Position numbers and translations under genes: made by a program | Source: Erythroxylum novogranatense | Lineage: Eukaryota; Streptophyta; Magnoliopsida; Malpighiales; Erythroxylaceae | Direction of reading: 5' to 3' | Assembly: GCA_029891385.1 (NCBI GenBank) | Contig: CM057231.1 | Span: 18,810,300 to 18,874,299, forward strand | DNA: 64,000 nucleotides | The notes under the pieces: model-generated | The model's input: the letters and a program-made list of their open reading frames with translations, nothing else | The model's database searches: none | What the model was told of the DNA's origin: nothing | Shown here: in pieces, positions 1 through 64,000 of the stretch | Layout of the letters: every line of letters starts with the position of its first letter | Position numbering within the stretch: the stretch's first letter is position 1

Positions 1-1109
1 CCTAAGTAATTAAGAATTCAACCCATACCTCTTCAATACCTTCACCTAAGCGTTTTAACTAAAATTGGCAGCACCTTTCCTTAATAAATTCCTACTTATC
101 TAACATCATATAGGTAATCAAATACATTCCCATCACACTAATCTATCTATGACAACTCTTACATTAATCAAAACCTTAACCTTATACCCACTAATTCAAG
201 CCATACTTATCATCAATTTAAGGCCTCAATTAAATGCATCAACAACCATGATTCATCAACTACATGATCAAAGCATAATTAAAACTTAACTTAATCACTT
301 ACCAATTCAAGCTTCCACTCTTTCCCACTCTCCAATCACTTCACTTTCTTCCTTCACTTCTAAAGCCCATATATGGCTATCACCTTGGATAGAGACTTAA
401 GCTCATATGCAAGTAAAGAGGGCTCTTAAGGTTGGTGGAAGGTGACTTAAGAGAGAAACAAAAAAGAGAAATCAAAGGAGATGTAAAGGAAGTAGGTTTT
501 CGGTGGAGGAAGAGTATTTAGCATTTAAACCCATTCATTTCTTCTATTCCTTAAGGCATAACCGAGAGGAGCACTCTAGCATAGGACAAGGAGCATTAAA
601 TTAAGAGGACAAGTGGCACTTCTTAAAAAAAACAAAATAGGTATAAAACAAAACTCTTGTATAGGATTTAGAAATCCTACTACAATTTGACCCATTCTAG
701 TTCAATGGCCCTAATTTTAATCCCAAAATAATATACCCAATAATTCAGTACCAATGGATAGCAATTTTCACTACCGAAAATCGACCGGTTCACCAATTGG
801 TGATTTTTTCCGGTTCGAGAATTTTCTCCAAAAAAATCCAGAAAAATTTCTAAAAATCCCTTAAAATAGAAAAAAATTTATGGTGCACTCAGAATAAATT
901 TTCAAATCCATTAACCACGTTAATCCCAATAAAATTGTCTTAGGCACGCAAACCGGGAATATCATGTATGCATGCACAGTAATTTCATGTGCACAAATGT
1001 GAATGTGGACCAATCCTATTATGCAATAACAGTCCTATGCACTCCAAATCTATTCCATCCTATGTCAAATTTACTATTTTACCCTTCTAATTGAGGGTGG
1101 GATGTTACA
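1..1109 (-). repeat. Probable Ty3/gypsy (Tekay/del-like) LTR, minus strand, cut by window edge
   Basis: Read on the minus strand, the stretch begins at 1,109 with TGTAACATCCCACCC, the usual start of long Tekay/del-type plant LTRs. It continues leftwards through a segment around 780-850 with an inverted CGAACCGG / CCGGTTCG pair, then a purine/pyrimidine-rich leader (300-560) resembling the transcribed part of such LTRs. No open frame is present. The other end lies outside the window, so a solo LTR cannot be told from the edge of a full element. The lineage assignment rests on style of sequence, not on a coding domain. Confidence 0.4.
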
Positions 1110-3729
1110 AACAATGTACCATATGCTAAATCACAATTAATACATAAGCTCCCCTTATTTCAATACCAATTCAAAACATATTCAAAATCCATTTCTATGC
1201 CAATTCAAAACATGTGCATATCTCATTAGTTTCCATGTGTATCCAAAACTCAATTCAATGCTAAATCAAAACATATGTAAACCTCACAAAGATTAACTTT
1301 TAAATTCAAGTAGTAGCACTAATGAAATTATTCATAAACATATTTTTCATAGTAAGGTAAAAACCATCTTTACAAAATCAATTTAAAGGTACACTCACTG
1401 TTTATCATTTATTGTTAACCACCGTCCTATGTTCGGTACTTTTCTTTTACTAGTCCCAAGTCCACGATGACAAGAAAACTTTATGGTCTTACTCAGCTGT
1501 GAGGGAGACCCTTGAAGGGTTCCTAAAACTCGCTAAGTACATCCATAACTTACCACCTTATTTTACAAATTTTAAAACAAAGGGCTTACCCAAAATCTTA
1601 GCATTTAGTAAGATTAAAATTTTGTTTTCTTTTCATTCAACCATTGAATAACTTGCATGATTTATACATGCTGCTTCTTTCCATTTAAATAACGTACATA
1701 GTATAAACCTACTATTTTCCTTACATTGAACCATTGAACTATGTACAACATACATGCTTCCATTGAACAACCATTAATCCATATATATAGCATCTACATG
1801 CTGCTAATTAATACCCATTGAATAGCATTCATATGACATGGATATACATGCTGTTTTCCTTTCTATTTACGATGTTGTTTTTCTCTTCATTTAACCATGC
1901 CTCCACTTGTTCCTTAATTTTCACATATCAAACGTTCAAATTAGGTTCTAAAGACTTCTAGACATTTGTTTCTCCTATGTCTCTAGTTTACATATCATTA
2001 AAAATCATGCCATTTCATCTTCTAAATTATGAAACACGAACCAAATATCACAAGTTGCTTCAACATAGGGACAATATCAGGTTACCATAATTAATCTCAA
2101 TTTTCAATACCATTCAGTTAGAATTAGGTCTAGGTCTCTTCTAGATATATTTAGTACTATTCTTAGGTTTCATTTACAATTGGAATCACCCAATTTGGAG
2201 TTTTGTAGACTAAGTTATAGTCAAAATACTAGGACTATTCAAGGAAACCAAGAATCCTATTACAGAATTTCACTAAACATAGTTAGGAAAACTTACCACT
2301 TTCTTGAAATCATGCTCAAACATTCACACAATTCATAAGGAAATTTATGTTTCCAGCTTAAGCATTCACCTGCTAGCTAAAAAGGATGGACAAGAGTGGT
2401 TTAACATACCTAAAATCATATGGTAATGTGCTACCTATCTTTTCCCTGCATGTAGTTAGCGTTGATGGAGGTGTTGTCTATGGTTGGAGGCTTAAACAAC
2501 ATGCTAATTTATTTCCCAAAGGTAGTAACTTGGAAACCTATGCATGAGGGGAGTAGCTGCAATTATTCTTCAACAATTCTGGTCCAAAGGAGAGCTAAAG
2601 TTTCGGTGGAATGAAGGTGGAGTAGCTCCCATCATCTTTGTTTTACGTGCTACACGTTGAAGAGGGTTGTCCACACATTGCAATCTTAACTTCCAACAGT
2701 TTTCCATTGTTTTATCCCTCACCATCTTTGTTTAATTAAGCCATTAATACCTTGTAACATCCACGACAATACTTGTCTTCCGCATATAACAAGTTGTTCT
2801 AATTTTGTCTCACCAAAATGACACATGTCCACACCATAAATTGGTCTCTCGTGTAAAGAATTTTATGTCCTTCACATCTACTCCTTCATAAATGTGACAA
2901 AATAAGATTTTCATGCATTCTTGTTCCAAAATAATGAGAACTTCTTCATGTATGTGACAACTGCCACTTAAGTTTCATTCACATGTACACGTATTATTTC
3001 TTATCCAAAATAATCAAATGGCTTAAGAAAAATTTGTCCAGTTTCAATAGAAATTTCATGTCCACTTAATAACATGTTACAGCTAAATATATCAACATAT
3101 AAGTTAGATCGATTTACTTTAAGTATCCATAACTATGACTGATTCTTATTCCTAATGTTTTTGCCTAAGACTGCTTCAAATTTGCTCCATAATAATTTAA
3201 ATCAGGGTCAATCTTAATCTATCATAAATCAATCTGATTGAATTTATTTTTGGTCCATTTCCATACCAATCAAGTCAAATATTTTTTGAATATCATTTGA
3301 CTTTAATACTTGTCTTTCAAGGTTGGTTCTCAATTCACCTTTTAATGAAAATAAAATTTACATTCACCCGAAACCATCATTCACATGAAATGAAATTTTA
3401 TAGACATGTGAAAAAGAAAAGTTTGGGGTTTTACAACTCGTTCTCGTGAAAAGATAAGGTAAATGATTGGCTGTATTATCTTCCCTCTAGATCACTGACC
3501 ACATGGAATGAAATGAAAAGGTTATTCTTGGAGAATTTTTTTTCTTACATCATGAGCTACTAATATCATAATTCAGAAATGAGAGATATGGAATTAAACA
3601 AGTTACTAGAGAAATATTGTACAAAAATTATAGAAGTTTAAGGAAATATATGCTAGTCACCTATACCACCAAATTCTTGAGCAACTTTTATAAAGGTTTA
3701 CTACCAATAGATAGGAGTATGGTAGATGC
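1110..3729. other. AT-rich non-coding DNA with further LTR-like sequence
   Basis: There is no convincing gene. A second LTR-like start, TGTAAAACCCC on the minus strand, lies at about 3,435. The stretch around 1,380-1,620 resembles the interior of long del-type LTRs. The short plus-strand open frame at 3,617-3,802 runs into the MITE that follows and has no coding character. Confidence 0.3.
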
Positions 3730-4057
3730 TAAGGATGGCAGTGGCTCGACCTGGCCCGTTCAAGCTGAGATACCCGAGTTTGAGCCCAATCGGGCCTCAT
3801 AGTTGGCCTGGCTTGACTCAACCTGAATTTTTTTAATTTTTAAATTAAGATAAAATATGACATTGTTTTACTCAAAATGATGTCATTTTGCTTATACATT
3901 TTGGACTTCAAGCTAGGTCATGCCTGAGCAGCCTAAGTTTGAGTTTTATCCTGATCCTGAGCCTAACTCAAGGCTCAATTTTTTTGAAAGAAAAGCTCAA
4001 ATCTCGATCCAAGGCCTGATTAACTCAAGTCAAACCTAGGCCAAACTGTCAAGCCTA
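3730..4057. mobile_element. Non-autonomous hAT-type MITE, about 328 bp
   Basis: The ends are imperfect inverted repeats: TAAGGATGGCAGT on the left and TAGGCTTGACAGT when the right end is reverse-complemented (9 of 13 match). They are flanked by GTAGATGC (3,722-3,729) and GTAAATGC (4,058-4,065), an 8-bp target duplication with one mismatch, the length expected for hAT insertions. The interior is made of degenerate cggg/gcccga and caagcc motifs around an AT-rich core and codes for nothing. Confidence 0.5.
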
Positions 4058-4379
4058 GTAAATGCAACTAGTAGAGGTGTTTTGGTAAATAAATATTGCT
4101 AATTTTTAAATTTTCAAATTTAATTGCTCTAATTTGTTAACTAATTATCGATTAATTGGAATTAGCACAATTGTGTTAAATATGTTCACTCTCTAGGCAT
4201 CCTATAGATATGTGCCTTATTCAAATCATTATAATCCAAGAGAAAAAGATTACTCGAATTTTAGCTATAGAAATTAATGGGGCAATAAATATACCAACCT
4301 CAAAATTTCAATAGATAGCTCCAAACGCTATCACTTGCTCAATCTTAACCCTTAAATTCATATATGTATTTGGATGAAA

Positions 4380-6445
4380 TTGTTAAGGATCTTGCTAATG
4401 ATACTTAACAATTTTAATTAGAAATAAGGGCAAGCCTTCAGAGTTTAAGAAATCAAATAACATAATTAGCCATATCTATTCATAAATTAGAAGCATAAGC
4501 ATCAGAAAAATTTCTTCTCAAACGGTAGTGAATCCTAAGGACAATATTAGTGCAATAATGTTGAGAAGTGAGAAGTTATTCAATATGGCTCTTTTTTACC
4601 AATGGAGATAAGCAGACATGAAAAAGGAGAGAAGAAACATGAATTTTTAGCTCAAGATAAAATAAAAGTGAAATCTAAGTTTTCTTTGTCTATACAATGT
4701 AATGCACATATACTTCCTTTCCTTTATAGTTTAACTAAATCAAAATAAGAGGAGTTTGAAAGAGAGATCTTATAGACCTTTAGAAAGGTGGAAATTAATA
4801 TGCCCCTACTAGAAGTCATCAAGCAAATTCCAAAGTATGTGAAGTTCTTGAAAAATCTATGCATAAATAGAAGTAAATTGAAGAATAATTTTGGGTAAGA
4901 ATGTATAAGCTGTCATGAATAGGAAATTACCTTAAAATACAAAAATCTGGGTATAATTACACTTCCTTCTATAATTGATGATAAGGAAATTAATCATGTT
5001 ATACTCGACTTAGGTGCATCTATTAATGTCAAGTAATACTCAATTTACTAAGCTTTAAATTTGAATTCATTTCAAGAAACTAATGTAATTATTTAGCTAG
5101 CTGACAATTCTTATTTGGATCTTATTGGAGTTGTTGAGGATGTTTTTATTAAGATTAATGGTTTTGTATTTCTAGTAAAATTGATGAAGATAACGTAGAA
5201 CATTTAACTTTAATTTTATTAGGAAGTTCATTCATAAAGGCAGTTAAAACAGAAAGTGATATATATGAGGGTGCTTTTTCTATTGAGTTTGATAGAGCGA
5301 TGGCAAATTTAATATTTTTAAAATAGTGAAATACCCTAACAATTTTCACTCAGTTTATCATGTAGATATTGTTGATTCAATTATGCATGACATTTTTCAA
5401 GAAAAAAGTGTTAGTAATAAGTCAAAGTTTAATGCTAAATTAAAAATGAATGAGTTAGTTGGTGAAACTTGTAAATTTGTAGATCACTACTAGGGATGCT
5501 AACAAATTTGGAATTGAAAGCCCTACCTAATCATCTAAATAATTCTATTTAAGTATGGGAGAGTCACCACCTACTATCATCTAAAAAAGGTTGAATAAAG
5601 AGCAAGAAGAAATGTTGAAGGAGTAGAAAATTGCCATTGGTTAGGCTTTAGCTTATATAAAAGGCACAAGTTCAACAATTTGCATACACAAAATTCTTTT
5701 AAAACAAGACGTTACGCCCATACGGGAACCAAAATGGAGACCCAATCCAATAACGAAAGAGCCAATAATGAAATTTTTTAAAAGCTTTTAGATATATGTA
5801 TAATCTATTTGATTTTTGGATAACGAGCAGGTGAGCCCAGTTCATGCTATGCAAAAGAAAGCTAGGGCAATAGTGATAAGAAATCAAAATGATGAGTTAG
5901 CTCCACTAAGGGTACAAAATGGGTGGCAAATATATATAGATTTTAGGAAGTTTAGCTTGGCTAATTGAAAGGATCACTTCCTATTACCCTTTGTAAATAA
6001 AAAATTAGAAAGAATTACTAGTAAATCATGTTTTTTTTAACCTTTTAGATAGTTTTTTAGGGTACCGCTGGATAGCAATTGCTTAAGAAGATCAAAAAAT
6101 AACTACCTTTACATGTCAATTTGGAATATACACCTTTAGGTGTGGTTTTTGTAATGCTCCAAGTACATGTCGAAGGTGTATGATAGGTATTTTTTAATAT
6201 ATTGAGAATTGTATTAAAGTATTTATGAATTATTTTAGAGTTTAAGGATATTTATTTGATGATTGCTAAAATTATTTATCTAAAGTTCTCAAAAGATGCA
6301 TTAAAACAAATTTGGTGTTAAACTATGAAAATTTTCAATTATTTTTCATCAAGGCATTATTTTGGGATATGTGATTTTATCTAAGGGCATAGAAGTTCAT
6401 AAAGTAAAAGTTGATTTAATTGGGAACTTACATTACCCTACAAAT
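4380..6445 (+). pseudogene. Decayed Athila-like Ty3/gypsy gag-protease-RT, 5' part
   Basis: These are fragments of one polyprotein in all three forward frames, with stops every few tens of codons. A gag motif VNPKDNISAIMLRS is at about 4,525-4,575. The gag end (INMPLLEVIKQIP) is near 4,795. The protease motif LDLGASIN is near 5,005-5,030, followed by LADNSYLDLIGVVEDV (about 5,097) and the FHSVYHVDIVDS-type linker (about 5,345). RT begins with VQNGWQIYIDFRK (about 5,915-5,955) and reaches GYVILSKGIEVHKVKVDLIGN (about 6,365-6,428). At 6,446 the frame is cut by the CACTA element and resumes at 20,849. No matching 5' LTR was found to the left. The Athila assignment follows from the domain style and the downstream extra ORF and is an inference. 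Confidence 0.75.
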
Positions 6446-6835
6446 CACTACAAGAAATTACTTGTTTACCGATGGAAGATTCTGTCAGTAAATTGGAAAT
6501 TTCCGTCGGTAATATTAATTACCGACGAAATTTGGTGGCCGAAAAATCCGTCGCGAAATGGGCCGTAGTTAAAATTACTGACGGTCATTTTCTGCCGGCA
6601 TTTTACCAACGGTCTAAGATGTATTACCGATGGTAATACATCGTCGGAAAGAATTTAACGACAGAACATATTATGTTAATTTTTATCGATAAAATTTAGC
6701 AAATGATAGATTTCTGTCGATAAACTGAAGGCAATAACCTAAAAAGTCAACTAATTTACCGACGGTGACGTTTACCGTCGATAAATCACAACAAAAGTTT
6801 CGACGGAATACTTGTCTGTCGGTAATATCTAGTTA
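6446..6835. repeat. CACTA left terminus and subterminal repeats
   Basis: The terminal CACTACAAGAAA is followed by an array of short direct and inverted motifs: TTACCGATGG, CCGTCGGTAA, TTACCGACG, TTACCGACGG and TGTCGGTAA variants, about ten within 400 bp. In characterised CACTA elements such arrays are bound by the TNPA-type protein. That role here is inferred from the family. Confidence 0.8.
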
Positions 6836-7124
6836 CAGTTTTTTTGTTAATTTCCAATGTTATGTTGTTGTTATAAATGCATAATGTTAAAAGTTACCAA
6901 TTATTTGTTCATAAGAAATTAATTTGTATATATAATTTGATTAAAGAGAAAATTAATTAATAATATAACGTATAAAGTATTTTAATTAATAATAAAAACA
7001 TTACAATGAATAAATCTTATGTTTTTAATTGAAAACAAATGACAAGGATAAACTAATGTCGTGGTGATCGTGGGTGTTCTGAACCGTTAAGCCTCCCCTT
7101 TAACTATTCCATCTCCTGTCTAAG

Positions 7125-8830
7125 CTAAGCTATTTGCTCCATTTGCTCTCTCATCTTAGTCATCTGCTCCATCTCCGCTCTCATCTTAGAAAACTGCTCC
7201 ATCTTCTCTCTCATCTTAGCTGTTTGCTCCATTGCCTCTTTGATCTTTGATACCTGCTCTATCTCCTCTCTCGTCTCCTCTCTCATCTTCAAGCTCATCT
7301 CCTCTCTCATCTTAGCTATCTGCTCCATGTGTTCCATCCGTTGATTAATGTTAGCCTCTATCAAATACCCTATCTGCTCCCTCAATGTGTCCACTGTGGC
7401 TCGAAGTTTAAAGACTTCATTGCTTTGCGTTGGCCTAGCAGATGTTGTTGTACTGGACAGGAAAGAGCGCAAATAACATGTGTTCGCATATGAACCTAGG
7501 CTGAATATTCTTCCACGACGGTCCCTACCACCTATAACATCAAGATATGTCTGAGTCTCGTCTACAGGTTGTTCCTCCTGAGACTATCATTGAATATTTT
7601 GTTGTATTTGGTCCTATTAGGAAGCAATGTTTACATTAGTAATTAAGGTATTATTGTTAAGAAATTATAAAAATGTATTAATTTCACTTACATTCAGCCC
7701 TCTACATCGGGTGTGGGTGTGCAAAAATAGTTGGATAGGTGTAGGCTTGGTGCCCAATGACTTTTCCTACATGTATAACCTAAATTGTCAGATGTGAACT
7801 AGAATTTATAAAAATTTGATGTGAACTAGAATTTATAAAAATTTCGGTAGAGTTTTCTCTATATGTCTGATATTTGCCCCCTGTTCAACAAAGAAAATAA
7901 CTTGACACAGCCATATATGGCACCAGACATTTATATCATAATCAGTATGTACAATAAAGCGAAGCAAAATGTATAAAAAATAGGTGTGAATTTTAGATAC
8001 TTACTAGTCTATGTGCATGCTCGTAGTACGTAATTGATCCTCCCGTATGTGCTGGAAGACTCTCACCCCTTGACCCTCCACGTTTGTTGGTCGAGTTATG
8101 CTCTGGGATAGACATTACTGCAGGTGATGTCCAATACTCGTTCCAACGACTCCAAATTTCCTCTGAAATATAACGCGGCCGTGCACCAGACTTCAAAAAT
8201 CCCAGTAAATTTCTTTCTGAAATAAAAAGGAAAAATATTATATAATGTTAAAATATTTATGTAAATTGTCTATATAAATCAATATAACAAGAAAATAACT
8301 ATTATTTGTACCTCAAACTCCTGAAAGTACAATTGCTTTGTGTCGTCAGATAAATTCTTCCACACATAACCCTCAGGTTCAATTCTTTGCTTAAATGAGG
8401 ACGTCATATTTCTGGAAGTCGGTCCAGACGAAACCAACCTAACATAACAAATTATGTTATACTATGTAAAAATTGATAAAACTAAGACTTAATAATAAGC
8501 AAATTATGAGTGATGTTATTTCACTTATTATTCATTAACAATTGTTATAAACTTTCTTCCATCAGATCCCTCAACTCCAGGCTGGCGAACGTCTCCTCTA
8601 TCCGATAAGCAGGTATTGGATGATATATGTGTTGGGGAAGGGGATGGTGTAGGATGAGGAGCAGTAGGTGATGCCTCATCTGCAACAGTCGGTGCTGGAG
8701 GTGGAGGAGGTTAGTCAGTTGGAGCTACAGATTGTGACGAACCACCTTCACAATAAGTTGCCCTGAACATGGCTCTAAACCTCGGTCACATAACCTCACG
8801 TTGTCTCTTTGGTCCCATGTGTTTACCTTA
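7125..8830 (-). pseudogene. TNPA-like second CACTA gene (Ptta/En/Spm plant transposase family)
   Basis: Blocks in order on the minus strand: a proline/serine-rich start beginning MGPKRQREVM (about 8,830-8,540, with a stop early and another at the proline run); a block with EPEGYVWKNLSDDTKQLYFQEF (about 8,400-8,310); FISEE-type block YISEEIWSRWNEYW followed by HTGGSITYYEHAHRL (8,196-7,993); a block with YLDVIGGRDRRGRIFSLGS (about 7,560-7,490); and a C-terminal coiled coil of repeated MEQ-K-MREEM-type units (7,400-7,125). This order matches the plant Ptta/En/Spm family (PF03004-like), whose members bind subterminal repeats. Intervening AT-rich stretches look like introns. Stops suggest it is not functional. 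Confidence 0.72.
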
Positions 8831-9071
8831 AATTCAATTTTTCCCAATTCTCTACAAGTATAATTAATACTTTGAAATCAATATTTTACACAATATATGG
8901 AGAAGAAAATAAGGTAATGGAGTTGAAGGTTAACAAATTGTCATCAACAATAATTGAACCTTAACAATAATACAAATATGCATGTTTAACAAAGTCTTAC
9001 AGATACAATAATAAATCAACTTGAAAACTTAGTGTAATAATGTATTGCATTGAAAAATCACATTGATATAA

Positions 9072-9816
9072 TTAATTTGTTTGATTCCATGTGACATGGG
9101 AATCGGTAAAGGTAAATGAGTCTCTAATGTCTGGGTCCCCAAGAAGGGTCCTCGCATGTTCAAACGCACCAATAGAAACAGTTAAACTTCTTCCACCTGG
9201 TGTAGGCCTTTCAAAACCTTCTTGCAATAGCTTTGCAGCTATAACTATACTTGTTGAAGAAATAGTGAATGAGTTGCCGCTCTTAGTATGGAAGACTAAT
9301 TCTCCGGATGAACTACTAATAGGAACATTTTTACCTAAAACATAATCAGTGAAGAAGTTTTGAAACCGTGATATTAGAAAAATGTTTAACCAACGAAAAC
9401 GATATATTAATGCATACGTGATTGCGTAGACGAGGTTTGAGGAATAGAAGAATTTTTGACAATACCCGATCTCCCTATTCCTTTATAGGCCGTTGTGACA
9501 TTACTCTCACCTTTATCAGCATATATGTCCTCTTCGAGTTTAAAAGAAGCTTAAACATGTAGGATAGACAATGAAATGAGAATATGTATAATAACTTCAA
9601 TAAAGGAAATGAGATGTACATAACAAGGAAAGAGACGACGTGCCGATCATACTAAACACCTTCAAGTAATAGATCGGCCATGGAAGGCAAACGATTGCTA
9701 GTGTATGATGTAGCAATATGTTCTGTAGTTTTGATTCCTTAGGCTGGGACAATTTTTCCACATTCCTCCCAACGGAAAGAATTTCTACTATCCAGAACCA
9801 ATTGCCATGTCGACAT
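9072..9816 (-). pseudogene. BRCA2: Captured BRCA2 fragment (N-terminus plus BRC-like repeats) inside CACTA
   Basis: Three blocks fit a spliced gene. Block 1 (9,816-9,660) begins MSTWQLVLDSRNSFRWE and ends SMADLLLE at a GGTGTTTAGT donor. Block 2 (9,549-9,418) has GIGRSGIVKNSSI and ends at a CGTATGC donor. Block 3 (9,334 to stop at 9,074-9,072) follows TTTTAG and has FHTKSGNSFTISSTSIVIAA and GGRSLTVSIGAFEHARTLLG. Block lengths keep the frame across both junctions. Plant BRCA2 starts MSTWQ...FRWE...PSMADLLL and then carries BRC repeats (FxTxSGxxxxIS...AxxLL) that bind RAD51 and DMC1 in homologous recombination. Homology is my reading from memory of the family. An in-frame TAA at 9,739-9,741 breaks block 1, and two BRC units are fused closer than in the parent, so internal deletion is likely. 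The Mg/DSS1-binding C-terminus is absent. Confidence 0.72.
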
Positions 9817-9910
9817 TCCTTTAAGAAAAAATTTAATAAAAGACCTTACATTATATATTGAAATGTAAATAATGTTTTTTTTAATTAAAATATTCAATTA
9901 CAAACACAAG

Positions 9911-12900
9911 TTATTCGCTATCAAAACTTAATGGTAAATTACAATCATCTTCTTCTTCGAAAAAATAAGAATCAAATTTTGACTCCTCTTCAGATCCCTA
10001 ACCCTCATCATCCTCCCTAAAGGAAATATCGACATATTCGTTTGATGGATCGTTCAAAGGTTCATTATCGTCATACGTGACAGATGCATTGATAAAAGTG
10101 ACATCTTCCTGAAACGCCTCACTTTCAAGACTATACTCTCCTCTTCCATGTGATTCATAAACACCTCTAGGTTTTACTTTGCAAACCGCTAACCAATCTG
10201 TCTTGTCTCATCGTAAGCTTGGAAAAGGGATATAACAAACCTGTTTCGCTTGCATAGCCAAGACGAAAGGTTCAAATTGTCTCAATCCTCTTCAGTGATT
10301 GATTTTAACTAGATTGTATTAGCTATACACGTTTGTTCCAATATTTGGTGTCAAGTCATACTAATCAAATTTAAATATCACACATCGCTTCACTGACAAA
10401 GCAGGGTATTCAACTTCTAGTATTTCAATAATTTTTTCATAGTAATCCATCATTTCTCCCTGTATCGAAACACCACTATTTATTGTTAACATGCTATGTC
10501 CATAAGATTCTGTATGATATTTGTATCCATTAACGAAATACACCGGATACGATTTAACAGTTCATATAGGTCCCTTCGTAAGATCGCAAATGAACTTATT
10601 CTCAATTGGATTTTCTAAGGCCTACAAAATTAAATTTATCATAGCAAAGAGTATAATGTCATGAGAATAGTTAAATATACCGTTGAATTATAATTAAGAA
10701 TACTTGTAAGTGAAAACTTACAAATCTCTTGAACCATCAAGGAAAGTGTTTTCCTAACTTCTCTATTTATATCATCCTGTGTGATGCCCGGCATTATCTC
10801 CTATAACAATGTCTCATATAATCTAAATACATAATGACTATTTTTAGTAATCAACAACACACAATTTTAAATAAAGAAATAATCATGTTCAACTTGCTGA
10901 ACGAAAGGAAGAACCTCTTCACAGTTCAATAAAATGTAACCATGTGCAACCTCAATTTCTTCCTCTATTAACATTCTTCTTGTCTATGTTCATCCAGAAT
11001 ATGAAAAAATGGACAAGTTTTCATCAACATTACTCATTCCTCCCCCACCATCATTACGAGGAACTATTCTGGCTCTTGTGTTAACATGCGACTCAAATTA
11101 ATGCCCACAAAACATATTAGCGTCCTCCACTAAATAAGCATTACATATGGAGCCTTCAACTCTAGCTTTGTTTTTTACATTTTTTTTCAAGTGATGTAAA
11201 TACCTATATTAGACAGAATAGTTATTAGAATTTAGTTGATAAAGCATGTAAAAATGGCTATTGCAATAATAATTGTCGAGTTACCTCTCAAATGAATACA
11301 TCTATCAATATTGAACTGGACTGGCTAGTTTTGCCTCGTGTGCTAGATGCACAGGTAGATGCTCCATACAGTCAAAGAAGCTTGGAGGAAAATGCCTTCT
11401 AACTTGCATAAAATAACGGGAATTTCATGTTCTAGTTTTTCCATATCACCAAAATTTATTTCAACTGATGTTAGGCTTTTGAAAAACAAGCTTAACTCTG
11501 TTATAGCTTCCCATACCTTAGAAGGTAGCAACTCTTGAAATGCAATTGGGATTAGCCTTTGCATAAATACATGACAATCATGACTTTCCATCCTAAATAA
11601 TTTGTACTTCCTGAGATCCACACACCTAGACAAGTTTGAAACATAACCATCAGGAAACTTTAGACTTTTCAACCATTCACATAAAAGCTCCTTTTGTTTC
11701 TTGTCCAAAATGTAACATGCTTTCAGATATTTACCAGTGCGAAGATCTTTACGTAACTCATTTCTTTTACAAAAAAGTTGCAAATCAGCTCTAGATTTTG
11801 CATTGTCTTTTGTCCTCCCCTTAATGTTCATAATGGTATTGAACAAGTTGTCAAAAATGTTTTTCTCAATGTGCATCATATCTGGATTATGATGTATCAA
11901 ATTCGTTTTCCAATATGGAAAATCCCAAAATATGCTTCATTTCTGCCATCCAAACTTTTGACTAATGGTTGAATTAACTTCATCGGCCTCTAATTCTATT
12001 ACTTTCAGCAAGCCTAATTCCTCAATCTCTTGCAAAATCTCTTCACCGGCTTTTATAGGAGGAGGAGGTGTGTTGACCATCCTATTTTTTATGAACTTAT
12101 GCTTATTGCGCCTAAACGGATGATCTGAAGGAAAAAATTTCCTATGATTGTCAAACCAACATATTTTGTCTCTGTTTGGCAGATAAAACATATCAAAATC
12201 ATTGCCACAATAAGGATAATCCAATTTTCCAGCTGTGCTCCATCCAGATAACATGGCAAAAGTTGGAAAGTCACTAATGGTCCACATCAAAGCCGCTCTC
12301 AACACAAAATTCTATTTCAGGGAGACATCATATGTTTGAAAACCATAGTCCCAAAGCTGCTGCAATTCAGATATCAATGACTGTAAGAAAGCATCCATTT
12401 TTTGTTTCGGATTTGTTGGCCCTGAGACAATCACTGTAAAAAAAAAATGCTTTTTTCATACACATCCAAGGTGGAAAATTATAAGGAGTTATTATAATTG
12501 GCCATGAAGAATATTGCTGACCAGATTGATCAAAAGGTTGAAATCCATCCGTCGACAATCCCAACCGAACATTTCGACTGTCAACTACAAAATTAGCATG
12601 GGTGTCATTAAAATGTTTCCATGCCAGTGCATCTGATGGATGACTCATTACTCCATCTTCTTGTTCGTGTTCAGCATGCCATCTCATGTGAGATGCAGTA
12701 ACATTAGAAGAATAAAGTCTCTACAACCTCGGAGTGAGAGGAAAATAATACATCCGCTTCCATGGAACTAATTTATGTTTCGTAGAACTTTTTCTTGACT
12801 TGTACCTAAGTTGACCACAAAATTTGCGTTGTTCTAAGTTCATATCATCTCCCCAATACATCATACATCCCAACTGACAACAATCAATCTTTTTCACAGA

Positions 12901-13584
12901 CAAACCAAGACCCCGAATAAGTTTCTTCATATTGTAAAAACTATCAACCATTGTATGATCAGCAAGCAATGATTCATTATACCACTCCAGAATTTTATCA
13001 AAACTACGATCTGAAATATGCCCTTCACTCTTTATGTTCAAAATTCGAGCAATTGATGACAATTGGGTCATTGTCTCACAATTTGGCCACAATTCTCAAT
13101 CAACTGACTGTAGTAAGTCAAAAAAATGTTTTGTCTGTAGGTTAGGTTCTTCTTCAACATTTTCCCTATTTGGTTCAAATGTATAACCAACCCCATCGTA
13201 AACTATTTTCCTGTACAAGTTTTCAACTCCATCAACATAATTTCTTCTAAATCCAACCTCCCCGTCATACTCATTTAAGTTGACAGACGATTGTGCTTCA
13301 ATTCTCCTTGAGGTGCTAGAAATGAAGGGTTCCCCATGTCGAGTCCACTCAAAATAATTGAGAACGAACCCTTTTCTTAGCAAATGCAAATTAACTTCAT
13401 CAATAGTAAGGAAGCATTTGTGTTTGCACTTTTTACATATACATCTGATCTTTGACCTATCCATATATGCAGGTTGCGAAGATGCATAATGAATAAACAC
13501 ATTAACTCCCTCAACAAATTCAGGATTAATGAAACCATCAGCGGTTAAACGTCTATACATCCAGGATCTATCGCGGATACTCAT
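9911..13584 (-). pseudogene. CACTA TNP2-type transposase, decayed
   Basis: The N-terminal transposase-associated domain starts MSIRDRSWMYRRL at 13,584 and includes the cysteine/histidine cluster CICKKCKH. The core (Transposase_21-like) shows LGLSTDGFQPF, WPIIITPYNFPPWMCMK, ISDFPTFAMLSGWSTAGKL and HHNPDMMHIEKNIFDN. A DUF4218-like part follows (DCMEHLPVHLAHEAKLASPVQY, near 11,380-11,300; then near 11,200-10,700). A DUF4216-like part is at 10,543-10,280 (YKYHTESYG...NSGVSIQGE), with an acidic tail ending at 9,911. Breaks: in-frame stops at 13,093-13,095, 12,718-12,720 and about 11,934; a frameshift at the A-run near 12,440; another near 11,395; and a tandem TGA-TAG where the family usually has Arg-Trp before the last intron. 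It is probably inactive, but still easily readable. Confidence 0.88.
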
Positions 13585-16500
13585 TTATGGAGGATTGTTA
13601 TTTTAAAACAGCGAATCCAAAATTAGTCTGTTATGTTAGCCACATATAACAAAACATATCAGATAAGACGTTTGATTAAACATCAGGTTTTCTCATTCTG
13701 AATCCTAGCTAGGCTCCTACAATATTTAAACTGAATATCCAACATATAAGTTTGTAATCATATATGTCATTAGATAATGATTGATCACAATTTGATATTT
13801 AATGGATATTAAATATCAAACAATTGCCAAATAAGTTTTCATAAAAATATGAATATTATTGTAAAAAACCTATTTTAATCAATTCGTTGAACATATACAA
13901 TTTCATACAAACATATCAAATTATGTCCACATAACAAGTAAAGAAAACCTCATCATTTTAAAGAGCATCCATCAAATTATAGCTTCAATTAATTAAGGTA
14001 ACTGGATCAATTACATAAGTCAACCTCGTCATGTATAAATTAATACATAACCGAAGTTTATACTATAATCAAGTTTCACATCGTGCAAGCCATATCAATA
14101 AAAGATTCAGGAAGTTGTTCTAGGAAGTTCATCCGCAAACACATAAATAAAGAGCAAAAAACTGTAACAAAAACATAAGCACTGACCTCAATCAAAACAC
14201 AGAGAGATGTTCCTGAAGTACGTCACAGTAGAAGATGTTGATAGAGCTATAATGAAAACCAACAACAAAATCATTCATAGCTTAATTAGAAAGCGGGATA
14301 TATGAAAACAGTGGTCATGAAATATTATACTTAATGAATGACATTTATTATACTCAAATAATTCAACCATCAGGTCATATCCTCAATAATTTCCATAATT
14401 ATAAGTCTCCTCCAAAATAAGATCATAAGTTAAAACTAAGGAGCTCATGTTTTAATTTCAAAATCATCATCTACGAGGATCCAATTGAAATTTTGGCAGC
14501 ATTTCTCCTATAATACGGACATCCCCCTTATGAAATAAGGGTCCCCCTGCAATAAAAACACACTTCTATGTCAACCAATAGCTACAATGCAAATTGGGTC
14601 TCCATACTACATGTCTCTTGTCAATGTAATATAAATTTGAATAATTTCCTTCAACAGTATCCCTTTCGTAAAAATTATAAACCACATATAATACCATAAC
14701 CCCAAAACATGACATTACCTTCAATACAATCCCAATTATCAAACTCCTCGGACAATTAATGGTCTAAAATTATCACAATATCATAATCACAGGACAATGA
14801 CATAATGCATAAGTATGAATTCATTTTCTAATGCCAAATTTGAACACATTCATTCTCACTTGAACAAACTAATCATGCCTTATAAACATAAGCATTTGTC
14901 ATAATGCACCAATCAATACATTAAGTAATTACACTTTAAATGTATTAACACAAATTCCTAATTCACGAACAGTCATAACTAACACGTTACTCTTGTTCTT
15001 TAAATCACATTAACATTCAGAAATAAACTTCATTCCTTTAACAACTTATAAGTTCCAAAATTAGATACTTTCTTATCAAATAAAAGCTTTCTTATATTAT
15101 TACTTCAATTAAACATCCAAATCTTATTTGACCTTAAATTAAACTATTCCATATGAACATAGTCCTTTAATTACACTTCAATTCTACGTAATTCATATGC
15201 TTCAATACCTTATAAAATTCATGTTCAAATCCAAATAAAAATCATTCATTATGTAACTCTTAAATCATTATCTTACATACATCTAAATCCAAAGCAAAAT
15301 CTATTAAACAAGTATCATATTCTAAACAAGTATAACAAACAAGTATGCCTAAAATAATTCCCTTAACTTATATATAGCCTATTTATACTCAAGACAACCT
15401 AAAATACTCGTTAGAAATAAAAACTAGTCATTATAATGACAAGTAACAATAACATTGATTGACCATTTCAGTACATTAGTTAACCAGTATAGCCACAAAC
15501 TTATGGTACATATTTTTAAAAGATCTTGATCGACTAATCTATCCAAAACCTTAATATTAGTTACCTAAATCACCACGTTAGTCTCCTAAACTTCCTTAAA
15601 CAAGTTTTTTCAAAACTTCTCAAATTCTTTTAAAGATCAAAACAAGTTTTTTTTTTACGAAAACATGATTCAAAACCAATTCAATAATTCCCTATTTTTT
15701 AAAATATCAAAAGGTTTTCTTTAAAGATCAAAATAAATTTTCTCTTCATCATGAAAGAATTTATGCACTATATCCTTACATCCAAATGATTATGCAATGA
15801 TTAAACTCTTAATTCATTGAAATGACCAAGATAAGGTAACAAGAAAGAACCATTTGGTTAAGTCTAGTAGACAATTTTATATATAACATTACAGATTTTT
15901 TTTCCTAATGATATGTAGAAGAAAAGAGAGTCAATATATGTCAAAGTACTTCAAGAAAAAGTTATTTCTAAACCAGAGGCTACATAGGTTGAAGGTGTAT
16001 GAGGGTTTAAACCTACATATTAATGCTTTTAATTAAATAGTTAGTGATATTCAAACAGGGACTGACAGTCGAGAATAGAAATCTATAAACCTAACACACA
16101 ATGAGGTTTGGATGAACATAATTAGATTACTAATAAAATCACAGAATTCGTAGTGATATGCAGAAAGAACCTACGAGATATCCGATGGAATGTTTCAGTT
16201 GCTTTTTCGTAGGAGGGAGATAGAACGTGTGAGACGTCTATTATTTTGTTCCATTCCGCACCGCTCTCTTATGTCAAACATTGGTTTTGCTTGCGTAACT
16301 TTTTTTTATGTAATTTTATAAATTTTTGTTAGTTTTATTTTATACATTTCCTTAATTTTTTATATTTTGACAAAATCCCAATTCCATCAAAAGAAATGGA
16401 TTAGTGTATTTCAAATGCTTGAAATATCATTTGAAAGCTTTTAAAGAGCAAACCCAACAATAAAGTTGGACAAAAGAACAATTCAACTCTAACATTTAGA

Positions 16501-18253
16501 GTAGAATATAAGTTAAATCACGGAGCATTTAATTTAAACTTTAATACTTTCAAAACATTCACAACAGACATTATGAGAAAGAAAAATTTAACAGAATTTA
16601 CTATCTATCAATTAAATGCTAAGTTTTAATTCATGTGATGTATTTTTAATTTTGTATATAATAGTAGAACACGCATACAATCTGAGCTTTTTATCTAAAA
16701 AATAGAAGTAGGTCGTAGAAGCCAAAACTCATCGTTTAATTCTTCACATCATTATGACTTTCTCTTCTTTCTTCCCCAATTCTTTCTTACTAGAGATATT
16801 CATCATCTTGTTCATGTCAAGATTTTGAACCAAAGAAGCATATTTTCTCTTCATCATTATTAATATAGATTTTGATTATGTATTGGAAATATTGTCACTT
16901 ATTTAACACTAAAAAATATTTGGGAAGAAAATGTCATGTACCTTTTCAAATGCTAGTCTTTACATTGTTCATCACCCATATCAATAAAATAATTAATAAA
17001 ATAACTTTTAAACTAAGTTGTCCATTTTAAAAGTTTAGATATTTTATTGAAAACTTTTAGATTGGACATTAAAATGAAAAAATATAAACATATTTTAAAC
17101 TTTGTAATTTATAATCCCTAATTATAATGCAATATAAAATTCAAAACATTATAATTAAATTAAAGATACCTCTTTAACTGAATTCTTATAAGAATTTTCT
17201 TTGTGTTTTTGAAAAAAGTAATTTTATAAAACCTTTAATGATATTAAACCTTTGTGTTATTCAACTTATATTACTTTAAGGATTGTTAATGTTATACAAC
17301 TTCCATATTTTGCCTCTAAATTTTAATTTTTGTTAACATAGTCATTTCTTATACTTATTATGTTCATGGGTAAAGTATTGCTCAAATGATAAATTGGTTA
17401 TACAAAAATGTTAATAGGGTTACTTTAATCCTCTCCAATTTCCCATTATCTCCGTAATTTTAGATTGGAATATGATTAGTCGATAGTGCAATTTTACTCC
17501 ATGCAAATTACTGACTGTGGATCATATAATTATCTCATAATTTTGTATATATTTATATGGTATATTTTTATGATGTTCATAATTTTTTCTATTAGGTAAT
17601 TTATTCCTAAGAGTAGGTTATGCCACTCTCTTATCATATTGAAAAAAGTGTAAAGTAAGTGTTAAGTAATTTCTAACTTTATTCACCTATAAAGATGTGG
17701 ACTTAGTTAATAATGTATTCTTATTGGAAATAAAATTAACTTTTGAAATTATAAAATATTTTTGAATAAGTAATTAATAGTCAAATCTTAATCAATTCAA
17801 GTAATTTAAGAGTTATTTTTAAAATGTAGGTGTATAACTTAAAATAAATATAATTTTAACCAATTTACATTACTTAAAGAGAGTTATGAAAAAATAGGAA
17901 AAACTGGAAAATATTTTGTTATGCCTATTTTGTTATATTAATGAAATTATTTCCTTCATTAAGTGGCTTTAAGTTGGTTAGTCTATATTTCTTTATTGAT
18001 TCTATTGATAGTTATGCAATGCTTTGTTTTATGCCAGATGGGCAAGAATAAAACATTTATTCCAAGAATACTCTTCATTATTCATTCTGAGTAAGTGTTT
18101 GTAGCATATTAGTATATTATTTTTCTAATAAATTAGTATCATAACTAACTATGATATCAAAAGAACTCTATATCTTTCCATAATCCACAACTCACCAAAT
18201 TCATTTATGAGAATCAAACACTTAGGATGAAGGTCATTCTCGATTCATAAGGC
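13585..18253. other. Long AT-rich flank of the CACTA element
   Basis: This lies upstream of the transposase in its reading direction. It is about 70-75 per cent A+T by eye, with no open frame of coding character on either strand. It may contain the promoter and leader of the transposase near 13,600-14,300, but I see no definite TATA box to choose. The segment at 14,500-14,560 contains a short ccccttatg / cataagggg-like inverted pair. The stretch is far longer than usual for this position in a CACTA element, so it probably holds unrecognised insertions. Confidence 0.4.
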
Positions 18254-18436
18254 TTTTTTTTCTAGGAGATGGCCCCCGTTTTATTAGCTTAAGAAAACAA
18301 GTACATAGAGAGGTAGGGCATATGACCAATACCTCTCCAGAACAAAAGCCTAGGTGACATACACGAGCAAAGCAATCTATTTGATTCTAGTATGAACATA
18401 AGGAAAGGAAAATTGATCCATGCGCACTTGCCCCAG
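18254..18436 (-). mobile_element. 5'-truncated LINE 3' end with 12-bp target duplication
   Basis: The 183-bp insert starts with eight T's on the plus strand, a short poly(A) tail on the minus strand. It is flanked by the identical 12-mer GATTCATAAGGC at 18,242-18,253 and 18,437-18,448. Read on the minus strand it ends ...AATAAAACGGGGGCCATCTCC followed by A's, like the 3' untranslated end of plant L1-type LINEs. Only the 3' end is present, the usual result of incomplete target-primed reverse transcription. Confidence 0.78.
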
Positions 18437-18919
18437 GATTCATAAGGCATATATGATGTAGTAAACTAAGGATGCATAGACCTTCAAATGATGTGATATT
18501 AACTAAATCTAAAAAGAAACCCTTCAAGGGGGAAAGGATGAGATGTCATATTGCATTTACCCTCATCCATCAAAGTTTGGATAAATATCCTAATAGATAG
18601 CCAATGAAGCCACTTCAAAAAGGACATAGGAAACTCTCCAAAATCGAGTGATGATAGTTAATAAGATCAAGAAGATACAAATTCAAACTTTAAGGGTTGA
18701 GTTTGAGACATTCTTAGTGAAGGATATTAATTTTATTTCATATTACTTTACTATTCGTAGGAGTGGTGAACTAATTGAACAGACTTAATAGAATCATCAA
18801 ATGTTCATGTTGTATTCCAAAAAAAAGATTAAAAGATGTCACTCCGTTAGAAACATAGAGTGGAAGAATCCTTTTGCTTCACACTAAAGAATATTCTAAG
18901 TAAGAAAAGTCCAAAATTA

Positions 18920-19770
18920 ATAATCAAAATAAGAGACTGAAGTATTAAAATAAAAGAAGTCATTATATGGACTTATACAAGCATTAAGAGTTTATAATAG
19001 CTGATTTAACAATTATCTTCATAATAATAGTTTTACTAGATGCTTATCCTATTTTGTTTTTAATGATAAAAGAATAAAGATGATATGTTATTTGCTTGTA
19101 TCTATATAAATGATGTTATCTTCATAAGCAATAACATAAAGAAGTTTGAAGAGTAAGAGTTTGAGGGATATAGGATTGGTTCCTTAATACTTGGTAATCA
19201 AGGTGAAATAAATGGATAATTTAGTTTTCATTACTTAAGAAAGTCATATAAAAGAAGGTGCTTAAAAAGTTTAATATGTTTGATAGTAAGCCGATTAACA
19301 CTAAGACTATGAAATAAAGCTATCCAACTTTGATTGAGCAAGAGAGTGTAGATTCGTCTTTGTTCAAAAATGTTAATACAAAATTGAGGCACTTAACTTA
19401 AACAAGAGTAGATATCTTATTTGCAGTTATACTTATTTGTTAATTTATGAAGACACCTTCTAAAGTTCATTTGAAGATAGTAAAAAAAAGGTTTCTCAAA
19501 GGTATTATTGACTATGACATATGTTACTTATCTTTTAAAGACTTTAATTTGACTTTTTGGTAAAATTACTAATAGATTTGTTTCTTTTCTAAAATAATAT
19601 AATTTTTGGTTTTCAAAGAAACAACCTATAATCATACTCCTACATGTGAATTGAATATATTATAATTACTTTTATACTTGTCATGTTATATAGTTGAGAA
19701 TTTCATTAAAAGAGTATCATATAAAAGGAAGATGTTGAAGCTTATATGAGATGATATTATATGCATGAAA
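18920..19770 (+). pseudogene. Fossil Ty1/copia RT-RNase H fragment inside the CACTA element
   Basis: In shifting forward frames I read KKSLYGLIQALR (about 18,950), INDVIFISNNIKKFEE (about 19,105-19,150), a block matching 'LNMFDCKPINTPM' near 19,275, and a block matching 'KKQPIxxLSTCEAEY' near 19,610-19,660. The order and spacing equal a copia RT to RNase H segment. Nearly every ten codons carries a stop or shift. This is much more decayed than the CACTA transposase, and in the opposite orientation to it. Confidence 0.68.
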
Positions 19771-20379
19771 ACTATATAAATCAAGTTAAATTTAGAATTT
19801 AAAATTTCATCCATTAGGTTTAATTACTATTGTCTCATTCTTACTATATAATTAATATTATAAAATCAAGTTAAATTTAGAATTTAAATTATAAATTGCA
19901 CAATAGTTTGATAAGAATCCGTAAATAAATGTGTAGTCATGATCACATGGCAACAATATTGGAGCTTTGGTGTGGTTTATCGTATGTATAATTATTGGGA
20001 TATGCACCAACCTCTATTAAATCATTCATAGCCAAATATTGCAGTTAGAACCTAGGAACTATTGCTATAATCTCTAATCCCATTGGATCATTATTACATC
20101 CTCATAAGCTCTATTCTCTCCTCACACACTGATGCAGAATTACTAGAGCTCGCAATCTCATTCATCAGCCTACTACATCAGTGAAATAAGATGTACCAAG
20201 ATCCAACCTTTAATAAATAAATGAACTTTACTATTAATTGATTTGTTTAAACTAAATGCTAATAAAATTAAACTAATTTATTAGTACCCATTAATTGATT
20301 TGTTTATTTGTAAGAATAAACATTTAGATATAAAATAATTACAAAAAATGACACATAAAAAATGATACATTTTCCACAA
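19771..20379. other. AT-rich spacer within CACTA
   Basis: No gene is visible. A 24-bp sequence (aagttaaatttagaatttaaa core) occurs twice, near 19,781 and 19,866, about 85 bp apart. Confidence 0.4.
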
Positions 20380-20620
20380 CATGTATCGAAGAAAGAGGGG
20401 AGGAGAAGTGGCTTACCTGTTGGAGAATACAACGCCAGAGATGCACGAGGACGACGTCGAGAACCCACTCCAGATGACAACAAACGACGACGACAGGTGG
20501 CCATGGAGGAGTAAGAAACGTAGAGGAAGGAAGATGTGCACAAGTGGGAGCAGTGGGCAGGGAAGAAAGAAAAAGAAGAGGGGAGGGTTTAAATATTTAC
20601 CAAAATGACGTCATTTTGGG
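20380..20620 (-). other. Locally GC-rich leader-like segment near CACTA right end
   Basis: A roughly 230-bp pocket is much richer in G+C than the several kilobases around it. It is open on both strands: 60 to 75 residues on plus, and a minus-strand frame with MATCRRRLLSSGVGSRRRP. It lies just inside the subterminal repeats, upstream of the transposase in its reading direction, where a first exon or 5' leader would sit. I do not recognise the peptide on either strand, so the function is open. Confidence 0.3.
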
Positions 20621-20639
20621 TATCAATAATGGGGCTAGA

Positions 20640-20848
20640 ATCTGACGTTTTTACCGACAACTTTACCGCCTAAAATGTGTGTTGGTAAAATTTCTCCACC
20701 AAAACTCAGTGACGAAATATTTGACTATCGCAAAAGTTATATTCCACAACCAACTTTGCTGACGTCTATACTTATTCGGTTAGTAATTTCAACGGTTATT
20801 AATACCGTCGGTAATTTTCCGTCACAAAACAACAATTTTCTTGTAGTG
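20640..20848. repeat. CACTA right terminus and subterminal repeats
   Basis: Motifs of the same type as on the left recur: TTACCGACAA near 20,651, ACCGTCGGTAATT near 20,805 and several diverged forms. The element ends TTTTCTTGTAGTG at 20,848, directly followed by the AAT duplication. Confidence 0.82.
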
Positions 20849-22312
20849 AATATTATAAAAGTTCAACTTTTTCTTGGACATGTAGGATTTTATCGCAGAT
20901 TTATTAAAGAATTTTCGAAGATTGCTATACTATTGTCAAAGTTCCTATGTTCCATTTTAATTTAGGAAAGAATGTTAAGAAATTTTTGACAAGCTCAAGG
21001 AATTATTATCAAGTGTGCTTATTATTCATTCACTAAATTTGAATATATCATTCAAGATTATATGTAATGCTAGCAATTATACAATGGGAGCTATTTTAGG
21101 CTAAAGGATTGAGAGGTAAAGTCATGTCATCTATTATGCCTCAAAGACATTGGATGCTGCATAGTGCAATTACTTTACAACTAGGAAGAAGTTTTTAGCA
21201 ATTATTTTTGCTGTAGATATATATAGAACTTATCAGTTTACCTCTAAAATTTTTTATAATTTGATCATACAATATTGAAACACCTTTTGGAAAAGGAGTC
21301 CAAACTAAGGTTGATACAATGGATTTTGATACTGTAAGAATTTGATTTCATGATTAGAGATCGAAAAGGAGTAGAAATTTTAGTGGTAAACCATCTGAGT
21401 AGCTTGGAAAGAGATAAAGATAGTTTCCTATTACTAAAATTTTTCCTTACGAGCAATTATTTTAAATGAAAGGTACAATTCCTTTGTATGCAACCATGTT
21501 AAATATTTTGTTATCGAAACTTTTCCTGACTACATTAGTAATTTTAAAAGGATAAGGAATGGGACAAAATATGAATTTTAGGATGAACCATATTTTTGGA
21601 AGTTTTATTCTAATAAAGTTATTAGACATTGTGTACCAGTGAGTGAATATCATTATATCTTAACTTTTTGTCACAATTATGCATATGGAGGACACTTTTG
21701 TTCTAAACATACTACTAGAAAGGTTTTAGATAGTTTTTTATATTGAAAAACTTTGAATAAAGTTGCTTGCTTATTTTGTAAAAGTTATGATAGATTTTAA
21801 AAGACACGTACGTTATCTCACTGAAATAAATGCCTGTATTGGTGTATGAGTCGTTAATTTTATGGGTCATTTTCCTTCATTTTGAGATTTTTTTACATAT
21901 TTGTTGTAGTTGAATATGTTTCAAAGTTAGTATAAGCAAAATCCACCAAGACTGATGATTTTACAATTATTATAGATTTTATAAAGTCTTAAAATTTTCA
22001 ATATAGTCAAAGGTCCACAAGTTACTATTAGTGATCAAGGGAGTCATTTTTGTAACAAAACAGTAGCATCTTTGTTTAAAAAGTATGGAATGCGTCATCA
22101 AGTAGTCACCATATATCATCCAAAAAAATTAGAAGTTTCGAATAGAGAATTGAAATCTATTTTGGAAAAGGTGATGAATATAGTAAGAAAGTATCGGTGC
22201 TTACATATAGACAACATTCTTTAGATTTATGATATAACCTATAAAACGCAAATAAGGAAGTTTCCTTATTGATTAGTTTTTTCGTAAAGCTAGCTAATTA
22301 CCTATGAAGGTG
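20849..22312 (+). pseudogene. Decayed Athila-like gypsy RT-RNase H-integrase, middle part
   Basis: The RT resumes at once with VQLFLGHVGFYRRFIKEFSKI (about 20,870-20,930). RNase H follows, recognisable by LKHLLEKESKLRLIQWILIL and FDFMIRDRKGVEILVVNHLS (about 21,270-21,400). Integrase follows with its zinc-binding part (IRHCVPVSEYHYILTFCHNYAYGGH, about 21,620-21,695), then VVVEYVSKLV (about 21,905), ISDQGSHFCN-like sequence (about 22,030) and KKYGMRHQVVT-like sequence (about 22,080). It breaks near 22,312 within the motif normally reading PVE-EHKAYW and continues after the microsatellite insert. Many stops and shifts are present. Confidence 0.78.
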
Positions 22313-22689
22313 ATTAGAAATGATATGGCTCTTTTAAAACTTACTGAGGACCTAGCTCTCAATAGAAAACTTTAGCATATTGGGATATGGGAAAAGGATC
22401 TCACAAAGAGATGTCTTTCTCTTTCTCATAGGTCTTTTAAACCTTTTTCTTTGAGTCTTATGTCTTATGCTTATCCTAAACATTCAATCTGTAGTACTTT
22501 CCTCTTAGTTATTTAACCTAAACATTTTTTTACAATGACTTGTGTGTTTTATTTATTTATATGTCCTTTTCTTATTTTTATTATTAACTTATTTTATCTT
22601 TTATTTTATTCCTTACTTTTTTCTTTTTTATTATACTATTTATTTTATTAATTTTCTATATTTTATATATACTTGTTTGTTTATTTATT

Positions 22690-23200
<511 letters not shown>

Positions 23201-23344
23201 TTATATCTATTTTTATTTTTATGTTTACTTTTGTTACTTTTAATATTTTTGTTTTATATTTTTATTTTTGTTTTTAATTTTATTCTTTTCTAAAAAATAT
23301 TTCTTTCTTTCTTTTCTCTTTTCATGTGGTTCTATTAGAAAATA

Positions 23345-23430
23345 GACTCGATACAGTTAGGGGTGAGGTTGCATACTTTTAGATCTCCATAGATCCTGCA
23401 TCTTCTACTGGGTTGTTGTTGTTGTATATC
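23345..23430 (+). mobile_element. Au-like SINE, 3' portion
   Basis: The sequence GGGGTGAGGTTGCATAC, an ATAGATCCTGCA-like segment and the end ACTGGGTTGTTGTTGTTG follow the 3' part of Au SINEs, which close with a short TTG tail instead of poly(A). The tRNA-like 5' half with the A and B boxes is not visible, so it is truncated or was lost to the adjoining microsatellite. Confidence 0.6.
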
Positions 23431-23845
23431 AAACATAAAGCTTATTAGGAGATATGACATTGCAACATAAACTTGAACAAAATTGGGAAGGCAAGAAAAT
23501 CACAATTGCAAGAATTAGAGAAACTAAGATTAGGTGCTTTTAAGAATTCAAAATTTTATAAAGAGAATACCAAAATGTTCCATAATAATATGATTTTAAG
23601 GAAACTTATGGTTGGAAACAAGATGCTATTATATAATTCTTGATTAAAGCTCATGCCAGGTAAGTTATGTTATCGATGGATTGGTCCTTTTATTATCGCT
23701 AATGTAGTTCCTTATGGTGGAGTGTAAATAAAGAGTTTAGATACTAGAAAAATCTTCAGGGTGAATGGACATAGATTGAAACCATTTCATGAGGATATGA
23801 CAGACTTAAGTTTGATAGATACTGAATTTACACTCCCCTAAAACC
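23431..23845 (+). pseudogene. Integrase C-terminal part of the Athila-like element
   Basis: Readable blocks: KHKAYWEI-HCNINLNKIGKA, LQELEKLRLGAFKNSKFYKE (about 23,505-23,565), LMPGKLCYRWIGPFIIANVV (about 23,650-23,705), PYGGV, then IFRVNGHRLKPFHEDMTDLS (about 23,755-23,815). These form the end of the gypsy integrase, the GPF/Y module. Stops interrupt it. Confidence 0.78.
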
Positions 23846-24829
23846 TAGAATATTGAGAAGAAAATCCAATAAATATAACAACGTTAAATAATTAGGCTCT
23901 TTTGTTGGCAACCCAAACATGATAATTTTTATTATTATTTTTGTTATTTATATGTTTGTATAGTTATTTTATTGGCTTACGTGAGAAATTTGGTCCTTTG
24001 GGCAAACTACTAAAGTTCATAAAGCAAGATTGCACCTTATACAATCAAGATTTTGGGCTAATAGAACTTTTTTTTCCATAACATCACCTTCTATGCTTTC
24101 AATAGTCCATTCTATACAATTACTGTCTTCCTCATTTTGCTCTCTACCCTGCCATTTTTCCATGTTGTGTCCCTCTAAGCTTTCAGTCGTTCATTCTCCA
24201 CACTGTTGCTACCAGTAGTTTCTTCAGGAATAGATCATCTATTCTCATTACTTTATGCCTACCTTATTGCATGGATATCCATCTATCCAATAAATGAGAC
24301 CCACAGAAATTGAATGGATGGATGCTCACGGAGCAGGATAGGCACAGAGTAATCGGAACAGGTGATTTGAAACCTATTTCTCCATGCTACCTTCTCTCCA
24401 CGCGTCACTTTGAACCATTCATTTTTATGTTTTCACTTTTGACCAGTTGTAGCTTCTATATTGTCATTTTCAACCATTAGCTTCTAGTCGTTAGCCTCTA
24501 AGTTATCAATTCTCATGTTAATTTTACTACTTTAATCAACTGTCACCGATGATTTCTTTCCACAACTTCATCAAAAAGTTCCATTTTATTTGTTCTTTGA
24601 TTTTCATTTTCTCTTATGAACTTAGGTTTTTATTCTTTGTCAATTTGTCTATTTCCATTTTAGTTGTTTTCATTTTTATTAGTCTTTTTTTAATTTATAT
24701 TGGTTGCTTCATTTTTCTTAGTGATTCATAGGTTGTTGTTATCACTTTTAGTGACAATTATTTTAGTTGTTAATTGGTTGCTTTAGTTGTTACTTAGGAT
24801 TAGTTTCTTTGTTCACAATTGTTATAGAA
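23846..24829. other. Spacer between integrase and downstream ORF of the Athila-like element
   Basis: This is AT-rich, with pyrimidine-rich stretches at 24,060-24,240 and 24,540-24,720. Open frames of about 60 residues there are low-complexity and not convincing. Such leader-like spacers are usual between pol and the extra ORF in this lineage. Confidence 0.4.
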
Positions 24830-25860
24830 ATGGGAAGAACAAAGGGTAAGAATAACAATAAACACTAAACCAATGGTGAATCCAATTGACAAAATTTTTT
24901 AAAGACTATATTAACCACTAGAACTAATCGGAAGCATGCTCTAATAGCTAAGGGTACATATATTTTGTCATCATTTGAGTCTGTCCTTCATGGACATCTT
25001 ATCTTCAATTTTAAAGAGACGAACAAAAGTAAGTTACTCTAAAGAGGCAACAAATTAATTCAGGAAATTATGTGCATTACCCTTCTTTCGAGGAGTTGAA
25101 TATCAAGGAAATTTGATTGATGATATGAGATGGAGAAAATTTGTGTAAATTGGATGTATAGCGTTTTTTAAATTAACTTGAGAGTTTTATAATATTTTTA
25201 AATTTGATAAACCTAGTAATTTCATTGTAGGTATTCCTAATGTTGTGCAATATCAATTAATAGGCAAAGAATTTAAACAAAGTATTATTGATTTCAGTTT
25301 GGCCTTAGGATTATTACTAATGAATATGTCAATTCTATAAATATAAGGAATTTATTTTGGATTATGGTGATTTTAATCCTTTAGAAGATTGGAAATCAAT
25401 GTTCTTTGACAAGCTTATGTATTCTCCAAGGCTATCTAAAGGAAGTTTTCTTAAAGAACTAAAATGGGTTTATTTACAACATTTTCTTGCTTTTAATTAT
25501 TGTGGGAGGAAGGCCATAACTTGCACATATACTAAAATTAAATTGTTCTTTATTTAGTGCATAGTACATAAGGTTTATGTTAATTTGAGTACTTAGTTAG
25601 TTATGCAATTTAACACTATTTTATCATCTAATAAGAATTTGTCTTGGTTTTTCAATTATTCACATAGCTATTAATCTTAACTTGCTCAATATTGCTAACA
25701 CTGAGGTGCATATAGCTTGTGAAATGGAACCTTTAACAATACTTATTTGAGCATGATGAAGTTGATTGACAACCTAAAGAAGTAATTTTGTTTTAGGTCA
25801 TGTGACTCCCTTTAAAGAAGTTCACCGTCATATCAACATGAGGATTTGAATATTCAATAA
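24830..25860 (+). pseudogene. Decayed downstream ORF of Athila-like element
   Basis: It starts MGRTKGKNNN at 24,830 and continues in broken frames. The best stretch is at about 25,357-25,557: DYGDFNPLEDWKSMFFDKL...LKWVYLQHFLAFNYCGRKAI. Its layout (a helical domain with FN-CGRK) resembles the extra, function-unknown ORF that plant Athila-group gypsy elements carry between pol and the 3' LTR, sometimes compared with env. I see no signal peptide or membrane segment to support an env role. Confidence 0.5.
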
Positions 25861-27417
25861 CCTTTTTTTCTTCCAACAGCACCAATTTGACATAAATATC
25901 CTTTTTAGCTGGAGAGGTTAGAGCATAAAATTCTTAAAATAAAGAAGAATTTGGATGCTTTGCTCCAATTTTTGGGGCTAACACCTCTACGTCCATCTAA
26001 ACTATAATGCATTCAGTTTTAGATTATGAGTATTCTAATATTTCACTTATTTTATGATGATTAATTTTTTTCAATGTGGGCATCTTATGCACACATTGGA
26101 GATAATGTATGAAGTAGTTGTAGGTGAGAGTTAATGTATACACCATTTCAGAATAGCTATATATTTTTCTTTAGTGAAATTTGTGATTTGTGTTTGGAAT
26201 CTTGAATACTATGATTTATATGTGTTGATTTTTCCTTGTGGCAGCCTTAAATTTTCTTATTGATGTTTAGAAATGTTCCATAAGTTCGTATAACTTTTGT
26301 TTGGAGTTTTAATGAATGAAAGAAACAAGCATTATTAGTTTTTTTATAAATCACTTAAACTATCTTATTAGTTTTATTAAATGAAAATATGTAGGACTTA
26401 ATACATTTTGATAGTCATATGAGCTTTTGAGTCTAAGAGGAATTCATTACATTTGTGCTCGTACATTTTTCTTTGTTACATATTATCAAATATGGCTTGT
26501 TTATGTCGAAACTTTCTCATGTTTACATTTTAAGACCATATTTTTGGTGAATTTATGCATGAAATTAATAGGGGCCCTTAGGTATAACCATTTTTAACCT
26601 ATAAATGTTTAAACCACTTTGAATCTTGATCTTTCTTTTCTTACATATTAATCTTGTCACAAGCCATTTTTACTTTCCTTTTGTTTGTTTTCTTAATAAT
26701 TTTGAGCCCTAAATTGAAAGAATTGTATAAAGCTCATTTGCATAAGATTTTAACCATTTCCATGAAATGTAAATCAGTTGATTAAAGTTAAAATGTTTTG
26801 ATTTCTCTCTTTTATAGAATGGGAGAAGTATAGTTAAAAAAAGAAGAATATCAACTTTAATGTTTTTTGTTCTTCTAAAAATTAAAAAGAAAAATAATGA
26901 TGTGATTGCATTTATGTGACTTGAATTAGTGAATTTTCAACTAATTTGAGTTAATTGCTTCTTTAATTTGTTAAACCTAAATTTTTTATCTTTATATACA
27001 TTTAAATAAGTTATGTTACAATCGTTATTAACACCCTTTGATTTATGAATTTATGTTTATTAGTGGTAAGGTTATAATTCATGAGCAAGCTTATGAAAAT
27101 AACGTCCTATATTTTGATTCTAGAAGTTTAACTAACCTTAAACCCTTTGAGTGTATAAAGTGAAATCCATAAGAAGGTGTTAAGTCTTGTTTTATATTAT
27201 TTTGATGAAATTGATGAGATGTTATGCTTTCTTTCTAAAAATTTATCCTACGGGTGTTTGTTCTCTTGATTGCTATTTTATCTTACACCTTTAATGTATA
27301 TTAACTTTTGGAATTTTTTGGATAACATAAAAGAGAATGAAAGGCTGCTAAGAAGATGATTAATGTATTGAATTGATGTATGCTTGAGGACAAGCATGAA
27401 TTCCATGTAAGGGAATT
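25861..27417. other. Untranslated 3' region of Athila-like element with polypurine tract
   Basis: This is AT-rich and non-coding. A segment at about 26,640-27,000 recurs, inverted, at 62,330-62,760. Just before the LTR it reads CTTGAGGACAAGCATG...CATGTAAGGGAATT, the usual sequence before a 3' LTR in this lineage; the purine-rich part at about 27,405-27,417 would be the polypurine tract. Confidence 0.6.
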
Positions 27418-28690
27418 TGATAAGATATAATTAGATCATATTAATTGGACTTGTCTCTTTTACTTTAGGTTGATTTTGGTGCTTAATTGGTAAAATTGAT
27501 ATTTATTTTGTTTTAGGATTACGAGGTGACAAGTAGAGATTGGAGCAAAATTGGCTTGAAATATTTATTAGAGCATTATTTTTCAAAGCCACAAATTTTG
27601 GAGAGATGAGTAAAAGAAGATAGATTGCTAAACCTGATAAAACAATATCACACCTAAAGTTATAGTCATTATAAGAAGTTTAGTCTAATTAGGAGACTTT
27701 ATTTTCAACCATACTATATAGGGATTATGATTTTTTAATCATTTTCTCAGGAATCTTTATATAGTATACTTTTAGGGGAGAGAGGGGAACTTGCTATTTA
27801 TTAGTATTTTTCTTTTGTCTTCTTTCTTCTATCTTTGTTAAGGAAATGATAGTCATAGATGGCTAAATCCATATTTTCTTATTCAAGGGAAATTAAAACT
27901 TCATTTGCAGTATTGGGAGGTTTTTTTCTAATTTGGAATTTTATTTTAATCCAAGTATTTCTTATTTCTAATTCTTCTATCTCATGAATAGTCAACATTG
28001 ATTGATTTAACAAATTAATTCAATATTAATTATTTCATTGCTATTTATGAGTTTAGTCTAGATCCAAACTTCAAACCATGGAACCGTAGGAGCTATCGAT
28101 TTAAAGATCTGTAATTTGTATGAATGATTGGTAAAAGTAGCAGGTAGGTTAGTTATACATTTGCATATCTAACTTATAAAAATAAGAAAAATAAATTTAA
28201 TAGTTGTAGCTATCCCATTTATTTAATTTATGGTTTAGTTTTTTCATTAAGCTTATTAGAATATTTAATTAATATGGAATGTGATTATACCTCAATCAAT
28301 TAATGATAAGTTTTAATTTGAATGCTAGGCATGAATCAATTAATTTTGAAAATTTGAAACTTATTATGACTATCATAATAGGTTTTAAATTAAATTCTTA
28401 ATTTGTGAAAATTAATTCTTTTAGACCAATGATTAAGGTTACAATTAGATGAGATCATTTCCTTAAATTAGAGTTTGATAAAATTGAATTTTCTCATTTT
28501 ATACTTAGTTGATTTATTTTGATTTCTTTTTAATTTTAGTTTATTAGTTAAGTAATCATAAATTCTCATTCTATTTGGCAATTAAAATTGAGAAACTATT
28601 ATTTAATTCTCTTGGAATTCAACCTAGTTCTATTACTATTATAATAGTTTAGTGAATTACAGATTAATTTTAAGGGTCTGAACAACCTAT
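27418..28690 (+). repeat. 3' LTR of Athila-like element (right edge approximate)
   Basis: It starts TGATAAGATATAATTAG directly after the polypurine region. Near its end it has CTCTTGGAATTCAACC, resembling the conserved 'TGTGGATTCGACC' segment near the end of Athila/Tat LTRs, about 60-80 bp before the junction. The right edge is estimated because no second LTR is available for comparison. Confidence 0.55.
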
Positions 28691-28895
28691 CCAAGTGCTG
28701 AAGAGAAGTTGATGAAAGTTTTGAATCAAAGATAGTTATAAATTATTAAATATGCATACTGTTAAACATAAATGAAAAACTAATAACTTTTAACTTGGAA
28801 TTTATTAGTTTCATTTAGTAAAATTAGACATAAATATAAATATAAATATGTGAATAGTTAATGTATTTAATACTCGATTAGAAGTATAAAAAGAG

Positions 28896-29038
28896 ACAAC
28901 TCCAGTGCACAAAGCTCTCTGCTTTGCGATGGTCAGTGGAAAGTCATCAATTGTATGCTACCTACCTTTTATATTTTACAAAAAAACTATAATCGTGACT
29001 CGAACTCGTGACATTTTGATCACAAAGGAGTAACACTT
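28896..29038 (-). mobile_element. Au-like SINE, minus strand
   Basis: Read on the minus strand, GTCACGAGTTCGAGTCACG near 29,005-29,020 is the tRNA-type B box (GGTTCGANTC class). GTAGGTAGCATACAATTGATGAC-like sequence and GAGAGCTTTGTGCACTGGAGTTGTC follow in the same order and spacing as in Au SINEs, ending in a short run before 28,896. The A box is weak and no clean target duplication was found. Confidence 0.68.
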
Positions 29039-30276
29039 ATATACTTTATTATAAGTATATAATAAATTGAAAATTATTATCAAAATGATTTGAATTCATA
29101 ACAAAATAAAAATTATTTAAATTTTGCTTATTTTAATGTTTCAACTTTCTCTAAAAGTGTAATTATTTAAATAAATTTAATATGTTTTCGTATCCAATAT
29201 AAAATTATGAAAAATGTTACAAATTATTATAAAATTAAATTTTATTTACACAATATATTATACTTACTAATTAAATATACATTTTTTATAATAATTGATA
29301 GTAATTAGTATAATAAAGTATAAATAAAGACATGCATTAAAATCAAATGAATTATAGGTTTATAGACAATTTGACATGTCAACACTTGAAAGAAAAGGCT
29401 TTTGTGATCAAGTGATAAATTGGGGCCAGTGCTTTATACGTTATCTTTCCATTGCATGGGAGGATAATTTGGACACTAACCCTTGTAGCCAACAAGACCA
29501 AACTTAAATTAGAATAATCATATTGTTCTTACATCCTAGATTGAAATGTGGAATGCTATTTAACCAGTAATAGTTTTTCTATTTAGGAGTAAACTCAGAC
29601 GATGTGTGAATAAATATAAATGTGTTTAAGATTATTTACGTTATTAAAGTGGGGACTCATCTTGATTCATTGTCATAGTAAAGTCCAAGTTGAATGTCTA
29701 ATAAAACGTAAGATAGACGTTGTATAACACAGATAAATTTGAAATAATTTTTGGCTCCGATGAATTTTAATCTAAAATAATTTGTATAAAAATCTTGCTT
29801 AAGCCTAATTTTAGAAAATCTACACCTAAAATTGTTGATGTTTGACGACCTTGTGCCTATTCTTGTTTTTGTCAATTTTTGGAGAACCTGTTGCCTGAAT
29901 TATCGCATGAAAGCATTATATTTTACACATTCCCATGTTTGGTAGATCCCGTGCTGTTACTGGTCTTATGAGTTAAACGACTTATCAACTATTTTTAACA
30001 GATCGAGACATATTCGATTATGTTAAATCGCTGATAATTATATTTGGTAATTATTTAATTGAGTTGGTGAATTGAACCAAATCTGCTGTTATAAGAAACT
30101 AAGGAACGAAAAGACAATTGTGCTCAAAATTATTACAAATTATTCAAGCTATCATCTTTTATTGTTGCTTTCCTTAATCAAACATTAGTACCATAAACTT
30201 TACTAATACACTGCAATTAATATGGAAAAGAAAGTAGCAATAGTAATAATAATATTATTTATTTGTTTGTTTGTTT
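29039..30276. other. AT-rich intergenic DNA, nothing recognised
   Basis: There are no coding blocks on either strand. The 72-residue minus-strand open frame at 29,657-29,875 has no recognisable motif. Confidence 0.4.
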
Positions 30277-30407
30277 GTTTATTATTATGTATTCTATGTT
30301 TTTATTAAAGTTATAATCTTAAGTTTTGTGAATTTATTTATTTATTTATTTGTTTATTATTATGTATTCTATGTTTTATTAAAGTTATAATCTTAAGTTT
30401 TGTGAAA
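30277..30407. repeat. 75-bp tandem duplication
   Basis: The segment TGTTTATTATTATGTATTCT...AAGTTTTGTGAA occurs at 30,277-30,332 and again at 30,351-30,407. The joining sequence is (TTTA/TTTG)n. Copies differ by one T, so the duplication is recent. Confidence 0.85.
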
Positions 30408-31034
30408 TTAAATATCTAAAATATAAATTTTATGAGAATATTTTAAGAAATACTAAGATATATAATATTTATATCCTTATAAATTGTGTTTGGGATTATC
30501 CATTGCTTTGAATTGGAAAAAATTTTCCAATAGAGGAGATGATAATGAAGAAATGGCTGAGCCAAGGGTTTGAATGAGATGGAGAGTGAAGTTGTTAGAT
30601 TCCGATCATGCATCTCATACATAATATATATCAAATATACGCAGTGGAAAATAAAACAGAACCTTAAAAACTATATCTACTCATGCATATAGATATAGAA
30701 AACAAAAATATGAAATGTAAGATATTTACATACTTTTTTGATAATCTCTTTTGTTTTTTAATCTTCTTTGCATTGGGTTGTCATAAACCATAACGATCAA
30801 CGTAGATCATCTCTAATAAAAGTCCACATGAAGATAGAATGATGAAACTTCACTAAGAAATGGCTAGATTATTTTCTTTGTGCAAGCAAAGATAAGAATT
30901 CTTGTGAGAGTTAGAGAGACAAAGAGTGTGTATATAAGAAAGAACATTTTCTTTTACTTGTATCTTTCAAAAAATGCACAAAAAATCATCTCTATTTTCT
31001 GCATCATTTGGCCTTCTATAATCCCCATCCCTAA

Positions 31035-31185
31035 TGGAGAGTTATGGGAAGTTAATGATCATGGATAACATGCATTAATAGAAGTTATTGGAAATTAATG
31101 ACCATGAATAACATGCATTAATGGAAGTTTGGTAAGTTAATAACCGTGAATAACATATATTAATGAAAGTTTTGGGAAGTTAATG
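31035..31185. repeat. 43-bp tandem repeat, about 3.3 copies
   Basis: The unit is GGAAGTTAATGACCATGAAT followed by AACATGCATTAATGGAAGTT; matching points fall at 31,066, 31,109 and 31,151. Copies are diverged by a few bases each. It lies inside the older LTR-like sequence. Confidence 0.85.
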
Positions 31186-31779
31186 ACCAAATTGGCAACC
31201 AATAACACTTGTTTCTAATTCATTCCATGCAACGTTTTCTACCACGATCACGTCGTGATATAATCCTGAAACACTCTTTCATATCTTGAATCACCATTCA
31301 AGACCATTTTACTTATTCTTCGAATCTCCTATGTGTGTGACTCATTAGGTTCCTGGTTATGTTGGTCACTTGAATTAACACTTAATTAGGGTAAGTCAAA
31401 GGTAGTATCTAGCAACACGTCATGACCTTCAATTGACCGAAAAGTCAGTAGTTTGACTACAAACCCTTCCATACACAATGCTGCCAGCAATTCATCCTTT
31501 CACCATCTATACCCCACTTGGTTCAAAGTATGATCAAAATGTCAACTCTCATTAAACTGACTACATCACTTTTAGTGTAAGTAATATTAGATCTTGTCCT
31601 GAAGATCTCATTACTTTATGTATCATTAAAGATTCTCTTCTTGACACATATATGCTCTGGCCAGATTCTCTGAGGAATGACTCTGATAAGAAGCTGTGGG
31701 TATCATCTCTCTCTATCAATAGTGGTGAATCATTTATTGGCTACTTAATTACCTCTAAATATCTCAAGATGTACCCAAT

Positions 31780-32282
31780 TGTTAGAGATGGGTCCCTTTT
31801 CTCATGGAGGGACTCCATCATTCCAAATTGGTAGGCATGGTAGGCGGTAGGCGCCAAAAACTGCGCCTGCCAAAGTTGATGTCTACCAATATTGAAGAAA
31901 AATTTGCTAACTATACCACGTCTCATGTCTATAAATAGGCAAGAGATGAAGAATTGAATACAAAATACATACAGAAAAACAAAGAAAGAAAACAGAGAGA
32001 AAACCAGAGCATTGTTCTTGCTCTAAAGTTAGGAAATATATTCCTAAAGAGTTGGTGAGTGACAAAATAGTGAGGTTAGTATTTTTTAGATTGGGAAACA
32101 CCTTGTGAGCCACTATTTTTTATTTTTCTTTGTATACCCATTATTTGTAATAGTAGAAGAATTATTCTGAGTTTTGTCTGTGGACGTAGCTCAAAGTTAA
32201 AAGTGAACCACGTTAAAAATCCTGTGTCTATTTTGCTCATTTTATTTTTTCTTTTCACAAAATACACCCGTTGCGCCCAACA
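31780..32282 (+). repeat. 5' LTR of copia element
   Basis: 503 bp, TGTTAGAGATGGG to GCGCCCAACA. It carries a TATA box at 31,930-31,937 and short imperfect inverted ends. Confidence 0.96.
31930..31937 (+). promoter_or_regulatory. TATA box of copia 5' LTR
   Basis: TATAAATA within GTCTATAAATAGGCA. The same box is kept in the 3' LTR at 36,866-36,873. Transcription would start about 30 bp downstream. Confidence 0.75.
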
Positions 32283-32284
32283 AG

Positions 32285-32300
32285 TGGTATCAGAGCTGTG
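32285..32300 (+). promoter_or_regulatory. Primer-binding site (initiator tRNA-Met type)
   Basis: TGGTATCAGAGCTGTG starts two bases after the 5' LTR. TGGTATCAGAGC is the standard plant copia site complementary to the 3' end of initiator methionine tRNA. Confidence 0.93.
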
Positions 32301-32725
32301 TTTTCATTGAAGATATTTTTTTAAAAGAAGCACATCATCGGGAAAAGAAAATTACAACGAATTTTTTGGCGTGATCCATTCGAAAAGTTGACGTAAAACG
32401 GCAAAGGTGATGAATAGTACTAAATAGTACGTTTACGTTGTTTTAATTAATTTGCAAGGTGACGCACTGTGCAGCAATAATAACTAGGTCCCGCGACATA
32501 TTTGAGGTACTATTTATAAGTTACTATTTACCGGATCTCACGATACTATTCCAATGGGGTCCGACGAGTTACTATTTATTAGTTCCCGCAGCACTATTCT
32601 GGTGGGGTCTAGTGATACTATTCCGATCCCGTGGTAAAAATTTAGAAGTTATCTTGTCTGGCAAATTTTGACATCCTGGTTCCATATTTGAGGTCGGTTT
32701 TCTCAAATTTGGTTTAATTTGGCAA
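32301..32725. other. Leader between primer-binding site and gag
   Basis: This is untranslated leader. It contains an imperfectly repeated motif, ACTATTTA / ACTATTCC with GGTCC-G (about 32,500-32,635), four to five times. No gene is seen. Confidence 0.6.
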
Positions 32726-35700
32726 ATGGAGGTGAAGACGAGTAAAATGATCAATTTAAATGGTATGAACTACCGTATATGGTGAACCAAGATGAAGGAT
32801 CTCTTGATGATTACAAAGATGCATTTGTCAATATTTTCAACAACTAAACAGGAGGAGATGTCCAACGAAGAATGGGAGTTTGAGCATGAACGAGCATGTG
32901 GTTATATTTGACAGTTTGTCGATGATAATGTGTACAATCACATTTGTAACGAGATTCATGCAAGAACGTTGTGGAATAAGATGGAGCAGTTGTATGCTTC
33001 AAAAATCGGTAACAACAAATTATTTTATCTGACAAAATTGATGCAGGTAAAATACCAAGAGGGTATTTCTGTAGCTGATCATTTAAACAATATGGAAGGA
33101 ATGGTTGATCAGTTATCAAAGATGGGCATAAAGTTTGATGATGAGGTGATTGCTTTGATGGTGCTAGCTTCATTACCAGAGTCTTGGGAGACTTTGAAGG
33201 TGTCTTTGACAAATACTGCACCAACTGGAGTATTAAATATGGAGTCCGTTAAAAGCAGTATACTAAATGAAGAGATGAGACGTAAATCACAGTCTGCAAC
33301 CTCTTCATCATATTCAGATGTTCTGTTTACAGAAAATAGAGGAAGGAGTCAATATAGAGGTCCAAAGTCCAGAGACAAAAGTAGAGAAAAGTCAAACAGA
33401 TATGCAAATGTGAAATGTCATTACTGCAAGAAGAAGGGACACATCATGAAATTTTGCCGAAAATTGAAGAAAGAAAAAGGCAAAAATGTGAAGAAAGAAG
33501 AAAGCAGTGATGATGAACAAGGTAAAATTATTGATGTATTTAACCTTGTTATTGATACAAAGATAGTCAGCCTGGTGTCGCAAGAAACAAGTTGGATAGT
33601 TGATAGTGGAGCTACTATCCATGTTACATCTCACAGACAAATTTTCTCATCCAACACACTTGGGAATTATGGCATTGTTAAGATGGAAAATGAAAATCTG
33701 TCAAATGTTGTTGGCAAAGGAGATATTTCTTTAGAGACAGCGAATGGTTCAAGACTGTTGCTGAAAGATGTCAGGTACATTCCTGATATGCGTTTGAACT
33801 TGATTTCTATAAACAGGCTAGATGATGAAGGTTTCCAAAGTACATTTGGAAACTGAAAATGGAAGCTTACTAAGGGCTCGTTAGTAGTTGCCAAAGGTCA
33901 GAAGCACTCAAGACTATATATGATGCAGGCAAAGTTCTCCAATGATGTTGTTAATACAGTGGAGAATGATAATACAGTTGATTTGTGGCATAAAAGATTA
34001 GGTCACATTGGTGAGAAAGGGATAAGTCAGCTTGTAAAGAGGAATATGTTGTCTGATCTAAACCAGATACATCAGAAGAAATGCGAAGATTGTCTAGCAA
34101 GGAAACAAAACAGGATTTCATTCCAGAGTTCTCCTCTATCCAGAATGAAGAATGTTCTAGATCTGATTCACTCAGATTTGTGCAGACCATTTCCAAAGTC
34201 ACTAGGTAACGCACAATACTTTGTGACTTTTATTGATCATTCCAGGAAAACGTAGGCTTATACTATGAAGACTAAAGATCAAGTGCTAGATATGTTCAAA
34301 CAATTTTACGCTTCAATTGAGAGACAAACTGAGAAGAAGTTGAAGTGCATCCGGACAGACAATGGCGGAGAGTACATCGGATTATTTGATGCTTACTGTA
34401 AAGAGCATGGTATTCGACATCAAATGACTCCACCAAAAACACCTCAATTAAATGGCGTAGCTGAGAGGATGAGCAGGACTTTGATGGAAAGAGTCAGATG
34501 TCTACTTTCACATTCAAAGTTACCTAAGGTATTTTGGGGTGAAGCTTTACTTACAGTTGTTTATGTATTAAATTGTTCACCATTTGTTCCTCTCCAGTAT
34601 GAAGTTTCAGAAAAGGTATGGTTAGGAAAGGATGTTTCCTATGATCATTTGCGGGTCTTTGGTTGCAAGGCGTTTGTCCACATTCCTAAAGATGAAAGGA
34701 ACAAACTTGATGTCAAGACACGACAGTGTGTATTCATAGGCTATGGTCAAGATCAATTTGGCTATAGGTTTTATGATCCGGTGCAGAAAAGACTTATCAG
34801 GAGTCGTGATGCTATGTTTGTTGAAGATCAAACTATTGAAGATATCAACAAGGTAGAGAAGGAAGTTCCAAGCTCCGAAGATGACTCAAAAATCTTCCGA
34901 TTGAATCCTCCAACAATGGTGTCGAGACAAGTTAGAGATGAAGTATAGAATGATCAGCTAGAAGCTGATAATACAGATTCCCCCAATGAAGATGAACCAG
35001 AGGATGATGATGATGTTCACATTCAATCACCAGCACCTGAAGATTCTCCAGTCCCATTACGAAGATCTAGTAGAAATAGAAAATCATCTACTAGATATTC
35101 AGTTGATCAGTATGTAATGCTGACTGACGGGGGAGAACCAGAAAGCTTTGATGAAGCCATAAATGATGAACACAAGAAGAAATGGAAAGAAGCCATGCAA
35201 GACGAGATGAAATCCTTGCATGAGAATAAAACATTCGAGCTGGTGAAGTTGCCAAAAGCCAAAAGAGCTTTGAAGAATAAATGGGTGTTCAGGATCAAGC
35301 ATGAAGAACACAACAACCATCTTCGATTCAAAGCAAGATTAGTAGTCAAAGGATTCAGCCAAAAGAAAGGAATTGACTTTGACGAGATATTTTCACCGGT
35401 GGTGAAAATGACATCCATACGTACAGTGCTAGGGCTAGCTGCAAGTTTTAATATGGAGGTTGAACAAATGGATGTCAAAACTGCCTTCCTACATGGAGAT
35501 TTGGAAGAAGAGATATATATAGAGCAACCAGAGGGTTTCGTGAAAAAGGGAAAAGAAGACTATGTTTTTAGACTGAAGAAGAGTCTATATGGTCTAAAAC
35601 AGGCACCAAGACAGTGGTATAAGAAGTTCCAGTCTATTATGGGGAAGCAAGGCTACAAGAAGACTACTTCAGATCACTGTGTATTTATGAAGAAATTCTC

Positions 35701-36700
35701 TGATGATGATTTCATTATTTTATTGCTTTATGTGGATGATATGCTGATTATTGGTAAAAATGTTTCTAGAATCAACAATCTGAAGAAACAGCTGGATAAG
35801 TCTTTTGTCATGAAAGACTTGGGATCAGCAAAGCAGATTCTTGGTATACAGATTATCAGAGATAGAAGCGCCAAGAAATTATGGTTGTCACAAGAGAAGT
35901 ACATTGATAAAGTACTTCAAAGATTCAAATTGGACAAAGCTAAAGCAGTTAGTTGTCCTCTTGCTAATCACTTTAAATTGAGTTTTAAAGAGTGCCCTTC
36001 TACAGATGAAGAGAAGGAAGAAATGTCCAGAGTTCTATATGCTTCAGCAGTTGGAAGTTTAATGTATGCCATGGTTTGTACACAGCTAGATATTGCTCAT
36101 GTAGTTGGAGTTGTGAGTCGTTTCCTTTCTAATCCTGGAAAGGAACATTGGGCTGCTGTCAAGTGGATTCTCAGGTATCTTCGAGGGTCATCCAAAATAT
36201 GCTTATGTTTTGGAAGAACAGAACCTGTGTTAGCTAGTTACACAGATGCAGATATGGCTGGAGATGTTGACTCGAGAAAGTCTACATCAGGTTACTTGAT
36301 TACTTTTACAGGGGGAGCTGTGGCATGGCAGTCAAAGTTACAGAAGTGTATTGCACTTTCTACAACTGAAGCAGAGTTTATTGCAGCAACAGAAGCCTAT
36401 AAGGAGTTGCTATGGATGAAGAAGTTCTTTAATGAACTTGGTGTCAAGCAAGAATAATATTAGTTGTTCTGTGACAGTCAGAGCGCTATTCACCTTGGTA
36501 AGAATGCCTCGTTTCACTCACGATCAAAACACATTGATGTGAGATATCACTGGATCAGAGATGTGATGGAGACGAAACAATTACAGTTAGAAAAGATTCA
36601 TATTGATGAAAATGGATCAGACATGTTAACCAAAATTCTACCAAGTGGCAAGTTTGAGTATTGTCGATTAATAGCAGGCTTGATAAAGCCCTCCATGTAA
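32726..36700 (+). pseudogene. Copia gag-pol, one frame with seven in-frame stops
   Basis: A single frame of 1,325 codons runs from ATG 32,726 to the final stop, with no frameshift. Domains: gag (UBN2-like, LYASKIGNNKLFYLTKLMQVKYQEG region); zinc knuckle CHYCKKKGHIMKFC (about 33,417-33,458); protease WIVDSGATIHVT (about 33,594); GAG-pre-integrase WHKRLGHIGEKG (about 33,987); integrase with HSDL, RTDNGGEY (about 34,350) and NGVAERMSRTLMERVR (about 34,453); RT with MDVKTAFLHGDL and YVDDML (about 35,730); RNase H with YTDADMAGDVDSRKSTSGY and STTEAEF. Internal stops: TGA 32,783, TGA 32,909, TGA 33,854, TAG 34,253, TAG 34,946, TAA 36,455 and TAG 36,461. All catalytic motifs are otherwise in place. 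It cannot make full-length polyprotein without readthrough. Confidence 0.95.
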
Positions 36701-36716
36701 TCGGGAGGGGGAGATT
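36701..36716 (+). promoter_or_regulatory. Polypurine tract of copia element
   Basis: TCGGGAGGGGGAGATT directly precedes the 3' LTR; this is where plus-strand DNA synthesis is primed. Confidence 0.9.
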
Positions 36717-37218
36717 TGTTAGAGATAGGTCCCTTTCTCATGGAGGGACTCCATCATTCCAAATTGGTATGCATGGTAGGCGGTAGGTGCCGAAAATTGC
36801 GCCTGCCAAAGTTGATGCCTACCAAGATTGAAGAAAAATTCGCCAACTATACCACGTCTCCTGTCTATAAATAGGCAGGAGATGAAGAACTGAATACAAA
36901 ACACATACAGAAAAATAGAGAAAGAAAACAGAGAGAAAACCATAGCATTGTTCTTGCTCTGAAGTTAGGAAATATATTCCTAAAGGGTTGGTGAGTGACA
37001 AAATAGTGATTTTAGTATTTTTTTAAGTTGAGAAACACCTTGTGAGCCACTATTTTGATTTATCTCTGTATACCCATTATTTGTAATAGTGGAAGAATTA
37101 TTCTGAGTTTTGTCCGTGGACGTAGCCCAAAGTTAAGGGTGAACCACGTTAAAAATCTTGTGTCCATTTTACTCATTTTATTTTTCCTTTTCACAAAATA
37201 CACCCGCTGCGCCCAACA
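36717..37218 (+). repeat. 3' LTR of copia element
   Basis: 502 bp, TGTTAGAGATAGG to GCGCCCAACA. It matches the 5' LTR with about 93 per cent identity by eye and is followed directly by the second CCAAT. Confidence 0.96.
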
Positions 37219-37794
37219 CCAATCACCATTCTATGAGTAAGCCCTAAAAGGCACTATGAATGGAATCAAAGTACAGGATCAGTATTTGAGATATCCTTGA
37301 GCACCTCAAGTCAAAGGATACTTGCACCATTGCTATGATAAGACCATCATTGACACTGGAATAAAATATTCATATGATTGTCTTATAGTAGATCAATCCA
37401 ATGTACTTACTACCCTTAGTAAGCATCTACATGTTAACTCTAAACAACTCATGTCTACTGCTTATGAGATCTACGGCTCGATTTAATCAAGGAGTATAAC
37501 ATGTGCCAGTCTACCCAAATTAATGATATCCCATCTTATTAATCTTATGATTAGGAAAAATTTAGATACTAACATAATTACACATGATAGGAATCTCATT
37601 ATTATGATCTTATCATGATTTTCTCCATGTCATGTTTTGTATCAAGGATTTCATTAAATCAATTTAAGATCAACATCAAATACATAAACGTATGAACATC
37701 GAACTAATGAAAAATGCCTTTATTAATTATAAAATGATTTGTACAACAAGGGCTAAAAGTGATTGCCTTTAGAGTACCTCTCTAGTAGAAATCA

Positions 37795-40457
37795 AGTATA
37801 TTTAACTCGTAATTAAGTTCATTTATTGGTGTAGATGTTGACTTTTGTGATAAGAGTCCATTTTCACTGCAGTTTATATCTCTGGAAAATGCATATTATG
37901 ATGTAGTAATACATTTCATCGTTATTTGCATGATTACACAGAAGGAGATACACAGATACAGTTATGTCTTCATTACTTGCATTTTTAAATAGGAAATGAA
38001 GTGGAATATATGTTCAGCAAACCATTCTTCACGCTTTGCCTAAAGACGAGCAATTAAAGTTGCAGAAGGGCATGTCAGTAAATATTGAATTTTCCAGCTT
38101 CAATGCGATCCAAGTTCCGCATTAAATCTAGCATGGACCACATATTTATGTTCTACTTTCTCGTTTTCCTACGGGGATGTTATCAACTTCAGATAAATGT
38201 TGGAAAATTTTTCACAAGTTGGTACCGGTTCCGTCCTTACATCACAATTCTGATTTGCTATTCCATTGTTGTTGGACTACTGCAATGAGAAGCCGACTTA
38301 AGACAGCGATAATAACCTGTCTCAGCACTGGGTGATCAAGTTGATGGGGCCGTGATCGGTTTGATCATGTTCAAGTGCAATCTAAATCTCTTGACACATC
38401 AACTAGTTGACCCTGGCTAATCAATAACTAACTAACATAGGTAAATATTTCAAGAACTAAGCCCACGGAACGGAATGGTGAACAATTTGGGTTCGTTAGA
38501 GGGAGACAAATGAACATGTTGGTTTACAGTAACAAATTCTTGCAACTACAATTGTACAAAGCTGTGTTACCTACTTATCGGATTGATCAGCATCAGCCAA
38601 CGAAACTCTGCTTAGCCTACTGGGAAATGTTGTCACATCGCTTGTTTTCACCTTCTTGCTACCGCCACGTCGGCTGCTTGAACCATATATTGCTCTGTGA
38701 GCAAGTGCTTTTCCAAAGTTGCTCCTCCTACCTGAACTCCTTTGGTTGGACGAGGTCTGTGTGGAGTTCTCCACCACATTGTCATTCTGAATGTTATCTG
38801 ATACCTCGGCATTTGCTTTCGCAGTTGCCATTTCTATATTCTTTGTTTCTACACAATTGTGTTCCAGGAGTACTGACAATTAATGTTACATGCAAGAAGC
38901 ACCGCAACTCCCTACAAATGACTAATGTACATATATATACATGTGTATATATATTGTTTAGCAAAGAAGAATTTAACGGACGTAGAGGTTGAATCGATCT
39001 GAAGATGCTGGCAAAGGAGTTTCCAGGCAAAGTTGTTCAAAAACCAAGCCGAAAGGAAGCTGTTCCTGAAAACTCTTTTACCAACGAACAAGCAAAATGT
39101 GTCTTTGGTTGGAAGAAACCAAATATACCTTTGATGTTCATGCATAGCCATTTATATCATCCTTTTTTGTTTATTTGTATTATACCAACAGCTTAATTTG
39201 GAAAAGACAAGAACGACTTTTGGACGTTACTTCAGATTCGCCGTAAACCCCTTCTGCATAGCTGATGAAATTTGAAGTCAATGTCGTGTTACTCACGCCT
39301 GTATTTATATTTTGGCTTCTGTTTTATTCTCTACGAGCATCAACCAAGCAGTCTAATATTTCTTCCTTTCGTTTTGGTTTTTGGGTTCTTTGGATAACAA
39401 TGATGGGTGCCAACTTCAGTGAACGTTTGGCAGAAAATGTAACAGGAATCAGGCTCATCAAACTTGCACAGCATTGAATCTTAAATAAATAGCGTGGAAA
39501 AAGGGTATCGTTGATTGATCGAGTTGTGAAGAAACCTGTAATAAAGTACAGAAATTGGTAAAGAAGATGTGAAGGGACCACATATTCACAACTTTATCAA
39601 TCTGAGTTAAGTAATTGTGGTGGAGACTGCAAAATCTGTCCCCTTGTCCTTTTTCCACTCTTCACTTCAATAGGAGTTGTTGACAGAAGGTATTGCGATA
39701 AGAATTCAAGAATCTGGACTTCCAGCTATGAATGTGAACTGTATCCAACTTTACGGCTGATTACTGTATCTTCTCTTCTTCCCTCTGTATAATAAAAGCC
39801 AATAACTATAGCTTTTCCTCGAGTCATGTTCCCCTCTTTATGTGCCTTTGAACCTCAGCTGAAATGGCGTAATTTTGGAACAGTCTACACGCTTTATCGA
39901 TGACAAACACCTTAGATACTCCGCAGACGATGATCTTGATAGGATTGAATTGAGCTTGTAATTCGATCTCTTCGTCTATATATGACAGCCAAGCCTACAA
40001 TGGTGCCTGTTGATTTCAATTCAACGAATTTTTCAAGAGGAAAAGCTTGTAACTTTTTATTATAAATCAACTCAATACTGTTTTATATTTTGATGTATCA
40101 ACTAGTACTGATTACCAGACCCGTTATAACTCGAATTTGTCTATACAAGTCAATGGTTAAATTCGGTGGTAAAATACAAAGAAATTTGATACCAATTTAT
40201 AGCAAATATGAAATTTAGAGCAGTATTATAACTAATAAAAAATATTTTAATATAATAATAACGGGTCATAATAATCACTTGCAGCAAGTAATCAATTCCT
40301 AGTTCATTCCTTTTTTGCAAGTTAGACTACCCAATGCCAAGGAAACTAAACAAAGGTAGCAGTGTTATGCTGTAATGTGAAAGTTGGGCATAGCATACAC
40401 AATCTGACGGTAAAGGTTACTATCCATTCCCAGTAAGTACAGAAGCTGTACAAAATT
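37795..40457. other. Intergenic region; no gene recognised, one unexplained open frame
   Basis: This contains the 3' flank of the N-acetyltransferase-like gene (its 3' UTR probably occupies the first few hundred bases left of 40,458). The only coding-looking piece is the minus-strand frame at 38,571-38,838, listed separately. An AATAAAA near 39,790 on the plus strand could be a polyadenylation signal, but I can tie it to no gene. Confidence 0.4.
38571..38838 (-). CDS. Unrecognised minus-strand open frame, possible terminal exon
   Basis: From the first ATG the frame starts MATAKANAEVSDNIQNDNVV and ends SRVSLADADQSDK at a stop; it stays open to about 38,880, where ATTGTCAG could be a splice acceptor. 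The composition (Ser, Arg, Lys, Asn; block RSSGRRSNFGKALAHR and SSSRRGGSKKVK) is that of a basic, disordered protein tail, not of random AT-rich DNA. I do not recognise the family. Partner exons were not found upstream towards 40,400. It may be the last exon of a broken gene or a chance frame. Confidence 0.3.
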
Positions 40458-43400
40458 TTATAATTTCACATAAATGCTTTTCATGTGCAAGAAACCTGCG
40501 ACAAGGCCCCAAAATAAGATCTCCAAAATTACAAAAGCTAGGGTGCCCCACCTCTCGGAATGAAGCATCGCCTGGAGGAGTGATTTTGTGCCATCAACCT
40601 GCAAATAAGATTGTCCTCAATCAGTTTGTTCACTTTGCGTTAACTCCAAACGTCCCAGAATGCGAGCTTGAAACTTCCTTTTATGGATCAGGATTACAAA
40701 GAAATTCAACGTACTCCTTCACACAAGTAATAGGTGATCATGTGATTTTTGGGTCTTCTCCTCCTCCAAAATTATCACAATGGTCCACTTTCAGCCTAAA
40801 AAGTAAACAAATATAGCTCGGAAAAAGATAACTTTCGCATGAACTTTTTAGTTGTCGGTCAATAACTGGTCCAACTGTTTCATACCAGTCTCTATTGTAA
40901 GCCGTGGAAGTTCTACTCTTGCAATAACTTTCTTCGTTGATAATAAATTATATTAACTTATTATAACGAACAAGAGAGAGATTTTGAATGCAAGGGAAAA
41001 CGCCACTCCTAACTAGTAGCAAAAGAAGAAAGACATACCAAGTTGTTTTTTGGAGAACGCCAATAGAAACCTTGCAAAACTATGGGGCAAAGTTCAGATG
41101 CAGCCAAAGCAAAAATAATGAGCGCATTCATCCCCATCCACTGGAATAGCACTGTGAGCCTTCTGAAATTCTTCACATCAACCTGCATCAAATTATGGTG
41201 CAGAGCAGAGATATTTTTCATGGCCATCCAATTTTACAATTTCATCCTCTCAAAAAGAAAAATAAAATTGAGTAATAGTTTTAACAATCAAATGACACAT
41301 ACTTATTCTACATTTCCAGTTCACATTGTTGTTGTTGTAGTTCCCATCTCTAGTTACTTAGCCTAATTTATTAACAAGTTATCCTTCATTTCCTTTCTAT
41401 TATAATTATATTCATGGCTCACTCATCAAAGAGCTCTTCAAACTACTTGCATACATTAGCATATAACTTGTCAAAGAGCTCTTTAAAATATCAAGTTCAA
41501 CCAGAAGTTTTCATGGAGTTTCAACCAGAAGTTCACATGGAGTTAAAAGTGGAGTGGTAAACTCACCACATAAAAGATAATGGTTAGAAGCATGCCCGAT
41601 GCTCCTGCCGTGATGCACATATAGCTCAATGTGTAAAGTGGTTTACATAATGGAATGCCTGCAATAATTCACCATGTAATTAAAGAAAGAGAAAATCTTG
41701 TCGATAAGATTAGATGATAACTAGATTAAGATGATGGAAAATTTACCAAGCAATTCCATCATATATCCAATTATTAGAAGTGGAAAAGAAGACAGAGACC
41801 ATAAAAGCAACCTCTGCATGTGGTCCTGCAGGAATGAGGAATAGATTCATCAGAATAGATCCATGAACAGCTCACCTAATCAATGAAACACGAGAAGTCT
41901 ATATCTTATAAACGCACACAAGTTTTTTAAAAAATAGTATACCTTATAATGGATAAGTATATGCCCAAAATGCAACCCAAAAAAGCATGTAACAGCAGCC
42001 ATCAAGGAACTGAAAGGTTTATTTAGTGAAATTAGCATTTCAACGCAAAAATGTACAGCTGCAAAGAATATTAGAGTGCAGACTCTTGTAAAGTGTCTAC
42101 AGCAACGCAAACTCAGATGTCCCCAAAAAAAATTCATCCAATATCTTCCAGCAGACACATGAAAGTCTAACACTTCTTTAACCATTGAGTGTTCAGAAGA
42201 TAAATACGGCAAATAATATTCAACTTCTAGTTCTGCATTGTTACTCTTCAAGGAATCAACAATTAATCTCATATTTCTTATTATCATTAAATATCTGAAA
42301 ATTTTTCTTAATGAGCTCAAATCAACTTTTTAAAATAGCTCCTTTCCATTTTCTTTTTATCCCCCCTTCTCTTGATTTGCTAACAAAATCTGTGGGAACT
42401 GCTGTCGATATTGAATACCCATTTGCTTATTGTCCAAGTATTTCTGTTTCAGGTTCCTCTTTGATAAGGAAAACAATTAACTATTTGGTACTCTTGCTAT
42501 GGAACACATGCAAAACACAAAAATGTGAGAAGAAAAGGAGTTAGCCAAAACAAAATGATTATCTAACCTTAAGATGCCCTCAGGGTCAAATGGAGCAAGG
42601 CACCATCGAGGAGCATCTGCTGGCAGAGGCCCATAATCAGGAGAATTCACGCTACATTGCTGTGAAAAGAAGGGTGAGAGACTTTACACATTAGTTAACT
42701 GATCCTGGTATAGGGAACTAACTAATCGTTATAGAAAAACCTAATTTACCACCTTGGTTCTTTTGTAAACAGGATGTTGATACAGATGATGTTCACCAAG
42801 AAAAAGTCGATCGATCAAACCAACTGCATTACAAGGGGGCTCGAGACTACCCCTTACTCCACAAGCCACCTAACCAAAAGGCACCATCATTTAATTTAGT
42901 CATAGACTAAGTAAACACAAGCATATAATAAAGTAAAACCTTTGTGCGAAACTTATGTCAGAGAAAGCACTGGGGGCAGTGTTAAAGGAAAGAGCTATCA
43001 GCCTAACATGACTCTCAAGATTCATGCACCAGATATATAATTCAGATCATTATGTCACTTAGTGGCCCCTAAACATTATTCTACAGTAATAGCCCCAAAG
43101 TCACTCCATGGTTTCTTACAGGATACAACCATGGTCAGCATCTTTAGTACTGTTTCCAAAATTGTTATGATGGACAATTTGGAGGATCCCCTCAGCAGAA
43201 ACATGAGAGAAAGTTACGTACTCACAATTTGAGCACCAGATCCGTAGCCAAATACATTGATGCTTGAAGCTTCAAATTGCCAGTTTGGAACATAAAGGCC
43301 ATACAGCAAGCACATGTAAAGCGTGCACAGCATGCAAGCCAATATCCTGCCAAATAAAGCAATTTTAAAAGGTGAGTGCAAGAACATGAAAGCACAAATT

Positions 43401-45283
43401 TATCCAGCATTACTGATGCCAGTTAAATCCTCATCAAGCTTAGCTCTCTTACTCTAGGCCATAGTTGCTTGTTAGCAAGTGAAATGGTACCCAGAGATAT
43501 GTAAATTCTGGGTAATAAAACTAACCACTGAATGTTGTATTTCTTCACAAATGACATGGATGAGTCAACAATCACATTGTCCACAAGCCAGATCTCTGAC
43601 AATGAAGCAACCAGATATCCAATAGATATTCTCTGTGATTAAAAAGCAGGTATGATCAGAAGAAAGCCATGAACAGTACTTCCTTTATGAAAATGCCACC
43701 CATTAAAGAAATTCATCAGGATTAAGTAGCTCAATTTTATGAGGTTGACAATTTATTAAAATGCTGGCCAAGCTGAACAAAATTTGCATATCCATGCCGG
43801 TTGAAATTACTTTCACAATAATAATATATTTTCTGCTCATGCTTGTTTTAGCAGCTTACCCACTACACTATAAGGACGCTTTCTGTTGCATATCACCTCT
43901 ACTTAAAAGTCAAACCATCTTTAGTCCTAATACCAACCAGGTGTTTCCAGACTAAGTTCATGATTTTGAATCTCGAGTAAAAAAAATTTAAGAATATGCT
44001 AGTTGCAGTTGCATAGCTAATGTTGGTAAGGAATGAAGCAAAGTGATTATAACTATGTATGGGATTAAGCATCAAATCAGGACCAGTATCACATGAATAA
44101 GGGAACAAAGAATTTACAAAATTCTATCAGCAAACAAAATTTCAGGATAAAGGTTGCCATTCCTGTTAGAAGAATGAATTACATTAATGTTCAACAACTA
44201 ATAATGTTGACAATATTACCTGCAGCACACCTAGCAGACGCATCTTGCTTACATCAACTCCATAAGTTAAATTGTCACGCCCATGGAAATACCCACCTAA
44301 ATGAATTCCAAAATGGAAATGAACAAAGACTTTAGCAGGTAAATACTCTTAGTTCCTATTATCAAGACTTGGAAGCGGCATTAAAACTTCTTTTGCAAAA
44401 TGAATAATTCGTCCCCAAGACCATATCAAAAAAGTTTATGCTTATCAGTCACCGGAGTTCTCATGACATACCTTGCAACAATAACCCAAGAAGAAATAAT
44501 TTAAGTGTCCTCAATATGACTTTCTTGGTTGCGGTCGGTTTGCTAGGTACTTTCTGCACGTAGACTCAAAATTATGAGAATTGACTGATTTGCCAAAACA
44601 AGTTATAAAATCCCGCACACAAAATACGGAAATATGCTGCATCCATATTACGATATTCCCAACATTCCTGACATTTCCTAAGTTTTTTTGGAGGAACAAT
44701 AACTTTACCTTAAAAACTAAACTGATGGAGACACCAACACCAAAGAGAAAAGCCGGCATCACAAAGTCTGCTAATGTCACCCCAAACCAAGGGGAGTGAT
44801 TAATAGATGGAAAAGCACCTCCAGCATCATCTACTAAAATCATGAGCTGAAAATAGTTAATCAGGAGAGATAATTAATAGAACAATTCTCTGCAGAAATA
44901 GCCAAACAAATCAAGCTTTCACCAAGGTTCCAGTGTAAGACAAGTTGTCAATGATACGGCTAAGTTCAATAAAGCAGTTAAAATCACAAATTTCCAAAAA
45001 ACTGAAGGCAAATACTTGAATTGAATTTCTAAATATGGAAGCGAGAAGTTAGATGACCAACCGCGACAGTGAGACCACGGAAAACGTCGAGAGAGAGTAG
45101 ACGTTGACTACGTGGCAGCGTGACGGGTTCGTCGGATGAGTTTGAAGGTGCAATCTCTCCTCCGTAGCCGGTGAGAGGTGGATAATTGCTGAGAAGTGGC
45201 TCTTGCAGTTCATCTCTGGCGACGGTGATGGCAGTTGACGTAATTTCGCTATCGCCGGTGGGATTTGGCTGTTGCTTTTTCAT
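40458..45283 (-). CDS. Heparan-alpha-glucosaminide N-acetyltransferase-like membrane protein, 13 exons, intact
   Basis: Exons (minus): 45,283-45,062; 44,846-44,709; 44,553-44,472; 44,296-44,220; 43,632-43,526; 43,346-43,226; 42,869-42,753; 42,659-42,568; 42,009-41,943; 41,825-41,747; 41,658-41,567; 41,182-41,039; 40,598-40,458. All 12 introns are GT-AG and the coding length is 1,479 nt, 492 residues plus stop, without breaks. The start begins MKKQQPNPTGDSE; an in-frame ATG at 45,352 would add 23 residues, but family members begin with a short tail like the shorter form. After a hydrophilic N-terminus come SLDVFRGLTVALMILVDDAGG, then INHSPWFGVTLADFVMP and about ten hydrophobic spans, ending FLHMKSIYVKL. 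In human HGSNAT, a lysosomal enzyme that acetylates terminal glucosamine of heparan sulfate, the equivalent histidine (here His91 in NHSPW) is the proposed acetyl carrier. Plants lack heparan sulfate, so the substrate is unknown. Confidence 0.93.
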
Positions 45284-45814
45284 AATGCAAGTAAAGTGAC
45301 CCTTCAGTTTGCCAAACACACGTGGCGTAATATAATGTTCCGAACTCGGCATTGACCATTTTCTCCTTGTTGAATGATAACATTTACCTGTTGTAACTAG
45401 TGAACGAGTTTATATTATAGATTTGACGAAAATTACGTTTTGAATCTAACATTTATATCGAATTTATGTTTTTTAATTTCAAATGATGACCCACTATCTT
45501 AAAAATCTTATCTTTTCATGTGCTGACGGATGACAAGTCGTCGATACCTTCTTTCTAGTTGAAACCGGCATCTCCTTAAGAATAGGAGTCGTTGGTCGAT
45601 GATTTATAGAACACCCCCATTTCGAACAGTGGATGTAGCCGGATCACTAAGTTCCTCAACCTCAGTTTAATATAAAGCTGTCACGCTAAGTTCCTTCTCC
45701 ACAATTGCAAATTTTGCGAAGCAGACCTTCATTTGCTTGAAAACTCTCTTCTCATAGTCAATTGTCAACTGCCACAATATCTAGGATTTCCTATCTCAAG
45801 CAATTCTCCGGCAC
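45284..45814. promoter_or_regulatory. Upstream region of the N-acetyltransferase-like gene
   Basis: About 530 bp between the start codon and a hAT-type MITE. It must contain the 5' UTR and core promoter. I see no strong TATA box at a persuasive distance. No open frame of note except the short in-frame upstream extension. Confidence 0.4.
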
Positions 45815-46200
45815 CATGATTTTAAAAATCGGACCGGACCGACCGGTCCGATCGGTCCGACCGGTGACCGATCGCCAGTCGATCCGGTTTATCTTAAAAT
45901 CGGTATCGAATCGGATAGATTGTGAGCCGGTCGGCCAAACCCCATTAATCGATTTGCTGACCTGACCGGACCCGTCTCGGCTCATTTGATTCGATGATTT
46001 TTTTATTTTTATTTTTATTTTATTTTATTTTAATTTTTTTAATTTTTAAATATTTTAATATTATATATAATTAAATATAATTATTGATAATTATTACGTC
46101 ACACCTGGGTTCGACCAAATGATTGAAGCAATCGAGCCAATCAAACCCAGAATCAAGAAGTGCCACTGGCTCGATGACCGATCCGGTTTTTAAAACATTG
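45815..46200. mobile_element. hAT-type MITE, 386 bp
   Basis: Inverted ends: CATGATTTTAAAAATCGG on the left and CAATGTTTTAAAAACCGG when the right end is reverse-complemented. They are flanked by the perfect 8-bp duplication TCCGGCAC (45,807-45,814 and 46,201-46,208). Long termini rich in GACCGGTCCGATCGGTCCG can fold into hairpins; the centre is an (ATTTT)n-rich stretch. No coding capacity. TIRs starting CA and an 8-bp duplication indicate the hAT superfamily. It lies about 530 bp upstream of the start codon of the intact gene. Confidence 0.85.
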
Positions 46201-46208
46201 TCCGGCAC

Positions 46209-46856
46209 ACTCATGCACGAATCCGCCCTTTCCGTGTAAATGTGAAGTTCATCGAAACTGGCACAATAGGAGTGAAATGATTCATGAAATCCATTTATAA
46301 ATATTGTGTCGCTTTATGTCCTACCGCCAATCGCTTTGATTGTAATTTAGTAACAAATTATTTAAAGGTATTATTTATTATGTACATATTTAGATTTATA
46401 TGATAAAGTCTATGGGATAATTATACATTGCAATAAAATTATAATGAGATTATTATTATAAGATTCATATTGCATTTATGTATTATTTTTAATTATTTCT
46501 AGTCATTGTTCTATTAAAATTGCACATTAATATAATGTAAAAAGACTAGCACACGTTTTATTTTTCCTTATGAAAGAAATAGTCGATCTCATAGGCTAAA
46601 ATACATAGATACTTAAACAAACGTGTAAGTACTTGTTAGAGAACAAGTTCACTGAACAGACCCGATATGAGAAATTAATTTAGAACATTATTTGTATGTC
46701 TATGAAATTTTCATTATAATGATTGTATAAATGATAATTTGATTTGAGATTATCAAAGTTATCTTGTATGAGAGGGATTGTTATGTTTTGATACCACTTA
46801 TGATCTATTTAATCGTAAGTCGTTTAATCGATAGTCATTGGATATAGTATGAATTA
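46209..46856. repeat. Left half of an older repeat split by the Tat element
   Basis: AT-rich and non-coding. After removal of the Tat element and one AATTA it continues into 57,208 onwards as one sequence of roughly 1.9 kb, with a segment near 58,040-58,180 (ACTTGTGCGACTACGGTGG, GGTTCGAAGGATAC) typical of a repeated plant LTR region. Family not determined. Confidence 0.4.
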
Positions 46857-47289
46857 TGGTTCTGCCGGATTTTGGTTGAACTGTACATTGCCGTTCGGAT
46901 CTATAAGTCGCCTACTTTCTGTGATGAATCCGACGTGAAGATACCTGCAAAACAAAGAAGGCTTGTCAGGGGTTGTGTCCCGATTAGCTCCTCCGACGCT
47001 CAAGTCAGTCTTTTGGTGAAGGTGAGGTTGATGAATGCAGAGAAAAATTAGGTTATGATTGCGTACCTTTGTTACGATAGAATTATACCTTATATAGGAA
47101 GTAACAACTAGGTTTTAGTCTTTTACGTGTTTGCAGATGGAGTCTTTCTCCTACACAGTGGATGAGGAGAGCGTGGATCGAGCTTGGGCTTGATATAGCC
47201 ATTAGGTATGAGATCGATCTTTGGTGATTGGACCGATCGGCCCATACGACGTTGAGACGGGTTCGGCCCAATTTAGCCGAATTCGACCA
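46857..47289 (-). repeat. 3' LTR of Tat element
   Basis: 433 bp. In element orientation it begins TGGTCGAATTCGGC and ends ...CCGGCAGAACCA. It is paired with the LTR at 56,778-57,207; both include the segment TTACGATAGAATTATACC. Confidence 0.93.
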
Positions 47290-47306
47290 TAAGCCCCTAC
47301 CTCGAG
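47290..47306 (-). promoter_or_regulatory. Polypurine tract of Tat element
   Basis: On the minus strand, GAGGTAGGGGCTTA lies immediately before the 3' LTR, as expected for a plus-strand primer. Confidence 0.8.
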
Positions 47307-47826
47307 TCCGGCGAAGAGAAGGGTCGAAGGAGTATGTTAGATTTTGTTGCTCGTCTATCTCATAGCTCGTAAGCAAGACAAATTTCGTAAGTGTGGTCGA
47401 CCGGCCGATATTGGCATCAGAGCTTCGGTCATGAATGCCCGGGTAGTCCCGACGGTCGATGTCGACTAGTTGTACGTGATCGTCAGATTGGGATCGGTCG
47501 GCCGAAAGTGCCCTAACTGGTCGGCCTCGACACTTATTCTTGCGACATTGCCATTCTTAAAGCGTCGGTGTTCATCATTAGCGGCGTGAAGGTCTTGAAG
47601 CATTTATTATTTGACGCGCACGCTATCGACATTTTTTCAAAATCCAAACGATCGTCCTCAGAATCGTTATGCGGTACCGTCCCAGACGTCCTTTCAACTG
47701 TTCGCGACACTCCGGATTTCGATTAACCCTAATTTATCTCCGCTCGGATCATGCCGCGTGTCCAGGCATGGCTCGGATTTTCTCCACGCGTCGAGTTTTG
47801 GCTGGATCGCAATTTGAACGTTTCCC

Positions 47827-47833
47827 TATAAAT
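47827..47833 (+). promoter_or_regulatory. TATA box of the antisense gene in the Tat element
   Basis: TATAAAT within TTTCCCTATAAATGTTCAGG, about 190 bp upstream of the antisense gene's likely ATG at 48,017. Downstream sequence is pyrimidine-rich leader (CTTTCATCTTGC, TTCCTCTTCT). It is oriented opposite to the LTR promoter, so the element appears to have two converging transcription units. Confidence 0.55.
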
Positions 47834-48016
47834 GTTCAGGGTCGACAGACGGTTTGGTTTTCTTCACGCTCGTTTCATTCTTGCTTTCATCTTGCTTTTT
47901 ATTATTATCAGTTTCCGGAAGTTTTCTTCGGCGTTGCACAAATTTCCGATCTCTTACCACTAAATAGGTACGTCCCTTTCCCTCATTTTCCTCTTCTAAA
48001 TTTCCTCTTAGTGAGC

Positions 48017-48835
48017 ATGTCGTCCACCGGTTCTCGAAGTGGGGTTTCTCCAAGGGATGATGTTGGCGAAAGGTCGTCGGAAGTTATGGCTGAGGCGACG
48101 GCGATGTCGAGGTTGGGAGATGTCGAAGAGATTACGACAAGAGAGCGGAAAGATGGGCTGGTAGTAAAGAAACTGCCTAAAGGCAAATCGAGGATGTCCA
48201 CGGCGGAGTTGAGTCGGTCGATTGTTAGGAATGGTATCCCTCGGTCCTGGGAGCCTAGGCTGGCATCGGGGGATGAAAGAATCAACAACAGCACAAGTGG
48301 GTGGTTTGCAGTCTCTGAGTATTTCTTCTCGGTCGGCGGCTTGAGACTACCGTACGTGCCGATCGTGGATGAAGTGTGCGCTGATTATCAATTAAGGCCG
48401 AGTCAGATTCCTCCGAATGGGTGGAGGTTCATCAATGTCCTTGCTTTGCTGTGCCACCAATTTGGCTGTCTGCCTTCGGTCAATATTGTGTGCCACTTTT
48501 TGAGAATGAACCAGAGTCCGAGCTCTGGGGGTGGGATTCCTTCCCTGATGTATAAGGATGCCCGGTATCGCCCAGCCGAGACGGCCTCTAAAATTACCGG
48601 TTGGCGAACAAAATATTTCTTCGTGAAGCCTCCGGGATCTTCTTCCGAGTCCCAGCCGTGGAGGTATCCCCTAGCCGAGCGATGGAATGACTCGTCAAGT
48701 CTATTCCTTTCTAGGGAGGAGCGGGAGGTGGTCGGCCGTATAAAGGAGCTCGGCCAATATAACTTCGCTCGGCTTATTTCGGGATACGGTGGGGGGGTCT
48801 CGACCAATTCTCTTCTGATTGACCCCCCGCCTTAA
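48017..48835 (+). CDS. Antisense ORF of Tat element, exon 1 (gypsy-type 'Transposase_28'-like protein)
   Basis: Reads from MSSTGSRSGVSPRDD to LLIDPPP at 48,835. The open frame extends upstream to 47,669, but ATG 48,017 follows a leader and a TATA box and gives a plausible protein. The segment AVSEYFFSVGGLRLPYVPIVDEV followed by LRPSQIPPNGWRFINVLALL and FGCLPSVNIVCHFLRMNQ resembles the 'putative gypsy type transposon' family (PF04195-like), plant proteins found antisense in Tat elements; function unknown. A probable intron follows, with GTTAGCG near 48,834 and acceptor TTTGTGCAG at about 48,949. A TAA at the junction would stop an unspliced message. Confidence 0.65.
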   Translation: MSSTGSRSGVSPRDDVGERSSEVMAEATAMSRLGDVEEITTRERKDGLVVKKLPKGKSRMSTAELSRSIVRNGIPRSWEPRLASGDERINNSTSGWFAVSEYFFSVGGLRLPYVPIVDEVCADYQLRPSQIPPNGWRFINVLALLCHQFGCLPSVNIVCHFLRMNQSPSSGGGIPSLMYKDARYRPAETASKITGWRTKYFFVKPPGSSSESQPWRYPLAERWNDSSSLFLSREEREVVGRIKELGQYNFARLISGYGGGVSTNSLLIDPPP

Positions 48836-48951
48836 GTTAGCGGGCTAGGAGAGGGAACCGCCCCGCCTGGTTGACCCCTCATGGTTGAATTACTTTCCAT
48901 GCTTGTAGGTTTTGGTTCGATTTCTAACCTGCTTTCGTTGTTTGTGCAGCC

Positions 48952-50304
48952 ATGGTCAAAATTCATGCTTTCGCCGGCCCACCCAAGTCTGCCAAGGGTA
49001 AGCGCAAGGTCGCGGGCCTTCGGAGGCCAGAGGACAAGAGGATAGGGGAGAGGCCAGTTCAATTGTCGCTCGGCCCGTTGCTTCCGAGCGGCGAAATGTT
49101 CCTCTTGTCATTTCCGAGCCATCTGCGGCACCTGCTGTGGTCGTCCCGCCTGGTGGGTGCCTGGTTGTGATCGAGGAAGAGAAGGAGAATGAACGACCTC
49201 TGAAGAGGAGAAGAGGGACTCAGGTAGTCGACCGATCTCCTCAAGTAGTCGACCGACCTTCTAAAGTAGTCGACCGACCTCCTCGTCCCTTGGACCGAAG
49301 CAAGGGGAAAGAGAAAGTGGGAGATCGTCTTGCCTGTCCCGCCTAGGGTAAAGGGAAGAAGCCGTGGGGAGTCCGACAAGTGGGGCCGTGATTAGCTCAG
49401 AAGATCGCCGATCGCTAATGTCGAAGTGGCTCTTCATATCGCTGAGAGGGTCATTCCTCCTTCGGACGAGGAGCGCTTTGACGCGTTAAGTGTTGAGGAG
49501 CTGACGAGCCGTGCCATCCGCAATTCTATGAGGGATGTGGCTCTCACTTTGTCCATGCGTCAACGAATCGAGTTGCTGAATAGGGAGGTCCATTCCCTCC
49601 TGGAGCAGGTGGACGATTTGAAGACCGAGCTCTCGGAGGTCAGAGAGGAAGGAGACTTCTCCCGGGCTCAACTTTATTCCTTGGAGGAGGAGAAGAAACT
49701 TTGGGAGGAGGAGCGTGACGTCTTGAGAGCTCAGCTCGCTTCGGGAGAGGAGGAGAGGAGCTCCTTGAAAGCTCGGCTCACCGCGGAGGAGGTCGAGAGG
49801 GTGAGGGCGATGGCAGCGAGGAACAAACTGTCCGAGGAATACGCGGTGTTGCAAGGGAAGCTGGGGAAATCCCTCGAGGACCAGGCGCAAACCGAAGATA
49901 CGCTGAGGAGGGTGCGAGCCTCCGTAAAGGAACAAAGGGTCGAGGCGATCATGCAATGATAGAGGCGGTTCTTGCAGGAGGAGTGCTTGGAGTACTCCTG
50001 TGACTTGGCCCTCATGATCTTGAAGAATTGCTATGACGCCTGCGTTCCTGAGGGGTCAGACGGTCCTTCGTTTGAGGGGTTTGTCGAGCCGTTGCTTCCT
50101 ACCGCCCTTGGCCTCTCTCTAGAGGAAGTAAGGGAGAGAGCCCTGGAAGACTGGGGGTCAGTCCCGATTGAGGAGTTGGACCTTAGCTCAGCTGAGGAGG
50201 ACGAGCTTCCTCGTGAGGACACTTCTCCGGCCGCTCCCTTGGACCCTGCTCCCGCTTTGGCTTCCCCTGGGTATTCGCCCACTTCTCCTTCTGTGGACTT
50301 TTGA
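48952..50304 (+). pseudogene. Antisense ORF of Tat element, exon 2 (coiled-coil part), broken
   Basis: Starts after acceptor TTTGTGCAG with VKIHAFAGPPKSAKGKRK, continues after a frameshift as EEEKENERPLKRRRG (a likely nuclear-localisation patch) with three QVVDRSP/KVVDRPP-like repeats, then shifts again. From 49,426 a clean frame encodes a long coiled coil (about residues 45-150: RIELLNREVHSLLEQVDDL, LEEEKKLWEEERDVLRAQL) to 49,956, where tandem TGA-TAG stops interrupt the frame. The same frame resumes (RRFLQEECLEYSCDLALMIL) and ends with an acidic, proline-rich tail SPGYSPTSPSVDF at 50,304. Head domain plus coiled coil is the usual build of this antisense protein. Confidence 0.65.
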
Positions 50305-50429
50305 AGCTCACCTGGTCGGGCTTGTGACCAGGGCAAATTTACATTAATGCAATCTTTACTTTTGCTTCATTTTTCTGATGTCATTTTCCGTATTTACGCT
50401 CTTTACTTTCGATGTATGGTGAGCTTTGA

Positions 50430-51113
50430 TGAAGTTACTCATAGTCGACCGGCCTCGAGGTCGACTTATAGTAAAGTCCGGACCGAGATCCCAAGGATCT
50501 CGTCTTGGCGACCGATCGACCGCAGTCAATTTGTGTCGATGCCGAGCGAGGGTCCCAAGAGCCTTGTCTGGCGACCCGGCCGACTGCAGTCGGTTTATTT
50601 AAATGTCGGGCGAGGGTTTCAAGAGTCTTGTCTTGGCGACCTGGCCGAGCAATAGGCGAGGGCGATCGATGGTCCCGAGGATCTCGTCTCGGCGACCTGA
50701 TCGATCGATAGTCGAGCTATGTAGATGCCGAACGATGGCGAGTGAGGGTCCCAAGGATCTTGTCTTGGCGACCCGACTGATCGTAGTCGATCTATGGAGA
50801 TGCCGGGAGATGGCGAGCGAGGGTCCCAAGGATCTTGTCTTAGCAACCCGACCGACCGTAGTCGATCTATGGAGATGCCGGGAGATGGCGAGTGAGGGTC
50901 CCAAGGATCTTGTCTTGGCGACCCGACCGACCGTAGTCGATCTATGGAGATGCCGGGCGATGGCGAGCGAGGGTCCCAAGGATCTTGTCTTGGCGACCCG
51001 ACCGATCGTAGTCCATCTATGGAGATGTCGGGCGATGGCGAGCGAGGGTCCCAAGGATCTTGTCTTGGCGACCCGACCGATCGTAGTCGATCTATGGAGA
51101 TGCCGGACAATGG
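50430..51113. repeat. 75-bp minisatellite in Tat element
   Basis: Five nearly identical 75-bp units are in register from about 50,735 to 51,113 (GGGTCCCAAGGATCTTGTCT begins at 50,746, 50,821, 50,896, 50,971 and 51,046). More diverged units run back to about 50,430. Each unit contains GACCGATCGTAGTCGATCTA, itself a near-palindrome. Because 75 is divisible by three, stop-free frames of 150-200 codons run through it on both strands and should not be taken as genes. Confidence 0.95.
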
Positions 51114-51303
51114 TTGATTGGATTTTTTACTCTTTGCCACACATAATGGAACTTTTTATTGCCAAGAAATCTGACAACCCCTTTATTGATGATAATGAGG
51201 GCGTGGGCCGTTAAAAAACATGTATGGCAGGGACAGGAAAAAGGTTCCCACACGTTGTATACAAAAACGGTAATAAGCAAAGATTAACTAAAATAAAACT
51301 TAT
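51114..51303. other. Spacer between minisatellite and integrase end
   Basis: Non-coding 3' untranslated region of the Tat pol message; nothing else seen. Confidence 0.5.
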
Positions 51304-52430
51304 CTATTGGTAGAACGCCTTCAAATTTCGAGAGTTCTAAGGCCTTGGTAGAACCTTCCCTTTCGCATCGCGTAGGATGTAAGAACCATGCCCGACTTGC
51401 TTAGTCACCCGATAAGGTCCTTCCCACGCTTGTCCAAGCTTTCCAGGATACTTTCCGGCCGCCTCGGCCTTTCGTAGGACGTAACCGCCTACCTTTACAT
51501 CGCTCGGCTTGACCCTTCTGTTGTAGAATTTGGTCACCTTTTGCCTGATGGCTTCCGAGCGAGCGGCTGCCCTTTCTCTATCTTCACTGAGGAGAACGAG
51601 TTCCGCTCTGTGGGCTTCATCATTCCGCTCTTCTTCATAGCCCGACACCCTTTGATTATGCAATGCCACCTCTATTGGAACTAGGGCTTCTGCCCCGAAG
51701 GTCATCCTGAACGGTGTTTCACCTATGGCTCCGTTCGGTGTGGTTTTGTATGCCCACAACACTTCGTCTAGTTCTTCCACCCAGGTCTTTCGGCCATCTA
51801 GGCGCTTCTTGAGAGCACTCATTATCTTTTTATTGGTGTTCTCTGTGAGACCGTTGCTTTGGGGATGGGCTACCGAAGTCAGCTGTAGCTTGATCTTTAG
51901 TCGGTCGCAGAAATCTCTGAACTTGTCGTTATCGAACTGCCGACCGTTATCCGTAACCAACACCATAGGCATCCCGAAGCGGGTAAGTATATTCTTCGTC
52001 ACAAAGTTCTCCACCTTCTGCTCAGAAATTGTAACGACCGCTTCCGCTTCCGCTTCTGCCCATTTGGTGAAGTATTCCACCGCCACTATCAAGAACTTCT
52101 TCTGTCCAAGACCGAGAGGGAAGGGCCCCAGTATATCCATTCCCCATTGAGCGAACGGGATAGGATGACTCACAATTTTCATCCTCTCGGTCGGCTGGTG
52201 AGACAGGCTGCTGTTTCTCTGGCAGGCCTCACATCGGTTGACCTTCTCCTGGCAGTCTCTTCTCATTGTCGGCCAGTAGTACCCTTGTTTGATCAGTCTG
52301 TGAGCCAACATTCTGCCTCCTACATGATTTCCGCACATCCCTTCATGGACTTCGGCCATTGCCTACTCGGCTTCTTCTTCATTCAAGCATCGAAGCAAAT
52401 GGTCGATCAGAAGATCATTTGATAGAGTGT
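51304..52430 (-). pseudogene. Tat integrase
   Basis: The longest open part (51,337-52,359; 340 residues from MAEVHEG) has the zinc-binding HHCC module (H12/H20 region, CEACQ at 43-46). The catalytic triad is Asp75 in WGMDILGPF, Asp137 in VTDNGRQF and Glu173 in SNGLTENTNKK, with 35 residues between the last two, as in D-D-35-E integrases. The C-terminal part has RVKPSDVKVGGYVLRK and GKLGQAWEGPYRV (chromatin or DNA-binding end). The final residues NSRNLKAFYQ follow a TAG that replaces the usual Trp; the true end is at 51,304. Two stops also separate it from the RNase H part. Catalytic residues are intact. Confidence 0.88.
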
Positions 52431-52434
52431 GCCG

Positions 52435-53514
52435 TTAACGATCGTACTCTATTGTCTTTATTCTTAGTTTCTTGGCCTCCGACTCGTCTTCCGGTTGTTT
52501 TCCCTCCAAAAGGTATTGTGTGAACGGTTCCGTCCAACTCGATCGACTGGTGCTTAAGTCGAGAGCTTCCTTGGCTTTCTGAATGTTAGGCCGGTCTAGT
52601 CGCTCGACCAGAATGTTATTTTTGGCGTCTCGATCTGAGGCCATTTTGGAGAGTGCATCCGCCTTAGCATTTTGAGCTCGTTCTATCCTGTTGATCGAGT
52701 ACTGCTCAAAATTACTTAACTCTCGCTTTACCAGCTCCAAGTACTCGATCATGCTGTTCCCCTTAGCTTCATAATGCCTAGTGACTTGGCCGACCACCAC
52801 TTGGCTATCGCTATATATCTTTAAGTGCTTCACCCCCATCTCCTTGGCTAGTTGGAGGTCGGCTATCAGAGCTTTATATTCTGCCTCGTTATTGGAGGCC
52901 TTGAATTCTAGTCGAAGGGTGTATTCCACCTTTTCTTCCGTATTTGGGTCGATTAATATCACCCCTGCTCCACATCCTTCAGCGTTGGACGACCCGTCAA
53001 CGAACAAGCTCCAGGTAGGGAACTGCTCGTCCTTCGAGCTGGGTTGGCTCATCTCTGCGATGAAGTCTGCCAACACCTGCGCTTTAATGGTCGTGCGGGG
53101 TTTGTATTGTATGTCGAACTCTCCCAGCTCTACCGCCCACTTTATTAGTCGACCCGAAGTCTCGGGCTTTTGAAAGCACTGCCTGAGGGGTTGATCGGTC
53201 CATACCTCAATGGTATGACTTTGGAAATAGGGCCTTAGCTTCTGAGCTGCCATTATCAAGGAGAGGGCTAGTTTCTCTATAGGCGTATATCGCGTTTCCG
53301 GTCCGGTCAACACTTTGCTGACGTAGTAGACAGGGTGTTGTTCGCTTCCCTCCAATTGAATAAGGACCGCACCGATCGAATTCCCTCCGTAACCGCCAAG
53401 TATAAAATCAGTTCTCTCCTCTACCAAAGCTTTGCAGGGATAGGCGGTGGACAAGTATTGCTTTAAGTGTTGAAAAGCTTTCTCGCATTCGTCCGACCAT
53501 TGGAATTGGGTCAC
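52435..53514 (-). pseudogene. Tat RNase H plus second archaeal-type RNase H
   Basis: The first half is the ordinary gypsy RNase H domain (FQWSDECEKAFQHLKQYL, ILGGYGGNSIGAVLIQ, YYVSKVLTGPETRYTPIEKL, VWTDQPL). The second half starts WSLFVDGSSNAEGCGAGVIL and contains NNEAEYKALIADLQLA, IYSDSQVVVGQV and AQNAKADALSKMA, giving the D-E-D-D set of an active, archaeal/cellular-type RNase H (aRH). Possession of both is the hallmark of Tat-group elements. It is in the same frame as RT (53,554-54,273) and integrase. The linker after EAKKLRIKTIEYDR is stopped. Confidence 0.88.
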
Positions 53515-53553
53515 GTTAAACTCCTCAAGATTTTGAAAATGGGAGGCACTTGT

Positions 53554-54273
53554 CTACCAACTGAAATGAACACGCTTAGAGACTATCTGACCGGTCAATA
53601 TCTGCACTTCTTTTAAGCATTGGGGCAAGGGCATTTGGATGATGGCTTCGATCTTCTCTGGATTAGCCTCAATCCCCCGTTGAGTGATCATAAACCCTAG
53701 GAATTTTTCGGATGCCACCCCAAAAATGCATTTTTCCGGGTTCAGCTTCATCTGAAATTTATTCAGGGTCTGGAAGACTTCCTTGAGATCTTCCACATGC
53801 TCCGTGACCGTCTTACTTTTGACCACCATATCATCCACATAAGCTTCCACCGACCGGCCGATCTGTTTCTTAAAGACCTCCGTGACGAGTCGCTGATAGG
53901 TCGCCCCCGCATTCTTCAAGCCAAAAGGCATTACTTGGTAGCAATATGTGCCTTGGTCGGTTATGAAGGCGGTCTTTTCTTCGTCTTCCAGATTTATTTG
54001 AATCTGATGATAGCCCGAAAAAGCATCCAGGAAGCTGATAAGTTCATGCCCTGAGGTAGAGTCTACTAGCTGGTCGATCTTGGGCAAGGGGAAACTGTCC
54101 TTTGGACATGCTTTGTTCAAGTCGGTGAAATCGATGCACATTCTCCACTTCCCGTTATTCTTTTTCACTAAAACCACATTGGCGAGCCATTCAGGGTACT
54201 TGACTTCTCGGATGAACCCGGCCTCGAGTAATTTTTCTACTTCTTTCTCGATCACCCCCGCCGCTCCTTGCAA
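53554..54273 (-). pseudogene. Tat reverse transcriptase
   Basis: Motifs in order: VEKLLEAGFIREVKYPEWLA, MCIDFTDLNKACPKDSFPLP, FLDAFSGYHQI, TYCYQVMPFGLKNAGATYQR, and the catalytic YVDDMVV, then FLGFMITQRGIEANPEKIEA. All palm motifs are intact. The right-hand junction (HFSW then a stop) lacks the usual connection segment, and just upstream (about 54,275-54,465) there are frameshifts between protease and RT. Confidence 0.9.
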
Positions 54274-54464
54274 GCCATCGCTTCTTACATGCGATCGGCC
54301 AGAGTCATGCCGAATACCGAGGGAGTGCGACGCGACTAATCAGAAAATTCCAGGCATGTCGCTCGGTACCCAAGCGAAGATCGATTTATTTTTCACTAAA
54401 CAATCTGTGATCTCTTTAACCAAGTCGCCCTGCAGCTCGGAGCCTAGGTTTGTGAATTTAGAGG

Positions 54465-55290
54465 TCACTTCGTCGACGACCACCGTGTTTCTTCCATCGG
54501 GTTCATCCTATCCATCTCCTCGTCGGCTCTCACATCAAGAGAGCTCGTCAGGACTACCGCCCCGTCTAATGTCTTCGTTTCTGCTAAGTAACATTCCCTG
54601 GCGATTCTCTGCTGACCCCTGACAATACCAACTCCGTGGGGTGTCGAGAACTTCATAGTTTGGTAGTAGGTGGAGACGACCGATCTGAGGGCATTTTGAG
54701 TAGCCCGCCCGATTATTGCATTGTACGCCCCTTGAAACTTGACGACTAGGAACTCAACGTCCCTTTCTATCTGACGTGGCTTCTGCCTGAACTTCACTTT
54801 CAAATACACCCGGGCGAACTGGTAGGCTGACGCCCCGGTTACCCCTTTGATGGGGCCGTCTATAGGTAGTAGTCGATCTTCGGGTACCTTCATCTGCTTG
54901 AAGGCCTCATAATACAACAAGTCGACCGAGCTACCCGTATCAATCATCACCCGCTTCACCTCGTAACCGTCCATGTTTAGATTTACCACGAGGGCGTCAT
55001 CATGAGGGTAACTTACTCCATCAAGGTCGGACTCATCGAATGATATCATCCCGTCGTTCTCCCTTGGCTTTTTGGTGGATGAGTCTTTGCCGACCTATTT
55101 GGCATATCTTTTTCTCCCTTTAACGGTGGATCCCCCTGCTGCATTTCCACCGAATATCATGTTAATGACCCCAGTCGGTCGGTCGTCTTGTTGCCCAGCG
55201 TTTCCGTTGTTTCTTTCCCTTGATCGCCCTCTCTCTTCTCGTCGATTATCTGTATTCGCATTCTGCCTCCCTCCATCATTCCTGTCATTT
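54465..55290 (-). pseudogene. Tat protease region
   Basis: Contains VINMIFGGNAAGG, then ISFDESDLDGVSYPHDDALV and the aspartic-protease motif MIDTGSSVDLLYY (about residue 35 of the 195-residue open part), FQGAYNAIIGRATQNAL further on. One active-site Asp per chain, acting as a dimer, is normal for retroelements. It is in the same frame as gag. Downstream the frame runs into stops where the RT linker should continue. Confidence 0.85.
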
Positions 55291-56720
55291 CACCTCCAGG
55301 GCGGTCGCCTATTGTCTGACCGACCTGTCCTGCGTTGATTATCCCGATTGGCATTTTGTTCGCTCTTCACGAATCGGCCTAACCTTCCCCTTTGTATGAG
55401 AAATTCGATTTCTTTTTTCAACTGCCAGCAATCTTTCGTTTCATGACCGACCTCTTTGTGGAAACAGCAATATAGATCCGGGTTCCTATCCTTGTAAGGG
55501 GTCTTCATTTTATTGAGCTCTCGGATGGATTCCCTGTCCGCTCTCATAGCCGCCAATACTTCCGCATATTGTTTGTTAAGCGGGGTAAAGTCTTGGTGAT
55601 GCCATTACCGACCAGTCGGCTTCCTCCAGGTCGACTGATCCCTCTGTCTCTTGTGAGACTCATCTGCCTGACCACTCGGCCTGCGATCATCTGCCCTGCG
55701 TTTTGTATTCTTTAATACTTCTTCGAATGAATATACTTATGCATACTATGTCCGATCTCTGAATAGATCGAGGCGATCGAGAGCCAATGACTTTTTAAAC
55801 TCCTCATCTCTCGTGTTGCTCATGAGTGCTGCCAGCATGGACGAGCAAGTGAGGTCGGGGACCACGACCGCTTCATTATTAAACCGAGTGATGAACGCCC
55901 GTAAACTTTCGTTTCTTCCTTGGGTCAATTGCATTACTTCCAATGCAGTTTTCTATGGTCGCTTGCTTGTGGCGAACTGGTTGAGGAAAAGAAGCCTAAA
56001 ATCCTCAAAGCAGGTGATACAACTCGGAGGTAGACTATTGAACCATCGTCGGGCTCCCTCTTGAAAGGCCGTACAGAAAGTCTTACACTGGATGGCGTCC
56101 GGGACGCAATACAGATTCATCATGGACTGGAAGTGCTGCAGGTAATCCAGGGGGTCGGTCTTTCCAGTGTATTTCTCGGGGGTCGGTATTTTGGTGCTGG
56201 GCGCCGGGAGGTTATCCAAGATTTCCGGAGTAAAGGGAGAGCTGTACTGTGCTGTCGGGCGATCTGGACGGAAGCTCATAGCTGCGTTAATCCGATCATC
56301 CACGATTTTCTCTAGGTTTTCGGTCGGGTGGTGATCGGTCGTCATGCTGGTCTGTCGCGCGGCTTGCCGTGCAGACGGCTGCCGTTGTGCTGGCTGAGAT
56401 TGCAAAATCTGGCGGATCAATAGATCAGCTGCTTCCTCAATCTGTTTTCAGGTGAGGGAGGTGTGCACAGGTGGAAGAGGATCTGCATCCGATCGGTGTT
56501 GGAGATTCGGGTGCATATTGAGTGTAGCGTTATCCTCTAAAGCGACACTCTGTTCTTCTTGTTCCAAGTTCTAAGGTTGCGGTTGATCGTTAGGATCTGA
56601 GGATTCCGTGCGGTAAACATGTGGTGCAGGCGGCAGAGTTGCAGATAGCTGCAAACCCATGCGTTACATCGCCAGAGCCGCAACAGCGGCTATATCAGGA
56701 TTCGTCGCCGCCGCCTGACT
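55291..56720 (-). pseudogene. Tat gag
   Basis: One frame with at least six stops. From the start near 56,720-56,660 (MGLQLSATLPPAPH) it has a disordered N-terminus, then the capsid-like Retrotrans_gag domain TPEKYTGKTDPLDYLQHFQS...EGARRWFNSLP and QGRNESLRAFITRFN. The zinc-binding part is YCCFHKEVGHETKDCWQLK (about 55,465). Stops are near 56,575, 56,450, 55,950, 55,743 and others. There are no frameshifts within gag. Confidence 0.85.
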
Positions 56721-56760
56721 GATCTGTGTGTTTCTGGACGTGGTGCCCGGAAGTCTGGCC

Positions 56761-56777
56761 CCACGGTGGGCGCCAAT
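56761..56777 (-). promoter_or_regulatory. Primer-binding site of Tat element
   Basis: In element orientation, ATTGGCGCCCACCGTGG lies directly after the 5' LTR. The TGGCGCC-type site is usual for Tat-group elements. I do not assign the primer tRNA. Confidence 0.75.
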
Positions 56778-57207
56778 TGGTTATGCCGGATTTTGGCTGA
56801 ACTGTACATTGCCGTTCGGATCCACAAGTCGACTACTTTCTGTGATGAATCCGACGTGAAAATACCTGCAAAACAAAGAAGGCTTGTCGGGGGTTGTGTC
56901 CCGATTAGCCCCTCCAACGCTCAAGTCAGTCTTTTGGTGAAGGTGAGGTTGATGAATGCAGAGAAAAACTAGGTTATGATTGCGTACCTTTGTTACGATA
57001 GAATTATACCTTATATATGAAGTAACAACTAGGTTTTAGTCTTTTACGTGTTTGCATGGGAGTCTTTCTCCTACAAAAAATGAGGAGAGCGTGGATCCGC
57101 TTGGGCTTGACATAGCCATTAGGTATGAGACTGATCTTTGGTGATTGGACCGATCGGCCCATACGACGTTGAGACTGAGTTCTGGCCCAATTTAGCCGAC
57201 CCGACCA
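56778..57207 (-). repeat. 5' LTR of Tat element
   Basis: 430 bp, beginning TGGTCGGGTCGGC and ending ...GGCATAACCA in element orientation; followed on the plus-strand right by the second AATTA. Confidence 0.93.
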
Positions 57208-58240
57208 AATTATATGGATATAGTTGAGTGATCAAGATAAGATTCATCACCCTAAAATAATTAGGGAGAATGTTTTGTTGTTCTCGATTAGTATTAATTC
57301 AAGAACTCATTGGCCAAGGTGAATGATGTTTTATAAATAGTTTACAAATGTTATTAATTGAATCGATAAGTAATGACAGAAAACTAATATGATTAGACTC
57401 AAAATATAGTAGGTATTAATTTTATACCCTATGTCTAATCGAAACATTGTATGATAAAATGATTGAATTATGCTAAAAAATTATGTACGAAAAGTTTAAT
57501 CATAATCACTTTGACATTATTAAATATTTAGATGGTCATGATGCGTTGTTAGACATCAATATTGATTTATGATTATAAATTGTTTAAATGGAGAATTAAA
57601 GATAAATTAAAAGGAGTTTTAATTTATCTAATTTTTATTATGAATTAAAATTAGATTTTATAATGATTGCCAACATATTTGGAAACTTAATGGGTCTCAT
57701 ATATAGAATGAGATGAAGAGAGCAAAGTTAATTTAATCAAATTGGACTTAATTGTAAAGTTTGATAAATTTTATGATTAAATATGAGATATTTAATAAAT
57801 AAGGATCAATATGAGATATTTAATAAATAAGGATCAATATGAGATATTGAATCTTGTATGGGCATAATTGGTATTTAATTAGAATTATTTTTAATTCTAA
57901 TTAAAGTTTAATTAAAATTATAATTTAATTTTAATTAAATTACTAAAACGTCCAAAACTTATTATAAATGGGCTTAAGCTTTATGAAGCTAGCACTTCTT
58001 GCTTAACCCTCTCAGTAAGAGTTACAGAATTCTCTCAACCTATTTTGTGGATACTGTTAGAGGTCGAATACTTGTGCGACTACGGTGGTTGAGACCAATC
58101 AGTTTCAAAAACGGTTCGAAGGATACAATAAGATAAAGATCAAATTTCGGAATAAAGTACGAATTAAGTTTTCACTTTATTACGATTTATGTTAATCATT
58201 TTATAGAATTAAATAGATCTTAGTTTTTTGCAAATCAAAA
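57208..58240. repeat. Right half of the older repeat hosting the Tat element
   Basis: AT-rich, non-coding. It includes a 28-bp tandem repeat (about 2.4 copies, 57,781-57,850; unit ATATGAGATATTTAATAAAT plus AAGGATCA). The segment from 58,040 to 58,180 resembles repeated plant LTR sequence. No primer-binding site was found, so the element type is open. Confidence 0.4.
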
Positions 58241-59263
58241 GTTATGAAAAATTTTATGATTATTCTGCTGTGATCGAGATTGGATCTCAACTCAATTTCT
58301 CAACGTATCAATGAATTGTGATTTGCCTCAAAATCAATGAATTCCATGACTAGTGTCTTTAGATTTATGAGCACTCCCATTAGAGATTCTAACATCATGG
58401 TTTTTGTTGCTATGTTCCTCATAATGGCCCAGAAGTAGATTGCAACAGCTTCATCTTTGTTTAAATCGAGCATATCTTCGTTGGGTTTTGAGATGCTCAT
58501 AACTTTGTTGTTTTGAACTCGAATGGTATGTTATAGGTCTCAGTGAAATCTGTTGGCCTCTTACTTGTTGCTTCGATCCTATTTTTTTATGTTGTTTCTT
58601 TTGTAGTTATCTTTAGAAGCTCAATTGGCAGGTCAGTTCTAGTTGCAAGAGCTTACATTAAATTTGTACAACGCTCTTCGCTTCTAGTTGCTATATATCA
58701 GTGAAATCGCTGACCCCCAGATTTTCTACTATTGCTTGGATCCCAGTGAACTGAATCACTTGAATGTAGGGAATCTGCAGAGAACAAGCTACAAGATGGG
58801 ATTCATTCTCTGCAAGAGCAGGATTAAGACCTGCAGATGCCTTTAGGATGAACAATTCTTTGCAATGCATTTCTTAAATTTGAAGACAAGAAATGACACA
58901 AGTTTAGGAACTTGGTTGCTTCATCTAGTTGTTTTCTTCATAATATTTGTGTGTAGAAGCTACAAAAAGAATTGCAGGCTCCACATCTTTTGATCTCCTC
59001 GTCAGAAAGACCTGACTGAGAAGTAGCAGCATCAAACAACAATTTAAGAATAGAGATCTTAATGCTTTGCTTGGAGAAAGTAATCTGAAGCTCCATCTTG
59101 ATATTCTCATCAATTCTTGAGTTGATAATATATTATAGCAGCCAAGGATCATGTTAAAGCTTGTATTATTCTAGTCTTTCCTCGATCCCATTCTTGAAGA
59201 GACACCGGCTTCACAGTGGAGGTGTCGAGGACTTGTGATCCATCATGGAGCAGTGAGAAGAAT
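58241..59263. other. Non-coding or badly decayed region
   Basis: Minus-strand open frames of 66 and 75 residues at 58,300-58,500 and 58,925-59,152 are separated by many stops. Pieces such as KMELQITFSKQSIKISILKL (near 59,090) look coding-like but I cannot place them in a family. Possibly an old gene remnant. Confidence 0.3.
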
Positions 59264-59273
59264 TTAGGGTATG

Positions 59274-60182
59274 TTTGGATGTGGGTGGAGGGATGGAAGG
59301 GAATGGAATGGAATGACCCAAATAACTCAGGCCATTGTTTGGGAGTTTATTTTGAAACAGGATGGAATGGTAATTAATGGCTTTGGAAGCCATCCATTTC
59401 CATCCAAAATCTAATATTTTGTGACCTCCCAAATTGGGGGGTCAGGGATGGAATGGAATGGCTTGCCTTCCAAACCCTAATTTAATGACAAAAATACCCT
59501 CAAAAATAATATTGCTTAGAGGATATTATAATTTATAGAACTGTTAACTTCAATGCTATAAATAATAGTTACATTAATGGTGATAAGGTGAAAAAAAGGT
59601 TTTATTTTTTATGTTTGAGTACGCAGCAAATGAGCTTCATGTATTTGTGAGACACGAGCTTCATTTTCCAACCATTACGTCAAAAATTTAAATTTAAAAT
59701 ATGTTATTAATAAACACAGCTCAAATGTTCTTGATAAAGCTAGCATTGTGAATGTTCATAAATTTTAAATATATTATTAATATACACTGCGATATGTAGA
59801 AATAGATTTACAATGCTAAAAATGATTATCAATAATAACAAAACACATGAATAAATGCCTAACGAAGAGTACATTACAATGAGGGTTAATGAAAAAGAAT
59901 AAGAAAGTTGATTGCTTACATAGGAAAATGAGAAAACTATATTCTGAGTATCCTATAATTTGAAATGTTTTGGGGTTACTAAAATAGTTTCATGACAACT
60001 ATGCATATTTTATTACAAGGGTAATTATGGAAAAAATATTACAAGTCATTTAATTCCATTCATTTTTAGTATCACTTCCAAACAATGGTCAAAGGAGTCC
60101 CTCTTTTATTTTATTTAAACTTCCAAACAATGGAGTGACCCATTTTATTCCATTCCATTCCACTCCATTCCATTCCGTTCTA
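59274..60182. mobile_element. Mutator-like (MULE/MITE) element candidate, about 909 bp
   Basis: The ends are imperfect long inverted repeats built on GGAATGGAATGGAATG...CATTGTTTGG-AGTTTA (left 59,285-59,365; the same reading, inverted, at 60,085-60,180). Flanks TAGGGTATG (59,265-59,273) and TAAGGTATG (60,184-60,192) form a 9-bp near-duplication with one mismatch, the Mutator length. The interior is AT-rich and non-coding. Ends could be off by a few bases. Confidence 0.5.
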
Positions 60183-60192
60183 TTAAGGTATG

Positions 60193-62329
60193 AAAATTCT
60201 AGAATTTTGTTAGTCCACGTGTCATTGAAGCTTATTGTCTATAAAATCACAAAATAATAAACAATACTGTGTTAACATTGATATAGTATTTAACTAATCA
60301 ATTTTTTCATTCTATTTTGTACATTTTAAAATGTTATGTTTCAAATTAAACGGTTTAATTAAAACGTTAGAATTTAACTTGTATTATAGAATAAATGTTG
60401 AAATTCAAAGTACCACATTATGCTACATCAAATGTATATATACTTTTATTGAATAAAAAATTTAATTATAAAATATATTTAACACGTACATTTAATTTAT
60501 CTAATTTTGTCTGTTATTTAATTGCACCAAATAATTTTGAAATATGTTATATTTTCCTCCAAATTAAGTAATCGAGCTTATATGACAACATACAACTCAA
60601 TGTATGTATTTAATTATCAGATATATTAAGCTTTTTGGCATTTTAAGATATATTATTCAAATGCTATAAATTGGCCATGTTCTAAATACTAATCATTTAA
60701 AAGTTATTGACAATTCCAATTTATTTGCAACTTAATTTCGTTAAAACATGACACTAGTTATTTTGTGATTTCCTCTATTAGGATGAGGCCTTTAGGTACT
60801 TATTCCCTAAAATGAGAAAAAAAAGTATAGCAATGTTAGAAATTTAGATACGTTATAAAATTCTTTTTCTAATAATGAAATTCGAATTGAACAAAATTAT
60901 TTATTATAAAATATAAATCTACTTTAAAAGAATTATTTAAAGTATTAATAGGACCTCAATACTCAAGACATTTAAGAATTTGCAATCATGAACATTTAAA
61001 TATTTCGGGAGATAAATTTCTAAGTTATGTGATACAAACTGCTCGATTCTTATTTTCATCTTTACTACACAATTCTTTGGACCATGAACGAAAGGAAGAG
61101 ATGTAGTACAAAATTGCAGAGGTCAGACCATGTGGGGGACGTGTATTTAAATAAGCAATTTGTTTCCATTGTCAACCGATTCAAGTGACTTCGATAAGAC
61201 GACACATCGGTCGACGACAACGGAGGAGGAGGAGGAGATGAAGAAGAGTTCGGTGTTAAAAAAGACCATCAGAGACGGGTATAGGGACAATAGGAGAGGG
61301 GGGACAAGGAAAACTATACATGCTCGTGTCATTAGGGTGCTAGCTTTGTGCTTATCTTAATGGTTCTTCTGGCCCCTGTTGCTTTGTTCGTGCACTGGGT
61401 TGTTTGTTGTCATCGTCACATTGTTCCGATCATCGATAACTACATCGTTGCTCTCCAATGGGCCCCATATTCTTCAATGCTTATCTGTGTAACTATTTCT
61501 TACGTTGCCCTCTAATCACAACTCCCACAATTTCATTTAAGAATAATCAACTAACCTCAAGCAACCGATTACAACAATTAATCAACTCAAGCAATGCAGA
61601 TGACAAAAATTTAAAAGAACACCAAATACATGTAAAAATACTCTCCAAAATAGAAGAAAAAATTATAGGTTAAACCGAAAAATAAATTCACTAAGTTAAA
61701 AAAATACTTACAAGAGTTTAAGTTTTAAACTATTGACTCTTACTCAAAACTACACCACAATATAGCAACAAGTAATTCCAAACAAATTTTAAGATTGAAT
61801 AAAAGTTGATATCTTAAATCAACCCACACCAAAACCAATCCTAAAACAACAAAATCAAAGATAACTTGTAGCTAAAGAAAATATCAATTATGGAATGAGA
61901 AAGACTTCTCTACTCTCACACTCCTCAACGTTTTCCTTTTTTTTTTTTGGATTCTTTTCACTCGTAAAGATGACCATATGTTTTGGCCATTTTATAATCT
62001 AAAATAGTTTTTTTAATCAGACACGGCCACTTACATAATCATGTACAATGATCATGTCCATCATTCTTCCAACATTAAAAAATGTACACAGTTTCGGTCA
62101 ATCACATGGTCTACTTATACGGCCGAGTATGCTAGGGAAACAAACGTGTCTGTCTCCATATGGTTGTGTATGTCTTCACCTCTTGCCATCTACCAGTAAA
62201 CATTTATAGTAACTTACATAGTCTCACACATAGCCATGTAAGTTTCTCAATTAAAAAAAACATGATCATGTCTCTCAGAGATAGCTTTAAATCAATGGTT
62301 TTTTTTTGTCTTGACTTAGCTCTTTCATC
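60193..62329. other. AT-rich region, no recognised gene
   Basis: There is a small G-rich open pocket at 61,147-61,360 (both strands open; TTTEEEEEMKK on plus is GAG/GAA repeat). The part near 62,010-62,280 contains repeated ACACGGCC / GGCCATGT-like motifs known from plant gypsy LTR regions. Nothing firmer can be said. Confidence 0.35.
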
Positions 62330-62760
62330 ATTTCTATGATCCATGAGGTATCTAAGATGTGGCTTCGGTAAAGTTATAAAAATAAGAAGTTTTTAGGTTT
62401 AACAAATTGAAAGAAATCATGCAAAGTTATCTACATAAGTTTTGACTTAAATCACTCTACAATTTACTTGATTTATATAGCATCCTTTTAATCACCTCAT
62501 CATTTTTTATTTTCTTTTAAATTTTTTGGAACAAGAAGTATCAAAAAGGATGTTCTTTTTTTGCTATATTTCTCCCAAATTCTATAAAAATAGAGAAATC
62601 AAAACATTGCAACTTAAATCGATTGATTTAATTTTTATGATTTTTTTTAAATCCTATGCAAATAAGTTTTATATGATTCCTTCAATTTAGGGGCTCAAAA
62701 TTAATATGGAAATCAATGCAAGGAATGGTAAAAGTGGCTTATAACAAGTTAATATACAAA
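62330..62760 (-). repeat. Second copy of the Athila-like 3' untranslated region, inverted
   Basis: Read on the minus strand, this follows 26,640-27,000 base for base over long stretches: ATTAACTTGTTATAAGCCACTTTTACC against ATTAATCTTGTCACAAGCCATTTTTAC, then AATTTTGAGCCCCTAAATTGAA, TTTGCATAGGATTT, ATGTTTTGATTTCTCT, TATAGAAT, GGGAGAA and TTTGTTAAACCTAAA in the same order. Similarity stops abruptly at about 62,761, where another element seems to begin. Confidence 0.72.
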
Positions 62761-62761
62761 T

Positions 62762-64000
62762 TGTAACATCTAGTTTTCTCCATATTAAAGGTTAGAATCT
62801 TAGAATACTGAATATGAGAGATAATATTGAGAAAATTAGGAAATGCATTTTATTCTCATGCATAAGATTAACATAAACATACGTGAATTTGATTTTTCTG
62901 TACACGTTACAGTAAATGTTCATGCACTCATTTGATATTTTCTGGGTATAAATGATTTTTAAATGATTATGATGTGAATAGTGAATATTTTGTCTTGAAA
63001 TTTGATATGGCGAGTATAATTATTGATTTAGAATTTTTAGTGAAAATATAGAAAATTTTCATAAATTATGAGTATTTTTGGACTAGCAAAATGTTAAGTA
63101 GAAAGACAATTGATTTATGGTAATAGAAATAGGTAACGAATGACAGTAGAAATATTAATGTGGGATACTAGGATTTAAAGACGAATATCATAGAAAATTT
63201 GGGAAACAATTGGATTAGAAATTGGGTGACTAATGGACTAGAGATTAAATGGTATTGAGTGTCATTATTAAAAGAGGTTAATTGATTTTCAAGTGGAAGT
63301 GTCATGACACCCACCAAGTAATTTTTACCTTGCTTTTAACCCACCCACGACATTTACTTTTGAAAGACCATCTATTTCTTTGTCTTTCACGTTGGCCATA
63401 TGCTTTCTTCTTTTGCATATTTCTCATTTTCTTCACTCATAACCATCTCACTCTCACCCTCGTCATGTTGAGTTTTTGCTATCCTTCATCTTGTTTCTTC
63501 AAGATCCTTGCTATCTCTTCATCTTGTTACTAAAAATCTAACATATTCCTTCTTGAAGAGTTGATGATCGTACAAGCTTGGAGGCTAGGGTTTCATGGTG
63601 ATTTTGAATAGTTTAGAGTTTTATCAAGTAAGTATCATATTGTTCTTCAGATTTGTTGGATAAAACATGTATGAAGATAGTGAGAGGTTAAATTATTATA
63701 AAATGATGTTTTATATATGTTGGAACGTGGGAAAAGAAATGAACACATTGGTACTTTGTTTTTGTGTTTATGATGATCGATACTTCATAAGTTGTTGTAG
63801 AGGTAAGTTTGAAATAAAAAGATCATTAAAAATGGTGTAGGAAAAAGTGCAGAAAATGTTGATAGATAAATGGACGTTTCATGTTCTATTTTCAATGTAT
63901 ATTAATGTGGATCTCTTGAGTGTGTTGGAGATGAACTAAAATGAGCCTAGAGTTAAAGAAAGGAAGTAATATGGTGTCTTAAAATGAGAAGAATTAAGGT
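62762..64000 (+). repeat. Probable Ty3/gypsy (Tekay/del-like) LTR, plus strand, cut by window edge
   Basis: Starts TGTAACATCTAG exactly where homology to the Athila-like fragment ends. An interior with TGTCATGACACCCACCAAG (about 63,300), a pyrimidine-rich leader (63,350-63,560) and GAGGCTAGGGTTTCATGGTG (about 63,580) is typical of long del-type LTRs. No coding region before the window ends. Confidence 0.45.

Follow-up and report, generated by a model that had tools for sequence, protein, structure and literature searches.

Cut-and-paste transposons rely on their host for the repair of their breaks, and we know of none that carries a selected gene derived from the host repair machinery. The CACTA transposons include elements that carry pieces of host genes, among them the soybean element named Tgm-Express1. 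In the available parts of two papers, the Tpn1 family of morning glory and a soybean element are referenced as gene-capturing CACTA transposons, Cactavine-5 of grapevine and Chenopodium elements with Neprosin and AP2 fragments are described, and the capture in Cactavine-5 is reported in two copies and the AP2 piece in three species (PMC2528002, PMC8978399). Captured introns are mentioned, in the same partial texts and one other, for other grapevine DNA transposons, MULE, PIF and hAT (PMC2528002, PMC8978399, PMC8903248). Pack-CACTA elements combine CACTA ends with captured coding DNA, but are non-autonomous and, so far as the accessible part of their description goes, have no transposase gene (PMC8903248). 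A host domain is kept as an extra coding part in the Vandal MULEs (Kaonashi) with Ulp1/KIU and in CACTA-ULP (PMC13317346, PMC2528002), and the excerpted source sets the KIU-carrying Vandals in the context of anti-silencing (PMC13317346). Among host genes, moss PpBRCA2 encodes a 391-aa protein with BRC repeats that is described, in the portion of the paper at hand, as short, without a canonical DNA-binding domain and acting in repair, with FxxA conserved and the gene intronless (PMC12412785).

The window, the 64,000-nucleotide stretch of DNA that was analysed, harbors a CACTA transposon that carries, between a TNPD gene and a TNPA-like gene, a BRCA2 N-terminus in three exons (segment 9816-9072, minus strand). 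In this segment the CACTA family probably has a third gene, which descends from the BRCA2 of its host. Like Tpn1, Tgm-Express1, Cactavine-5 and the Chenopodium elements, the family carries a piece of a host gene; whereas their fragments come without evidence of selection in the available texts, 39 of 40 sampled relatives in this family have the gene, and its frame appears to be selected. Kaonashi and CACTA-ULP carry a SUMO-protease domain, while here the captured part is a BRCA2 N-terminus with introns, and PpBRCA2 differs from it in being an intronless host gene described as retaining FxxA. Gene capture by CACTA elements is known; what would be new is a third gene that derives from BRCA2, is spliced and selected, and belongs to a large CACTA family, and the accessible parts of the literature on CACTA and BRCA2, and on transduplication under purifying selection, yielded no published selected BRCA2 gene in a CACTA element.

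The original prediction had placed three BRCA2 blocks, in one orientation, between the two transposase genes of a CACTA element. The element itself is clear from its CACTA ends, its AAT duplication and its Transposase_21 domain, and its main features are as follows.

6446 to 20848: CACTA transposon of 14,403 bp, with its genes on the minus strand
6443 to 6445: left copy of the target-site duplication, with the sequence AAT
20849 to 20851: right copy of the target-site duplication, with the sequence AAT
9911 to 13584, minus strand: TNPD transposase gene, with its presumed ATG at 13584 and its stop at 9913-9911
7128 to 8818, minus strand: second gene, seen as open reading frames

The termini, CACTACAAGAAA and TTTCTTGTAGTG, are terminal inverted repeats that start with CACTA, as in the En/Spm superfamily; their 37-nt arms are 78% complementary, and a 3-bp target-site duplication is likewise characteristic of CACTA (En/Spm) elements. 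The element is flanked by what we take to be an older Ty3/gypsy retroelement. One of the two predicted transposase genes stands: TNPD contains the Pfam domains Transposase_21 (E 3.2e-20) and Transpos_assoc (E 1.2e-19) of a TNPD-type transposase. The downstream gene, a single exon of which was scanned with Pfam and gave no curated transposase match, is TNPA-like by its position and its coiled-coil-like repeats only. A coiled-coil-like coding stretch of ~30-bp repeats is found at 7102-7380, at the end of this gene. The TNPD of the window looks broken: of the 13 copies that cover its TGA at 13098-13096, 8 have CGA there and 4 have TGA, and its TAG at 12723-12721 is common to 6 of the 13 copies covered. 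Even so, the presence of TNPD separates the element from Pack-CACTA. Upstream of TNPD lies ~7 kb of CACTA sequence (13585-20848), with frames of at least 70 codons only near its far end (20307-20962).

The BRCA2 proteins for comparison came from a query with an Arabidopsis BRCA2 sequence, which matches the database at 97% and gave 288 relatives, 120 of them listed. In tblastn against the window, 118 of the 120 listed proteins match at E<=0.01, with 217 HSPs that all fall on the minus strand from 9009 to 9816. A profile built from 99 N-termini (21 of the 120 proteins were dropped for a different or non-standard start) finds the blocks in order, exon 1 scoring 49.0 bits and the later pair of BRC-like units 4.1 and 24.2 bits; the middle block by itself scores -0.8 bits and is weak singly, as is the 4.1-bit block. 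The best of 1316 GT-AG chains (106.4 bits, exon 1 at 9816-9660 and exon 2 from 9549) contains two stops. Eighth in rank, at 99.1 bits with one stop, is the chain that agrees with the host gene, and the chains above it differ in splice choice; this eighth chain takes exon 2 to 9418, uses the donor GTATGC and resumes with exon 3 from 9334, giving the following structure.

9660 to 9816, minus strand: exon 1, 157 nt, MSTWQ...SMADLLLE, equal in length to exon 1 of host BRCA2
9550 to 9659, minus strand: intron 1, 110 nt, GT-AG, phase 1
9418 to 9549, minus strand: exon 2, 132 nt
9335 to 9417, minus strand: intron 2, 83 nt, with a GTATGC donor as in the host, phase 1
9072 to 9334, minus strand: exon 3, with two BRC-like units, the spacer deleted and the stop at 9074-9072
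9739 to 9741, minus strand: premature stop TAA at codon 26, open in the consensus

The spliced reading, padded and with its stop replaced by one residue, was searched against 5.8 billion proteins and gave 31 matches, all 31 of which have BRCA2 domains (best E 1.5e-12); 30 are named plant proteins and one is unnamed, with lengths of 385-1225 residues. Together with the tblastn matches, this bears out the three predicted blocks. No transposon protein is found among the matches of the two protein searches made with the segment. A search for relatives of its own size with the short spliced reading left none of 73 candidates at E<=10, a scan of viral contigs with the same reading gave 14 pattern matches and 0 confirmed, and Pfam on the single exon-3 frame found no match at E<=1. 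The homology of the N-terminus and the intron positions are those of BRCA2; the helical/OB/tower DNA-binding domain is absent, the frame stopping after the third BRC-like unit. The single in-frame stop that had been noted is the TAA at 9741-9739, which also occurs in 9 of the other 39 copies, and the BRCA2-derived frame of the window copy is dead.

The ATG of this frame (9816) lies 94 nt past the TNPD stop, in the same orientation, and CACTA genes are able to share transcripts via alternative splicing, as in En/Spm. The BRCA2 exons could therefore belong to a transcript fused with that of TNPD or of the downstream gene, with selection acting on the fused protein. This is unlikely, as the captured gene has its own ATG and its own stop, and the position of the stop is kept within ~1 codon by different codons (TAA, TGA, TAA).

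A separate third gene remains the preferred reading. The segment is not a one-off capture, and recurs family-wide. In the genome of the window itself (1.30 Gb, 267 contigs), the exon-1 23-mer is found at 602 places with <=2 mismatches, and its reversed control at 0. Among the 40 candidates scored, the best of 1339, 39 besides the window are full or near-full copies of the 745-bp segment, at 87-94%. The original prediction had also suggested looking for other CACTA copies with the insert: in 20 copies fetched with flanks, the same CACTA sequence lies downstream in 20/20, and TNPD-side sequence adjoins the segment in 19/20, the exception (L023) ending just beyond the segment; the left end of the element is reached in 9/20. 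When the 3' end of TNPD is used as the query, so that copies are picked independently of the segment, exon 1 is present at 39 of the 40 best-scoring TNPD 3' ends (of 1314 candidates), window included. Twenty-one of these 40 ends, again including the window, are known copies, and 18 of the remaining 19 carry exon 1. Deeper diversity came with a second set of 40 copies, which were chosen for their sequence type among the first 100 of the 602 pattern matches. Because they are best-scoring or picked by type, neither the copy sets nor the TNPD ends are random samples.

Clustering of the 80 copies into groups of at least 4 gives three subfamilies, G0 with 41 copies (the window among them), G1 with 22 and G2 with 8, with 9 copies outside the three clusters. 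The one G2 copy of the 8 that was fetched with flanks has TNPD on one side and the start of the downstream gene on the other, and aligns to G0 in a single alignment that runs from TNPD into exon 2. The subfamilies therefore diverged as transposons, most simply following one capture. The three subfamily consensuses differ by 11.8, 25.5 and 31.8%, and each has an open frame with GT-AG introns, of 183, 183 and 166 codons, with exons of 157/132/263, 157/132/263 and 157/132/212 nt; the consensus of the first 40 copies likewise has 183 codons without a stop. Among these 40 copies, 4 are intact, with the ATG, all four splice dinucleotides and the entire frame (L019, L041, L053, L058); of the 36 not scored intact, 2 are open to their cut 3' ends.

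Between subfamilies, the frame appears to have been held by purifying selection inside the transposon. The pN/pS ratio is 0.50 [0.35-0.71] for G0-G2 and 0.49 [0.37-0.66] for G1-G2, and for G0-G1 it is 0.63 [0.40-1.15], where neutrality is not rejected. A codon model of the host, G0, G1 and G2, fitted from one starting point, gives an omega of 0.44 on the within-transposon branches (against 1, LRT 20.5, p 6e-6). Third positions are in excess in the comparisons with G2 (57 vs 29 and 28, p 2.6e-5; 70 vs 39 and 37, p 1.6e-5), and are not significantly so for G0-G1 (25 vs 22 and 19, p 0.41); the TNPD of a G2 copy against G0 behaves likewise (0.113/0.090/0.231). Codon-like periodicity was also sought in the introns, where it is not significant (p 0.46, 0.14, 0.10). 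Exon 2 is under little constraint, with ratios of 0.99 and 0.85.

Within the burst of the window, no such constraint is seen. The 21 close copies show no codon-position bias, and their exons are slightly more variable than their introns. Variants shared by at least 3 copies have a replacing ratio of 2.14, against 3.65 for private variants, which is not significant (p 0.078), whereas in TNPD of the same 21 copies shared variants are less replacing (1.57 vs 2.70, p 0.0035). The corresponding test on variants shared by at least 2 copies gave p 0.043 for the segment, and carries no weight because the wrong frame gives a similar value (0.045). The selection signal therefore comes from the consensuses, one of them built from 8 copies, and from the one-start model fit. 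The result within the burst fits decay after insertion with selection on the active lineage alone, and it also leaves room for a constraint weaker than that on TNPD, or for one lost in the burst of the window.

These same observations bear on whether the segment is a captured fragment that hitch-hikes as a neutral passenger, with a non-coding role or with open frames that are mere leftovers. The 36 of 40 copies not scored intact would fit such a passenger, as would the lack of codon bias in 21 close copies whose TNPD is constrained, and genes captured by plant transposons are said, in the accessible parts of two papers, mostly to turn into pseudogenes (PMC2528002, PMC13317346). Against this, three consensuses that are up to 32% diverged are all open, and a neutral simulation (no constraint, stops only) leaves all three frames open in just 1 of 3000 runs; the omega of 0.44 and a third-position excess confined to the exons point the same way. 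A neutral passenger is thus improbable, and a coding gene of the transposon is favored instead.

The parent locus, which the original prediction had proposed to find, is present in the same genome at C8:96802965-96797428. Host BRCA2 shares with the transposon gene its N-terminal exons, its block order and its intron positions; exon 1 measures 157 nt in each, intron 1 is 89 nt long in the host and 110 nt in the transposon consensus, and intron 2 is 81 nt against 83 nt. Both introns occupy the same positions and are in phase 1, and the second donor is GTATGCAT in both. The transposon gene differs in having no DNA-binding domain, in the deletion of the spacer, in the loss of FxxA/FxxG and in the presence of FEHA. 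The consensus of the 21 copies has amino-acid identities to the host of 26/52, 12/44 and 39/86 in the three exons, and a dN of 0.49 and dS of 1.13, so that synonymous divergence is near saturation. Against 130 BRCA2 proteins, the N-terminal part of the host protein included, the transposon consensus matches the host best (90.5 vs 73.3 bits), and when host BRCA2 itself is compared with 129 proteins, those of Jatropha, Ricinus, Dovyalis and Hevea come nearest, so that the host probably belongs to the Malpighiales. A tree built from the host, the three subfamily consensuses and 24 of the 129 fetched BRCA2 proteins groups the transposon sequences in a single clade (support 100) beside host BRCA2 (95). 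The stem leading to this clade is long, at 1.14 substitutions per site against 0.22 for the host, a sign of strong relaxation or of altered function after capture; a stem of this length could also distort the placement of the clade.

A second relative in the genome is L121, a dead N-terminal copy of BRCA2 with introns and many stops (C5:26552900 (3301-4130), at C5:26.55 Mb), in the 7.6 kb around which a search for CACTA sequence found none recognisable. By simple shuffles, intron 1 of the three consensuses matches intron 1 of L121 with z of 8.0, 5.1 and 7.7, and that of L121 matches the host intron with z 10.2; directly against the host, intron 1 of the consensuses is weakly matched (z 2.1, 1.9, 3.3). 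A search for homology of intron 2 to the host or the pseudogene gave nothing clear (z 0.4-3.4), so that the evidence for intron capture consists of intron 1, the donor, and the positions and phases of the introns. From the shared intron plan and the homology of intron 1, it follows that genomic DNA was captured and not an mRNA copy, in agreement with what had been proposed from the window. The consensus also matches host exon 3 over 16 of 17 nt (E 0.05), but this match is out of order and was set aside.

L121 is also without a similar exon-3 spacer, and part of its tail is common with the transposon gene; it might be the dead relic of a captured, shortened paralog. That is no more than a suggestion, because the tail homology to the consensuses, in its new part, is moderate (z 3.0, 1.7, 3.8) and because in exon 1 L121 is no nearer to the transposon than the host is. 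Taken further, a functional shortened host paralog might have been captured more than once, with selection acting on the paralog and not on the transposon, and a BRCA2 copy outside recognisable CACTA sequence that shares intron 1 and part of the tail would be in keeping with this. Such a history is very improbable given the full support for a single transposon clade, the one-piece alignment of TNPD and gene between G0 and the G2 copy, which places the split inside the transposon, and the stop-ridden state of L121. The capture was apparently made once, before the split into three subfamilies. Elsewhere in the genome, two near-equal-scoring partial copies of the BRCA2 C-terminus, at C9:110073058-110074030 and C12:3825437-3826409, perhaps represent another duplication or capture, and a further degenerate BRC-like match lies at C10:30883530-30883685.

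The suggestion that the segment could encode a RAD51-binding peptide is, for a canonical peptide, not supported by comparison with the host. The BRC units of host BRCA2 carry FRTG, FHTA and FHTA, where G0 has AYKG, FHTK and PTPG at the same positions, and the three ancestral FxxA/FxxG positions are lost in all three consensuses. The classical RAD51 contact is gone, since these positions are replaced. All three consensuses do contain the strings FEHA (of the FxxA type) and LLQE, neither of which stands at those places in the host. BRC repeats are described, in the portion of the source available, as using FxxA together with a second hydrophobic-hydrophobic-x-E/D motif (PMC12412785), and an altered mode of RAD51 binding by the transposon protein is therefore possible. 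The proposal that the segment acts as RNA, through small RNAs that silence host BRCA2 or camouflage against it, has a precedent in maize elements, for which part of one source notes an siRNA conflict of captured sequences with their donor genes (PMC13317346), but is hardly credible here, as none of the 725 21-mers in the window segment has a match with <=2 mismatches in the first 1100 nt of the host gene (5 have one with <=3), the longest exact match to the host gene is 12 nt, and a constraint at the protein level would be left unexplained. Extending the comparison to 80 copies raises the longest exact match to at most 14 nt, and siRNA action on the parent BRCA2 is unlikely.

In the history that the data support, a genomic stretch of a BRCA2 copy from the host lineage, spanning exon 1, intron 1, exon 2, intron 2 and part of exon 3, moved between TNPD and the downstream gene. 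The captured gene retained an ATG of its own, its two introns and a stop, and purifying selection appears to have acted on its frame as the subfamilies diverged. The family grew to hundreds of copies; of the 40 examined most are now broken, that of the window among them. Active copies would be spliced and translated into a protein of ~165-185 residues that aids the transposon. We infer that this protein is most likely a stripped-down BRCA2 adaptor, the conserved parts of which would touch partners in the host recombination machinery: an N-terminus of the form MSTWRLVPDG.NSFRWEECGKIV...RLPSM.DLLLE and a C-terminal block of the form FTVSIGAFEHAR.LL.NP.IG.SFTFTDSHV.WN. The adaptor would either steer the repair of the double-strand breaks left by excision or compete there with BRCA2. 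More specifically, it is conceivable, though doubtful, that a CACTA-encoded BRCA2 mimic, acting through its conserved N-terminus and the FEHA and LLQE strings, modulates RAD51/DMC1-dependent repair so that excision breaks favor the transposon, and that it has been selected through ~600+ copies.

With a selected frame and a presence in nearly all sampled relatives, the captured repair gene looks to be more than debris, and it hints at a transposon that uses a piece of the host DNA-repair machinery. The idea that DNA transposons manage recombination repair with a BRCA2 piece of their own becomes testable, and a single genome offers hundreds of copies together with host BRCA2, from which both the source of the capture and the selection on it can be read.

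Outside the element, the window contains several other features. A long trinucleotide array (TTA/TTG/TCA) lies at 22539-23149, and long frames at 32912-36697, the longest open over 502 codons, presumably belong to a copia-like retroelement. The exons of a plant gene on the minus strand at 40461-45409 are taken to be those of a heparan-alpha-glucosaminide N-acetyltransferase-like gene. Finally, a GC-richer stretch at 47615-56447 has long frames on both strands, which we assume to be retroelement-like.
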